This document shows, piece after piece, positions 1 through 64,000 of a stretch of 64,000 nucleotides of DNA; positions within the stretch are counted from its first letter, which is position 1, and each line of letters begins with the position of its first letter. The notes beneath the pieces were generated by a model that saw nothing but the letters and a program-made list of their open reading frames with translations, was not told the origin of the DNA and ran no database searches. The translations under genes and the position numbers were made by a program. This DNA is from Antedon bifida. Lineage: Eukaryota > Echinodermata > Crinoidea > Comatulida > Antedonidae. The stretch lies in assembly GCA_963402885.1 (NCBI GenBank), contig OY727099.1, positions 16,077,001 through 16,141,000 of the forward strand. Reading direction: 5' to 3'.

Positions 1-2610
1 ACATATTTAATATACCAAGACTGGAATAAGTTTTAATTCGGGAAGTATTTTTTGTCAATGTTTTTGTATGTGACTATTTCACTTTGGTCCACTGGCGCCA
101 AATCAGTATATACAGTGCTATATGGCGTCATTTATTCAGGCAATAGAAATATCTTAATCGGGATACAGTAGCTTTGAATAGAGATATATTCGTTTTCTCT
201 ATATATTCTATTAAAAACTAAGACATATTATAAAACTGAACAATTATTTTTTTTAAATGTTATAGACAGAGCTTAGTCGTGTATTGTATTTCTTCTTGTT
301 TTTTCGAGTTGTAATACACAAAAATCTCTATTAACTAGATATTTCTATTAAAGAGTAAGATATGTGTATATCTTAGTTTATAAAAATTGAAATATCGTAT
401 TTTTAGAGATTAGGCTTAGTTTTAAATAGATAATTGATATTGACATTTGACCCTTAATCAAAAACGTTTTTTTTTCTTAAGGCGATTAAACAGACACCTA
501 TATTCATAAAATGTAATACAAGACCAAATTGTGCTTCAATAAATTTGTTATAATACAATTACATATTACATTGTTGTAATTGGTCAATTTTGAACATTGA
601 CCCCATATATCTCGAAAACGCCTCCTATCCTGATCGATTACCTTCCAGATTCGTAATCTACAGACAATTCTGGTCTAGAAAAGTTGGATGGCAATTTGTC
701 CCCTTTCGGGTGGTGATTTCTCCCTCCTGCCACCAGACTAAAAGTTACAGACATACAAGTTTGTGCCAAATAAAATGGAACAAATTGCTGAACAGCATGT
801 GAAGATTACTAATGAGAGAGTCACAACAATTTGGAGAAATTGCTTATTATTTTATTGATGATGAATCATATAAGACAACCAGTATTTGTCGACATATGAT
901 ACTATAAGGTCAGAGGTCAAAATTACCTCTTTACTATCATTTATTGTCAAAATTATCAACAAATAAAGTAAATATAAACATACACTTTATCAACAATTTA
1001 AGACCAATTTTAATTGGGTATGACCAGTATTTATTGAGATAATATTATTATGAGGTCAGGGGTCATTTTCATTATAGAAAATAGAAATATGTATGTTGTA
1101 AACAATTTAGGACCAAATAGAAGCCTCTACAGTTAGCGGTTGCCAAGATATACAATCATATTATTCATATTTTTATCAAAAAATTTAAAATAAAAGAAAA
1201 ACGCATCTAAAAAATGTTCCCCAAGATGGATTTTTGTTATTTATTTATTCTCCATAAAATTCCACTTCCAATATGCAAAAATGTCTTTTTGCACCATTTT
1301 TTTTCGGGTAGGGCCTATATTTTTGGTTCAACTACCAGACTTCCAAACCTGAACCCACCATTTTGTCCAATATTACCCCAAAACCTCCTGAAACGATGAA
1401 ATCCTCCGAGTCTGATTATTATGAATGGTAGATGTGCAGCTGGATATGGGGTCCCATTAGGCATTTGAAATCAGCAATGCTGACTCTTATGACAGCCCTA
1501 TATAGTATCTGCCTCAGATGTATTGGCCCATGCCTTTCTTCTGGTCAAGGTGGGCACTGGACGAAAGAAGCCCTTGATCAATGATTTTAAACAGTCCTGG
1601 CTTAGTTTCATCCATCATTCAGAATATAAGAATATAAAACCAGAGAAACTATTGACATTTTCGTTTGAGACAGACGTCGCGGCCATAAACAAAGCAAACA
1701 GACAAACAAATAAAATGCCTATGTCTAACAAACTTTAGAATATTTTATTTTTTGGGTTTGTCACGCGAATGATATACAGTAGTTACAGTACATCATTCTT
1801 GTATAAAGTACCTCCTGGAGACACAATGATTGTGGCTCCCATATATATTATCACCAAAATATTGACGTATTTTCGTGATCACTTTCCAACTGTATTTCAG
1901 AAACACAGGCTAAAATCATAATTATAGGAGCTGATAAATGATTAAAAACTGTAGTGTTAAAACATATATTGCTCCTCGTTTTGTGGGAAAATGTCCACTT
2001 AATGTTGACATGTTTAACAATGGTTTAGGAGAAGTATGCACTTGTAATAAGCCATAAAAGTATGAATGAATTGAAATGTCGTTATTTTGTAGGCTTACTG
2101 TACTGTAGGACCAATGTATTTCCATTGGAACTGTACGCTAGGCCTACACTATTGCGATTTGCAAATCGATATTTTTGGTATAAATACACAAATCCATTAA
2201 ATTTTAACCAAAAAATAACGAATGTGAATCAATGAAGATGAAATAAATTAATACTTGGCCATGCCTGCTAAACAAAATATACATCAGGAGATTCTTTTTT
2301 GTATTGGATGAGATATGTCTCAATCAAAAAGAGAATTGTTTGCATCATCTGACGGAAAATTGAACATAAATAACCATATACTGTACTGTAAACAACTTTT
2401 ACTTTATAAATACAGTCTTTTTACAAGTCTACTGTTATAAAAGGGCAAAAATTATACATCAAAATCAGTCATTGGAAATGTTAAACTCATTGACTGTAGA
2501 ATACATGGAATTTGGGTCTATTTATCCTAAGTATAAACTGAAATTTGGTGTATTATTATGTCAGGAAAGATAAATCTAGACCTATATCCTAGGTGATGTT
2601 ACACGATTCC
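1..2610. other. Intergenic DNA downstream of EXD2, no gene seen
   Basis: No open frame here has a recognisable product; the longest are about 70 codons. Parts of 585-1110 (ATATATCTCGAAAACG, GGTCAGAGGTCAAA) look like diverged members of the ~150-200 bp monomer family that is clearer at 3699-4110 and 36420-37030. Otherwise it appears to be ordinary AT-rich DNA. Confidence 0.5.
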
Positions 2611-2616
2611 TTTATT
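2611..2616 (-). promoter_or_regulatory. Candidate EXD2 polyadenylation signal
   Basis: TTTATT on the + strand is AATAAA on the minus strand, about 135 bases after the EXD2 stop codon. It is a consensus hexamer at a plausible distance, but AATAAA occurs often by chance in such AT-rich DNA. Confidence 0.4.
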
Positions 2617-2749
2617 CAAACTTTAACCATGATGATTAAAAATGATGCAGGAAAATGTAGTGTGCAGAGAAACAGGTGGATAATTTGAAAGTCTGTATTT
2701 TAAATTTAGAATGTAATCTAACAACATACCAATTTCTCCTTGATGAGAA

Positions 2750-3284
2750 TTAAACATTAGAAATAGAATCTTTAACTTCGTGGAGAGATGAATGTCTGTA
2801 ATCTATAGACCAAAGGTCTGGTAGATATTGAGGATTCATTGTGGATACAAAATGTCTTCTCCACCTCTTTTCAAACTCTACTAAGCCATCTTTTGTCCTT
2901 GACTTAACAATAACCACCTTCTTCCCATGTGATCCAGTAAATTCATCATTTAGAATTTTTGTTTCCAATTTAGCTGTTTGCTCTAAAAGAGCATCATCTA
3001 CAGTGTCGGTTTTATAGTAATTTTTTACAGTTGATTCTAGTATTCGAATACGATCTTCAGGAATAGTATCTCGATTCTGTAACAGTGCTTTTGCTGCTGA
3101 TCGAACTCTTACTCGAGTATGATCATCTATGTACTCAGAGTTGTTTTTATCAAAGTTGGCATCACACTCATTTGCAAGATCTCGTCGAAGAGTCTGGTCA
3201 TGGTTCCAGCTTTGTAAGTGACAGTTTATACAGAGAAGGAGGACATCATGTGAGGAATGATGTCTCATCTTTTTTGGAAAATAC
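2750..3284 (-). CDS. EXD2: EXD2 coding exon 4 (C-terminal zinc/HNH-like domain)
   Basis: The terminal exon completes Arg394 and encodes residues 395-571, ending with TAA. It opens YFPKKMRHHSSHDVLLLC, matching the family block IPHEYR...SHDVLLLCxxCH. Cys412, Cys415 and His416 complete the paired CxxC arrangement begun in exon 3, and His390/His406 resemble HNH-type residues. The remainder is the EXD2 C-terminal region, with LETKI, RWRRHFVSTMNPQYLPDLWS and SIDYRHS matching family blocks. The acceptor is TTTTTTCTCAAG before G. An internal ATG at 3268 is not a start: homology runs upstream across the junction. A plausible AATAAA lies about 135 bases downstream. Confidence 0.94.
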
Positions 3285-4280
3285 CTTGAGAAAAAAAATC
3301 AACAAGTATTATATCAATAGTACAATGATATTACTAGGTAAACATATTCTTCTTTCAAAATGAACAAAATCTTAATAACAAGTATACAAGAACATAATAT
3401 TAGAACTGTATATGATAAGAGGTTGTACAAAATGAATGGAAGTGTACTAAGATATGTTTTAATCTACTGTACATTTTCTTATGGTATGTCTTGTTCATGT
3501 ATACTTTGGATAACCCAATCGTATTGTCAACTCTTCAAAAACTTGACACCATTTTAGTTAGGGCTTGTTAGCAAATTGTTTACAAATCTAGGAAAAAATT
3601 GCTTACCAATAGCTTTTTTCGCCATAACATATATCAATTAGTTCCAACTCAATTCCAGTAGAGGAAAATTTTTGGCAGCCATTTTTCAAAATGGCCACCT
3701 ATAACAACAAATTTTCATACATCTCGGTAACTAATAAAGGTAGACTTATATTTGGTCTCAAAATGTTCATAAAGAAAGACATATTTACTCTAATAGAATT
3801 TTTTTCTTCAAAAATGACCGGGAATATCGTTTTATGACCAATTGACCTGACCATATCAGTATCTTGGTAACTACTGGTCATGGATACTTAAAACTGGTCT
3901 CAATTTGTTCAGAATGTTCATTTTTATCTTTACCTTAACAGAACTTATTTTACAAACCCAATCTAGGTTAATTTAGGTAACTATTGGTCACAGACACTTT
4001 AAATCAGGCTCAACTTTATGAGAACATCCATATTTGTATTTAATCTAATAGAACTTTTTCCCCAAAGTTAAAAGGAAATATCATTTCTGACAACTGACTT
4101 GGTAGGCCTATTATAATTAAGGAACTTGAAGCAATGCACCGACGATGTCGACACTTGTATTGTTCAAACAGCTCTAAAAAAGAATACCCTGTTAAAGTGA
4201 GGGCTGAAGACACCGATATCATGGTAATGCTAATATATCATACTGGGAAAACATTACCCATCTAACAGCATTTAAAGAAA

Positions 4281-6023
4281 CTAGGGCTGTGTTTATACAA
4301 CACCCTAAATTTGAACACGTCTTTAGCGTGTTGCACGGGCCGAGGTCAACCCCACAAAAACCTTGCAGTTATACATTAAATCGTAATACCGTGTATACCG
4401 TAGTTCATAATCCTAATTGTATATATACTCGTATGCATTATGAATTAATATGAGTTTATTAAGGATTTTAATAAAGGATGATTTCGTTTAAAATTTAGTT
4501 TATTCAGTTATTGATTTTTTTAATCCGATTTTGAAATTAGAAAAAAAAATGTTTTAAAATTAGGATAAAACTATGCTACATTTTGCCAAATTATGCCAAC
4601 ATTTGATTAGCGTTAATGTTAAGTGCTAAATCTGTTAAAATATGCAAAAAAAGGCACAATTATCTACTAGATTTGGTCAACATTTTCACAGCACATACTT
4701 TTATTTAACGAGAGGTCAAAACAATACCCTGAGGACACTTCCAACAGGCCAACAGCAACCGGGAATCCACAAAATTTTAGGATTCAGCCAAGTAGCATTT
4801 TTTGCAATTAAAATCTCATTACACGGAATCTCTTCGATGTTATACAACACACTTCTCGTAGGCGTGTTGAATATGCGTGTTGAATATGCGTGTAATAGCG
4901 TGTTGTATAAACGCACCCTTTATGGTACGCTCGCGTACCATCTAGGTCGTGCCCACAGATGGACGTTCTCAAACACAGTAATTTCAGCGTAAAAAAACTG
5001 GCGATTTTAAATGTACGCAGGACTATAAAACATTGTCGTTTACAGAAACGAATAAATAGACACGATGATTTATGCAGTCAACTAAAATTAGTACCCTGGG
5101 AAGTACTTCCGACAGAGAAACTAATTTTTTTATTTTTGAACTCAATTGTGTTTTGTATGTAACATTAAGGTTGAGGGAAGGTACAAAGAAGAACCATTTT
5201 AAAATATAGTCTTTATCCACTCAGCAACGAAATATTTGTTTCATGTTTTATAGGCCTATAAATAATACCACTAAATACAGTAAAACATTTGCGATTTAAT
5301 ACTTTGTTAAAACTGTCACTGTCATAATCGATTGAAATAGTAAAGTACATTTGACGATACACAACTACGACGTTTATATTTTTAAAAATGATTAATTAAT
5401 ACAAACATTGAGAAGCAACTGTCAGTAATGTAGTTTATTTGTATATTATGTGTTTATAATCTAACAGTAGACCTCCCACACTCACAGTAATACAGTTTAT
5501 TTGTATATATGTTTATATTATATCTAACAGTACCGACACTCACAGTAAGAAATTTGCGATTCAAATGTCGACCAAAAGTGGTTAATACTGTAGGTATTTA
5601 CAGTATTGTATAGTAGTATTGCAATACTATATCTGAAGGTTTTAAGTTTATTCTCTAGGGGCCCATAAATTGACCTACTTGTGTAAAACCATGGATGTAT
5701 ACCTCCATGGTTAAACCAAATAATTTGGAATGTTCCATTCATCGCAAATCAATACATTTGTATAAACATATAAATCTATCAAAATAGTTTTTTTTTTTAA
5801 ATTGAAATGAAATTGAAAATCTACCGATGAAATCAGAAATTTGGTGCTTATAAAACCCTTTATAATATCTTCCTAAGATAGAAATATGGAACAATATCGT
5901 AATAGTGGAAACTAATGTTATCAAATCTACGTTTCACGGTACATCTGAGATAGATAAGGTAGGTAACCAAAGTTTTTCCATCGTGCTCGCCTATGTCAGA
6001 ATTAACCATAATTTATATATAGA
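4281..6023 (-). mobile_element. Non-autonomous Helitron with a nested element at its 3' end
   Basis: On the minus strand this begins TCTATATATAAATTATGG (position 6023), the same 5' end as the autonomous Helitron at 49405-57758. It shares about 100 bases inward (ACATAGGCGAGCACGATGG, CGTGAAACGTAGATTTG). The 3' end is CTAG at 4281-4284, after host A at 4280; the host resumes with T at 6024, fitting A|T insertion. The terminal hairpin (4922-4944, ATGGTACGCTCGCGTACCAT then CTAG) has been pushed away from the end by an insertion at about 4285-4919. No Rep or helicase coding remains, so movement would need proteins from another copy. Confidence 0.7.
4285..4919. mobile_element. MITE-like element with ~21 bp terminal inverted repeats
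   Basis: The left end GGGCTGTGTTTATACAACAC is mirrored by GTTGTATAAACGCACCC at the right end, nearly matching inverted repeats. It sits between the terminal CTAG and the subterminal hairpin of a Helitron, so it landed after the Helitron. The target duplication is not clear, so I cannot assign hAT, Harbinger or another superfamily. No coding. Confidence 0.6.
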
Positions 6024-6339
6024 TATCTTGTACTAGCAGATGTTTAGAAATGGTTACGAACCAGTTGCACCAGATTACCTCTTAAAGTAGTTTTAAAATA
6101 CTGTAAATTAATGTTGAATAAAAAACAATTCATAACATTTGTGGAAATAACCATCTTGGTTACCTTAGCTGTCTCAGATTTGTCGTGAAATGTTGTTAGT
6201 TTTTCTTGCTAAAGCTTGTTCCTGTCGACATTATTCGACGCTATCAATAAACGCTTAACGATAATCAGCGATCTACTACTAACTCTAGTATCTAGATCAA
6301 CTTTCGAATGCACTTTGAGGTCAAGAGAATTTGACTTCA

Positions 6340-6600
6340 GAAATTGTTTAGGGTGGTCAAACAATCATTTTTGGCTTGGTTACACATTTTGAAAATGTGG
6401 CGAAAGGTCAAAAGGTCAAAAGGTTGCAATCGTCCTCAGGAGTGAGATTCTCACTCCTGAGGACGATCAAAGTATATTGATCGAAACATCGAGAAACTTA
6501 GCAGTTCTTTTCAGAACTAATACACGTGGTGTACCGCAAACTTTATATCAACATTCGATTTCGCCATGCAAACCTTAAAACAATATATTATTATTATTAA
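6340..6600 (+). repeat. Possible Penelope-like retroelement tail with perfect hairpin
   Basis: Positions 6429-6447 and 6449-6467 form a perfect 19 bp palindrome (ATCGTCCTCAGGAGTGAGA and its complement). CTGAGGACGATCAA, AGTATA, TTGATCGAAAC follow, which recalls a hammerhead ribozyme layout. The downstream text (GTACCGCAAACTTTATATC, TCGCCATGCAAACC, then ATT repeats) resembles retroelement 3' tails I associate with Penelope-like elements. No reverse transcriptase is present. The assignment is tentative. Confidence 0.35.
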
Positions 6601-6883
6601 AAGGATGTTCCGGAAAGTAGGCATGGGGATATTAGGTAGGTCTAAGTCTTCGGCCTAGTCCAAAATGCTATTTGGACTAGGATAGGCCTACTAAGAACGA
6701 AGAACCATCATTATAGAGGGGGGTTGGAGTTCTCTATTAAATTTTCCTAGATTGGGTTTGTAAAATAACATTCTTAACAAATTGAGTTTGTTTTAGGTAT
6801 CCATGACTAGTAGTTACCGAAATAAGGGTCAATTGGTCATAAAACGATATTTCCGGTCATTTTTGAAAAAAATATTCCATTAA

Positions 6884-7228
6884 AGATGTATTGTCCCCCA
6901 AAATCATGAAAAATAAGGATTTTTAAAATCGGACTTTGAATAGGCCATTTTGCAGTTTTAATGAAGTTGTTCACTTCCATAAGAAAAAAAACGGGGAAAA
7001 AAAATTATTTCACCTATAAAAAGACAAAATAAACAGTTAAATTACCCAAAAACTCATTGTCTTCCAGACAATTTGACCATTTTTTGCTTTAAATTACATT
7101 TTTCTCAGGTAAATAAATTTTTTTAAGACCCAATTTTTTGTGAGAGTGAATAACTATTATGTGACATTAAAATAACATATTCAACAACAAAATTAAAAAA
7201 AATATTTTTTTAGGGGGACAATATATCT
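6884..7228. mobile_element. 345 bp MITE flanked by TTAA
   Basis: The ends AGATGTATTGTCCC and GGGACAATATATCT are inverted repeats, flanked on both sides by TTAA (6880-6883, 7229-7232). It interrupts the right arm of the inverted repeat, and the uninterrupted left arm shows the pre-insertion sequence, which confirms insertion. TTAA duplication would fit piggyBac-type mobilisation, but a TA duplication cannot be excluded because the bases next to it are T and A. Related copies lie at 9407-9952 and 45181-47678. Confidence 0.75.
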
Positions 7229-7646
7229 TTAATAGAGTAAATATAAATATCTATATTATGAACATTTTGAAACCAAATATAAGTCTCTACCTTTATTAGT
7301 TACCGAGGTATATGAGAATTTGTTGTTATAGGCGGCCATTTTGAAAAATGGCTGCCAAAAATTGTCCTCTACTGGAATTGAGTTGGAACTACTGTAAGTA
7401 ATTGATATATGTTAGTAGACAAATTTCTGAACACACACACGAAAAAAGCAATGGTAAGCAATTTTTTCCTAGGTTTATGAAAAATTTGCTAACAAGCCCT
7501 AACTATTTGGGCGGCTAGTCCACAAAGCTCAGATTTTGGTTTTCTTGTTGACCAGTTTATGTAAAGTTGGCTTTACAAATATTCCACAATATTGTCAGTG
7601 ATAATATGTTGTGGGTGGAAAAGAAAATAAAGAAAATTGTTTAATA

Positions 7647-8907
7647 CTAGAGGGTTCGCTCGCGCACCATCTAGTGGGTGTACCCGAATGGTCCTCGAAA
7701 ACATGACCAACGCCTCTGGAAACTGAGACCCGGTTGACACCTAAGCATATGACTTATGAGTAATTGGTAGTAATCATAAGAACGTAAGATGCAAATAATA
7801 TATTGTAAAGAACAGTATATGTATAATATACATATGATATTATATATATTATCTGAACGTTACACACAGGAAGAAACCGTTAATAGGGGTCATAAATCAC
7901 TGAAACAGTCTCTAACGTGACCGTACCAAGAGACCAAAAGCATAGTTGATCAAAGTGGGTGACAGTGAGGGGGGCTTTATCATTTGTGTCACAATATATC
8001 ATGACAACAGCATCTTGTTAAATTTTGGAACAAAATGATCAAATAACAACTGTCGTAGCCTATACATATATCGGTCGTAATAGACACCATTTATAATTAT
8101 CAATAGAGCAAGCAACAGAAATAATCGATAATATAAATTTAAACAGTAAAGGTGTTTCCCTGGTAGGCCTACCAGGCCTCCTATAGTAAACATTGAATCG
8201 CACCTAAATTTGATAAAATGATTAATAAATAGCATAAATAATTAGTTAAACTACTAAAACAAATTGTATTTCACGTAAATTAAAGGTCTTTATGATTAAT
8301 AGTTGAATATCTAAAACAAATAAATTTTAGTTCACGATTCAGTTGAATCACCAAAATCACATAAAAGTAATAAAGTCCTTAAATAATAGTGAGATTACTA
8401 AACAAATTGTAGTTCACGATCACTAAAATGTGATTCACGTAAAAGTAAAGGCCTTCAATAATAGTTAAATTACTAAAACAAATTGTAGTTCACGTAAAGT
8501 AAATGCCTTTAATCAATATAATTGATTAGTTGAATATCTAAAACAAATTAATTGCAGTAGGCCTAGTTCACGATACGTTGAACCACTAAAATATTTGTAT
8601 TTAATATTAAATGTTGCCACCAACGGCCATTTTGCCGGAAGTGACGGACCCGGAAGCCAGTTGAACAACAGCGCGAGTGTGTGAAAATAACCCTGTGATA
8701 TCCACAAATTTCGATAGGTAACGCTAAATTTTGTCGTTGTAAAAGACAAAAATGGAATAATAGCGTCGTACTGAAAACTAATGTTATCAAATCTACGTTT
8801 CGCGGTACATCTGAGATAGATAAGGTAGGTATCCAAGGCGGAGATTTATACCGAAGTTTTTGCATTGTGCTCGCCTATGTCAGAATTAACCATAATGTAT
8901 ATATAGA
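7647..8907 (-). mobile_element. 1261 bp non-autonomous Helitron, deletion derivative of the 8.35 kb copy
   Basis: The minus-strand 5' end TCTATATATACATTATGG is at 8907, and the 3' end is a hairpin (7647-7674, CTAGAGGGTTCGC...CATCTAG) finishing CTAG. Host bases are A (7646) and T (8908), the expected A|T site. Long segments match the autonomous copy: the 5' ~340 bases (8570-8907 vs 57420-57758), 7790-8240 vs 56770-57150 (both contain ACCGTTAATAGGGGTCAT), and the 3' ~110 bases. All Rep-helicase coding is missing. Positions 8250-8560 hold several degenerate ~80 bp repeats (AAACAAATTGTAGTTCACG). Confidence 0.88.
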
Positions 8908-9402
8908 TACTATAGTAGTACATTATGTGTTATATTTAATTGTAGTCAAGCAAGTCCTCTTTTGAAGTACTGTTGGAAAGTGTATTGTTCATCTGATGCT
9001 CACCACATAATACTTTTACATTATATACAGATATTGACTACTTAGAGGTTAAATATAAGATTTGACATTCCCAAAATGATATTTTGTTCAAGGGAATATA
9101 TATATCATTTCCCGAAAACATAATATCATTCCCGAGTGGATATCAAACCTTATATTTTACCGATATAAAAGGCGATCTGTTATATTACATAGCCAACAAC
9201 AAGTTGAATGTAACTGCTGGGTCGGGTGTAGCTAGGCCTCCTTTATGTAATAAGCCTGTCTAGTTAGGCGTTGCATTCACCTTAGTACCTTGCGAAGAAT
9301 AATATACAGATAATTACTAATTAATGATTTCTTGGCAATAAAATATTCACTTAGGCCTAGGTCATTTAAATTAACAGAGGAATTTCCATCAATAAGCCTA
9401 CA
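8908..9402. other. Intron 3 DNA, nothing recognised
   Basis: AT-rich intronic sequence between a Helitron and a MITE. I see no coding and no clear repeat boundary in it. Confidence 0.5.
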
Positions 9403-9406
9403 TTAA

Positions 9407-9952
9407 AGATGTATTGTCCCTTTGACTAATTCCAAAAAAATAAAAAATAACAGATTTCGAAAAAAGGTGGGTCATTTTGAAGTATCATAATAGTTATTAA
9501 CTATCACCAAAAATGTGTCGAAAAAAAAATCATTTAACTGAAATACAGACGTTTTTTTGTTAAAAAAATAACTCTGACTTCCAGTCAAAGTTTTCGATCA
9601 AAACATACCCCATAATGAAACGCGCTTGTTTGGCTACTCTGTATGCATAATCATAAAACTTCCTCACGATCTGTGTGAAAATACCTTCTCAACCGTGACG
9701 AGTTGGAAACAATCCTAATTAGCATATGCATAATGCGTACTCATGGTTTGAAATCTTTTTTTACTTTCGCTCGCGACAATTTTCCAGACGAAATGTAATC
9801 AAACTAATTTACCTGTTAATTACGTAAACTTGTTGCTTTTGGCTCGAATTTTCGACTTAAAGTGAATAACTTTAATATTACTTTGATATGGCCAATTTAA
9901 ATTTAGAATATTTTGACCTTCATTTTTTTGTGTTTCAAGGGACAATACATCT
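9407..9952. mobile_element. 546 bp TTAA-flanked MITE
   Basis: The ends AGATGTATTGTCCC and GGGACAATACATCT are inverted, flanked by TTAA at 9403-9406 and 9953-9956. It is the same family as 6884-7228 and the larger 45181-47678. No coding sequence. Confidence 0.78.
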
Positions 9953-9956
9953 TTAA

Positions 9957-10534
9957 CAATAATAATATTATTATCAGGTAGGCCGAATAATTTGTCTTCT
10001 TCGAGGAGCCGAATCGCCAGATGTTCAACGCGCCGCGCATAACAGGTTACTACTGTGAGTATTAACCAATCACAAACAGTCTCTCATCTCATCTAGGGAG
10101 GACTAATAACAAATGAGGGCACTATGTATGCATAGTTTAAAAAGTTTAGGTGGTTAATTTCTTCAAGCAAGTTAATGGCGCAATGAATGCAACGTCGTCT
10201 TGTAATGGTGTGACAAATCATCGCGAGTTCAAGTCCCAGTAGATGACTTTTGTTTATTTATCGCCAAATGTGAGTGTTGCCACACGAAAATTACACAGTC
10301 AATATTATCGTACTCGAGAATTTGCTGGATTTGATATGTTTAATGACAGAGACACGATAATTACGCGAAAATTACTCCGTCAATATCATCGTACTCGAGG
10401 ATATATATGATTTACAATCCTCGCAGCGGTAGTCATGTGAGGCAGTTTCAACCAATCACGTTCACGTATTTACATAGGCTATGTAATATAATGCACTATA
10501 TGCCTGAATTTAACGAACAACTATATAGACATAC
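9957..10534. other. Intron 3 DNA next to exon 3, nothing firm
   Basis: A GC-richer patch (10010-10240) holds GAGTTCAAGTCCC at about 10225-10236, like a Pol III B box, but no cloverleaf can be drawn. Two similar phrases, CGAAAATTAC..CAGTCAATAT..CGTACTCGAG at 10285 and 10368, form a short direct repeat of about 85 bp period. The EXD2 exon 3 donor is at 10534. Confidence 0.4.
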
Positions 10535-11302
10535 CTTCTATATTCGTGAGGAACTATATACTTGCGCATGTACATGTCCCCTCTGCCACACACAACACAG
10601 ATATTTTCCTTATCTTGAAGATAGTATTGTCTTTCGTTTCCAGGCATTCCGGCTGGCACAAAGTTCAGCCTGACAGTGTATGGCTCATTATCAGATATCA
10701 AAGTTCCTATACCCTTCCTTACATACCATTCAGCCTTCTTTAAATCGCAAATGCAAAGTTGTGTACCATCTGGTGCTTCTAACCTGCAGTTATGATAAAG
10801 TGGCTCTTTCCGAGCTCTGTACATCTTACTTGCTGGTTTTGATGATGCTTTACCAGGTTTTGAAGATGGTGATTTTAATTCAGACTTTTTTTGGGGGCTA
10901 CTAAATCGACCCTTAAAATCACAATCAACTAGCCCTTTACATTGTACAGCGATTCGATTCCATTTTTCAGTTGCGGTAAGTAATTCATTTTCCAATTTAA
11001 TTTCTATCATTGTCTGAAATATATCTATAGCAACAAGTGCATCATTTGCTGCATAGAGCACTTGTCCTGATGAAAGAGATTCAGCCTCCCAGTTACTACA
11101 TCTCAAATTGTACGACTTATTCATTTCTAGAGAAAGTACAACTTCACTTAACTCTTTCAGACTTCCACCGTGAATATGCTGTTCAATAGATCTATGCCGT
11201 TGAGCTATGTGACGTAGATCCACAATACCACGGAATGTTATTCCATAGTCCTTCTGTAATCTTGTAACGTCCCCCATAATCCCCACACCAACCTTATAAA
11301 TA
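10535..11302 (-). CDS. EXD2: EXD2 coding exon 3 (exonuclease motifs II-III, zinc-binding start)
   Basis: This 768 base exon completes Ser138 and encodes residues 139-393 plus two bases of codon 394. It begins IYKVGVGIMGDVTRLQKDYG, with motif II Asp149. The DLRHIA block follows, then YAANDA (Tyr221, Asp225), which is motif III of the DEDDy class. So all four acidic residues and the tyrosine are present. After a lysine/serine-rich linker come YHNCRLEAPDGTQLC and KENICVVCGRGDMYMRK, then PHEYRR. CVVC (Cys373, Cys376) starts the HNH-like zinc site finished in exon 4. Acceptor CTGTATACAG, donor AAG followed by GTATGT. It is separated from exon 2 by a 26.4 kb intron. The 14 bases of frame that read past the donor are intron. 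Confidence 0.95.
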
Positions 11303-11337
11303 CTGTATACAGAAATAAGTATATTTTATTTAGCACA

Positions 11338-11364
11338 TATTATTATTATTATTATTATTATTTA
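11338..11364 (+). repeat. (ATT)n microsatellite
   Basis: A pure run of ATT triplets lies 36 bases upstream of EXD2 exon 3 on the gene's strand, close to the splice acceptor. Confidence 0.9.
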
Positions 11365-11378
11365 TATTATTATGTAAC

Positions 11379-13285
11379 ACCTAAATAAATTCTTGTCATT
11401 TGATTGGATGGTTGTGGGTCACATGGCATGCAATAGTACGCACTATGTATCAGTCTTTAAATAGTACTTTTTTTTTTCATTTTTTTATGTGTACAAAAAA
11501 AATCTTTTCGCGTTTTGAAAATATTTTTTAGACTATTACAGTACTTTAGAAATCCAACAGCGCCGTCTATTTTGTACTTCCGCCGCGATGACACAAGTTT
11601 ATCCTGACGGAAGTACATTTTTGGAGGGATGTACTAATTTAGACCAAAAAAAAGAATTTAAATTAGCTTTAGATCGTTTTTATGATTTCGATTAATTAAT
11701 GGAAACATCTAAAAAAGACGTGAAATCGTTGGAAACAAACAACAGAATTAACTTACTGTAGTTCTAGTTGTCTGTCAAACTTCGTAATGGTATCTCTGCT
11801 TTTCTAAGCCTAGCTAGGCCTAGTATTGTTTGGTTGTATGTTGACATATTAACACTACAGTACTGTAGGTGTGTTTATAAAATCCAAATAAATATAATAT
11901 TTAATATATTATAAAAAAAACCAAATAACTGTTACTGTTACAATGTGAATAAAATGTAGACCTACTGTATATTTTATTCAATCTGATTCAAATGACAGGA
12001 ATCTATTTAGATTTATAAAATATGGGTGTCACGAAACCTAAGACATAAAATCTAAGACCCCTAAGAGTAAGACCTAAGAACACGAAACCCAAGACCTAAA
12101 ATCAATAATTGTCTATCTATACACAATTTTAAACATAATAGGTTTCATTTATTAATGCTTTTTACCATAATTTTAATTTAATTAAATACTTATCACAAAC
12201 AGAAATAAACTCACAATATTTTCATCCGTTGAGTAAATCATGGATAGCTTTGTTTCATAACAAACAAACTGGACGGTTTGCTTGTTGATATATATTTACT
12301 CCATTGTGTTGGTTTCAGGGGGTGTTTCCCTTTCGCACCTGCATTGTCTTTTGACTCCAAATAAATTAAACTAACTAAGAGATTCACAGAAAAAGTAACA
12401 AATAAATACTTGGTATTATTTATAAATAAAAATTGGTGATTTTACAGACGTGTTTCTTGCACACTTTCGCATACTCAACTTTCATTATTTTCGTTTCTAT
12501 GGAGCGCCAAAAGAGCAACAATAATAGAGGGCTAAAAACTTGATGGAATGCGTCTACGGTACATTTAATGCATTTATTGATGAAATGCACGTTTAATTTG
12601 TTCAATATATTTTGTCAATTTGTCAATAAAAATGCTGTAATGTTACTGCTGATACTTATAAATTTTCAAAGAATATTAATCGATCTTAAAATCAGCATCA
12701 CTACTTTACCTTAGGCCTAGTCATAAGGGCAACCTAAGGGGATATGATGAATTTGTCGATTTTATTCTTAAAGTTAACGAAAAGTAAAGTATCAACAGTA
12801 ACATTTTATTTGTATTGATAGTGACAAAATATATTGAATTGAACATGATTTTCACCAAAAAATGAGTTAAATAGATGGATTCCACTTAGCTTTTAGCCCT
12901 CTATTAATGTTGCTATTTTGGCGTTCCATAGAAACAAAATATTGAACATAGAGTGTGCGACATTCGCATGAGAAAAAAGTCTGTAAAATCATCAATTTAT
13001 TTTAAGAATTTATTGTTATTTTATTGATTCTTCTTAATTCTAAGGTGTGGTATTCAGGATAAAGTTGGTTAACAAATTTAGAGTTAAAATACAAGGCAGG
13101 TGCGAAAGAGAAGTATTGGGTCTTAGGTTTCGTGATCTTAGGGGGTCTTAGCTTTCGTGATCTTAGGTTTCGTGACACCCTACATATACAGTAATAAATG
13201 TTTTGTATTCGTGGAATGGTACAAATAATGTCATTCACCTCATGCTATTATTTGTACCATTCCACTCATAAACATTCATTATTTG
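11379..13285. repeat. Dispersed repeat F, copy 1, interrupted
   Basis: It starts AACACCTAAATAAATTC, contains GGGTCACATGGCATGCAATAG, and ends in a hairpin-forming segment (GGAATGGTACAAATAATG ... ACCATTCCACTCATAAACA). The same order occurs at 40779-41668. This copy is split at about 12023 by a palindromic element. No coding. The nature of the repeat is unknown. Confidence 0.7.
12024..13180. mobile_element. Palindromic DNA element with GGGTGTCACGAAACCTAAGA ends
   Basis: Left end GGGTGTCACGAAACCTAAGA (12024) and right end TCTTAGGTTTCGTGACACCC (13180) are perfect inverted repeats, followed inward by shorter echoes (CTAAGACC, ACGAAACC). The interior is also mirrored: GAGCGCCAAAAGAGCAACA with GAGGGCTAAAA at 12502-12537 returns inverted at 12893-12935. 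The whole 1.16 kb can therefore fold back on itself. It is absent at the matching place in the second F copy (about 41498), so it is an insertion. No open frame of note; a non-autonomous DNA transposon is likely. Confidence 0.82.
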
Positions 13286-14426
13286 GATACTATATACTAC
13301 ATAAAGCATTTCATGTAAAGTTAATCTGGGGAAGTACATTTAGGAGATGAGAAAGTGAGGAAAGAAATATGATTTAAGGTAGAAAAATCCTTGTATAATA
13401 AGAAAAATCTGGAATTACTTGGGATTCTTGGTCTTTTTTAAACAGAGGGATAAATAAAAAAGAGTTATATAGATACCACTACTGCACTTAACATTAATCA
13501 CAAGGGAGGTCGAAAATTAGAGTTAATCTGGAGATGGTGTAACTCATCACATATTGATTGGCAGCATTCAGTGAATGAATTCAATGAATTGTGAATGATT
13601 ACTAAACAAACAGATTTTCAATAGCAAGATGACAATGCTTGGGAATTTAAAATTGATGTTTTTGCTTCTCGTTGAAATATGAGGGGATCCAGCGATGGAT
13701 TTTGACTGTCGCACTATGATTGAGAATGCAACTATAGGGCTGGAGGCCAGGGAGCCTCTTGAGCTGTGAAAAGTGCAAAAAGTCACATTTGTGCAAATAA
13801 CCACATTTGTGCAAACATGTTGCCTTCAAATGTGCAAACAAGCACATTTGTGCAAATATGTTACCCTCAAATGTGGAAATTTGTAAAAATAATTGTAGTT
13901 TGAATCAATTTTTGTTGATATGTGTAGGGTTATAATATGAATACTCGCATTGTTCTATACTTTTAAAACATACCACTTAATTTGAATGCATTTTCCTCTC
14001 AAATTGTGATAAAAAATGATCACGCATATTACTTCTGCTGCATGTGTGACAAATATGTGGTCATGCATGTGTTTTTTTCAAAATTCGTGTTTCATTAAAA
14101 ATCAAATGCGGGACCGTCCTGCACGATGCAAGATGGTTGGTAACTATGTGGCTAAAAGCAGATAAAGAAACACACTCCAGCTCCAGTTGACGTGTCAGAA
14201 AAAAGGAAATTTTCATGAATTTTGATAGTATTTCCGAAATTAGAAAGTGTTTCTCAACTGATTTGTGTTTTTCCTCATATCTCAGCTTCTACAACATATG
14301 AAAATCTCTATAATGTTTCAACCTTTGTTTATGTTATTGTTGCTTATTTGAATTTATTATTATAGTTTATTATGTTTAAATTCAATCTGTTAGTGGCGGT
14401 TTCATCGCTGTTTCAACGTGATTTTG
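13286..14426. other. Intron 2 DNA with a small CACATTTGTGCAAA repeat
   Basis: Positions 13784-13880 hold an imperfect tandem repeat of CACATTTGTGCAAA-type words. Otherwise I see only AT-rich DNA without coding. Positions 14265-14300 (GATTTGTG...CTCATATCTCAGCTTCTAC) resemble 35987-36010, on the far side of the composite satellite region. Confidence 0.5.
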
Positions 14427-14499
14427 GGGCGCAGGATTGGTCATAGCAATTAATAGCAAACTATATAGCCATCAAATCACTAAGGCGCAGGATTGGTCA

Positions 14500-15440
14500 T
14501 AGCAATAAATAGCAAACAAATAGCTGTGTAAATGCTATACTTGATACAGCAAACATAGCAATAGAATAGCAAATAAATAGCTGTATAATTGCTATACTTG
14601 ATACAGCAATAATAGCAAATAATAGCAAACAAATAGCTGTATAATTGCTATACCTGATACAGCAATAATAGCAAATAATAGCAAACAAATAGCTGTGTAA
14701 TTGCTATACCTGATACAGCAATAATAGCAAATAATAGCAAACAAATAGCTGTATAATTGCTATACCCGATACAGCAATAATAGCAAGTAATAGCAAACAA
14801 ATAGCTGTGGAATTGCTATACCTGATACAGCAATAATAGCAAACAAATAGCTGTATAATTGCTATACCTGATACAGCAATAATAGCAAGTAATAGCAAAC
14901 AAATAGCTGTGTATATGCTATACAAAACAGGCTGAAAATAGCCTAGGGATAGCTGTTCTATCACTATCCTACTGTGACACATTGGTCACTTAGCAATAAT
15001 AGCAAATAATAGCAAACAAATAGCTGTATAATTGCTATACCTGATACAGCAACAATAGCAAATAATAGCAAACAAATAGCTGTGTAATTGCTATACCTCA
15101 TACAGCAATAATAGCTGTATAATTGCTATACCTGATAGCTGTGTAATTGCTATACCTTATACAGCAATAATAGCAAATAATAGCAAACAAATAGCTGTAT
15201 AATTGCTATACCTCATACAGCAATATAATAGCAAATAATAGCAAACAAATAGCTGTGTAATTGCTATACCTGATACAGCAATAATAGCAAATAATAGCAA
15301 ACAAATAGCTGTATAATTGCTATACCTGATACAGCAATAATAGCAAATAATAGCAAGTTGAAATAGCTTGCAGTTGCTATAATTGATATAGCCAGGCTGA
15401 AAATAGCCTTGGGATAGCTTTTGTATTATAAACAGCAAAC
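14500..15440 (+). repeat. 56 bp tandem array (AATAGC-rich)
   Basis: The unit is built from ACAGCAATAATAGCAAATAA, TAGCAAACAAATAGCTGTAT, AATTGCTATACCTGAT; successive starts at 14603 and 14659 give 56 bases. About 15 copies, with shortened units near 15110-15180 and a spacer at 14930-14995. Long minus-strand open frames here come from the repeat's composition and are not genes. Confidence 0.9.
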
Positions 15441-15817
15441 AAATACCTGTGCAATTGCTTCACACCACCTATACAAAACCACTCTACAAAACAGGCTGCA
15501 AATAGCCTTGGGATAGCTGTTATATCACTATCCTACTGTGACACATTGGTCACTTGCCTGAAACCTCAGCTATAGCTGCTATAGTTGCTATATTTTAACT
15601 ACATCATACCATGTCAGAATGTAGTCATAGTTAAAGCCAAACAATAAAAAAATTACACAATGCTACACTTAAACTGTGTATACTTAAAGGCCAGGTGCGG
15701 GCAAGAAATTTCTATTGATCATACATTTCAATAATCATCGATCTATAGTTTCCCCTATGTTTCATAATTTTTGGGATTTTCTTTGTGTTACACGAGCTTG
15801 TTGAAAATAACCAGTTA

Positions 15818-18800
15818 GGGTGGTCAGATCTTGGCGGTTTACATCTGGAGTGATGTTTTTTTATGGGTATACACGTCAGGCATTTCACATGATGGTGGTT
15901 AGATCTTGGCGGTTTACATCTGGAGTGATGTTTTTTTTATGGGTATACACGTCAGGCATTTCACATGATGGTGGTTAGATCTTGGCGGTTTATGTCACGA
16001 TTAATGGTTTTCTTGGTCAGATCTTGGCGGTTTACATCTTGAGTGATGTTTTTTTTATGGGTATACACGTCAGGCGTTTCACATGAGGGTGGTTCAATCT
16101 TGGTGGTTTACACTGGAGTGATGTTTTTTTTTTATGGGTATACACGTCAGGCGTTTCACATGAGGGTGGTTAGATCTTGGTAGTTTACATCTTGAGTGAT
16201 GTTTTTTTTTATGGGTATACACGTCAGGCGTTTCACATGAGGGTGGTTCAATCTTGGTGGTTTACACTGGAGTGATGTTTTTTTTTATGGGTATACACGT
16301 CAGGCGTTTCACATGAAGGTGGTTAGATCTTAAAGGTTTACATCTGGAGTGATGTTTTTTTTTAAGGTTATACACGTCAGGCGTTTCACATGAGGGTGGT
16401 TAGATCTTGGCGGTTTACATCTGGAGTGATGTTTTTTTTAAGGTTATACACGTCAGGCGTTTTACATGAGGGTGGTTAGATCTTGGCGGTTTATGTCAGG
16501 ATTAATGGGGTTTTTTTAAGGTTATACATGTCAGGCGTTTTACATGAGGGTGGTTAGATCTTGGCGGTTTACACTGGAGTGATGTTTTTTTTTAAGGTTA
16601 TACACGTCAGGCGTTTTACATCTTGGCAGTTTACATCTGGAGTGATGTTTTTTTTTTAGGTTATACACGTCAGGCGTTTTACATGAGCGTGGTCAGATCT
16701 TGGCGGTTTACATCTTGAGTGATGTTTTTTTTAATGGGTATACACGTCAGGCGTTTCACATGAGGGTGGTTCAATCTTGGCGGTTTACATCTGGAGTGAT
16801 GTTTTTTTTAAGGTTATACACGTCAGGCATTTTACATCTTGGAAGTTTACATCTGGAGTGATGTTTTTTTTTTAGGTTATACACGTCAGGCGTTTTACAT
16901 GAGCGTGGTCAGATCTTGGCGGTTTACATCTTGAGTGATGGTTTTTTTTATGGGTATACATGTCAGGCGTTTCACATGAGGGTGATTCAATCTTGGCGGT
17001 TTACATCTGGAGTGATGTTTTTTTTTAAGGTTATACACGTCAGGCGTTTTACATCTTGTCGGTTTACATCTGGAGTGATGTTTTTAGGTTATACACGTCG
17101 GGCGTTTTACATGAGGGTGGTTAGATCTTGGCGGTTTACATCTGGAGTGATGTTTTTTTTTAGGTTATACACGTCAGGCGTTTTACATGAGGGTGGTTAG
17201 ATCTTGGCGGTTTACATCTGGAGTGATGTTTTTTTATAGGTTATACACGTCAGGCGTTTTACATGAGCGTGGTCAGATCTTGACGGTTTACATCTGGAGT
17301 GATGTTTTTTTTATGGGTATACACGTCATGCGTTTCACATGAGGGTGGTTAGATCTTGGCGGTTAGCATCTAGAGTGATGTTTTTTTTTAGGTTATACAC
17401 GTCAGGCGTTTTACATGAGGGTGGTTAGATCTTGGCGGTTTACATCTGGAGTGATGTTTTTTTTATGGGTATACACGTCAGGCGTTTCACATGAGGGTGG
17501 TTAGATCTTGGCGGTTTATGTCAGGAGCGTTTTACATCTTGGCGGTTTACACTGGAGTGATGTTATTTTTTTTAGATTATACACGTCAGGCGTTTTACAA
17601 GAGGGTGTTCAGATCTTGGCGGTTTACATCTGGAGTGATGTTTTTTTATGGGTATACACGTCAGGCGTTTCACATGAGGGTGGTTAGATCTTAGCGGTTT
17701 ATGTCAGGATTAATAGTTTTTTTTAAGGGTATACACATCAGGCGTTTTGCATGAGGGTGGTTAGATCTTGGCGGTTTACATCTAGAGTTATGTTTTTTTT
17801 AAGGTATACACGTCAGGCGTTTTACATGAGGGTGGTTAGATCTTGGCGGTTTATGTCAGGATTAATGGGTTTTTTTTAAGGGTATACACGTCAGGCATTT
17901 TACATGAGGGTGGTGATATCTTGGCGGTTTACATCTGGAGTGATGTTTTTTTAAGGGTATACACGTCAGGCGTTTCACATGATGGTGGTTATATCTTGGC
18001 AGTTTACATATGGAGTGATGTTTTTTTATGGGTATACACGTCAGGCGTTTCACATGAGGGTGGTTAGATCTTAGCGGTTTATGTCAGGATTAATAGTTTT
18101 TTTTAAGGGTATACACATCAGGCGTTTTGCATGAGGGTGGTTAGATCTTGGCGGTTTACATCTGGAGTGATGTTTTTTTTAAGGTTATACACGTCAGGCG
18201 TTTTACATGAGGGTGGTTAGATCTTGGCGGTTTACATCTGGAGGGATGTTATTTTTATGGGTATACACGTCAGGCGTTTCACATGAGGGTGGTTAGATCT
18301 TGGCGGTTTATGTCAGGAGCGTTTTACATCTTGGCGGTTTACACTGGAGTGATTTTTTTTTTTTAGATTATACACGTCAGGCGTTTTACAAGAGGGTGTT
18401 AAGATCTTGGCGGTTTACATCTGGAGTGATGTTTTTTTATGGGTATACACGTCAGGCGTTTCACATGAGGGTGGTTAGATCTTAGCGGTTTATGTCAGGA
18501 TTAATAGTTTTTTTTAAGGGTATACACATCAGGCGTTTTGCATGAGGGTGGTTAGATCTTGGCGGTTTACATCTGGAGTGATGTTTTTTTTAAGGTTATA
18601 CACGTCAGGCGTTTTACATAAGGGTGGTTAGATCTTGGCGGTTTATGTCAGGATTAATGTTTTTTTTAAGGGTATATACGTCAGGCATTTTACATGAGGG
18701 TGGTGATATCTTGGCGGTTTACATCTGGAGTGATGTTTTTTTAAAGGTATACACGTCAGGCGTTTCACATGATGGTGGTTATATCTTGGCAGTTTACATA

Positions 18801-18955
18801 TGGAGTGATGTTTTTTTAAGGGTATACACGTCAGGCAATTTACATGAGGGTGGTTATATCTTGGCAGTTTACATCTGGAGTGATGTTTTGTTAAGGGTAT
18901 ACACGTCAGGCGTTTCACATGAGGCGTTTCACATGAGGGTGGTTAAATCTTGGAT
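15818..18955 (+). repeat. ~75 bp minisatellite array, about 40 copies
   Basis: The unit reads TATACACGTCAGGCGTTTTA, CATGAGGGTGGTTAGATC, TTGGCGGTTTACATCTGG, AGTGATG, then a variable T run. Variants (GGTTTATGTCAGGATTAATG) and partial units show a higher-order pattern; for example 17490-17730 and 18270-18510 are near-identical multi-unit blocks. Length differences are mostly in the T run. Its open frames (SWRFTSGVMFF type) are repeat artefacts. Confidence 0.93.
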
Positions 18956-18959
18956 TTAA

Positions 18960-19670
18960 TTGTGTTTTGAAAGTTTAGTAAATATAAATTTATTCATTTA
19001 GTCTCCATACAGCAGTTACGTGTCGTTTACAATGATGATACAAAAAAAAACCCTACAATGAACAGAAATTAACATTTGCAAAATTAACAAATGACATTAT
19101 AAAGTTAAACATAAGAAATAAAAGAATGACAAGGCATTTAAAAATCAACTGATACAGTAAAAAAAAAAAAATAAATAAATAAAAAAAAAAAAATAAATAA
19201 ATACAATTAAGTACAAACAAAAACAAACTACAACTTATCGTGATGGTTCATTCTCACTGATTGAATTATCAAGCTCTGAACGCAATTCAATTATTGCGAA
19301 TGTCTCGTATTTGTTAGCAATGACGATGTGTTTAATTTGGTTCAGAAAACCTAAATCACAATGTACTACTTTGTCATTACATTATATCAATTACAGCCAT
19401 ACTTATTAACTGAACAATCAAACAAACTGATAACTCCTATATACAGCTTGCAACAGACGGATGCTAGGTTATTGGCAATACTGTAATACAGTACTTAAAG
19501 CTGTTTGAGTTATAAAAACAACTACCATCAACATTATAGAAACATCTTCCAACCACATACTTATACACATTGCAATGAAATTAATTTTTTATATTGTAAA
19601 TCGGTGTTTTGGGATATATGCAACCCACAATTGCAATTAACATGTTGCATCAAATTTTTTTGGACAGAAA
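18960..19670. other. A-rich intron DNA, nothing firm
   Basis: No coding. Positions 19157-19203 form an (A)n/(AAAT)n stretch. There is no clear element end. Confidence 0.5.
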
Positions 19671-19679
19671 CTTAAAGAA

Positions 19680-19900
19680 TCTGAAGTATCAACTGAATCC
19701 CCCTTTCAAGAAATTTTGAACTGTCAACTAAACCTAACCGTCGAAATAATCTCAAGCATCAAATGAACCCAACCCTCTAAATAATCTCAACTATCATCTG
19801 AACCCCACCCTCTTAATAAACCAAACCCTTTAACCAACTGAACCTAACCATTTAAATAACCTCCACTGTGTCAACTACACCTAACCCTTTATTAGTATAC
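19680..19900 (-). repeat. Short array of the 35 bp unit, complementary orientation
   Basis: Degenerate copies of AACTGAACCTAACCCTCTAA and ATAATCTCAACTATC, the reverse complement of the 28282-29450 array. They are followed at about 19925-19985 by one reversed ~75 bp unit (ACCACCCTCATTT ... CCTGGCATGTAT). Confidence 0.75.
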
Positions 19901-20067
19901 ACAGTGTATTCAATGTGTATTGTCCTAACCACCCTCATTTAAAACCCCTGGCATGTATCCTAAAAAAAAAATTACTCCACATGTATATTCAGATATTTTT
20001 GTAATGAGAATTACTGGATTTTTTCTCTATTATTGAGAGCAAGGAACAAGTGTATTTGTCCTTAATA

Positions 20068-21777
20068 ATTAGTTATCCGCTTGGTAGAGCGGATAACTTC
20101 TTGTTATTGTATGGGATCAATATTTTTGGTTATCGGCAACTTATAAAGTTGCGGATAACCCTTGTGATTGTAAATATCTTTTTTTTTTTTGGTTATCCGC
20201 AACCGTAAGGTTTTGCGGATAACCCTTGTTATTGTAAATATCTTTTTTTTTTTCATCTTCTTTGTTCTTCTTTCTTTCCCGGAATTTTGTTGCACGCATA
20301 TCTGTCATCCTTGTCAACATAAGATTGTATAACTTTGTCATAAGATTGACCTGTAGCTGTAGATGTGCAGGAAACTTTGTTATATGACGTAAGAGTCGCA
20401 TAGCGCAAGTTACGCGCGATTTAATGAATTTCAATGATTGGTCATAGATTATAAACCAAAAGTCATTTTGTATTGACACTTGGTGAAAATTTAAGTCATA
20501 TCAAGGGCAAACTTTCTATGGATTAAAAATGGCATGTTTTACAAGAAGTTACGCGCGCACGCGCATTTAAAATTTCAAAATGCGCAAAATTATTTTCTAA
20601 TCAACTTTCTACGCTGATCATGACATTTTGAGCATGTCAAAAATTCCCACGCGCGCGAAAAAATTTACGCGTAAGGTGCGCACGGAGCATGAAAATCATG
20701 TGTTTTTTCTTGAATTGTGATTTTCTAGCCTTTCCTAGTCATTTAAAAAAAGATTGACATCATTTCAAATTAAAATGACGTCATACGAACACGTTGATTT
20801 ATACCATTTGCGCGCGTTTTAGTTGCAAAAGTGACAAAATATTGTCAAAATTTTCCTATTTTTAATCTATTATAGCTCCTCAGGATCATCCACGACCCCC
20901 AATTTTTTTAATTTAATATGTAAGCAGATATGTTGTAGATATAAATTCATGCAGAATCTTTACCACTCGGATGTTATGACGTCATCGTATGGCCACACGA
21001 ATGTAAAATATAGAATTTTTTACTCTTTCGTTATTGCTCATCACATTAAATAGAGCGCATCTCGCTTATACGTATTCCATTTCCTCAGATATTTTAATAC
21101 TGTCTACGTCAATCAACTATCTTTCGCATGAATTAAAAATATTTTAATTTTTATGACGTCATCGTGCCTAAAAATGTAAATAACGTGGGTCACCTATTTT
21201 CATCTTTTCAGTAAATTTCAATCTGTTATAGCTCGTCAGAATAAAAAGTGATAATCATGATTAAAATGTTTTCTGGAAGCTATTGGATTGTAGATACGAA
21301 TTCATATAAATATTTTGCCAATCAGATGTTGTGACGTCATCATATGGCCAGTTGAATTCAAAAAGTCACATTTACATCTCTTGCGTAAAAGTTCATTGCG
21401 TTTAAACGAGAGCGCATCTCACTTTTACGTGCCCAAAATTTTTCAAATTTGTATTAATGTAATTAATTAGATAATTATCTTCTAAAATTGTTATTTTATA
21501 TGTCAATTTGATGACGTCATCATGTTAATAATTGGATTTAAAAGATGGGTCTCGTAATCTCGTCTATGCTACACTGTATATAACATATACAGTTTATTCT
21601 GTAAATACTGTAATATACTGTATGGTACAACATAGGTACAATTCAGCACTGTAAACATATTTATTTCATGTCATATGATGGCATAATAATTGTCGGCGTT
21701 CATATAATATAAACGTATGTGCATGTTGCGTTTGCGCGGATAACTAGAACTCGTCAAAGTGACGAGTTCAAATCTAG
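20068..21777 (+). repeat. Tandem ~1.5 kb unit, intron 2, unit 1
   Basis: It starts with hairpin words (GTTATCCGC...GCGGATAAC repeated three times with CTTGTTATTGT and T runs). Then come TTCTTTCTTTCCCGGAATTT, AATGGCATGTTTTACAAG, GTTACGCGCGCACGCGC and several TGACGTCA palindromes (about 20977, 21154, 21330, 21510). It ends GCGGATAACTAGAACTCGTC and GACGAGTTCAAATCTAG. No coding. It interrupts the composite element, whose flanking block resumes near 24284. Confidence 0.8.
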
Positions 21778-23362
21778 TTTTTCTGTATTATTAGTTATCC
21801 GCATTGAGCGGATAACTCCTTGTAACTGTCCTGTTTCATCATCTTTTTTTTTTTTCTGTATTCTTCTTTCTTTCTGTCATTTTTGTGTCTCGCGTAACTC
21901 AAAAACATGTAAACATAACATTTCATAACTGTGTCAACATGTGGGCATTTACGTGAAATTGTGCACCTCCTATTTTGAATGACGCAACATGACTTACGCG
22001 CGTTTTTACGAATTTCGCGTATTTAACATAGATTGAAAACCATATAACAATTTAATATGAAACTTGACAAAAGTTTAAGTTATATCTTGCGCTAACTGAC
22101 TATGGGGAAAAAATGGCATGTTTCACACGAAGTTACGCGCGCACACGCGTTTAAAATTTCAGAATGCAAAAAAATCAATTTCTAATCAACTTTCTACGCA
22201 TTTCATGTAATTTTAAGCATGTAAAAAATTCCCACGCGCGCGCATTTTTTTACGCGCATGGTGCGAACATAGCGTTGAAAACTTTTTTTGCGTGATTTAT
22301 GTTTTTTCAGCCTTTTCTAGTAATTTTACCAACTTTTAAACAATTTCGACTTAAAATTACGTCATACGGGCACGTTGAATTCGATAATTTACGTGCAGTT
22401 TTGATTAAAAAGTTAAAAAATTTGTCAAAATTCGTCAAAATTATGCCTTTTTTTAAACAGTCATAGATTCTAAACAACGAGGTGAACTTTTTTTAAATTA
22501 CATATTCTGGAAGTTGATGAGTTGTAGATATCGGATCATGAATCAATATGGCTAACTGGACATTGTGACGTCATCGTATGGCCACACGAATGAAAAATAT
22601 AGGATTTTTGTCTCTTTCGTTATTGCTCATCATATTCAATGGAGCGCATCACGCCTATCTGTATTCTTTTTTCTCCGAGATTTTAATATTGTCTAGGTCA
22701 ATCAACTATCTTACGCATGAGTTAAAAATATTTTAATTTTTATGACGTCATCATGCCTAAAAATTATAATTAACAGGGTTATTAATTTCATCTTTACAGT
22801 AAATTTTAATCTGTTATAGCTCGTAAGAATAAAAAGTGATAATTATGATTAAAACGTTTTCTGGAAGCTATTGGACTGTAGATACGAATTAATGTGAACA
22901 TTTTGCCAATCGGATGTTGTGAAGTCATCATATGGCCAGTTGAATAAAAAAAGTCGTATTTTCATATTTTGCATCATAGTTCATCACATTTAAACGAGCA
23001 TGCATCCATTCTACGTATTCAAATTTCTTCTACACGTTAATATGTTGTTGGTGAGATAATGTCCTTCCGAAATTGCTATCTTAGTGTTTAATTTTAATAC
23101 CGTCGCCATGTTAAAAATTGGAATAAACGGTGGGTCCCGTAATTTCACCTATTCTACACTGTATGTAATATGTATACAGATTATACTGTATATACTATAT
23201 GACACAAAATAGACAGAATTCAGCACTAACAAGATATGATATTCTTCAGTTCAGGTCATAATAACATAATCTTTTTCTGTGTGCAATATTCCAACGTATG
23301 ACGTGCACGTGGCGTTTGTCGTGCGGATAACTAACTCGTCAAAGTGACGAGTTTCATGTCTA
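21778..23362 (+). repeat. Tandem ~1.5 kb unit, intron 2, unit 2
   Basis: A head-to-tail copy of the preceding unit with one opening hairpin (AGTTATCCGCATTGAGCGGATAACT at 21794-21818). It has the same interior order and the same closing AACTCGTC..GACGAGTT palindrome (about 23333-23353). Divergence from unit 1 is substantial, so the array is not recent throughout. Confidence 0.8.
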
Positions 23363-24283
23363 GTTCTTCTTTCCTTCCTTCCTTTTTGTGAGTCGCGTTT
23401 CTCTAAAATGTGTAAACATAACATTTCATAACTTTGACAACATATGGGCATTTACGTGAAGTTGTGCACCTCCTATTTTTGAATGATGTCATAGTTGCGC
23501 AACGTGACTTACGCGCAATTTTAAGAATTTCAATGATTGATCATCGATTAAAAACCAAAAGTCATTTAGTATTGACACTTTGACAAAATTTAAGTCATAT
23601 CAGGGGCAAACTTTCTACGGATTAAAAATGGCATGTTTCACAAGAAGTTAAGCGCGCACGCGCATTTAAAATTTCAAAATGCGCAAAATTAATTTCTAAT
23701 CAACTTTTTATGCGTTTCTTGTCATTTTGAGCATGTCAAAAATTCCCACGGGCGCGCAATTTTTTACGCGCGCGGTGCGCACGTAGCATTAAAAACATAT
23801 TTTTTTCTCTTGAATTATATTTTTCAAGCCTTTCCTAGTAATTTTGAAAACAATTTAGACCTTTTCTAGTTTAAATGACGCCATACGAACACGTTGAATT
23901 AGACAATTCGTGCGCGTTTTTTATGAAAAAGCTTAAAAAATCGTCAAAATTATGTCTTTTTTAAAACAGTCATAGTTTCTAAAGTAAACCGTGAACCGTT
24001 TATTTTTATTACAAAATCTAGAAGTTGATGAGTTGTAGATATCGGATCATGCATCGATAAGGCTAAAAAAACATTGTGACGTCATCGTATGGCCACACGA
24101 ATGTAAAATATAGAATTTTTGTCTCTTTCGTTATTGGTCATCACATTCAATGGAGCCCATCACGCTTATCTGTATTCCTTTTTCTCCTACATTTATATAT
24201 TGTGTAGGTCAATCAACTTTCTTTAGCATGAGATAAAAATATTTTAATTTTTATGACGTCATCATGCCTAAAAATTTTAATAT
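23363..24283 (+). repeat. Tandem ~1.5 kb unit, intron 2, truncated unit 3
   Basis: It follows unit 2 directly with TTCTTCTTTCCTTCCTTCC and lacks the right part: it stops after TTATGACGTCATCATGCC and AAAAATTTTAAT (about 24283). The composite element then resumes with CATCATTTATAAGCAACCTT, the same phrase as at 34787. Confidence 0.75.
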
Positions 24284-24775
24284 TTCTTCATCATTTATAA
24301 GCAACCTTATGCTTATTTGTTTCTTCTCATAATATGCACTGCAATTTTGAGATGTAAAATTGTTCAGTATTGTTTGTGTTAAATGTGTTAAATGCTTTCA
24401 TATGTTTAATGAATAAATGAAGTTACAACATAGACAATGGGTCTATATAGCTTCATGCCACCATCCTTATACAAATCAATGTCTCCAAGGTTAGGAAAAG
24501 GTGATTATTGCACCCATCTGTACCAGGGCCAAAACTGGTCCAGCCTGGATAAAATCGGTCCGGGCAGTAGGACTGTTTTTGGCAGCCAAATATGGTCCGG
24601 TCTTACAAATATATGGTGCGCAAAATTAGTCATAATGTATATTTCATTCAAAAATGCCATGATTATTGAAAATTACGAGGTTTTATTTGTTATTTTAATA
24701 TTATAAATTAAGCCTATTTTTTAATTATCAACTTAGCAACTCATCAATAATTAGTACTAACATACATATCAACAG

Positions 24776-26790
24776 CAACCACAACTGCTTTTCCAGCTAT
24801 AGCAAAAATAGCTGCTATAGCAGTAAGACTTAACCCTTAGACTTCAATAGCACAATAGCATATCAGTAGCAACCACATCTGCTTTTCGAGCTGCTATAGC
24901 GGTGAAACACTTAGCCCTTAGACTTCAACAGCATAATAGCATATCAGTAGCAACCACAACTGCTTTTTGAGCTATAGCAAAAATAGCTGCTATAGCAGTA
25001 AGAATTAATTCTTATACTTCAATAGCACAATAGCATATCAGTAGCAACCCCAACTGCTTTTCCAGCTATAGCAGAAATAGCTGCTATAGCGGTGAAACAC
25101 TTAACCCTTACACTTCAATAGCATAATAGCATATCAGTAGCAACCACAACTGCTTTCCCAGCTATAGCAAAAATAGTTGCTATAGCAGTCAGACTTAACC
25201 CTTAGACATCAATAGCACAATAGCATATCAGTAGCAACCACATCTGCTATTCGAGCTATAGCAGAAATAGCTGCTATAGCAGTGAAACACTTAACCCTTA
25301 GACTTCAATAGCATAATAGCATATCAGTAGCAACCACATCTGCTTTTTGAGCTATAGCAGAAATAGCTGCTATAGCAGTGAAACACTTAACCCTTACACT
25401 TCAATAGCATAATAGCATATCAGTAGCAACCACAACTGCTTTTTCAGCTATAGCAAAAATAGCTGCTATAGCAGTAACACTTAACCCTTAGACTTCAATA
25501 GCATAATAGCAAATCAATAGCAACCATAACTGCTTTTCCAGCTATAGCAAAAATAGCTGCTATAGCAGTAACACTTAACTCTCAGACTTCAATAGCACAA
25601 TAGCATATCAGTAGCAACCACAACTGCTTTTCCTGCTATAGCAGAAATAGCTGCTATAGCGGTGAAACACTTAACCCTTACACTTCAATAGCATAATAGC
25701 GTATCAGTAGCAACCACAACTGCTTTTCCAGCTATAGCAAAAATAGCTGCTATAGCAGTAACACTTAACCCTTAGACTTCAATAGCATAATAGCAAATCA
25801 ATAGCAACCATAACTGCTTTTCCAGCTATAGCAAAAATAGCTGCTATAGCAGTAACACTTAACCCTTGGACTTCAATAGCATAATAGCATATCAGTAGCA
25901 ACCATAACTGCTTTTCCAGCTATAGCAAAAATAGCTGCTATAACAGTTACACTTAACCCTTAGAGTTCAATAGCATAACAGCATATCAGTAGCAACCACA
26001 ACTGCTTTTCGAGCTATAGCAGAAATAGCTGCTATAGCAGTGAAACACTTAACCCTTCAAATTCAATAGCAAACTAGCTTATCAGTAGCAACCACAACTG
26101 CTTTTCCAGCTATAGCAGAAGTAGCTGCTATAGCAGTGAAACACTTAGCCCTTACACTTCAATAGCATAATAGCTTATCAGTAGCAGCCACAATTGCTTT
26201 ACGAGCTATAGCAAAAATAGCTGCTATAGCAGTCACACTTAACTCTCAGACTTCAATAGCACAATAGCATATCAGTAGCAACCACAACTGCTTTTCCAGC
26301 TATAGCAAAAATAGCTGCTATAGCAGTTGCACTTAACCCTTAGACTTCAATAGCACAATAGCATATCAGTAGCAACCACAACTGCTTTTCCTGCTATAGC
26401 AGAAATAGCTGCTATAGCGGTGAAACACTTAACCCTTACACTTCAATAGCATAATAGCAAATCAATAGCAACCATAACTGCTTTTTCAGCTATAGCAAAA
26501 ATAGCTGCTATAGCAGTAACACTTAACCCTTGGACTTCAATAGCATAATAGCATATCAGTAGCAACCACAACTGCTTTTCGAGCTATAGCAAAAATAGCT
26601 GCTATAGCAGTAACACTTAACTCTCAGACTTCAATAGCACAATAGCATATCAGTAGCAACCACAACTGCTTTTCCAGCTATAGCAGAAATAGCTGCTATA
26701 GCAGTGAAACACTTATCCCTTAGAATTCAATAGCACAATAACATATCAGTAGCAACCACAACTGCTTTTCCAGCTATAAGCAGAAATAGC
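24776..26790 (+). repeat. ~95 bp tandem array, about 21 copies
   Basis: The unit is CTTAACCCTTAGACTTCAAT, AGCATAATAGCATATCAGTA, GCAACCACAACTGCTTTTCC, AGCTATAGCAAAAATAGC, TGCTATAGCAGTAACA (94-97 bases). GCTATAGC occurs twice per unit and is itself palindromic, so each unit can form a small hairpin. The unit alternates GTAACA and GTGAAACA endings, giving a partial higher-order pattern. Same orientation as 35170-35750. Confidence 0.92.
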
Positions 26791-26959
26791 AATATTAGCA
26801 TAAATAGCATGGTTAAAGCAACAAATAGCAAAAAAAACCTGTATGCTACAACACAAGTATAAGCTCTGAAAACTCCAAAATAACCAATCCTGCGCTTTAC
26901 TCCATCAAATAGCATAACCATAGATAGCAAGAAAATACTGTAGCTGTGCAAATTGCTAT

Positions 26960-28020
26960 ACTGTACTTGATAAAGCATAAATAGCAAATAAATAGCTGTG
27001 TAATTGCTATACAGTAGAACCTTTGTTTTACGTACCCGTTCCCTTGATTTTACGTACGCTTAAAATGACCGATGACGTCATCATTTTCTTACATTGAGGG
27101 CGCAATTTAACAACAACAAAGCACAAACCCATGGCTGTGTGAGGAACTCATGTGCATTCCCCTACAACATACAGCGACTGTTTTTATTGATAGAAAATAC
27201 AACATTGATATTTTATTTATAACACTTTATTTAGACTAAATCGCACAGCCTGTATATACTGTACTTTTCTAGGCCTCACATCTTGCTAGGCCTGCTAGCC
27301 TGGCCTAGATTGGTCTAGCCTAGGCCTAGGAAGGGCCTAGCTAATCTAGTGACCACCTGCATGCTGTAGGCAAACACGGCAGCCTTTTTTTTAGCTACGA
27401 TCTACGTATTTGGGGGTCAATTTAAGGTCAACCTTGATTTTACGAATCCCTTGTTTTACGTACACCTTTCGGTCCATGGTAAAATGGAGGTTCTACTGTA
27501 CTTCATATAGCAAAAATAGCAAATAAATAGCTGTGTACAGTAATTGCTATACTTGATATAGCCATAAATAGGAAATAAATAGCTGTGAAATTGCTGTACT
27601 TGATAAAGCCAATAAATAGTAAATAAATAGCTGTGTAATTGCTGTACTTGATATAGCCATAAATAGCAAATAAATAGCTGTGTAATTGCTGTACTTGTTA
27701 TAGCCATAAATAGTAAACAAAGAGCTGTGTAATTGCTATACTTTATATAGCCATAAATAGTAAATAAATAGCTGTGTAATATACTTGATATAGCCATAAA
27801 TAGCAAACACATAGCTATGCAATTGCTATACTTGCTAATAGCCATAAATAGCAAACAAATAGCTGTGTAATTACTACACTTGATATAGCCTTAAATAGCT
27901 GTATAATTGCTATATACTTGATATAGCCATAAATAGCAAAAAAAAAGTTGTGCAATTGCTATTCGTCATAGCCATAAATAGCAAACAAATATGTAGCTGT
28001 GCAATTGCTTTTCACCAGCT
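26960..28020 (+). repeat. AATAGC-type tandem array of copy 2
   Basis: Units of roughly 48-60 bases such as AAATAGCTGTGTAATTGCTA followed by TACTTGATATAGCCATAAAT, related to the 56 bp array at 14500-15440. It is split by a pogo-like MITE at 27012-27498. Confidence 0.85.
27012..27498. mobile_element. 487 bp pogo/Tigger-like MITE with TA duplication
   Basis: Ends CAGTAGAACCTTTGTTTTAC and GTAAAATGGAGGTTCTACTG are inverted repeats, flanked by TA (27010-27011 and 27499-27500). The CAGTAGAACC start is characteristic of pogo/Tigger termini. Removing it with one TA restores the array text ATTGCTATACTT, which confirms insertion. No transposase. It carries a dense TAGGCCTAG cluster at 27270-27345. Confidence 0.85.
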
Positions 28021-28281
28021 ATAACAATAGCTGGAATAGCTGTTATACTACTATCCTACTGTGACACATTGGTCACTTGCCTGAAACCTTAGCTATAACT
28101 GCTATAGTAGCTATATTTCAACTATACCATACCATGTCTGAATGTAGTCACAGTTATAAAGCCAAATAATATAACAATTACACAATACTACTATTACTAA
28201 CTATAAAATTAGATACACCAAATACACATTGATTGAATACACTTAAACTGTGTATACTTAAAGTTGACACAGTGGAGGTTA

Positions 28282-29450
28282 TTTAAATGGTTAGGTTCAG
28301 TTAATAGTTGAGATTATTTAGAGGGTTAGGTTCAGTTAATAGTTGAGATTATTTAGAGGGTTAGGTTCAGTTCATAGTTGAGATTATTAAGAGGGAGATT
28401 CAGTTGATAGTTAAGATTATTTAGAGGGTTAGGTTTAGTTGACAGTTGTTTTTAGGGTATACATGTTAGGCCATCTACATGAAGGTGGTTATATCTTGGC
28501 CGTTTACATCTGGAGTGATTTTTTTGTTAAGGCTATACACGTCATGCGTTTTACATTAGGGTGGATAGGACTTGGCGGTATACATCTGGAGTGATGTTTT
28601 TATTAGGGTATACACGTTAGGCGATCTACATGAAGGTGGTTATATCTTGGCGGTTTACATCTGGAGTGATGTTTTTTTAAGGCTATACACGCCAGGCGTA
28701 TGGATGCATATGAGATTATTTAGAGTGTTAGTTTTATTTAGAGGGTTCGGTTTATTTAGAGGATTAAGTTCAGTTGATAGTTGAGATTATTTAGAGGGTT
28801 AGTTTATTTGATAGTTTAGGTTATTTAGAGGGTTAGCTTTTTAGTGATGTGGATTACATCTTGAGTGATGTTTAATTTGAGTGACGTTTTTTAGGGTATT
28901 ATACATGTTATACATAGATACACTGCACATTGAATACACTTAAACTGTGTATACTTAAAGGGTTCATAGTTGAGATTATTTAGAGGGTTAGGTTCAGTTG
29001 ATATTTGAGATTACTTAGAGGGTTAAGTTCAGTTGATAGTTAAGATTCTTTAGAGGGTTAGGTTCAGTTGATAGTTGAGATTATTTAGAGGGTTAGGTTC
29101 AGTTGATAGTTAAGATTATTTAGAGGGTTAGGTTCAGTTGATAGTTGAGATTATTTAGAGGGTTAGGTTCAGTTGATAGTTGAGATTATTTAGAGGGTTA
29201 GGTTCAGTTGACAGTTGAGATTATTTAGAGGGTTAGGTTCAGTTGATAGTTGGGATTATTTAGAGGGTTAGGTTTAGTTGATAGTTGAGATTATTTAGAG
29301 GGTTAGGTTTAGTTGATAGTTGAGATTATTTAGAGGGTTAGGTTTAGCCGACAGTTCAAACATTATTAAAAGGGGTGATTCAGTTGATACTTGAGATTAT
29401 TTAGAGGGTTATAGGTTCAGTTCATAGTTGAGATTATTTAGAGGGTTAGT
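28282..29450 (+). repeat. 35 bp minisatellite with a few 75 bp units
   Basis: The unit is GATTATTTAGAGGGTTAGG then TTCAGTTGATAGTTGA (35 bases), in about 30 positions. Three or four 75 bp-type units sit inside at 28445-28700, and a short non-repeat stretch with AAACTGTGTATACTTAAAG at 28940. The reverse complement forms the array at 33690-34490. GAGGGTTAGG looks telomere-like by chance only. Confidence 0.9.
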
Positions 29451-29774
29451 CCGTTTTTTGGGGTAATACATGTTAGCCGTTTTATATGAAGGTGGTCATA
29501 TCTTGCTAGTATAAAGTTATCTTTTTTTATAGTAATGGAAATATAGTGGACAGTTTTGGGCTTAATTAGAATTTCTTTTAAAATATTATAATAAGGGATG
29601 TGTAATTTGAATTTATGTGTATCTGATTGAGTTAGTCTATTGCCATTATTAGTTAAGAATAACATAATGCCATTGAATGAAAGTACATCACTTCTTAAGC
29701 TAGTCACCTATTTTTCCAATAATAGTTATTTTATACCCATAATAGTTTGGCCAGGAACATTAATATTCTTCATA

Positions 29775-32700
29775 GTACAGGCTATATATGGTTTGACCTT
29801 GAAAAAATTCTAATAAAAGGTCTTTTGGTATTTTCTTGTAGCTTTAGGTGTCAATAATTACCAAAAAATTTTGCAGCCTTCTAGTTGCTGTGTTAGTGAG
29901 ATATTGAGGGTCAAAGGTCAGTGACCTTTTTGTGGCATTTGATGGCTCATAACTCCTCAACTCCTGGGTTTAAAAAGACAAATGTGGTTTCTATATCTAT
30001 GTTTTGGTTGGTCAAACAACAAAATAAAGTTTTTGCAAATTTCGGGTTACTTGTGCCATTGGTCAGATAGTCGGGTCAAAGGTCATTGACCTTTATTCAT
30101 TAATAACTACTGCTAGTGTAGGACCTGAGTAAGATTTGTATGCATTCAATTTAGGAGAGAATATCTCAACTGTTATAGGATAATTTGACCCCAAGGAACA
30201 ACATGGGGTATGTGTCAAATTCGTTATCTGGGGCGAACATGCCCAAAATCAGGGTCAAGGATTAGAAATGTGTGGTTCTTATATCTCGACAACCACTTGT
30301 CATACAGATTTGCTTTTGGTGTTAAATTGTTCAGAATATACATATTTATATTCGGTCTAACACAACTTTTACCCAAAAAAATGACCGGAAATGCTTTTAC
30401 TGACCTTTGACCAAAAAACACATTTTCGATTTAAATTATTATTTAAAATGTCAATGGACACACTGTATGGTATCAAATGAAAGCATATACAATATGCTAC
30501 CCATTGCTACCCAATTTGTATTGAACATTTTTTAATTAGGAATCTAATCTTATGGAAAATGTGCCTAATTTGATTACTTTTATACAAAAAATGAATATTT
30601 AGTAGCGTAATTGTTGTGCTTATTTATATAATGTTAAATAATTTTAAATAAGTGTTTGGAAGAACTATTTGGTATCAAATAAAAGCCCATACAATATTCT
30701 AGCTATTGCTATCCAATAAATAAAGTAAGTAAGTAAGTAATAAAAATCTGTAATTATGATGCTACTTTGGTGAAAAATGTGCATATTTTATTGCTTTTTG
30801 ACAAAAATGGGTATACATTACCTGATAATTTATTTTGGTTTATTTATGATATTAAATAATTCAAATGTTTGAAAAGACATATTTGGTATCAAAGGAAAGC
30901 ACATACAATATGCTATCCATAGCTACCTAACTTGTATTTAATTATGAGATGTTATTTTTGGAAAATATGCATATATTTTATTAAACTTAGACAAAAATGA
31001 GTATAAATTAATGTAAGTTTATTTTGGGTGAAATAATTCTATCGTTGTAATGAAATATTTGGTATAAAAAAGAAAAGACTTAGTTGTAGTTTATTAAGTT
31101 CTTTATTTGGTAGACCAAACAAAATGGCATTGCAGTAGTCTAACCGTGATGTTATTAGTGCATGGACAAGTTTAATAAGCGAGGAGTGGGTTAAGGATTT
31201 GCGAATTGATCTTATGTTACGAAGGTGGTAGGTATCAGATTTACTAATGTTGTTGATATGTCTGGACATAATCATTGCTGAGTTAAATACAACTCCGATA
31301 TATCTAACCTCCAACGATGATGTGATTGATGTTTCTAGCAATGGCCAATTTCTTATAAGTGTTTAGAATGAAGAAATAAGATTTCTGTTTTACCAGGGTT
31401 AAAAAGAGCATGTTTTTAGTTAGCCAATCCTGAACATCAACAACACAAGCTTCGATAACCGACTTCGCCTCATTAAACTCTGCTGAATTAAAGCTGATGT
31501 ACAGTTGTGTATCATCTGCGTACACATGATATTGGACACAATGTCTCTTAATGATATCACTCATGGGCGAGATGTAAACTAAAAACAATACTGGACTCAG
31601 TATTGATCCTTGAGGAACACCGCATTTCAGGTCGATAGAGGTGGATTTGATATTACCAATCTGGACCTGCTGCTTCCTAGAAGACAAATATGACTTGAAC
31701 TAATTTAGAGCAGATCCACGGATACCAATAGACAAGAGTCTTGCAATAATAATGGAATAGTCCATGGTATCAGAAGCTGCCGACAGGTTGAGGTACACAG
31801 AAAAAAGACAATTACCTTTATCCAGAGCTAAAATAATATCATTATGCACCTTGAGAATGGCTGACTCTGTACTGTGGTGCTTTCTATATGCTGATTGAAG
31901 AGGGTAGAACAGAATATTGTCGTCAAGAAAATGTATGAGATCTAAAGCAACGCATTTCTCAAGTATGCAAGTATGATCCAGTGAAGGCTTCATTAAAATA
32001 AGTGTAACTAGACCCAACTTCAAATCATCAGGAAAGGTCGTACCAGTTGATAAAGATAAATTAATAATAATTCTAAATACTGAAGTCAATTATGCACATT
32101 TTCCATAAAGTTATATTCCTAATTAAAAATTTTCAATACAAGTTGGGTAGCAATGGGTAGCATATTGTATATGCTTTCATTTTATACCATACAGTGTGTC
32201 CATTGACATTTTAAAGAATAATTTAACCCGAAAATGTGTTTTTTTGGTCATTTTTTGGTCAAAGGTCAGTAAAAGCATTTCCGGTCATTTTTTGGGGTAA
32301 AAGTTGTGTTAGACTGAATATAAATATGTATATTCTGAACAATTTGACACCAAAAGCAAATCTGTATGACAAGTGGTTGTCGAGATATAAGAACCACACA
32401 TTTCTAACCTTCGACCCCGATTTTGGGCATGTTCGCCCCAGATAACGAATTTGGCACATATCCCATGTTGTTCCTTGGGGTCTAATTATCCTATAACAGT
32501 TGAGATATTCTCTCCTAATTTGAATGCATACACATCTTACCAAGGTCCTAGACTAGCAGTAGTTATTAATGAATAAAGGTAAATGACCTTTGACCCGACT
32601 ATCTGACCAATGGCACAAGTAACCCGAAATTTGCAAAAACTTTATTTTGTTGTTTGACCACTAAAACATAGATGTAGACACCACATTTGTCTTTTTAAAC

Positions 32701-32910
32701 CCAGGAGTTGAGGAGTTATGAGCCATCAAATGCCACAAAAAGGTCACTGACCTTTGACCCTCAATATGTCACTAACGCAGCAACTACAAGGCTGCAAACA
32801 TTTTTTGGTATTTATTCACACCTAAAGCTACAAGAAAATACCAAAAGACATTTTATTAGAATTTTTTCAAGGTTGCATAGGATAAATGTCACATATAGCC
32901 TGTACTATCA
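29775..32910. repeat. 3.1 kb inverted repeat with ~0.8 kb arms
   Basis: Left arm about 29775-30570 (AGGCTATATATGGTTTGACC ... ATGGAAAATGTGCC) returns in reverse complement at about 32090-32910, with high identity throughout (for example CACAAAAAGGTCACTGACC vs GGTCAGTGACCTTTTTGTGG). The centre, 30570-31050, continues with ~200 bp tandem repeats (TTTGGTATCAAA..AAAGC at about 30470, 30670, 30885, 31055), then a LINE fragment. The class is unknown; the arms contain the dispersed monomer (30240-30440, 32230-32430). Confidence 0.82.
31039..32089 (-). pseudogene. Non-LTR retrotransposon (CR1/L2-like) reverse transcriptase fragment
   Basis: Three minus-strand open segments in different frames read in order through a LINE reverse transcriptase. 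31700-32089 has QSAYRKHHSTESAILKVHND then LNLSAASDT, where family members have LDLSAAFDT, so the motif A aspartate is Asn and the Phe is Ser. 31304-31687 has LKCGVPQGSILSPVLFLVYI and the catalytic YADDTQLY. 31039-31341 has RSIRKSLTHSS, HALITSRLDYCNAILFGLP and ends near NKELNKL, the thumb region. An in-frame stop lies before 31687, and there is a frame change near 31320-31370. Endonuclease and 5' parts are missing. It is a dead copy in the loop of the inverted repeat. CR1/L2 placement is from family resemblance. Confidence 0.88.
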
Positions 32911-33689
32911 TGTAAACTGGTGATTTACAAAACATCACCTAGTTTTAAGTACAGATTGATATGAAATTAACATGAAGACATTGCAGACAGTATAACTTTC
33001 TTAGATATCATTTAAATAGGTAGTTATTATTGTTCCACAAAGGAAGTGAATGATTTGATTTGATTTGATTTGGAACAACAAATATGAGCATAACATTATG
33101 TACGATGACCACAATTATCTTAATACCAAAATTAACCTATTCGAAAAAAAACATGCATTCCAAATTCCAAAAAAGGCAAAATAACCTGGAATAGATAGAA
33201 TGTTCCTAGAGTATTTCATAAATAATTTTTGACAATCTAAAACTCTTGTTCAATGCAATATTTCATTTCAAGTGGTAACCTGTATTATAAAAACCTTCAG
33301 ATGGAAGTTGTTAAAATCGCATACAGACTTTGGAGTATGGATACATCTGGTACGATCAAAAAGTTGAAAATAATACAAGTTTGTTAAGGATTTTAAAATT
33401 ACACTTCGTGATTTAGAAAAACAAAAATATGTTGAGCAGTTTCAAATCCATTGAAAATTAAAGTATTTAAAGTTATTTAAATCAAAGATTGTAATTTCAG
33501 TTTAATCAAAGATAAAGTTCATTTCATGTTACTTTGCCCTTTTTTTTTAGAAATGTCAGAACTAATTATATTCCTAAATTTTATTGTACATTTCCTAATA
33601 AAGTTAAGCTCAAACTATTAATGATTAATAACAATATTATATAAAGGTCGTAAACTTAATTTTTTAGCTCTCGAAATACAATATTATAA
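32911..33689. other. Intron 2 DNA with a (TTTGA) microsatellite
   Basis: Positions 33053-33073 are a TGATTTGATTTGATTTGG run of the kind seen at LINE 3' tails. There is no coding and no clear element ends. Confidence 0.5.
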
Positions 33690-34490
33690 ACTGAACCTAA
33701 CTCTCTAAATAATCTCAACTATCAACTGAACCTAACCCTCTAAATAATATCATGTATGAACTGAACCTCAGCCTCTAAATAATCTCAAGAATCAACTGAA
33801 TCACCCCTTTTAATAATTTTTGAACTGTCAACTGAACCTAACCCTCTAAATAATCTCAACTATCAACTAAACCAAACCCTCTAAATAACCTCAGCTATGA
33901 ACTGAACCTAACTCTCTAAATAATCTTATCTATGAACTGAAACTAAGCCTCTAAATAATCTCAAGTATCAACTGAATCACCCCTTTAAATAATTTTTGAA
34001 CTGTCAACTAAACCTAACCCTCTAAATAATGTCAATTATCAACTAAACCAAACTCTCTAAATAACCTCAGCTATGAACTGAACCTAACCCTCTAAATAAT
34101 CTCAACTATGAACTGAACCTAACCCTCTAAATAATCTCAACTATGAACCGAACCTAACCCTCTCAATAATCTTAATTATGAACTGAACCTAACCATCTAA
34201 ATAATCTCAACTATGAACTGAACCTAACCCTCTAAATAATCTTAACTATCAACTGAACCTAACCCTCTAAATAATCTCAACTATCAACTGACCTCCCTCT
34301 AAATAATCTCAAGTATCAACTGAATCACCCCTTTTCATAATTTGTCAAAGTATCAACTAAACTTAACCCCCTAAATAATCTCAACTATCAACTGAACCTT
34401 ACCCTCTTAATAATCTCTGATCTATCAACTGAACCAAACCTAACCTCAGCTATGAACTGAACCTAACCATTTAAATAATCTCAACTGTGT
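33690..34490 (-). repeat. 35 bp minisatellite, complementary orientation
   Basis: About 23 units of AACTATCAACTGAACCTAAC and CCTCTAAATAATCTC, the reverse complement of the 28282-29450 array. The two can pair in one transcript. It is followed by ACTGTGTCAACTAAATC, mirroring the edge of the first array (GTTGACACAGTGG at 28263). Confidence 0.9.
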
Positions 34491-35169
34491 CAACTAAATC
34501 TAACCCTTTATTAGTATACACAGTTTAAGTGTATTCAATGGGTTAACCACCCTCATGCAAAACGCCTGGCGTGTATAGCCTAAAAAAAACATCACTCTAG
34601 ATGTATATTCAGAAAATTCTTTTAATGAGAGTTATTTATATTGGAATGTTTCATTATCTATGCTATTATTGAAAACAAGGAACAAGTGAATTGTCCTTAA
34701 TTAAATGCAATCTTATTTCGATGCCATGTCAATACTACTTAATTAATTTTTAAGTTTCCATTTCCTGATCATTGCTATTTGCGCATCACTTATAAACAAC
34801 CTTATATTATTTGTTGTTTCTCATCCGTTTAATGAATAAATGAAGTTACAACCTGGAGGAAATGGGTCTGTAGCTTCATGCCACCCTCTTTATACAATTC
34901 AATGCCTCCAAGGTCAGGATAAGTTGATTATTACACCCATCTGTACCAGGGTAAAATTGGAAACTGAGCATGCTCAAACACTCATCCCACCCTCATCTCT
35001 TACATCCAGGCTTCAAAAATACATAAAAAATAACTGCACATACATTCAGTGTCATCAACCAACTGTGTATGATTCAAGATGAATTCCACCTCACGATCTA
35101 AACAAAATAACAAGGTACTGGATTCAGCTGCTTTTCAGAATTGCATGCTGCATACAATATTCCTACTGA

Positions 35170-35750
35170 ATGGGAAATAGCAGCTATAGCAGTAACACTT
35201 AACCCTTAGACAGTAGCAACCACAACTGCTTTCCGAGCTATAGCAGAAATAGCAGTAACACCTAAGCATAGAATTCAATTGTATAATAGCATATCAGTAG
35301 CAACCACAACTACTTTCTAAGCTGTAGCAGAAATAGCAGCTATAGCAGTAACACTTAACCCTTAGACTTCAATACCACAGTAGCATATCAGTAGCAACCA
35401 CAATAGCTTTCTAAGCTATAGCAGAAATAGCAGTAACACCTAAGCATAGAATTCAATTGCATAATACAGTAGCATATCAGTAGCGACCACAACTGCTTTT
35501 TAAGCTATAGCAGAAATAGCTACTATAGCAGTAACACTTCACCTTTAGACTTCAATAGCATAATAGCATATCAGTAGCAACCACAACTACTTTCTAAAGC
35601 TATAGCAGAAATAGCAGCTATAGCAGTAACACTTAACCCTTATACTTCAATAGAATAATAGCATATCAATAGCGACCGCAACTGCTTTCCGAGCTATAGC
35701 AGAAATAGCAGCTATAGCAGTCCCTTACACTTGATAGCATAATAACAGTC
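35170..35750 (+). repeat. ~95 bp-type tandem array, copy 2
   Basis: Six or so diverged units with GCATATCAGTAGCAACCACA, CAGAAATAGCAGCTATAGC and AGTAACACTTAACCC, in the same orientation as 24776-26790. Some units are shortened (CCTAAGCATAGAATTCAATT variants). Confidence 0.85.
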
Positions 35751-36419
35751 CCACTGTCTATTTGACCAATAATGGCACAACTAGCATTAACTAGCATGAT
35801 CATAGCAACAAAATAGCCACAAAATCATTCTGTATGTCTTAACACAGAAAAAAACAGATACAAACCCAAAACAGCTAATCCTGCGCTTTACTCGACTTTG
35901 GTGGAAAAGTATATGTTTTGAAGGTCAAGAAGTCTAAATACAGTATTTTAAAGTTCGCCTAATGGCTGCCATAACATTTACAACAGATTTGTCCTCATAC
36001 CTCAGCTTCTACATTATTTAAGGAAATGATTTTAGTGGCAAAGTGTATGTTTTGAGGGTCAAGAAATTTAAATACAACTTTTTGAAGTTCACACAATGAC
36101 CACCATTTTGATTGTCAAAATGGCCACCATAAGCTAATTTATGAGCTACTATGATTATGATTTTGCTAAGCCTTTGTTTTGAAGGTTACAGAATAAAAAC
36201 AAATTCAGCATTTGAAATACAGTTGGAAAGTGATGATGAGAATAAGTCAATATGTTGGTGATAAATATAGTATAGTATAGTGAAGTCTGTTAGGGCTGAA
36301 ATAAGGGTGTTTTGTTCAGTTTCTTCCAAAAGCACCAAATTTGGTATACAGGTTGCCCACCATCTACAAATTAAATTTTTGATGGGCGCCAAGCAAAATG
36401 ACACGACATGACATTTACA

Positions 36420-37030
36420 TACTTTAAAATGGCGGACATTTTCGCTTAAACACTCTATATCTCTGAAACTACTGGTTATAGAGTTGATTTTTAGCTCAAA
36501 ATGTTCAGAACATAAACATTCCTATTCACTCTAATGACATTTTTTGAAAAAAATGACCCGAAGTACCAGTTTTAACCTTTGACCCATATCTCCAGTAAAT
36601 AGTTATCACAGACAGTTTATTTTGGTGTCAAATTGTTCAAATTATATATGTTACTATTTAGTTTAATGAAAAATGTCATCCAAAAATGCCTGGAAGTACG
36701 CAGTTTTGCCTTAGACCTTTATGGTACAATTGCCAACTGCATTTAAAGGTTAATATATTTTGATAATGATATCCATAAAAGAGTTAATTTAGGTGTCAAA
36801 ATGTTCAGAACATAAACATTTCTATTTACTATAATGAAGTTTTTTCTTAAATAATGACTAGAAATACCATATTTGACCTTTGACCTGTTTTTTTTTCAGG
36901 AAAATTGCCACCATTGGAGTGTGGAAAGTTCATCATGACAAATTGTTCAGAATATATATGTTTCTATTCTGTTTAATACAAGATTTTTTAAAAAAATTTC
37001 AGGAAGTACAGTTATTGACCTGTAATGTAT
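36420..37030. repeat. Run of degenerate ~150-200 bp monomers
   Basis: Repeated phrases in fixed order: ATATCTC..AAC, TTTTGGTGTCAAA, TGTTCAGAA, TATTCACTCTAATGA, AAAAATGACC, TTTGACCTTTGACC. About four copies, each diverged. The same order is found at 3699-4110, 6745-7330, 30240-30440 and 32230-32430. Non-coding. Confidence 0.65.
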
Positions 37031-37690
37031 CATTTCGTATTTGAATGCAAACGACTTGAGTACGTAATACTCATGAACCTTAAAGATGCACTAAACAACC
37101 ATAATCTATCCATCAATAATTGCAGTTGGAGACAAAGTAAAATCACAATTTACTTGGTGTAGAAAATCGGCCAACATTTTAAAGCATCTAGATTACTGGT
37201 TTCAAGTATCAGTTTGGATGAGATGATGTCTCAGTAAACTATACTTCGTGAAAATGCGTCAACAACAATGCGCCCGGTAGTTTTACTTTTAAAATGAATT
37301 TGCATAAAACGAACAATTTAATATCCAAATAGCATAAACATGATGTGTTGGCATGCAGATAACATTTTTTATCATAAAAATAAAAAAGTGGTGCCCTAAA
37401 AACATTAGTGTTTGAGGAAAAACCATGGATTGCTCAATCTTCTGATATATTCTTTGGTAAAGTGTAAGAAAGTGTATTAATTTTGAAGAATGCAAGTGTC
37501 ATTCTGCCATAATTCAACCAATGCATTCTTTGTCACTCGTCATGGCTTTTTGCTTAAAATTGGTACACAAAAAGGATTTTTCAGTACGGTACATCCATAT
37601 CTAATGTCCCTAAGCTAAAATTTGGAACTGTGACGTTTTAGATTTTTGCACCAAATTTAAGCAAAATCAATGATGTGATGTCAATGTCAA
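37031..37690. other. Intron 2 DNA next to EXD2 exon 2, nothing recognised
   Basis: AT-rich sequence without coding or clear repeats, just downstream of the exon 2 donor on the gene's strand. Confidence 0.5.
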
Positions 37691-37732
37691 ATTTATTTGT
37701 TTTTTGATTTAAGATGGAATGACCCACAATAC

Positions 37733-37899
37733 CTTTTATCTGCTAAGACATCAAGAAATTCTGTTGGGAGTTTAGCTTTTGACTTCAGAAGGTTCATTCT
37801 CACAAGTATACAGAGGCCATTGATAGTTGCTACCTGGATCAGTGCCACTGGTAGGGTCTTCTTATCTTTAGTACACCATTCACAATCTACACCTAAAAC
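37733..37899 (-). CDS. EXD2: EXD2 coding exon 2 (exonuclease motif I)
   Basis: This 167 base exon is short, and its reading frame was found by looking for the exonuclease motif between exons 1 and 3. It encodes residues 83-137 plus two bases of codon 138. The start reads VLGVDCEW, with the DxE of motif I at Asp87 and Glu89, the first metal ligands of DEDD exonucleases. It continues through LPVALIQVATINGLCILVRM, the conserved core strands, to EFLDVLADK. The acceptor is TGCAATAG after a T-rich tract, and the donor is AAAAG followed by GTATTG. The long + strand open frame over the same place is its shadow. Confidence 0.92.
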
Positions 37900-37954
37900 C
37901 TATTGCACAGCAAGAGTAAAAAATAGTAAAATAAACTGGCAGTGTCTTTTAAAC

Positions 37955-38105
37955 GCTGATCACTTGATTACTGCTCACACACTGATTACTGATCATGCTG
38001 ATCACTGTCTGATCATGCTGAACACTGCTCAGACTGATCATGATGTTCACTGCTGATCATGATGATCACTGCTGATCATGATGATCACTGCTGATCATTT
38101 ATATA
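37955..38105. repeat. TGATCA-rich imperfect tandem repeat in intron 1
   Basis: Words GCTGATCATGATGATCACT recur with decay to both sides; at least nine TGATCA palindromes in 150 bases. It lies 60 bases upstream of EXD2 exon 2 on the gene's strand. Confidence 0.8.
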
Positions 38106-38952
38106 ATGTCTATACAGTAATTATCCATTTTAATTTTACTTTCTTTGTTATATTTTACTTTAATTATATTGTATGTCTTATTTTGTATGTCTTATTTTTG
38201 TTTAATTCAAGCTCCATTATTCGTCAACTTGTCTCGTTGTACCAGGCATCTCTTTGTTATTTCAATATGATGGAGGTAGGAGAATAGAGATAGACTGCAC
38301 AGCTGAGTGGTAGAGAAACAGACGTTACACGACACATGGATGATCAAGTCTACCTGAACTACTGTATCGAGTGTCGTGCGCTGCACAAACGAGAGCCGTC
38401 TGTCGCCTATTTACCCGAATTGGCTATTTTTCGATAGGTGTGTCCTTTTCAGATTAAAAAGTAACATTATTGTATCTTCGATCAATGGCGTCTTAATCTT
38501 ATCAAAATCAAATATTTATGCGTTATGCATTTTAGATGCTGCTTAATAAACTTTCCTCATGCATGCAGTGCGTGAGTAGAGTAAACAAAACATTTGGGAA
38601 ATGTCTAGCGAGATGTAGCTAAACACACACACATGCATTAATTGCAGACTACTGTATATTATATACACCAGGGCTAGCCGCCGGGATGGTAATTTCCCCT
38701 GACAGCAGAAAGGCTTCAGCGCGGCCATAAATGACCATAGTAAACAATAAGCTACCGTTTCCTAATGATTCCGTTCTCTTGAATATAACTGCCTAAAGGC
38801 ACAGCGTGAACACAGCAATTACACATATTTTACACGTACACATGATATGTAGTCAGTACTGTAACAATTGTCCAGAAATTCTGTTGGGAATATTATTTGT
38901 GCTAGTTCCAAGACTTTAAAGTCAGAATTTAATGTTTCAATACAATACAAAC
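38106..38952. other. Rest of EXD2 intron 1, nothing recognised
   Basis: No coding or clear repeat. Ordinary mixed-composition intron DNA. Confidence 0.5.
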
Positions 38953-39198
38953 CTTAAATAAATGTAAGTCTTCTTTTAGCTTTGGTAATACATCATTCAA
39001 TTCTTTTTGGGATTTGATAACAACAATTGTTCTGCTGTCATTTCTGTATTTTGAAATTGGTATTAGGCCTAGTTCTTGTTTCTGTATCACTTCTTTTTCC
39101 CGTTTTTGTTTTAGCTTTATCCAATAATATATCCATCCAACCATCATCAGAGCTGCAGCAGATGTCACCAGTACCCGTTGAACCTCAAATTTTGTCAT
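38953..39198 (-). CDS. EXD2: EXD2 coding exon 1 (N-terminal membrane anchor)
   Basis: This exon encodes residues 1-82, starting MTKFEVQRVL. Residues 8-28 are hydrophobic (VLVTSAAALMMVGWIYYWI) and are followed by a basic stretch (KLKQKREKEV), the arrangement of the N-terminal anchor that places vertebrate EXD2 on mitochondria. Residues 58-82 (IVVIKSQKELNDVLPKLKED...) match the first strand and helix of the DEDD exonuclease fold. The exon ends AAG followed by a GTTTGT donor in phase 0. The ATG is chosen because a strong acceptor, TTTTTTCCTAG, lies two bases upstream, so translation probably starts just after a 5'UTR intron. A 246 base exon gives exactly 82 codons. Confidence 0.9.
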
Positions 39199-39200
39199 TG

Positions 39201-39216
39201 CTAGGAAAAAACAATA
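39201..39216 (-). promoter_or_regulatory. Probable splice acceptor of an EXD2 5'UTR intron
   Basis: On the minus strand the two bases CA before the EXD2 ATG are preceded by ATTGTTTTTTCCTAG, a good polypyrimidine tract and AG. This suggests a non-coding first exon farther upstream (above 39204). I could not recognise that exon or a promoter. It might not exist if transcription starts within 39205-40640. Confidence 0.5.
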
Positions 39217-40640
39217 CGAAGGTTAAATGAAAAATAACACAAATTCATCTAGAGGCCACTCCGAAATTTCCACATGTACAGTAGAGCTGAGTGTGATTAG
39301 GCTTACACACTGTTAGGCAAGGGAAACTGTTTCCATCACATTTGATAACAAATGTTACATAATGTAAATTTAAATAACTCCTTCCTAAATATGGATCTTT
39401 TTTCGACTAACTGATAATAAACTGTGATCAAAAAACACTTTGAACGAAATGAACATTTGATCGCACGGTACGCCAAAAATGCCTCCGATATGGTGTACGT
39501 GTATGTACTGTGTTATGGTCTGTTAACCTCAGATATACACCCTACAGCCGGGAGAATAACTTTATGTAATTTAGTATACAATGGTTGCAGTGATCGCCGT
39601 GTCTATAACACAAAATCAATAAAACGCCAAATATGCCACACGTTTTCGGCGTGTACATACAACAAGACATTTCATGTTTATTTTATGCCTATGAAATTAT
39701 AAAAGAACACCATGTTTCTCGTTAATTTTTAATTCATACTGCATACCATTATTCTATAAAAAAATGATAATACATTTCACTCTGCACAAGGCTGTAAATA
39801 AGAATACCACGCTAACATGTGCACACGGACCAGGGTGGTAATTAACTGAAATGAAAAATGGTCAACACTTTGGTACTTTTGAAGAGAGGTGACGTTAGTA
39901 TTCACACTTAGAGAGCAAGCTAGACACTGGTAGTGTAGGGGATCGAGTGCGTGTGTTTTGAAAATAGCTCAGTTGTGGGTATTTTCCGATAAATTTAAAT
40001 CACGTTTTCTTTTTTAAACTCTTGACTTCACTATGTAGGCCTATTTACACAACTATAATGACCCTAGCTCTAGGCCTATTCTTAGCAACGAATCAGGTAC
40101 GTCGAATCCATGTCTAGCGACGGTCACAGGTTGGTTGTATCATTTTTAAATTTTTTTTAGAAAATTAAGGGGGTGGCTAGTCACCATATTCATCCCTAGA
40201 TCCACCACTGTTTGTATTCAGCCTTTCACAGTTGAGATCGCTGGTTGAGCTCCTGCAGAGGATATTATTTTTTTTTATAATCAATTTTTTTTATGACATT
40301 TTATTTTACTTTTCAAGTAGCATTTGACTCTGAACCTTAGGCCTATGGTCAAGTTCTTTTCAAGGTTCTCATGGAAACTATGAAATATGTATATAAACAA
40401 TGAAATATAAACAGATTTGTTTTTCTGGATTGTGACCTTGAATTTATTTCATTTCATTTATTTATTTGACCAACAAACCATAAGATAAAATATATGTAAC
40501 TACAAGAGTCAGCAGTCCCTGATCTTAACTAATATAAATTTATAAACAAATGTATTAAGCTGTGAATATACAAACAAATAACAATTATTATATATACAAA
40601 AAAATTGAATTAAATATGCAAAAAAAAAAAAAAAAAAGAA
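39217..40640. other. Upstream region of EXD2; no exon or promoter identified
   Basis: This should contain the EXD2 promoter or a 5'UTR intron. I see no TATA box in a convincing place and no protein-coding frame with a known product (the 92-codon + frame at 39424 is unrecognised). A poly(A) tract lies at 40620-40636. Confidence 0.4.
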
Positions 40641-40649
40641 TTAAAGATA

Positions 40650-43030
40650 ACTAGAATTTAATTCGTCACTTTGACGAATTATAGGTGATCATTTTTATAA
40701 TTTTACTGATATTTAATTGAAAAAAAAACATCCACATGAGTTAAATATGACCGCAAAATATTGATTAATGCAATTTATATAACACCTAAATAAATTCCTG
40801 TTATTTGATTGGACGATTGTGGGTCACATGGCGTGCAATAGTACGCACTATTAAACGATCGTACACATTTTTGTGTACGAAAAAAAAAACGTTTCGCGGA
40901 TGAAAAAAAATTTAGTACACAAATTACCCTATGATATGGCTCTGTACTGGGAAATACAACAGCGCCACCTGTCGTCTGGTCTCAGTTTCATTTGTAAACA
41001 CCACCGCGAGATATGCAACAGCAGCAGATATTTGTGTACGATTTGGACATATATGTACTAATTTCATTCAAAAAGGCATTTAAATTAGCTTTAGATCGTT
41101 TTTAGGATTTTGATTAATTAATGGGGACATGCCTACAAGACGTGGAATTGTTGGAAAAACCATAATTAGCCTAGATAAGTTCCAATTGTCTGTCGAAGTT
41201 TTGCCTTTCAGCCAAGCTAGTACTAGTAGGCTACTAGGTCTAGCCTAGGCCATGCTCTATTAGGCTAGGCCTAGTCTAGGCGTTTTAGCCTTGCTAGGCC
41301 TAAGATTGTTTGGTCGTTTGTTGACATAATTAACACTAAAGTAGGTGTGTTTATAAAATCCATATAAATATAATATTAAATATAATATTAAAAACCAAAT
41401 GTTACTGTTTTTAATCAATGTGAATGAAATGTAGGCCTTTGGCTAGGGCTACCTTACCTTATTTGATTCAAATGACAAGAATCTATTTAGATGTTATATA
41501 AAACAAATAATGAATGTTCTATATTCGTGTAATGGTACAAATAATGGCATTTGGTGAATGATGAAAGGTTAATATCAACTCGGCTGTCGCCTCGTTGATA
41601 TATAACCTTTCATCATTCACCTCATGCCATTATTTGTACCATTACACTCATAAACATTCATTATTTGTATACTATTAGCTGATGCATAATGCTTATGGTG
41701 CCTATTATGTGTCATATAATACAATCTATACGGTACAGTGTACTGTATATCTATATACAGTGTAACATATGAAAAATTACAGGAACCACACCATGTTCTA
41801 TTTTTTTAGTATGATGACGTCAAAATAAATTTGAAGATCACAATTTCGAAAGATATTGAATTGAGCTCGCACGCTCTTACTTCAACTGGCCATTTCATAA
41901 CGTCACAACATCCGATAGGCTTAATTTTTATATGAATTTATATATACATTTCATCAGCTTTCATAATAAATTATAATCATCAAGGTCACCTTTAATTCTG
42001 AAGTAAATAAATATGGTGTAGGTGACATTACACGAGCTATGTTATTCAAGTTTTTACGCGTGATGACATCATTAAAATGAAAATGTTGACAACTCATGAA
42101 AAAGATAATTATTTGAGCAATCATATACTAAAATTTGAGCGAAAATCGGGCAAAAAATAACCGAGATGCACTCTGTTGAATGTGATTAATCTATGACGAA
42201 AGAGAAAAAAACTTAATTTTTAAATTCAAGTGGCCATTTGATGACGTCAACATTTTGTACGTGAAATGTGTACATGAATTCATATCTACAACTCAATGGC
42301 TTCCAGAATAAGTTAAAAAAATTTGGGGTCACCGTGCATTCTGAAGAGTTATTTTCATTTTAAAAATGCCTTATTTTTTACCATTTTCAGCACTTTTGTG
42401 CAATTAATGTGCGCATTTTGTCATTTTTAACCTGCTCGTATAGCGTTATTTTAAGTCGGAATGAATTTGGTTAATGTACTAAGGATGATGAGTAGAAGGC
42501 GATTTGTACAAAAAATATGTATGTTTACGCTTTCTAAGTATCGCGTGTGCAAAAACGTTTGGCGCAGTAATTTTTTGAAGCACGCAAATGGTCAAATTCA
42601 TGCTCTAAGTTGATCAAAACTTAATTTTGAGCTTTTTAAATTGTTAACACGCGATTTCACATGCATGACCTTACGTGCGCGTGCGTTTTTATTACCCAAT
42701 ATTTTTACCCTTAACATGAAGTTTACATGTAGTGAATTTCATTAATATGTGATAATGAATTATGGAGATATGATTGATAATGTGATTTCACAAAATGGCG
42801 TATAAATGACGTCACGAATGAGTGATCACGCTGAAAAGCTTATTAGGACTAAGTTAATTAGTTATTTGCAAGACATTGTGAATTTTTTGTGATCATTGCC
42901 ATTCAACTTTTTAATTGTAACAATAGATGATCATTTTATTCTCAATGATCACATAATAATAGGAAGAATATTGATTTCATACAATAACAATAGGTGATAA
43001 TTTTATTCTAAATGATCACCTAATTATCAA
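40650..43030 (-). repeat. ~1.5 kb unit in reverse orientation, split by repeat F
   Basis: It opens with CTAGAATTTAATTCGTCACT and GACGAATT, the reversed closing palindrome of the tandem units. It resumes after 41735 with reversed interior text (CAACTGGCCATTTCATAACG, TTTGATGACGTCAACA) and closes with GGTGATAATTTTATTCTAAATGATCACC (about 42987-43014), a hairpin like those opening the 48730 unit. The gap 40779-41668 is a repeat F insertion. Confidence 0.65.
40779..41668. repeat. Dispersed repeat F, copy 2, with 150 bp palindrome
   Basis: Matches 11379-13285 without its inner insertion (AACACCTAAATAAATTC; GGGTCACATGGCGTGCAATAG; TTAGCTTTAGATCGTTTTTA). Its right part, 41508-41668, is a near-perfect palindrome: TGGTACAAATAATGGCATTT, GGTGAATGATGAAAGGTTAA then the complement after a short loop TCGGCTGTCGCCTCG. 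Confidence 0.75.
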
Positions 43031-43459
43031 GATTCAATAGATGATAAAAGATGAGGAATAGATTCAGTAACAGCTAATTGACGTAATGAGGAAGGTAATT
43101 TAGACCAAAGCTTAGGGAAGCGGTTTATAGGAGAATTACGAAGTGCCAGAGTTCGAGAAAAGAGATGGTCTTCAGTACCTTTAAAAACTAAACTACCTTT
43201 TTAGGGTATGTTCAGACTCACAGCATTAAGGTGGCGTTATGTAAGCGGCGTACATATTTTTGTGTCTGAATTAGGCCATGGATTAGCGTTAGGCAGCTGT
43301 TGCACCCTGCAGGGTTAATAACCTTAGCAGGAGAGGGTAGATTTAATAACGCTAATCCAGTGATGCAGTGATTTTAACCTTACTGTAACCAATGGAAAGA
43401 CGCGACCACGATTAGCAGGCCAACAACATACCTGTACAGCGAGATAGCTAAACGTCAAA
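43031..43459. other. Non-coding DNA between repeats
   Basis: Contains a short inverted pair (GGATTAGCGTTAGGCAGC at 43271 and AATAACGCTAATCC at 43346) but no clear element ends or coding. Confidence 0.45.
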
Positions 43460-43789
43460 TTAATGGCGCAGGATTGGCTATAGCATGAAAACTAACATAT
43501 AGCTATAACTAAATAGCAGTAATTTTATAAGCTGTAACTAATTAAGGTATAGCTACATATAGCTGTAACTAAATAGCATTTTTTAACTAAATAACAGTAA
43601 CTAAATAGCATATAGCTATAACTAAATAGCAGTAACTCAATAAAGGTATAGCTAAATTATAGCTAAATATAGCTGTAACTAAATATGAACTAAAAAGCAG
43701 TCACTCTATAGCATATATAGCTTGTCTATAAGATGTATAGCTACATACCGTAAATCTTGTAATTGTAACCCTGGGTTATAATTCTTTGT

Positions 43790-44190
43790 TTTTTAGGGTG
43801 GTTACTATTAGAAGGGGGAGTACTATTAGAGTAGTGGGTTACTATTACTAATCTTAAATTAGGCACTTGAAAATAGTAACCCACCCTAACTATTCCGGTC
43901 AGCAAATCATAATAATAAAAACAGTACGAATTATAAACAAACTTTATTTTATAAACTCAAAAACACTCAATCCTCCCCCACTTCCGAGATCAAATGCATC
44001 ATCTCCTTATTTTTCAAATACAGCTGCATCATAAATGACCATTCTTCATAATGTCATTTTGTCAATAGTTTTTGTGATGGTAATATTAACCCCATGGGTT
44101 ACTATTAGAGTAGTGGGTTATTATTATAGATTGACTTATAAGGTGGGTTACTATTAGAAGGGGGGTTACAGTACTATTAGAGTGTGGATT
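43790..44190 (+). repeat. GGGTTACTATTAGA minisatellite, scattered
   Basis: GGGTTACTATTAG and the word GAGTAGTGGGTTACTATTA recur about eight times, on both sides of a short spacer; one copy is reversed (AATAGTAACCCACCC at 43875). Confidence 0.75.
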
Positions 44191-44213
44191 TACTGTATAG
44201 CTGTATGGGGTGC

Positions 44214-44412
44214 AGGTCAACTCGGCCCTAAACCGTCTCGGCCAAAGTCAAGTCGGCCCCACGTCAAGTTGGCCCAAAGTCAACTCGGCCCCAAGTCAAG
44301 TCGGCCTTAAGTCAAGTCAGCCTCAAGTCAACTCAGCCTCACATCATCTCAGACTCAAGCCAACTCGGCCTCACATCAACTCGGTCAAATACTAATCGGT
44401 CAACTCGGCCCC
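44214..44412 (+). repeat. 15 bp minisatellite CAAGTCAACTCGGCC
   Basis: Thirteen or so 15-base units with decay toward both ends. GC-rich compared with surroundings. The + strand open frame across it (QVNSA/QVGLKSSQ) is a repeat artefact. Confidence 0.9.
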
Positions 44413-45031
44413 ATTTAAAGTATGTAATGCAAAAAGTTTTAATAGTTAATACTGTATTATAATGGCAGGATTAGTAAGGTTAGGTCTACACATACACATA
44501 GGCAAAAAAAAATATAAATTCAATATACATTTTTTTTAGTATTTATTTATATTAATATTATTATTTATGATGTTAGTCACTCTCAGTATGTGTTTGTTAG
44601 TAGGCTGTAACTAAAGAGCATTCTATAACTGAAAAGCAGTAACTCTATATAGCATAATAAATCTCCAAACTAAATAGCAGTAACTCAATCAACTAAATAG
44701 CAGTAAGTCAATAAGGAGCTACATACATATAGCTGTAGCTAAATAGCATTCTATATAACTGAAAAGCAGTAACTATATAGCTACCAACTAAATAGCAGTA
44801 TTAACTCAATAAGGTATAGTTACAAACATAATTATAGCTGTAGCTATATGGGTGTTACGAAACTTAAGATCACGAAACCAGCTAAGACCCCCTAAGATCT
44901 AAGATCACGAAACCTAAGACCCAAAACATAAGATTAAAAATTCTAAGATATATGACAGCTTAAAAACAATAATTGTTTATCTATACATAATTTTAAACAT
45001 AAGGTTTCATTTATTAATGCTTTTTACCATA

Positions 45032-47920
45032 GAGTTTTGCGGTGTGACGTCACAACGATACAGGGCGCTGCATGGTTGCTAGCCAACCAAAAAATGCGTT
45101 CAACGCTACTCTGTTGATAAACTGTATAGATCTGTATTTCTATCAAATTATGTATCTTAGCTTGATTTTTTTTAACTTAAAGATGTATTGTCCCCCTGAA
45201 AACATTTTTTTTTTAAATATTTTTGTTGAATAGGCCATTTTAATTGCACATAAAATTTATTCACTTTGACCTCAAATTGGATCGAAAACAAAAATTATTT
45301 ACTCGAGAAAATCGTAATTTAAAGCAAAAATTAACCAACCGGAAGCTATTTGTCTGGAAGACAAACATGTTCCAGTTTAATTTAACCCTTGACCTGAGTT
45401 AGCTCATAAATATTCATATTGTATGGATACATCATGTGGATGATGCTGCTCTCAACATACAACAAACAGCCAACAACGCGACGATAGCAATGCATAGCTA
45501 GCTCTGAGGAGTCGAGTAGTAACGCGAGACGAATCTTGAAGGAAACACGAAAACTATAGCTAGCAGAATACTAAGTTAAAACTGCAGTTGGTAACTTTGA
45601 TGTTGAATCTTATTCATTTAGGTGAGTTTTTGTTTCGCTAGCAGGAGAATTTGCTGCTACTGTACTAGGCCTACTAGTACTAGCACAACCACATGGGGGC
45701 AGGCAGTCTCGAGAGCCTTACTGCTGCCTCCTTCTGTTTCTAGAAGTAGAGTGTAGTAGGCCTAGGCTAGGCAGTACACTGCTAGCTAGGGCTAGACCAC
45801 CACCAGGAGGGATGTATTTTTGTTTTATAATTTTTTGATTCCATCATGATAAAATGGTTTAATTTTTTAAGATTTCTAACTATTCTACAGAGGAAATTAC
45901 GAAATAAATCTAAATATTGTTTTGGATGTTTACTGTACAGTATTTTAAAAATATTTTCTGCATCAAATGCAATAGGTTCAAATCAACATTCACACAATTA
46001 AACATTTATGCAGATATATTAACATTGATTGAACAATAGAAGCAAGTAAAGTAGTGAGAAACACAAAATGTATCGAACAGTGGCAACATTCACAATTTAT
46101 TGAAACATTTCTTACTATTGAAATGACACTTTGTAATGGATATGAGCGATCTTAGAAGACTATAGCTGCCGTAATTACTGCCACAATCAACATATTGATA
46201 TTAGTAGACAAATTGACACAAAAAAACAATACAGGAATTCAATAAGATATACTGTATATATATTTTTTATTAACTCCTTTTGCACTGTAATATTTACAGT
46301 AAAATTATGAAGTATAAGTAAATTTGAAGAATTTATCCTGTGTACTGTATTTTTTATTTATTGAATGTTATGTTTACAAAATAATATACTGTACATAATT
46401 AACGTTATATTATTGCTTTATAATAAAAAAAAATTATTCAACAACATTTTACAAGCTGGACAGGAACATATTGGCCGAATGCAGCATCACAAATATTTTT
46501 CTTGCAATATCCAATCATACAGTATTCCAATACCGAGTCTATCATTAGTTGTCTTTATGAAGTACGAATGTGACCTCTGTTCCAGTCTTCATCAGCTCAA
46601 CGTCTTTAAATAAATTTTTTAAAACAATGATGTATAAATAAGTTAAATGTTTCACAAAATCCAAAGTTTTCAATTTCGGCAAAGTACGAAAACCTGGAAT
46701 TTGGTATTTAAAAATAGATCATGCACATTTAGTGCAAAATGTGGGCTAGTGAGATTGCGTGCTTTGACATAGTCAAATAAGTACACTACCTTTCTATGGT
46801 AAAACACATTACAACTTAATAAAGAGAAAACAAATATTTGACTTACTACAGTACAGAGTAACATAGTGAAGAACATTTGTTTGTGTTGTAAAATGGCTAA
46901 GCTGGCTTTTCCCCTCTGTCTGTCTACGTGTACAGTGTGCTGCTGGAAGGTTCTCAACTTCAGGCTTGTATTGTAACCATTTTCCCTGAAAAATGTTTGT
47001 TTTATTTTTATCATAAAACTAGTTAAACAAGCTTCAACTGTAAATTATGTATATGGTACAGCAGGCTGGCTGTATTTTCGGATTGATGGGGCAATGTATA
47101 GGGCCTAGCTGGGCATCTTCTGCAGGGACCCGATTGTCTCTACTACTCCTAGCCTAGCTAGGCCTATGCTGTATGCATGTATTATTCTAGGCCTAGCCCT
47201 GACAAAATCCCAGGCTAAGTTAATTAATTAACCTTCCTGTTATTACAAACGTTTGTCTAGTTTGCGTTATATATATAATTATTATATTTGAAATAACCGT
47301 CTAGGCCTACTTACCGACAAATTAACAGCTCATCTTTACATACTACGATCAGGGGAAACCCCTGCCAGTCGCGTCGATCTCTGGTACGCGGTGTAAACAA
47401 AGTGCATCATCCATATGTTTGTTAGATCAGATCTCAGCTGTGTCGATGCTCATTAACATATCATGCATATTTATGAGTTAGCTCTATCGGCCGAATTTTT
47501 GAGCTGACAAGTTGGGACAATTGATTAACTTATTTTGCTTTTTTTCTAAGCGAAATTAATAATTTTTTCGGATTTTTTTTTGGTGAAAGTGAACAACTTT
47601 ATTATAACTACAAAATGGTCTATTCAAAATTTGATTTTATTGATCTTCATTTTTCATATTTTGGGGGACAATACATCTTTAAACTGTAGTTGAAGAATAA
47701 ATAGATTATTAAAAACAAATATTTAGTAATCTTTTGAAATTTTAGTTTGTTTTTATTGAAAATTATTAAGTTTTAAAATGACTACTTCAATAAGCCTATT
47801 CCAAACCATTGGTGACCTGAGAATCACTCAGGCAGGTTGAACCAAGGTTGAACGCATTTTTTGGTTGGCTAGCAACCACGCAGCGCCACCTACCGTCGTG
47901 ACGTCAGCACCGTGATACTC
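45032..47920. mobile_element. 2.9 kb TA-flanked element with ~75 bp TIRs
   Basis: The left end (GAGTTTTGCGGTGTGACGTC ... TTGCTAGCCAACCAAAAAAT GCGTTCAAC) and the right end (GTTGAACGCATTTTTTGG ... GACGTCAGCACCGTGATACTC) are inverted repeats of about 75 bases, identical over the inner 30 or so. TA flanks both sides (45030-45031, 47921-47922), and the undisturbed target is visible at about 12173. TA duplication is typical of Tc1/mariner-like elements, but no transposase remains in view. Nearly all of its interior is another element (45181-47678). Confidence 0.82.
45181..47678. mobile_element. 2.5 kb TTAA-flanked element nested in the TA element
   Basis: Ends AGATGTATTGTCCCCC and GGGGGACAATACATCT, flanked by TTAA (45177-45180, 47679-47682). 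It is the largest member of the family seen at 6884-7228 and 9407-9952. The interior edges are weakly inverted (AGCTCATAAATATTCATATT at about 45400 against ATGCATATTTATGAGTTAGC at 47463). A 114-codon minus frame at 46670-47014 (RENGYNTSLKLRTFQQHTV) has no relation I recognise, so autonomy is not shown. Confidence 0.72.
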
Positions 47921-48729
47921 TATAAATTTAATGAAATATACTTATTACAAACAGAAATAAACTCACAATATTTTTTACCCCTTGAGTAAATATATATCTT
48001 TGTTTCACAACAAACAAACTTGACGGTGTGTTTGTTGATATATATATTTACTCCATTGCTTCAACTTTATTCTGAATACCACACCTTAGAAATAGGCCTC
48101 ATAAGTACTTTTATGAAGGAGATGCACATCAAAAGGAACAAATAAATACTTGGTATTATTGATAAATAAAAATTGATTTTACAGACGTGTTTCTCGCACA
48201 CTATTCACAAATTTCGTACACTCAATAATGTTCAATACTTTCGTCTCTATGGAGCGCCAAAAGAGCAACAATAATAGAGGGCTAAAAACTTGGTGGAATG
48301 CGTCTACTTTTAATGCATTCATTGGTGAAATGCACGCTTAATTTAAATTAATATATTTTGTCAATTTGTCAATAAAAATGCTGTAATCTGTTACCGCTGA
48401 TACTTTTCTGTTTACAAAGAATATTAATCGATCTTAAAATCAGCATCACTACCTACACCTAGTCATAAGGGTGACCTGAGGGGGATATGATTGATTTATC
48501 GATTTTATTCTTAAATTTAACGAAACCAGGTAAAGTATTAACAGTAACACTTTATTTGTATTGATGTGACAAAACATATTGAAATTGAACAAAAAATGCG
48601 TTAAATAGATGGATTCCACATAGTTTTTAGCCCTCTAATAATGTTGCCCTTTTGGCGTTCCATAGAAACGAAACTATTGAACATAGTCATGCAAAATTTG
48701 CATGAAAAAAACGTCTGTAAAATCTTATT

Positions 48730-49404
48730 AATATTAGGTGATCATTTAGAATAAAATGATCACCTATTGTTATTGTATGAAATCAATATTATTAGTTATC
48801 CGCATAGTAGCGGATAACTCCTTGTAACTGTCCTGTTTCATCATTTTTTTTTTCTGTATTATTAGTTATCCGCATAGTAGCGGATAACTCTTTGTAACTG
48901 TCCTGTTTCATCATCTGTTTTTTGGTTATTCGCAACTTGTTGCAGGATAACCTCTTGTGATTGTACAAAATCATCATCATCATCATCTTTTTATTAGGTG
49001 ATCATTTAGAATAAAATGATCACCTATTGTTATTGTATAAAATCTTTATTATTGATTATCCGCACTTGGCGGATAACCCCTTGTTATTGTCAGGATCTTT
49101 TTTTTTTTTTGGTTATCCGCACTTGGCGGATAACCCCTTGTTATTGTCACGATCTTTTTTTTTTTTCTATGTTCTTCTTTCTTTCCCAGAATTTTGTTGC
49201 ACGTGTATCTCTAAATCTTCTCAACATAACATTGTATAACATTATCAGATTATTGACCTCTATCTGAAGATGTCGTAATAAGGTTTTCGGTCCCGTCTGA
49301 GTTGCGCAGCGTAAGTTACGCGCGATTTTATGAATTTCAATGATTGATCATAGATTAAAAACTAAAAGTTATTTTGTATTGACACTTAGTGAAAATTTAA
49401 GTTA
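48730..49404 (+). repeat. Start of a ~1.5 kb unit: array of seven hairpins
   Basis: Seven short palindromes about 50-65 bases apart, each followed by CTTGTTATTGT or CTTGTAACTGTCC and a T-rich run. Two stem types occur: GGTGATCATTT..AAATGATCACC (48736, 48996) and GTTATCCGC..GCGGATAAC (48800, 48863, 49057, 49112), with a decayed one at 48924. TTCTTCTTTCTTTCCCAG and GTTACGCGCG follow, the interior of the unit. The unit is cut at 49404 by the Helitron and resumes at 57759. Confidence 0.8.
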
Positions 49405-49440
49405 CTAGAGGGTTCGCTCGCTTCGCTCGCGACCCTCTAG
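49405..49440 (-). other. Helitron 3'-terminal hairpin
   Basis: CTAGAGGGT and ACCCTCTAG bracket a CG-rich loop (TCGCTCGCTTCGCTCGCG). This hairpin next to CTAG serves as the end signal in Helitrons. The equivalent at 7647-7674 has a slightly different stem. Confidence 0.9.
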
Positions 49441-50196
49441 TGGGTGTACCCGAATGGTTCTCGAAAACATGAACAACGCCTCTGGAAATTGAAACCCGGG
49501 TGACACCCATGCATATGACTGATGAGTAATGCATCTTTATTTTGTGATGTTTCATGGTGGTCGATAAATTAGGTACATCAAAAATATCGGTTCCAGGGTA
49601 ATATAGCAAATTAGAGTATATTGTTACAGGGCAAGTTATAAGGTAACGTGGGTATTCTATGTGGGACTGTTGAAATGCCATTAGCGTTCTGATGAGGTAG
49701 TTAAGAATGTTAAATGACATCAGAGGGATGTAGATGGATGGTAACTGAACACACGAAGTTGTTGGTGAAATGTACGTGTGTATCGCCTCCTTAAGGAAGG
49801 TTGCATTTATTACGAATTTAAACTCTGGTAGGCCTATATCTGAGTGTATGATACTACTGCACAAAGATTTAGCAAAAGATTACAAATAAAGATGTCATCA
49901 AAATCAAAGATAGAAGAACCCACAAAAACCCACAGTAAGTAATAGGAAATGTTACAACAACTAAGACTCATGGAAGTTACATCGGTTCAGAATTGGTACA
50001 AAAAAAGTACAATAATGAGGTTATAATAGTGTTTCTAATGAATAATGCACAATCCTGGCATCTGTTTATATAAATTACAAAGTGACATTTAGAATACTAC
50101 TGTTCCTAGCCATTGTGAAGACACAATGTGTCAGGTAGTTTGGGTAATAGGCTCTAAGCTTACCTGCAAATCACATATTTGTATATTATGTTTCAT
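49441..50196 (-). other. Helitron 3' non-coding region
   Basis: Between the helicase stop and the terminal hairpin. A 155-codon frame (49397-49864) runs through the hairpin and out of the element and is not credible as a gene. Confidence 0.6.
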
Positions 50197-51291
50197 TTAC
50201 AGTACCTCTTTGTAGACAATATTGGACACTTGGTTCCTGATAACTGAGCGCGGATTGTATATTTTGATGTTGTCTGGGTGGCCAACTCTGCTTAAAGATA
50301 CATACAATTGTCCATGGGTAAAGAACTGTTGGTCCAGAAAAATGCCAATTCTGTTTAGTGTTTGACCTTGACTTTTATTAGATGTGATACCGAAGCATAC
50401 TCGAATAGGAAACTGCTTCCTGGTCAAAACGAAGGGTAGTGTCGGATCATCTGGTGATAATTTAAAACGTGGTATCAATAGGTCTTTGCCTTTGTGTGGC
50501 CCCATAGCAATGGATGCATGGATGACTCTGTCTAGTAGAGTTTTGACTATGTATCTAGCTCCATTGCAGTGTCCATTCTTAGGGTCTATGTTGCATAAAA
50601 GCATTACTGGAATACCGGGCTTAAGTATTAGCTTGTGAGGAGGTAGGCTAGGCAGGAACAGTTCGTTTAAGAATTCTGTTGGATATTGGTGTTCTGCCTC
50701 GTCTTGTACCGAATCATAGCTGAGATATGTTGTAACTGGTCCGGGAAATAAATTTATTAGGCAGTCATTGACCTTTGTTACATTTTCGTTTGTTGGGCAT
50801 ATGATTGCGTTAGAGCAAACTGTAGTATGGGAAATGTTTTTGGTAATTCCGGGAAATATTTCTTGACAAAATTGCTGTAGCGAAGTAGCAGTTGAAAAAA
50901 AATGGTCTGGTAGGGCGATGGTATCTTTGTCAATTTCCTCCTTTGTACCTTCTCCTATTGAAAGAAGAAGATGTGAAAATTGGCGAAGTTGATCTACGTT
51001 GCCATGTGAATGGATAACACGTAAGTTGTCTGTCAATTTAAGCGATTGGATACTCTTCCAAAGGTATGATGTCTTCAGTGTTGCTTGTAGTATTTCAGCT
51101 TTGCCGCCTTTGGGAATCACAGGGAGGATCTGTCGGCAATCGCCTGCTAGGAGGAGAGTTATCCCACCGAATGGTTTATCGTTGCTCCGTATGTCGCGTA
51201 CTGTACGATCAACTGTTTCAAATACATGCTTATTGGCCATCGTGACTTCATCAATAACGATAAGTGATGTATCTTTAATTAAGCATGCCAA
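50197..51291 (-). CDS. Helitron PIF1-type helicase, C-terminal part
   Basis: SF1 DNA helicase domain that drives strand displacement during rolling-circle transposition. Visible motifs: LIVIDEVTMAN (motif II, Asp14-Glu15), GGITLLLAGDCRQILPVIP (motif III, about 42-60), LTDNLRV (motif IV), NKSQGQTL (305-312), HGQLYVSLSRV (326-336). The end NIVYKEVL is the usual Helitron C-terminus, so this end is natural. Homology in the same frame extends upstream without a start codon to about 51396 (SPATLLPNGRTIHSRFKVPL). Walker A (motif I) is not found there or in the preceding frame: about 100 residues between FNLPTPDP and TLLPNG are missing. It cannot be an active helicase as it stands. Confidence 0.93.
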   Translation of the reverse strand: MACLIKDTSLIVIDEVTMANKHVFETVDRTVRDIRSNDKPFGGITLLLAGDCRQILPVIPKGGKAEILQATLKTSYLWKSIQSLKLTDNLRVIHSHGNVDQLRQFSHLLLSIGEGTKEEIDKDTIALPDHFFSTATSLQQFCQEIFPGITKNISHTTVCSNAIICPTNENVTKVNDCLINLFPGPVTTYLSYDSVQDEAEHQYPTEFLNELFLPSLPPHKLILKPGIPVMLLCNIDPKNGHCNGARYIVKTLLDRVIHASIAMGPHKGKDLLIPRFKLSPDDPTLPFVLTRKQFPIRVCFGITSNKSQGQTLNRIGIFLDQQFFTHGQLYVSLSRVGHPDNIKIYNPRSVIRNQVSNIVYKEVL

Positions 51292-51335
51292 AGGTGACTG
51301 TATCGAAATATTGCAGGTTGAGTTGTCATTTACTT

Positions 51336-52481
51336 TTAGTGGGACTTTAAACCGAGAATGAATAGTGCGACCATTTGGTAAGAGTGTTGCAGGACTGTTT
51401 TCGTACGTTGTTTCTTCACTATGACTTGGGATGCGGCATTTGTTTCTGGGTCTGGGGTTGGTAGATTGAAGTGTTCTAATGATTTCCCACCTCTTTGAAG
51501 GACGTGGTTTATGAGGGTTAAGGCCTCATTGATTTGTGATTGGGTGGGTGTAGTAGTGTGGTCGCGACGTTGAAAGTCCTCTGTGAGAATCTGTACGTGT
51601 CTGTTGAAGAATTGGTTGGGATTACAGGGGACAATGTAAAGCAATATTGTAGCGAATACCTGTCGGATTGTGTTTCCAAACTGGATAGAAGCTGCTTCTT
51701 CCATGGCTTTATCAATTTCACTGTCATCTTCATATAATCCTAAAGCAACACAGACAGCATGGTTAGTGTCATATGTTATTCCACTGACAGTGCGAAGATC
51801 AATGAAGCTGGTAGGATTTAACATGTGTAGCAGTAATATGCGAAGGAAATATAGTTCTTTCTGGTGAGCATTTAAATTTATGACTGGTAACCTGCCGATA
51901 GTATCGCACAAGTGGTCATTTCTTGAGGTGTGTCGTTTCCGTGGTTGCCATACGTGGTTTGTGTATATATATCTGCTTACGATGTTTGGATATATGAGAT
52001 CCGACGCAGTTTTAGAATTTAAGTCAAAGAACGCGGTTAGCATGGTTTTTTCAGATTTGTTGATAGCATTCTGCAATCCATTGGAGTCGTCAGGGTTGAA
52101 ATATCCCATTTGGTCGTGTTCTAAATGGATAGGCAGTTTCTTAACGGCAGGATGTCGTCTGGTGAGTGGAAACTCGTACAGCCGCCATATAGCTTCTGAC
52201 GCACTAATATAACGGGCATTTGCAAATGATTCTATTTCATCGTCCTCTCCCGACGGTAACTTAACCATAACTCTATCGTTTCCCTTGGTGATGTATTTGT
52301 ATATGTACTTCACTGCCTTGATTGTTGTGACTATTTCGATGTTAATGTGTGCTTTGTATTTTAATGTAAGAATCGGATTGTACGGTACGACAAAGGTGTT
52401 GTCGACTGTGAGTGGTTGTTCGGCGTTTAACAGTAGCTGTTTGTCCTCCTTCAACGGGTGACCTTCTGCGATAAATTGCAC
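51336..52481 (-). CDS. Helitron Rep, tyrosine region and Rep-helicase linker (broken frame)
   Basis: It lies in a different frame from the pieces on either side. Residues 24-50 (LTVDNTFVVPYNPILTLKYK) and AHINIE are the standard block after the zinc-rich part. VKYIYKYITKG carries the paired catalytic tyrosines (Tyr59, Tyr63) that nick and join DNA ends. SASEAIWRLYEFPL, HLEHDQ and FNLPTPDP follow as in other Helitrons. Its own ATG is not a real start; this is the middle of one Rep-helicase protein. A frame change between 52400 and 52480 separates it from the N-terminal part. After VKKQRT (about 51410) it leaves the homologous frame because of the deletion that removed Walker A. The last ~20 residues are shadow. 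Confidence 0.9.
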   Translation of the reverse strand: MQFIAEGHPLKEDKQLLLNAEQPLTVDNTFVVPYNPILTLKYKAHINIEIVTTIKAVKYIYKYITKGNDRVMVKLPSGEDDEIESFANARYISASEAIWRLYEFPLTRRHPAVKKLPIHLEHDQMGYFNPDDSNGLQNAINKSEKTMLTAFFDLNSKTASDLIYPNIVSRYIYTNHVWQPRKRHTSRNDHLCDTIGRLPVINLNAHQKELYFLRILLLHMLNPTSFIDLRTVSGITYDTNHAVCVALGLYEDDSEIDKAMEEAASIQFGNTIRQVFATILLYIVPCNPNQFFNRHVQILTEDFQRRDHTTTPTQSQINEALTLINHVLQRGGKSLEHFNLPTPDPETNAASQVIVKKQRTKTVLQHSYQMVALFILGLKSH

Positions 52482-52509
52482 CTGTGTCTGGACTCATGAT
52501 GGTGTGAGA

Positions 52510-54291
52510 TCAGGGTGGTTTCGGAAAATGCTTGTCACACTTTATAATACCTTTGTCCGTTTTCATGCAGGGTGCTGATATATCGTGGTGGCCGCACGGT
52601 CCATGAATCATACAGGTAGTAATAATTTTATGTAAGCGGGGATTGTCCGAGGCGACAGGTATTTCAGCACATACAATTTTGTCGATGTCCGCTGGATTTC
52701 GGGGCTTATCTTCCTTGGTTAGTATGGCAACAATATGGACATGTGGTAATCCTCTCTTTTGGAATTCTGTCATAAGTGTGTAGGCAACAATGTTTCCAAG
52801 AATGTCTAGTTTAAACAGGTCATCCAAGAAGAACCGGAGGCGGTTGTTAAATGCACGGTTACAAATGTCCGGTCGGTCCTGTGGCTGTTCACCAGGATGA
52901 ATGGAGTCGATAATTTCTTGCCACTTTGGATTACATGTAAACGTAATTAAATAATCCGGCTTGCCGTACGTCCGCATTAATGCCATTGCGTCTTGGTATT
53001 GTTGCGCATACCATCTGGGACTTCCGTAAATTGTAGGTGGAAGCACAATCACTTTGCCTAAGTTGCGTACATTATCTTGCCTGTTTACTGCGTCAATGAG
53101 GCATTTATATTTTTCAGCCCTGAGAACCTTCTGATTGTTGCGAGCCCAGCGAAGTCTTTGACGCTCTGCCTTTGAGAAAGCATCAACAGCATACTGTTGC
53201 ATAAGTCGGCGGCATTTTGAAATGGTGTTGAATTGATCTTTACGTGTCTGCAGCCGGTAGCAGTAATAGTTGGTAGGCGACATCCGTTTGTCATTCTGCA
53301 GCTTCATGTCGTCATGGTAACCGTCTGCACCGTGGGGAAACATGATGATATAATGAAGAGGATCGTATGAATGATGTATGTCATATATCCGTGTGAGCCC
53401 ACCTCCGCGGAGATGAAGGATAATGTCAGTAGTATTGCATGATTCATTGAGCTGTAATACGGCTATTTCATTGGTTTGTGGTAAATTGTATTTTCTGTTA
53501 TGTCCTGCACTGGGTTTGTTTTTGGTTGACAGTATTAATTTTTTGGAGGACAGGTTTGGCAGTTCAATCACAGATTTCATACTTGCTATGTATGGATTGC
53601 TGGTTCGTAGTGTCTCTTGAAGTTCCTTTAGTATAGTTGGGGTAAGGTGTGTGGGTGAATTGGTACACCTTTGGTGAGCCTGTTGGTCTTCTGTCGCGTC
53701 ATAGAAGTAGAGTTGAGCAAATTTTGGGGATGCTGGTGAGTCAGGAAGTAACGAACCTATATAGTGATACACTTTACCGTGGACTTTGAATGTCGGCGAA
53801 TATCCAGGTAGGCGCTCCTCATTAACACCTATTGATGCAAGGGCCATAGCATTGTTGTATGCTCTGATGTTATTGAGGAATGATTGCTGGTCAAATAGTG
53901 TTCTGATATATTCCGGAAGGTCTGGTAGAGAGGGTAAGTCAACCTTTCCTTGTTTGCAGCAGAATCCTATTGTTTCTTTTTCAAATCGGTATGCCAAGCA
54001 ATACTGGCATAGGTTATTTTGGTTGAAGAGTCCTTTTGGTTGAAAGTGTTGAATGTGGTGAGGCACTGTGTTCTCGTTGACATCATAAGTAGTCTGGACA
54101 ATACCATGTCTTTTTGGACCATAATGAATTATTGGTACGTCTTGAGGCAGAGATTGAGTACTGCCGGCCGCTGGGGTTAGTTCGGGAGTGGGTAGTACTG
54201 GCAGAACTGTTGCTGGCGTATGCTCTACATCGGTAGAACTGAGAAGTAAATAAAAATTGAATAAGTCAAATACACTGTCATTCATTTTCAC
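52510..54291 (-). CDS. Helitron Rep, N-terminal part with HUH motif
   Basis: Rolling-circle initiator part of the Helitron transposase. Residues 95-112 hold NLCQYCLAYRF...FCC (zinc-binding), then KVDLPSLPDLPEYIRTLF. The Helitron_like_N domain follows: HYIIMFPHGADGYH, ISKCRRLMQQYAVDAFSKAE, PPTIYGSPRWYAQQYQDAMA, KPDYLITFTCNPKWQEI. The metal-binding HUH motif is GLPHVHIVAIL at about 514-524 (His517, His519). The end, HGPCGHH...CDKHFPKPP, reaches a TGA, but the same frame continues with SHTIMSPDTGAIYRRR, the expected next block, so the stop is a mutation. A CTTCTCAG acceptor-like site near residue 18 makes the first exon boundary and start uncertain. Confidence 0.93.
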   Translation of the reverse strand: MKMNDSVFDLFNFYLLLSSTDVEHTPATVLPVLPTPELTPAAGSTQSLPQDVPIIHYGPKRHGIVQTTYDVNENTVPHHIQHFQPKGLFNQNNLCQYCLAYRFEKETIGFCCKQGKVDLPSLPDLPEYIRTLFDQQSFLNNIRAYNNAMALASIGVNEERLPGYSPTFKVHGKVYHYIGSLLPDSPASPKFAQLYFYDATEDQQAHQRCTNSPTHLTPTILKELQETLRTSNPYIASMKSVIELPNLSSKKLILSTKNKPSAGHNRKYNLPQTNEIAVLQLNESCNTTDIILHLRGGGLTRIYDIHHSYDPLHYIIMFPHGADGYHDDMKLQNDKRMSPTNYYCYRLQTRKDQFNTISKCRRLMQQYAVDAFSKAERQRLRWARNNQKVLRAEKYKCLIDAVNRQDNVRNLGKVIVLPPTIYGSPRWYAQQYQDAMALMRTYGKPDYLITFTCNPKWQEIIDSIHPGEQPQDRPDICNRAFNNRLRFFLDDLFKLDILGNIVAYTLMTEFQKRGLPHVHIVAILTKEDKPRNPADIDKIVCAEIPVASDNPRLHKIITTCMIHGPCGHHDISAPCMKTDKGIIKCDKHFPKPP

Positions 54292-54394
54292 TTCCTCATG
54301 TTGTATGTGGAATGAAAGAGAAATTGTAGCCTAATGTTAAAGTGATATCGTTCCTGTAACTGTCTCAGTATTAGTAATGTTTTGTTATTGTCAT

Positions 54395-54540
54395 AAGATC
54401 GTCATCGTCGTCGTCAGCGTCGGCATCATCGTATTCATCGTCATCGTCGTTATCATCATCATCATTGTAATCATCATCATTATTATTGTTATTATTGTTA
54501 TTTTTATCTCCATTGTTTCTATTATTATTGTTATTGGGAA
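54395..54540. repeat. (CATCGT/CATCAT)n and (TTATTG)n microsatellite in the Helitron
   Basis: Triplet runs GTCATCGTCGTTATCATCATC then TTATTATTGTTATTATTG. They produce Asp-rich open frames that are not genes. Located between the coiled-coil gene and Rep. Confidence 0.9.
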
Positions 54541-54698
54541 TGAAGACGCTTGATGTTCTATAAAATGATATGCTGTTGGTATGCAATACAAAACTGAGTG
54601 AAGGCATGTTGAAGTTATGAAAGTAATGCTTTATTAATACCGTACAATCAATCACATTAAGAAAGGTAATCAAGAAAAGTGTCTATAATGCATTTCTA

Positions 54699-55166
54699 CT
54701 AAGTTGATGTATGGCCTTTTTTGTGCTTGACCAGCCTCCGTTTTTTAGGCTTCATAGTTTTCTTGGGTGTTTCTTGTCTTTCCAGCAAGTCCACAGACTT
54801 CAAAAATGGTTCGTCGTCGCTGTCTGTACTAAAAAAGTCCAGTTCAATAGGTGTTGCTCTAGGTCTAATTTGTGGTGGCTTTGGTGGGTCCGTTTGTTTA
54901 CTTGGTGAAGGGGTTCTTGGTGAGGTTGACAGGGACATCTGAAAGTTAAGCTTCTTATTGGTAGCTGTTAGCTGCCGCACCTGGCGCTGAAGTTGTTCAA
55001 TTTCTGTAGCCTGCGACGATATCATTGACACACATTCCTCCAATGTTTTATCTATCTGCATTCCAAGAAGATCCGCGTGTTGTCGCATGGAGGGTGGTGT
55101 GTTCTGTAACAGCAGGACTTTATAAGATTTCGTACACGTAATTTTCATTAACAGTTCCTGTGCCAT
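54699..55166 (-). CDS. Coiled-coil protein of unknown function inside the Helitron
   Basis: A 155-residue protein from MAQELLMKIT (the frame is open to 55229, but the earlier ATG gives a low-complexity lead, so 55166 is preferred). Residues 38-78 (IDKTLEECVSMISSQATEIE, QLQRQVRQLTATNKKL) form a heptad-like coiled coil, suggesting dimerisation. Then a Ser/Thr/Pro-rich segment (SPRTPSPSKQTDPPKPP), an acidic patch (FFSTDSDDEP, 111-120) and a lysine-rich C-terminus (MKPKKRRLVKHKK), a likely nuclear signal. It lies upstream of Rep on the same strand, within the Helitron ends. I know no Helitron protein like it. It may be an accessory protein or a captured host exon. Confidence 0.6.
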   Translation of the reverse strand: MAQELLMKITCTKSYKVLLLQNTPPSMRQHADLLGMQIDKTLEECVSMISSQATEIEQLQRQVRQLTATNKKLNFQMSLSTSPRTPSPSKQTDPPKPPQIRPRATPIELDFFSTDSDDEPFLKSVDLLERQETPKKTMKPKKRRLVKHKKGHTST

Positions 55167-55229
55167 ATTCGTAACTGAAAGGAATAAATAAGTAGAATTG
55201 TATGTCCAATAGTAAAATAATAAATACAC

Positions 55230-57758
55230 ACTGCGTAATGCTTATAATTATATTAATATTATGCATACAGTTATGATTTGAAGAGACATTGGTATACTAT
55301 TGAATTGTCGAAAAAAATATATAGGCCTAAGTCTTAAACTACCGTATATGGTAGGCTATGGCGTTGCGGTAATCGGACATACACACACTTTACAGCGTAA
55401 TATAAATATGTATTTGTCAATTATACCAACAATAAAGCAATAGCTTGAATGAATGTTGCTGTGAGGAAGATGACTAAACTAAACATGGTTATAGTTACCC
55501 TACTGCAAAATGTGACATCAAAATAAATAAACTTACCCAGAATGTGGAAAACTATTTATAATTTGTGTGGAGATTTAGTTGTTTAGCATGCAGTTGGCCT
55601 AGTCGTAGTGAGTTCGTTACTGTGAATCCAAAAGCGTCGTGGTAATAGCGAATTGCGGTCAGTGTGTGACTGTGACTTAAAAAAGTCTGACCTTCTCCAG
55701 GGTGTGACAGGGTGACATAGATTTGTACTCAAAAGTGTCACAATCCAGGAATGAATTATTAAACTCGGAATATAAGTTGTAAATCGTCTGTGTAGTGTTT
55801 GTACAAATCCGGTGAAAAGGGTGTATTAATGACAGCACACAGACATTGAACTATGTGAAAAATTAAACAGGTTTTTGGCGATCTGCGTAATGTCTCAAGT
55901 GGACCGCGGTTTACGTCTGTGTATGGCCAGTGAAGAGCTAAATTATAATACTGCAACCACTAAAAAAATACTAATTTTACTCAAAAGTCTATTGTGTATA
56001 GTTGTAATACGTTATATTTTTTCCTTCCAGATTATTTTGTACAATCAGACAAATAGTACACTGCTCAGATCAGAAAAAAAGTAATACATATTTTGAAACA
56101 GCCATAATTATGTTCATTGTATCAAAATATTATTTAGAATTACATTAAATATAGATACGTGTCAACCGCTAGTCCATGTGATACCTTCACTTGACTTTAT
56201 TAGTATAATCAGTGTGCGTTGTACGTAGGCCTATAATTGATGTTAGAAGTGGGTAACAGTCGTGATGGGTTGATATGTATTGCACTTAACGGTAAGATTG
56301 TATTTTCATCAAATAGTTTTGAATGTATCATTTCTGGTTAAAGATAAATTGGCAAAAGAAATGAATGCTATCAAACTTACCGGTTTCGTGCTTTGCGTGT
56401 CCTTCGTTGTCTTCGGTAGTAGACGTGAAACGTTGTTGATTTTTTCTTTATCTTGGGCATAGTGTAATCAGTAAAATTAAAAAATGTACGAATAGAGAAC
56501 AATATAGACTAATTATTATATTCGGTCTTCCGGCGAATGAGTTTGTGAGATTTGAACCTGTACTGAAAATAGGTTTGGTAAGATGCGAAATGTATACCAA
56601 TTATGATTGATTATGTCCCCTGTCAGTGTTGATGTATGGACACTTGACAGCAATCGGTGGTTATAGGAAAGTAAAGGGGAAAAAAAGTCACTCAATAGAT
56701 GTAATTAAAAATAATATACATTAATTATCCTGTAATGATGTAAAAACTTTACAACAATTGGTATTAATGCAAATAATATAATTGTAAAGACCGGTATACG
56801 TATAATATACATATTATATTATTATATATATTATAACGTTAGACACAGGAGGAAACCGTTAATAGGGGTCATCAATCACTGAAACAGTCTCTAACGTGAC
56901 CGTACCAAGAGACCAAAAGCATAGTTTATCAAAGTGGGTGACAGTCAGCGGTGCTTAACATTTATATCACAAATTATCAAATAACAACTGTCGTAGCCTA
57001 CTTATATATCGGTCGTAGTACACACCATTTACAATTATTATAAATAGAGCAAGCAACAGAAATAATCGATAATAATCGATAATATAAACAGTAAAGGTGC
57101 TTCCCTGGTAGGCCTATAGTAACATTGAATCGCACCTAAATTTTATTAAATAATTAATAAATAGAATCTAATTTCAGTAGTTCACGATACGTTGAACCAC
57201 TAAATATTTTTGTATTTAATATCGAATGGCCTATATCGGTCGTAGTACACACCATTTATAATTATTATAAGTAGAGCAAGCAACAGAAATAATCGATAAT
57301 ATAAACAGTAAAGGTGTTTCCCTGGTAGGCCTACCAGGCCTTCTATAGTAACATTGAATCGCACCTAAATTTGATTAGGCTTAAATGATTAATAAATAGA
57401 ATCTAATTTCAGTAGTTCACGATACGTTGAACCACTAAAATATTTTTGTATTTAATATCGAATGGCGCCACCAACGGCCATTTTGCCGGAAGTGACGGAC
57501 CCGGAAGCCAGCTGAACAACAGCGCGAGTGTGTGAAAATAACCCTGTGATATCCACCAATTTCGATAGGTAACGCTAAATTTTGTCGTTGTAAAAGACAA
57601 AAATGGAATAATAGCGTCGATGTGCAAACTAATGTTATCAAATCTACGTTTCGCGGTACATCTGAGATAGATAAGGTAGGTATCCAAGGCGGAGATTTGT
57701 ACCGAATTTTTTGCATTGTGCTCGCCTATGTCAGAATTAACCATAATTTATATATAGA
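55230..57758 (-). other. Helitron 5' region, non-coding, promoter-like
   Basis: About 2.5 kb without a convincing gene. It contains a ~227 bp tandem duplication (57011-57464). Near the 5' end is CGGCCATTTTGCCGGAAGTG followed by ACGGACCCGGAAGCC (57475-57509), a cluster of ETS-type CCGGAAGTG sites and a YY1-like CAAAATGGC on the opposite strand. The same cluster is kept at 8624-8658. Confidence 0.55.
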
Positions 57759-58584
57759 TATCAAGGGCAAACTTTCTATGGATTAAAAATGGCATGTTTC
57801 ACACAAAGTTACGCGTGCACGCGCGTTTAAAAATTAAAATTGCGAAAAAACAATTTCTAATCAATTTTCTACGCGTTTCATGTTATTTTGAGCATGTCCA
57901 AAATTCCCATGGGCATGCACATTTTTACGCGCGCGTGCGCACATGGCGTTAAAAACATACTTTTTTCGCGTGGTTTATGTTTTTCCATCCTTTTCTAGTA
58001 ATTTTACCAACTTTTAAACAATTTAGACTTAAAATTACGTCATACGAGCATGTGGAATTGGATAATTTGCGCGCGTTTTTGATGAAAAAGTTCAAAAATT
58101 GGTCAAAATTATGCCTTTTTTTAAACAGTCATAAATTCTAAACTACATAGTGAAGTTTATTTTTTATTATTTATTCTGGAAGTAGATTAGAGAGTAGAGT
58201 TGTTGATATAGGATCATGCATCAATATGGCTAACCGGACATTGTGACGTCATCGTATGGCCACTCGAATATAAAATATAGGATTTTTGTCTCTTTCGTCA
58301 TTCCATTTCCCTCCATTTTTTTATATTGTCTAGGCCTTTCGCATGATATACCATTTTTAAAATTGTGATGACGTCATCATCAACTATTCTGCACTGTATG
58401 TAGTACGTATGCAATATATAGTGTAAACTGTATATACTTAGACGTGACACAAAATAGAGAGCACGCTAACATTTTTTCAATGGCATAATCGTTTTTCTCT
58501 GCGCAATATTCTAACGTATGACGTGCACGTGGCGTTTTCGCTGCGGATAACCTAACTCGTCCATAGTGACGAGTTCAAATCTAG
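57759..58584 (+). repeat. Rest of the Helitron-split ~1.5 kb unit
   Basis: Continues the unit begun at 48730: TATCAAGGGCAAACTTTC, GTTACGCGTGCACGCGCG, TGACGTCATCGTATGGCC (58243), TGATGACGTCATCATC (58366), and closing CTAACTCGTCCATAGTGACG AGTT before CTAG. Confidence 0.85.
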
Positions 58585-59078
58585 TTTTTTTTTTGTTTGG
58601 TTATCCGCACTTGGCGGATAACCCCTTGTTATTGTCAGGATTTTTTTTTTGTTTTTATCTTTTTTTTGGTTATCCGCAACCGTAAGGTATTGCGGATAAC
58701 CCTTGTTATTGTAAATATCTTTTTTTTAAACATCTTCTTTATCTCCTTGTAATCGTCCTGTTACTTTTTTTTTTTTCTTATTTCTTTCTCCCTCATTTTT
58801 GTGTCTCACGTATCTCAAAAACTTGTAAACATAACATTTCATAACTTTGTCAACATATGGGCATTTACGTGAAGTTGTGCACCTCCTACTTTTGAATGAC
58901 GTCAGAGTTGCACAACGTGACTTACGTGCGATTTTATGATTTTTTATGATTGATCATAGACTAAAAACCAAGCATAAATTTGTTTTGACACTTTGTGAAA
59001 ATTTAAGTCATATCAAGGGCAAACTTTTTGTGGATTAAAAATGGCATGTCTTACAAGACGTTACGCGTGCACGCGCAT
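58585..59078 (+). repeat. Partial tandem unit
   Basis: Two opening hairpins (GGTTATCCGCACTTGGCGGA at 58599; GGTTATCCGCAACCGTAAGG at 58668), then the first ~400 bases of the unit. It breaks off within the GTTACGCGTGCACGCGC stretch and restarts at 59079 with CTCCTCTATTTTTGTGTC, so a recombination joined two units here. Confidence 0.75.
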
Positions 59079-60575
59079 TTCTCCTCTATTTTTGTGTCTT
59101 GCGTATCTCAAAAACGTGTAAACATAACATTTCATAACTATGTCAACATATGGGCATTCACATGAAGTTGTGCACCTCCTATTGTGAATGACGTCAGAAA
59201 TGCGCAACGTGACTTACGCGCGATTTTATGAATTTCGCATATTTAACATAGATTTAAAACCATATAACAATTTAAATTGAAACTTAGCAAAAGTTTAATT
59301 TATATCATGCGCTAACTTTCTGTGGAAAATAAATTGCGAGTTTTACACAAAGTTACGCGCGCACGCCTATTTAAAATTCAATATGCGCAAAATTAATTGT
59401 TAATCAACTTTCTACGCTGATCATGACATTTTGAGCATGTCAAAATTTCCCACGCGCGCGAACAATTTTATGCGCGTGGTGCGCACTTAGCGCTAAAAGT
59501 ATTTTTTTTTATTGAATTATGTTTTTCCAGCCTTTTATAGTAATTTTACCAATTTTAAAACAATTTCGACTTACAATTACGTCATACGGGCACGTTGAAT
59601 TGGATACTTTATGTGCGTTTTTGATGAAAAAGTTCAAAAATTTGTCAAAATTATGCCTTTTTTTAAACAGTCATAGATTCTAAACAACGAGGTGAACTTT
59701 TTTTTAATTACATATTCTGGAAGTTGATGAGTTGTAGAAATCGGATCATGAATCAATATAGCTAACCGGACATTGTGACGTCATCGTATGGCCACACGAA
59801 TGTAAAATATAGGATTTTTGTCTCTTTCGTTATTGCTCATCATATTCAATGGAGCGCATCACGCCTATCTGTATTCCCTTTTCTCCGAGATTTTAATATT
59901 GTCTAGGTCAATCAACTATCTTACGCATGAGTTAAAAATATTTTAATTTTTATGACGTCATCATGCCTAAAAATTTTAATTAACAGCGTCAATAATTTTA
60001 TCTTTACAGTAAATTTTAATCTGTTATAGCTCGTAAGAATAAAATGTGATAATCACGATTAAAACGTTTTCAGGAAGCTATGGGATTGTAGATACGAAAT
60101 CATGTGAACTTTTCGCCAATAAGATGTTGTGACGTCATCATATGGCCAGTTAAATAAACAAAGTCATATTTTCATCTTTTGCGTCATAGTTCATTACATT
60201 TAAAAGAGCGCGCATTAATATTTCACGTATTCAAATTTCTTCTAAACGTTAATATGTTGTTGCTGAGATAATTTTCTTCCGAAATTACTACCTTCGCGTT
60301 TCCTTTTGAAACCGTCAACATGTTAAAAATTAAAATAAAATACGGGTCCCGTAATTTCACCTATTTTACACTGTTTGTGACATGTATACAGATTATACTG
60401 TGTATACTATATGACACAAAATAGACAGAATTTAGCACTAACAACATATCATATTCTTCAATTCAGGTCATAATGCCATAATCTTTTTCTGTGTGCAACA
60501 TTCCAACGTATGACGTGCATGTGGCGTTTGTCGTGCGGATAACTAACTCGTCAAAGTGACGAGTTTCATGTCTAG
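59079..60575 (+). repeat. Tandem ~1.5 kb unit
   Basis: Same order as 21778-23362, which it resembles most (closing AACTAACTCGTCAAAGTGAC and GAGTTTCATGTCTAG are the same in both). TGACGTCA palindromes at about 59777, 59953 and 60131. No coding. Confidence 0.82.
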
Positions 60576-62085
60576 TTCTTCTTTCTTTCTCGGAATTTTG
60601 TTGCACGCATATCTCTTATCCTTGTCAACATAAGATTGTATAACTTGGTCATCATATAGACATTTACCTGAAGTTGTGCACCTCCATATTTTGAATGACG
60701 TCAGAGTTGCGCAACGTGACTTACGCGCGATTTTATGAATTTCAATGATTGATCATAGGATAAAAAATAAAAGTCATTTTGTATTGACACTTGGTGAATA
60801 TTTAAGTCATATCAAGGGCAAACTTTCTATGGATTAAAAATGGCATGTTTCACAAAAAGTTACGCGCGCACACGCATTTAAAATTTTAAAATGCGCAAAA
60901 TTAATTTCTAATCAATTTTCTACGTTGATCATGACATTTTGAGCATGTCAAAAATTCCCACGCGCTAGAACAAATTTACGCGTAAGGTGCGCACGGAGCA
61001 TGAAAATCATGTGTTTTTCCCTTGAATTATAATTTTACAGCCTTTCCTAGTCATTTTAAAAAAGATTGACATCATTTCAAATTAAAATGATGTCATACGA
61101 ACACGTTGATTTAGACCATTTGCGTGCATTTTAGTTGCAAAAGTGACAAAATATTGTCAAAATTATGCCTATTTTGAATGTATTATAGCTCCTCAGGATC
61201 AACCGTTACCTCCAATTTTTTTAATTTAATATGTAAGCAGATATGTTGTAGAAATGAATTCATGCAGAATCTTTACCTCTCGGATGTTATGACGTCATCG
61301 TATGGCCACACGAATGTAAAATATAAGATTTTTGACTGTTTCGTTATTGCTCATTACATTAAATAGAGCGCATCTCGCTTATACGTATTCCATTTTCTCA
61401 TATATTTTAATACTGTCTAGGTCAATCAACTATCTTTTGCATGAGTTAAAAATATTTTAATTTTTATGACGTCATCATGTCTAAAAATGTAAATAACGTG
61501 GGTCACCTATTTTCATCTTTACAGTAAATTTCAATCTGTTATAGCTCGTCAGAATAAAAAGTGATAATCATGATTAAAACATTTTCTGGAAGCTATTGGA
61601 TTGTAGATACAAATTCATGTAAATATTTTGCCAATCAGATGTTGTGATGTCATCATATGGGCAGTTGAATTCAAAAAGTCATAATTTCATCTCTTGCGTA
61701 AAAGTTCATTGCGTTTAAACGAGAGCGCACTCTTTTACGTGCCCAAAATTCTTCAAATTTGTATTAATGTAATTATTTAGATAATTATCTTCAAAAATTG
61801 TTATCTTTATATGTCAATTTGATGACTTCATCGTGTTAATAATTGGATTTAAAAGATGGGTCTCGTAATTTCGTCTATGCTACACTGTATATAACATACA
61901 ATGTATTCTGTAAATACTGTAATATGCTGTATGCTAACAAAATAGGTACAATTCAACACTGTAAACATACTTAATTGATGTCAAGGATGGCATAACAATT
62001 GTCGAAGTTCATATAGTTTAAAGTATGTGCATGTTGCGTTTGCGCGGATAACCCGAACTCGTCAAAGTGACGAGTTCAAATCTAG
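60576..62085 (+). repeat. Tandem ~1.5 kb unit
   Basis: Most like the intron 2 unit 20068-21777 (shared ATTATAGCTCCTCAGGATCA and CTGTAATATGCTGTATG text; closing GAACTCGTCAAAGTGACGAG). TGACGTCA at about 60699, 61291 and 61467. It lacks opening hairpins. No coding. Confidence 0.82.
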
Positions 62086-63191
62086 TTTCTATTTTCTTCT
62101 TTCTTTCCACGAATTTTGTTGCACGCATATCTCTAATTCTGGTCAACATATGATTGTATAACTTTGTCATAAGATTGACCTGTAGCTGTAGATGTGCAAG
62201 AAACTTCGTTTTATGATTTTAGAGTTGCGCAACGTGACTTACGCGCCATTTTATGAATTTCAATGATTGATCATAGATTAAAAACTAGAAGTCATTTTGT
62301 TTTGAAACTTGGTGAAAATTTAAGTCATATCAAGCGCAAACTTTCTATGGATTAAAAATGGCATGTTTCAGAGAAAGTTACGCGCGCACGCGCGTTTAAA
62401 ATTTCATAATGCAAAAAATCAATCAACTTTCTATACGTTTCATGGCATTTTGACATTTTTGCGCGCGCGTGCGCATGTAGCGCTAAAAACATACTTTTTT
62501 CACGTGATTTATGTTTTTCCAGCCTTTTCTAGTAATTTTACCAACTTTTAAACAATTTCGACTTAAAATCACGTCATACGAGCACGTGGAATTGAATAAT
62601 TTGTGCGAGTTTTTGATGAAACAGTTCAAAAATTCGTGAAAATTATGCCTTTTTTTAAACAGTTATAGATTCTAAACTACATAGTGAATTTAATTTTTTA
62701 TTACAAATTCTGAAAGTAGATATGTTGTAGATATCGAATCATGCATCGATATGGCTAACCGGACATTGTGACGTCATCGTATGGCCACTCGAATATAAAA
62801 TACAGGATTTTTGTCTCTTTCGTCATAGCTCATCACATTTAATAGAGCGCATCTCTACTTATCCGTATTCCATTTCTCCCCATTTTATTATATGGTCAAT
62901 CAATTATATTTCGCATGATTTACCATTTTTAAAATTGTGATGACGTCATCATGTCCAAAAGCGTCAATTACTTTGGTCACTTATTTTCACCTATTCTGCA
63001 CTGAATGTAGTACGGTATATAGTATAGTGTTATTTTGTATATACTTAGACGTGACACAAAACAGAGAGCACGCTAAAATTGTTTCAATGGCATAATCGTT
63101 TTTCTTTGCGCAATATTCTAACGTATGACGTGCACGTGGCGTTTGCGCTGCGGATAACCTAACTCGTCCGTAGTGACGAGTTCAAATCTAG
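62086..63191 (+). repeat. Tandem ~1.1 kb unit
   Basis: A shorter variant, similar in its right half to 57759-58584 (closing CTAACTCGTCCGTAGTGACG). TGACGTCA at about 62770 and 62941. No coding. Confidence 0.82.
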
Positions 63192-64000
63192 TTCTATGTT
63201 CTTCTTTCTTTCCACGAATTTTGTTGGTCGCATATCTCTAATTCTTGCCAACATAAGATTGTATAACTTTGTCATAAGATTGACCTATAGCTGTAGATTT
63301 GCAGCCAAGCTTTTCGACGATTTCGGAGTTGCGCAGCGTAAGTTACATGCGATTTTATGAATTTCATTGATTGATCATATATTGAAAACCAAAAGTCATT
63401 TTTTATTGAAACTTGGTGAAAATTTAAGTTATATCAAGGGCAAACTTTCTGTGGATTAAAAATGGCATGTTTCACAGAAAGTTCCGCGCGCACGCACGTT
63501 TAAAATTTCATAGTGCGAAAAATCAATTTCTAATTTCATTTTTCAAAAATTCCCACGCGCGTGCGCATTTTTACGCGCGCGGTGCGCACGTAACACTAAA
63601 GATATATTTTTTTGCGTGATTTATGTTTTTCCAGCCTTTTCTAGTAATTTTACCAACTTTTTAAACAATTTCGACTTAAAATCATGTCATATGAGCACGT
63701 CGAATTGGATAATTTGCGCGCGTTTCTGATGAAAAAGTTAAAAAATTCGTCAAAATTATGCCTTTTTTAAAACAGTCATAGATTCTAAACTACATGATGA
63801 ACTTTTATTTTTTTTACATATTCTGGAAGTTGATGAGTTGTAGATATCGGATCATGAATCAATATGGCTAACCGGACATTGTGACGTCATCGTATGGCCA
63901 CTCGAATATAAAATATTGGATTTTTGTCTCTTTCGTCATATCTCATCACATTTAATAGAGCGCATCTCCACTCATCCGTATTCCATTTCCCCCCCATTTT
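63192..64000 (+). repeat. Tandem unit cut by the window end
   Basis: First ~800 bases of a further unit: TTCTTCTTTCTTTCCACG, AAGTTATATCAAGGGCAAAC (the intact Helitron target text), GTTCCGCGCGCACGCACG, TGACGTCATCGTATGGCC (63883). The array therefore continues beyond the window. Confidence 0.85.

Follow-up and report, generated by a model that had tools for sequence, protein, structure and literature searches.

Foldback elements with tandemly repeated arms have been described in several animals. The FB elements of Drosophila and the sea urchin TU elements are modular, with tandem repeats in their outer domains, and are like the elements analyzed here by description; TU makes 8-bp and FB 9-bp target duplications, and the repeat units of TU are about 15 bp long. 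Foldback-like arms with internal repeats are also reported for Galileo of Drosophila, in the excerpts available of its descriptions (PMC3573991, PMC3688188). The Tetris elements of Drosophila virilis are presented, in the available part of the source, as non-autonomous and modular, with arms of tandem repeats and with no transposase found; their target duplications are 8–10 bp long, and the authors suggest the Mutator superfamily (PMC4079207). In the corresponding excerpt on Tm1, a Phantom-type Mutator-like element (MULE) of root-knot nematodes, asymmetric 7-bp motifs lie outside the inverted repeat, the arms are composite, the number of tandem repeats varies, most copies are non-autonomous and nested insertions occur (PMC3169594). 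The asymmetric 7-bp ends of Tm1 are called unusual there, but are said to be seen in other Mutator-like elements (PMC3169594).

In the Antedon bifida locus studied here, short single-copy blocks alternate with tandem arrays in two elements, A and B, which are members of one recently mobile transposon family. The statement in the preliminary description that no named family fits these structures was too strong, as their foldback anatomy fits Tetris, Tm1 and Galileo. The FB and sea urchin TU foldback elements likewise fit it. We read A and B as non-autonomous, foldback-like cut-and-paste DNA transposons with composite arms, and assign this reading a probability of about 0.82.

Element A inside element B

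The window, which is the whole stretch of 64,000 nucleotides analyzed (C12:16077001-16141000), is part of a genome of 315.6 Mb in 27 contigs, in which further copies were sought. All single-copy blocks and ends named in the preliminary description were located where it had placed them: GCGCAGGATTGG at 14429, 14485 and 43466 on the forward strand and at 26884 on the reverse strand, CACATTGGTCACTTGCC at 15542 and 28065, AAACTGTGTATACTTAAAG at 15671, 28245 and 28942, AAGGAACAAGTG at 20041 and 34677, and TTCATGCCACC at 24452 and 34875. The tandem arrays of the window were confirmed with Tandem Repeats Finder. On the other hand, the two structures had been called adjacent, which is wrong, because element A (14478-26902) interrupts element B (14428-14477 and 26911-35893), and a perfect 8-bp target duplication, CATCAAAT, bounds A on each side (14470-14477 and 26903-26910). 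The GCGCAGGATTGG copy at 14429 is the left end of B, while that at 14485 is the left end of A, and removal of A together with one CATCAAAT fuses the flanks into the left end of B. The parts of element A are as follows.

14470..14477, forward strand: left copy of the target duplication, CATCAAAT, from reading of the flank
14478..26902, forward strand: complete element A, 12,425 bp, with both termini, an 8-bp duplication and paralogous empty sites
14478..14496, forward strand: left terminus, the asymmetric 7-mer CACTAAG and then the inverted repeat GCGCAGGATTGG, common to 12 of 12 copies with the left end fetched
14499..15356, forward strand: 56-bp minisatellite, ATAGCA-rich, 15 units
15357..15816, forward strand: single-copy block 1, containing CACATTGGTCACTTGCC and AAACTGTGTATACTTAAAG
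15817..18938, forward strand: minisatellite of about 75 bp, about 40 units
18939..20060, forward strand: single-copy blocks 2 and 3, containing AAGGAACAAGTG
19724..19819, forward strand: short 35-bp array between blocks 2 and 3
20061..24290, forward strand: captured insert of 4.2 kb, a TTATCCGC-hairpin repeat found elsewhere in the window too
24290..24761, forward strand: single-copy block 4, containing TTCATGCCACC
24762..26790, forward strand: 94-bp minisatellite, ATAGCA-rich
26791..26902, forward strand: tail (112 bp) and right terminus, from genome matches to the right end
26884..26902, forward strand: right terminus, the inverted repeat CCAATCCTGCGC (26884-26895) and then the asymmetric 7-mer TTTACTC (26896-26902)
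26903..26910, forward strand: right copy of the target duplication, CATCAAAT

Element B and a more distant relative, which represents subfamily C, were delimited in the same window.

14420..14427, forward strand: left target duplication of B, GATTTTGG, matching GACTTTGG at 7 of 8 positions
14428..14477, forward strand: left end of B, beginning with GGCGCAGGATTGG, aligned to loci L029, L031 and L034
26911..35893, forward strand: remainder of B
27012..27498, no strand assigned: separate insertion in B, a CAGTAGAACC-ended element with a TA duplication, from direct reading
27502..27991, forward strand: left subterminal array of about 47-bp units
28271..29449, forward strand: left inner arm, with 35-bp, 75-bp and 35-bp arrays
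29450..33684, no strand assigned: interior, with 775-bp inverted repeats (about 94% identity) around a reverse-transcriptase fragment
33685..34507, reverse strand: right inner arm, a 35-bp array inverted relative to the left arm
34508..35160, forward strand: right single-copy blocks, with AAGGAACAAGTG at 34677 and TTCATGCCACC at 34875
35160..35721, forward strand: right subterminal 94-bp array
35877..35893, forward strand: right terminus of B, AATCCTGCGCTTTACTC
35894..35901, forward strand: right target duplication of B, GACTTTGG
43466..44850, forward strand: diverged relative of subfamily C, with the left-end GCGCAGGATTGG and ATAGCA-rich arrays

The frame of B is the same as that of A, but with the 35-bp unit amplified. 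The left end of B is without the first six bases, the terminal CACTAA that its relatives have, and its target duplication is imperfect (GATTTTGG versus GACTTTGG, 7 of 8). The inner arms of B are mutually inverted copies with 89.6% identity over 491 columns, as in foldback elements, and the AAACTGTG block recurs in inverted orientation at the left edge of its right single-copy blocks (34508..35160). The long inverted arms with tandem repeats that characterize foldback elements are present in B and only weakly developed in A, where inverted matches between the arms extend over no more than about 60 bp and the symmetry is lower than in classic foldback elements. The repeats and the reverse-transcriptase fragment in the interior of B are probable nested insertions, and its CAGTAGAACC-ended insertion is presumably pogo/Tigger-like. 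The TTATCCGC-hairpin insert of A was present in 8 of the 13 copies examined across the genome, with no match in the other 5; two of these insert-free copies retain both flanking blocks and represent a repeat-free version, although the two versions differ by more than a clean insertion. The third start, placed at 43460 in the preliminary description, is indeed present as the relative in subfamily C, with GCGCAGGATTGG at 43466 and arrays rich in ATAGCA, while a search for its right end did not locate one.

Dispersed copies and changes in the arrays

Twelve further loci were fetched from the genome, 11 of them with both ends and one (C8:32489494) without the left end in the stretch, which gives, with A of the window, 13 copies (12 complete and one lacking the left end). 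The complete copies span 6.5–14.8 kb. All 12 of the A copies with both ends are flanked by an exact 8-bp target duplication, longer in none of them, which lies within the 7–10 bp expected of foldback elements. Their 12 left flanks include no pair that is alike, and the copies are at different sites; chance does not explain the termini and duplications that they share. The termini of the family have the form CACTAAG-GCGCAGGATTGG...CCAATCCTGCGC-TTTACTC, where the right end, read inward, is GAGTAAA followed by GCGCAGGATTGG; the inverted repeat is 12 bp long, and the asymmetric ends are 7 bp long. The right end of A gave 23 matches in the genome including itself, of which 21 reach at least 90% identity. 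In 13 matches from outside the window the final 106 bases are 100% identical, and the similarity ends there or one base further. A 16-base terminal pattern, with at most one mismatch, occurs at 127 genome sites versus 28 for the reversed control; among the 100 sites listed of the 127, 63 are exact and 37 have one mismatch.

Paralogous empty sites were found in four comparisons, three for A in B and one for the C9 copy. In the B-like loci L029, L031 and L034 the stretch that A interrupts is unbroken and contains a single CATCAAAT, and at L067 the target site of the C9 copy is empty, with 1 of the 8 duplication bases changed. The precise junctions, the target duplications, these empty sites and the dispersal of the copies bear out the earlier proposal of a mobile-element family. 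The module order also proved to be fixed across copies, and the blocks and ends occur together elsewhere in the genome, which is the opposite of what the preliminary description had named as grounds for rejecting an element family. Some results count against this reading: several exact left ends (17–20 bases) are isolated in unrelated sequence, a matching duplication is absent from the solo copy L029, the duplication of B is imperfect and its first six bases are missing, and a genome search for excision footprints retaining both ends gave no matches. At one locus, L043, an 8-bp repeat brackets a 22-base stretch containing the terminal 17 bases of the right end; this resembles a footprint, but as a single case it was given no weight.

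The arrays are built from units of four main lengths (56, 75, 35 and 94 bp). The 56-bp array, which has 15 units in A, has 12 to 30 units in the ten other complete copies compared and 4 in the rearranged copy C9:19476. When the units were coded as letters in 11 copies (C9:19476 and C8:32489 being left out as rearranged or incomplete), different copies had a common unit order, with runs missing or repeated, which shows that the arrays change by blocks of units. In these 11 copies, 167 of the 198 units of the 56-bp array and 66 of the 119 units of the 94-bp array were of recurrent types. The earlier statement that the minisatellites grow and swap is thus correct for the gain and loss of unit blocks between copies, while the swapping is better read as the amplification of different ancestral units in each subfamily, the 75-bp unit in A and the 35-bp unit in B. 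In the single-copy sequences, the mean pairwise identities of block 2, block 3, block 4 and the tail are 99.3%, 99.6%, 99.5% and 99.6%, as calculated from those 7, 9, 6 and 13 of the 13 copies, respectively, whose alignment covers 90% or more of the block; two copies have fragments of blocks 2 and 3 with identity as low as about 90%, and the others excluded are more diverged or broken. The identity of 99.3–99.6% in the single-copy blocks indicates that the spread of the family was recent.

The putative mobilizer and the ATAGCA arrays

No transposase-like open reading frame of the family's own with at least 110 amino acids was found in the 13 copies, at a threshold which genes with introns or shorter exons could escape; to this extent, the absence of a transposase noted in the preliminary description holds for the copies examined. 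Domain searches of the genome gave 58 matches for P, 39 for hAT, 33 for MULE and 18 for Merlin transposases, while the KDZ family gave none, a negative that carries no weight, as the control genomes were likewise blank. The positions of the domain matches were compared with the 100 listed of the 127 terminal sites and with 19 of the 34 tail matches. No linked transposase was found in 20 short stretches at further termini or tails and in 8.5 kb beside three of them, or in 6 kb next to three left ends without a right end; the comparison of such left ends also gave no family match in L067. Seven transposase frames from this genome were compared with the window and with all loci fetched; away from their own sources, they matched only within the group of four P loci and between the two MULE copies.

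None of the transposase genes read near or within copies of the family qualified as its mobilizer. Among the sites listed, two of the 33 MULE domains have an exact terminus within 12 kb, and both are positioned outside the element; four of the 33 have a B-type tail match at a distance of about 3.3 kb (among 19 of the 34 tails). The two of these four that were read, L058 and L059, are a different transposon with its own inverted repeats of about 83 bp and its own termini; by best matches its duplications are 9–11 bp long, and it carries a fragment of the B tail. The FLYWCH-MULE located 2.3 kb from the left end at L060 does not belong to the element but to neighbouring sequence bounded by CAGTAGAACC-type repeats, and its protein has 43 genome matches, of which, among the first 14, only the one at L060 is near a terminus. 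The 20-kb interior of a long copy on C7 contains genes for a DDE_Tnp_4 transposase, which we take to be of the PIF/Harbinger type, and for reverse transcriptase, and these were interpreted as nested insertions.

Because no transposase linked to the termini was found, the class of the mobilizer is judged from the anatomy of the elements. The 8-bp duplication, which is within the 8–11 bp of MULE and Phantom elements, and the asymmetric 7-bp motif outside a sub-terminal inverted repeat, a feature of Tm1 although not of all MULEs, point to a Mutator-like transposase of the Phantom type, for which we see about an even chance.

P elements canonically make 8-bp duplications as well, and a P family is present in this genome, with 15 equal-scoring matches at 3.4e-23; a comparison of two of its copies gave 100% identity. 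The example of Galileo, in the available excerpts, also shows that foldback arms can arise within the P superfamily (PMC3573991, PMC3688188). We nevertheless consider it unlikely that a P-superfamily transposase moves A and B as it does Galileo, because none of the 58 P domains is within 12 kb of the 100 listed termini (63 exact and 37 with one mismatch, of 127), the left boundary of one P family, placed by comparison of two copies, begins quite differently from the A and B termini, and asymmetric terminal 7-mers are reported, in the part of the source available, for Mutator-like elements (PMC3169594). At the other three P loci that were read, clear ends were not found.

A mobilizer from another group that makes 8-bp duplications, or an undescribed transposase, is about as improbable as a P transposase. 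Such a duplication is compatible with both hAT and Merlin, the searches revealed no linked transposase from any class, and one hAT match (C8:16050026, a 173-amino-acid frame) is 0.8–0.9 kb from paired one-mismatch terminus matches. However, these matches, which face each other about 113 bases apart and belong to pairs of this kind at seven places on C8, are without the CACTAAG/GAGTAAA ends of the family, and no exact terminus among the sites listed has any of the 39 hAT domains within 12 kb. The ends of hAT elements are also usually symmetric and of the CAG type. For Merlin, a single match of the 18 is near the family, about 9.5 kb from a solo tail and across a stretch that matches other repeats, and only the solo tail itself resembles the family ends.

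Rolling-circle elements of the Helitron or Helentron type are a very improbable source, even though Rep and helicase domains of a Helitron gene are present in the window (50197-54330, about 50–54 kb) and short offset inverted repeats with minisatellites recall the DINE-1/Helentron-derived elements; to our knowledge rolling-circle elements make no target duplication, and the exact 8-bp duplication in 12 of 12 copies refutes this origin. Local duplication of satellite DNA, without any mobile element, agrees with the tandem-repeat coverage of 38–91% in each of the 13 copies (one incomplete), versus 0.7% and 3.1% in two background stretches, but it is refuted by the precise ends, duplications and empty sites across many contigs.

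The subterminal arrays differ from the internal ones in their content of the word ATAGCA. The five subterminal arrays, which belong to A, B and C, contain it at 49.0, 48.8, 27.0, 35.6 and 21.2 per kb, compared to 4.5–8.3 per kb expected by first-order simulations, while its frequency was 0 per kb in all three internal arrays, 6.5 per kb in block 1 (three occurrences within 460 bases) and 0.3 per kb in the background. In the excerpt available, some Galileo repeats are stated to bind the DNA-binding domain of the transposase, and binding of repeats in Foldback and Phantom is called untested (PMC3688188). The density of ATAGCA in the subterminal arrays would suit arrays of putative binding sites. 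On the other hand, because the arrays of A and B are related, the sharing of the word could reflect common descent rather than function. We therefore propose only tentatively, at rather less than even odds, that the subterminal minisatellites are arrays of putative transposase-binding sites built on ATAGCA, and not passengers. If this is true, the length of the arrays would tune the movement rate of each copy, and the repeat units that distinguish the subfamilies would have arisen around a single word. As the arrays next to the termini share a word absent from the internal arrays, the putative binding-site role is directly testable.

In the reading of A and B as non-autonomous cut-and-paste transposons, a transposase supplied in trans would recognize the terminal inverted repeat, and probably also the ATAGCA sites of the subterminal arrays, pair the two ends, and insert the element at a cut staggered by 8 bp. 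Slippage, unequal exchange or gap repair would shorten or lengthen the arrays between moves, while the short single-copy blocks may persist because they are not tandem.

Comparison with described systems

The tandem repeats of foldback elements are mostly unexplained, and the A/B family provides clean material for asking why they are carried. The approximately 20 right ends with at least 90% identity belong to recent copies whose arrays vary strongly in length, and nested insertions supply exact empty-site controls. The family also illustrates how minisatellites are seeded across a genome by transposition. No description of it was found in the literature searched, which does not imply that it is unpublished.

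The comparisons below refer to those parts of the published accounts that were available. The duplications of Tm1 are mostly 9 bp long, in the range of 8–10 bp, while those of the A family are 8 bp long; Tm1 has units of about 14 bp in elements of 1.1 and 2.5 kb, compared to units of 56, 75, 35 and 94 bp in elements of 6.5–14.8 kb here, and Tm1-A carries a FLYWCH-MULE gene, while no linked gene was found here (PMC3169594). In the MULE-related Rehavkus a minisatellite precedes the 3′ end, and in the aphid Phantom, also MULE-related, it follows the transposase gene; the duplications are 9 bp in Rehavkus and 8–10 bp in Phantom, and both encode a transposase, in contrast to the copies examined here, where none was found (PMC6446971). 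Galileo differs in its 7-bp duplications and its known P-type transposase (PMC3573991, PMC3688188). Tetris differs in having one unit of about 220 bp and long inverted repeats of up to 1.7 kb, while in A the left and right subterminal arrays are different from each other (PMC4079207). As far as our searches show, A and B, with their clean evidence of recent movement, belong to a new family of the known foldback kind, in which the long arrays are made of four main types of unit.

Insertions within element B and MULE-associated sequences

Element B, the member of the family that is interrupted by the nested element A, contains one further insertion and a stretch of probable nested insertions:

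27012-27498, CAGTAGAACC-ended sequence with a TA duplication
29450-33684, 775-bp inverted repeats (93.8%) enclosing a reverse-transcriptase fragment

A pair of CAGTAGAACC ends (383-4951) also flanks the FLYWCH-MULE gene at another locus of the same genome, L060. A different MULE, about 7 kb long and with a weak SWIM match, is present at two sites (L058 and L059), and its two copies share 99.5% identity. It has inverted repeats of about 83 bp, accompanied by 9-11-bp duplications, and it carries a piece of the right tail of B.

Helitron-type genes and the hairpin repeat

Domain matches placed Helitron-type genes on the minus strand of the window, where they are flanked on both sides by tandem-like runs of TTATCCGC...GCGGATAA hairpins, while another stretch of this repeat is captured within A:

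50197-54330, minus strand, Helitron-type genes
52510-54330, minus strand, frame containing the Helitron_like_N domain
50197-51525, minus strand, frame containing the PIF1 helicase
20061-24290, 48787-49402 and 57758-64000, hairpin repeat

P-element family and paired termini on C8

One P-element family is represented by the locus L054 and by equal-scoring matches at 14 further places, with frames of 638-642 aa; two copies that were compared showed 100% identity. The left end of this family starts close to AACCATGGAGAAATAAG. On contig C8, between 14715022 and 17449465, facing pairs of one-mismatch matches to the 16-base terminal pattern were found at seven places, with spacings of 113-126 bases, and one pair has a hAT match 0.8-0.9 kb away.

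A rearranged copy and a footprint-like sequence

In the C9:19476 copy (L026 and L027), the left end and the left flank are both present twice, the two occurrences being spaced by about 9.9 kb, which is a tandem duplication. At L043 (C10:22728700-22729140), CGATATTC is repeated on either side of 22 bases, which contain the last 17 of the family right end; this arrangement resembles a footprint.
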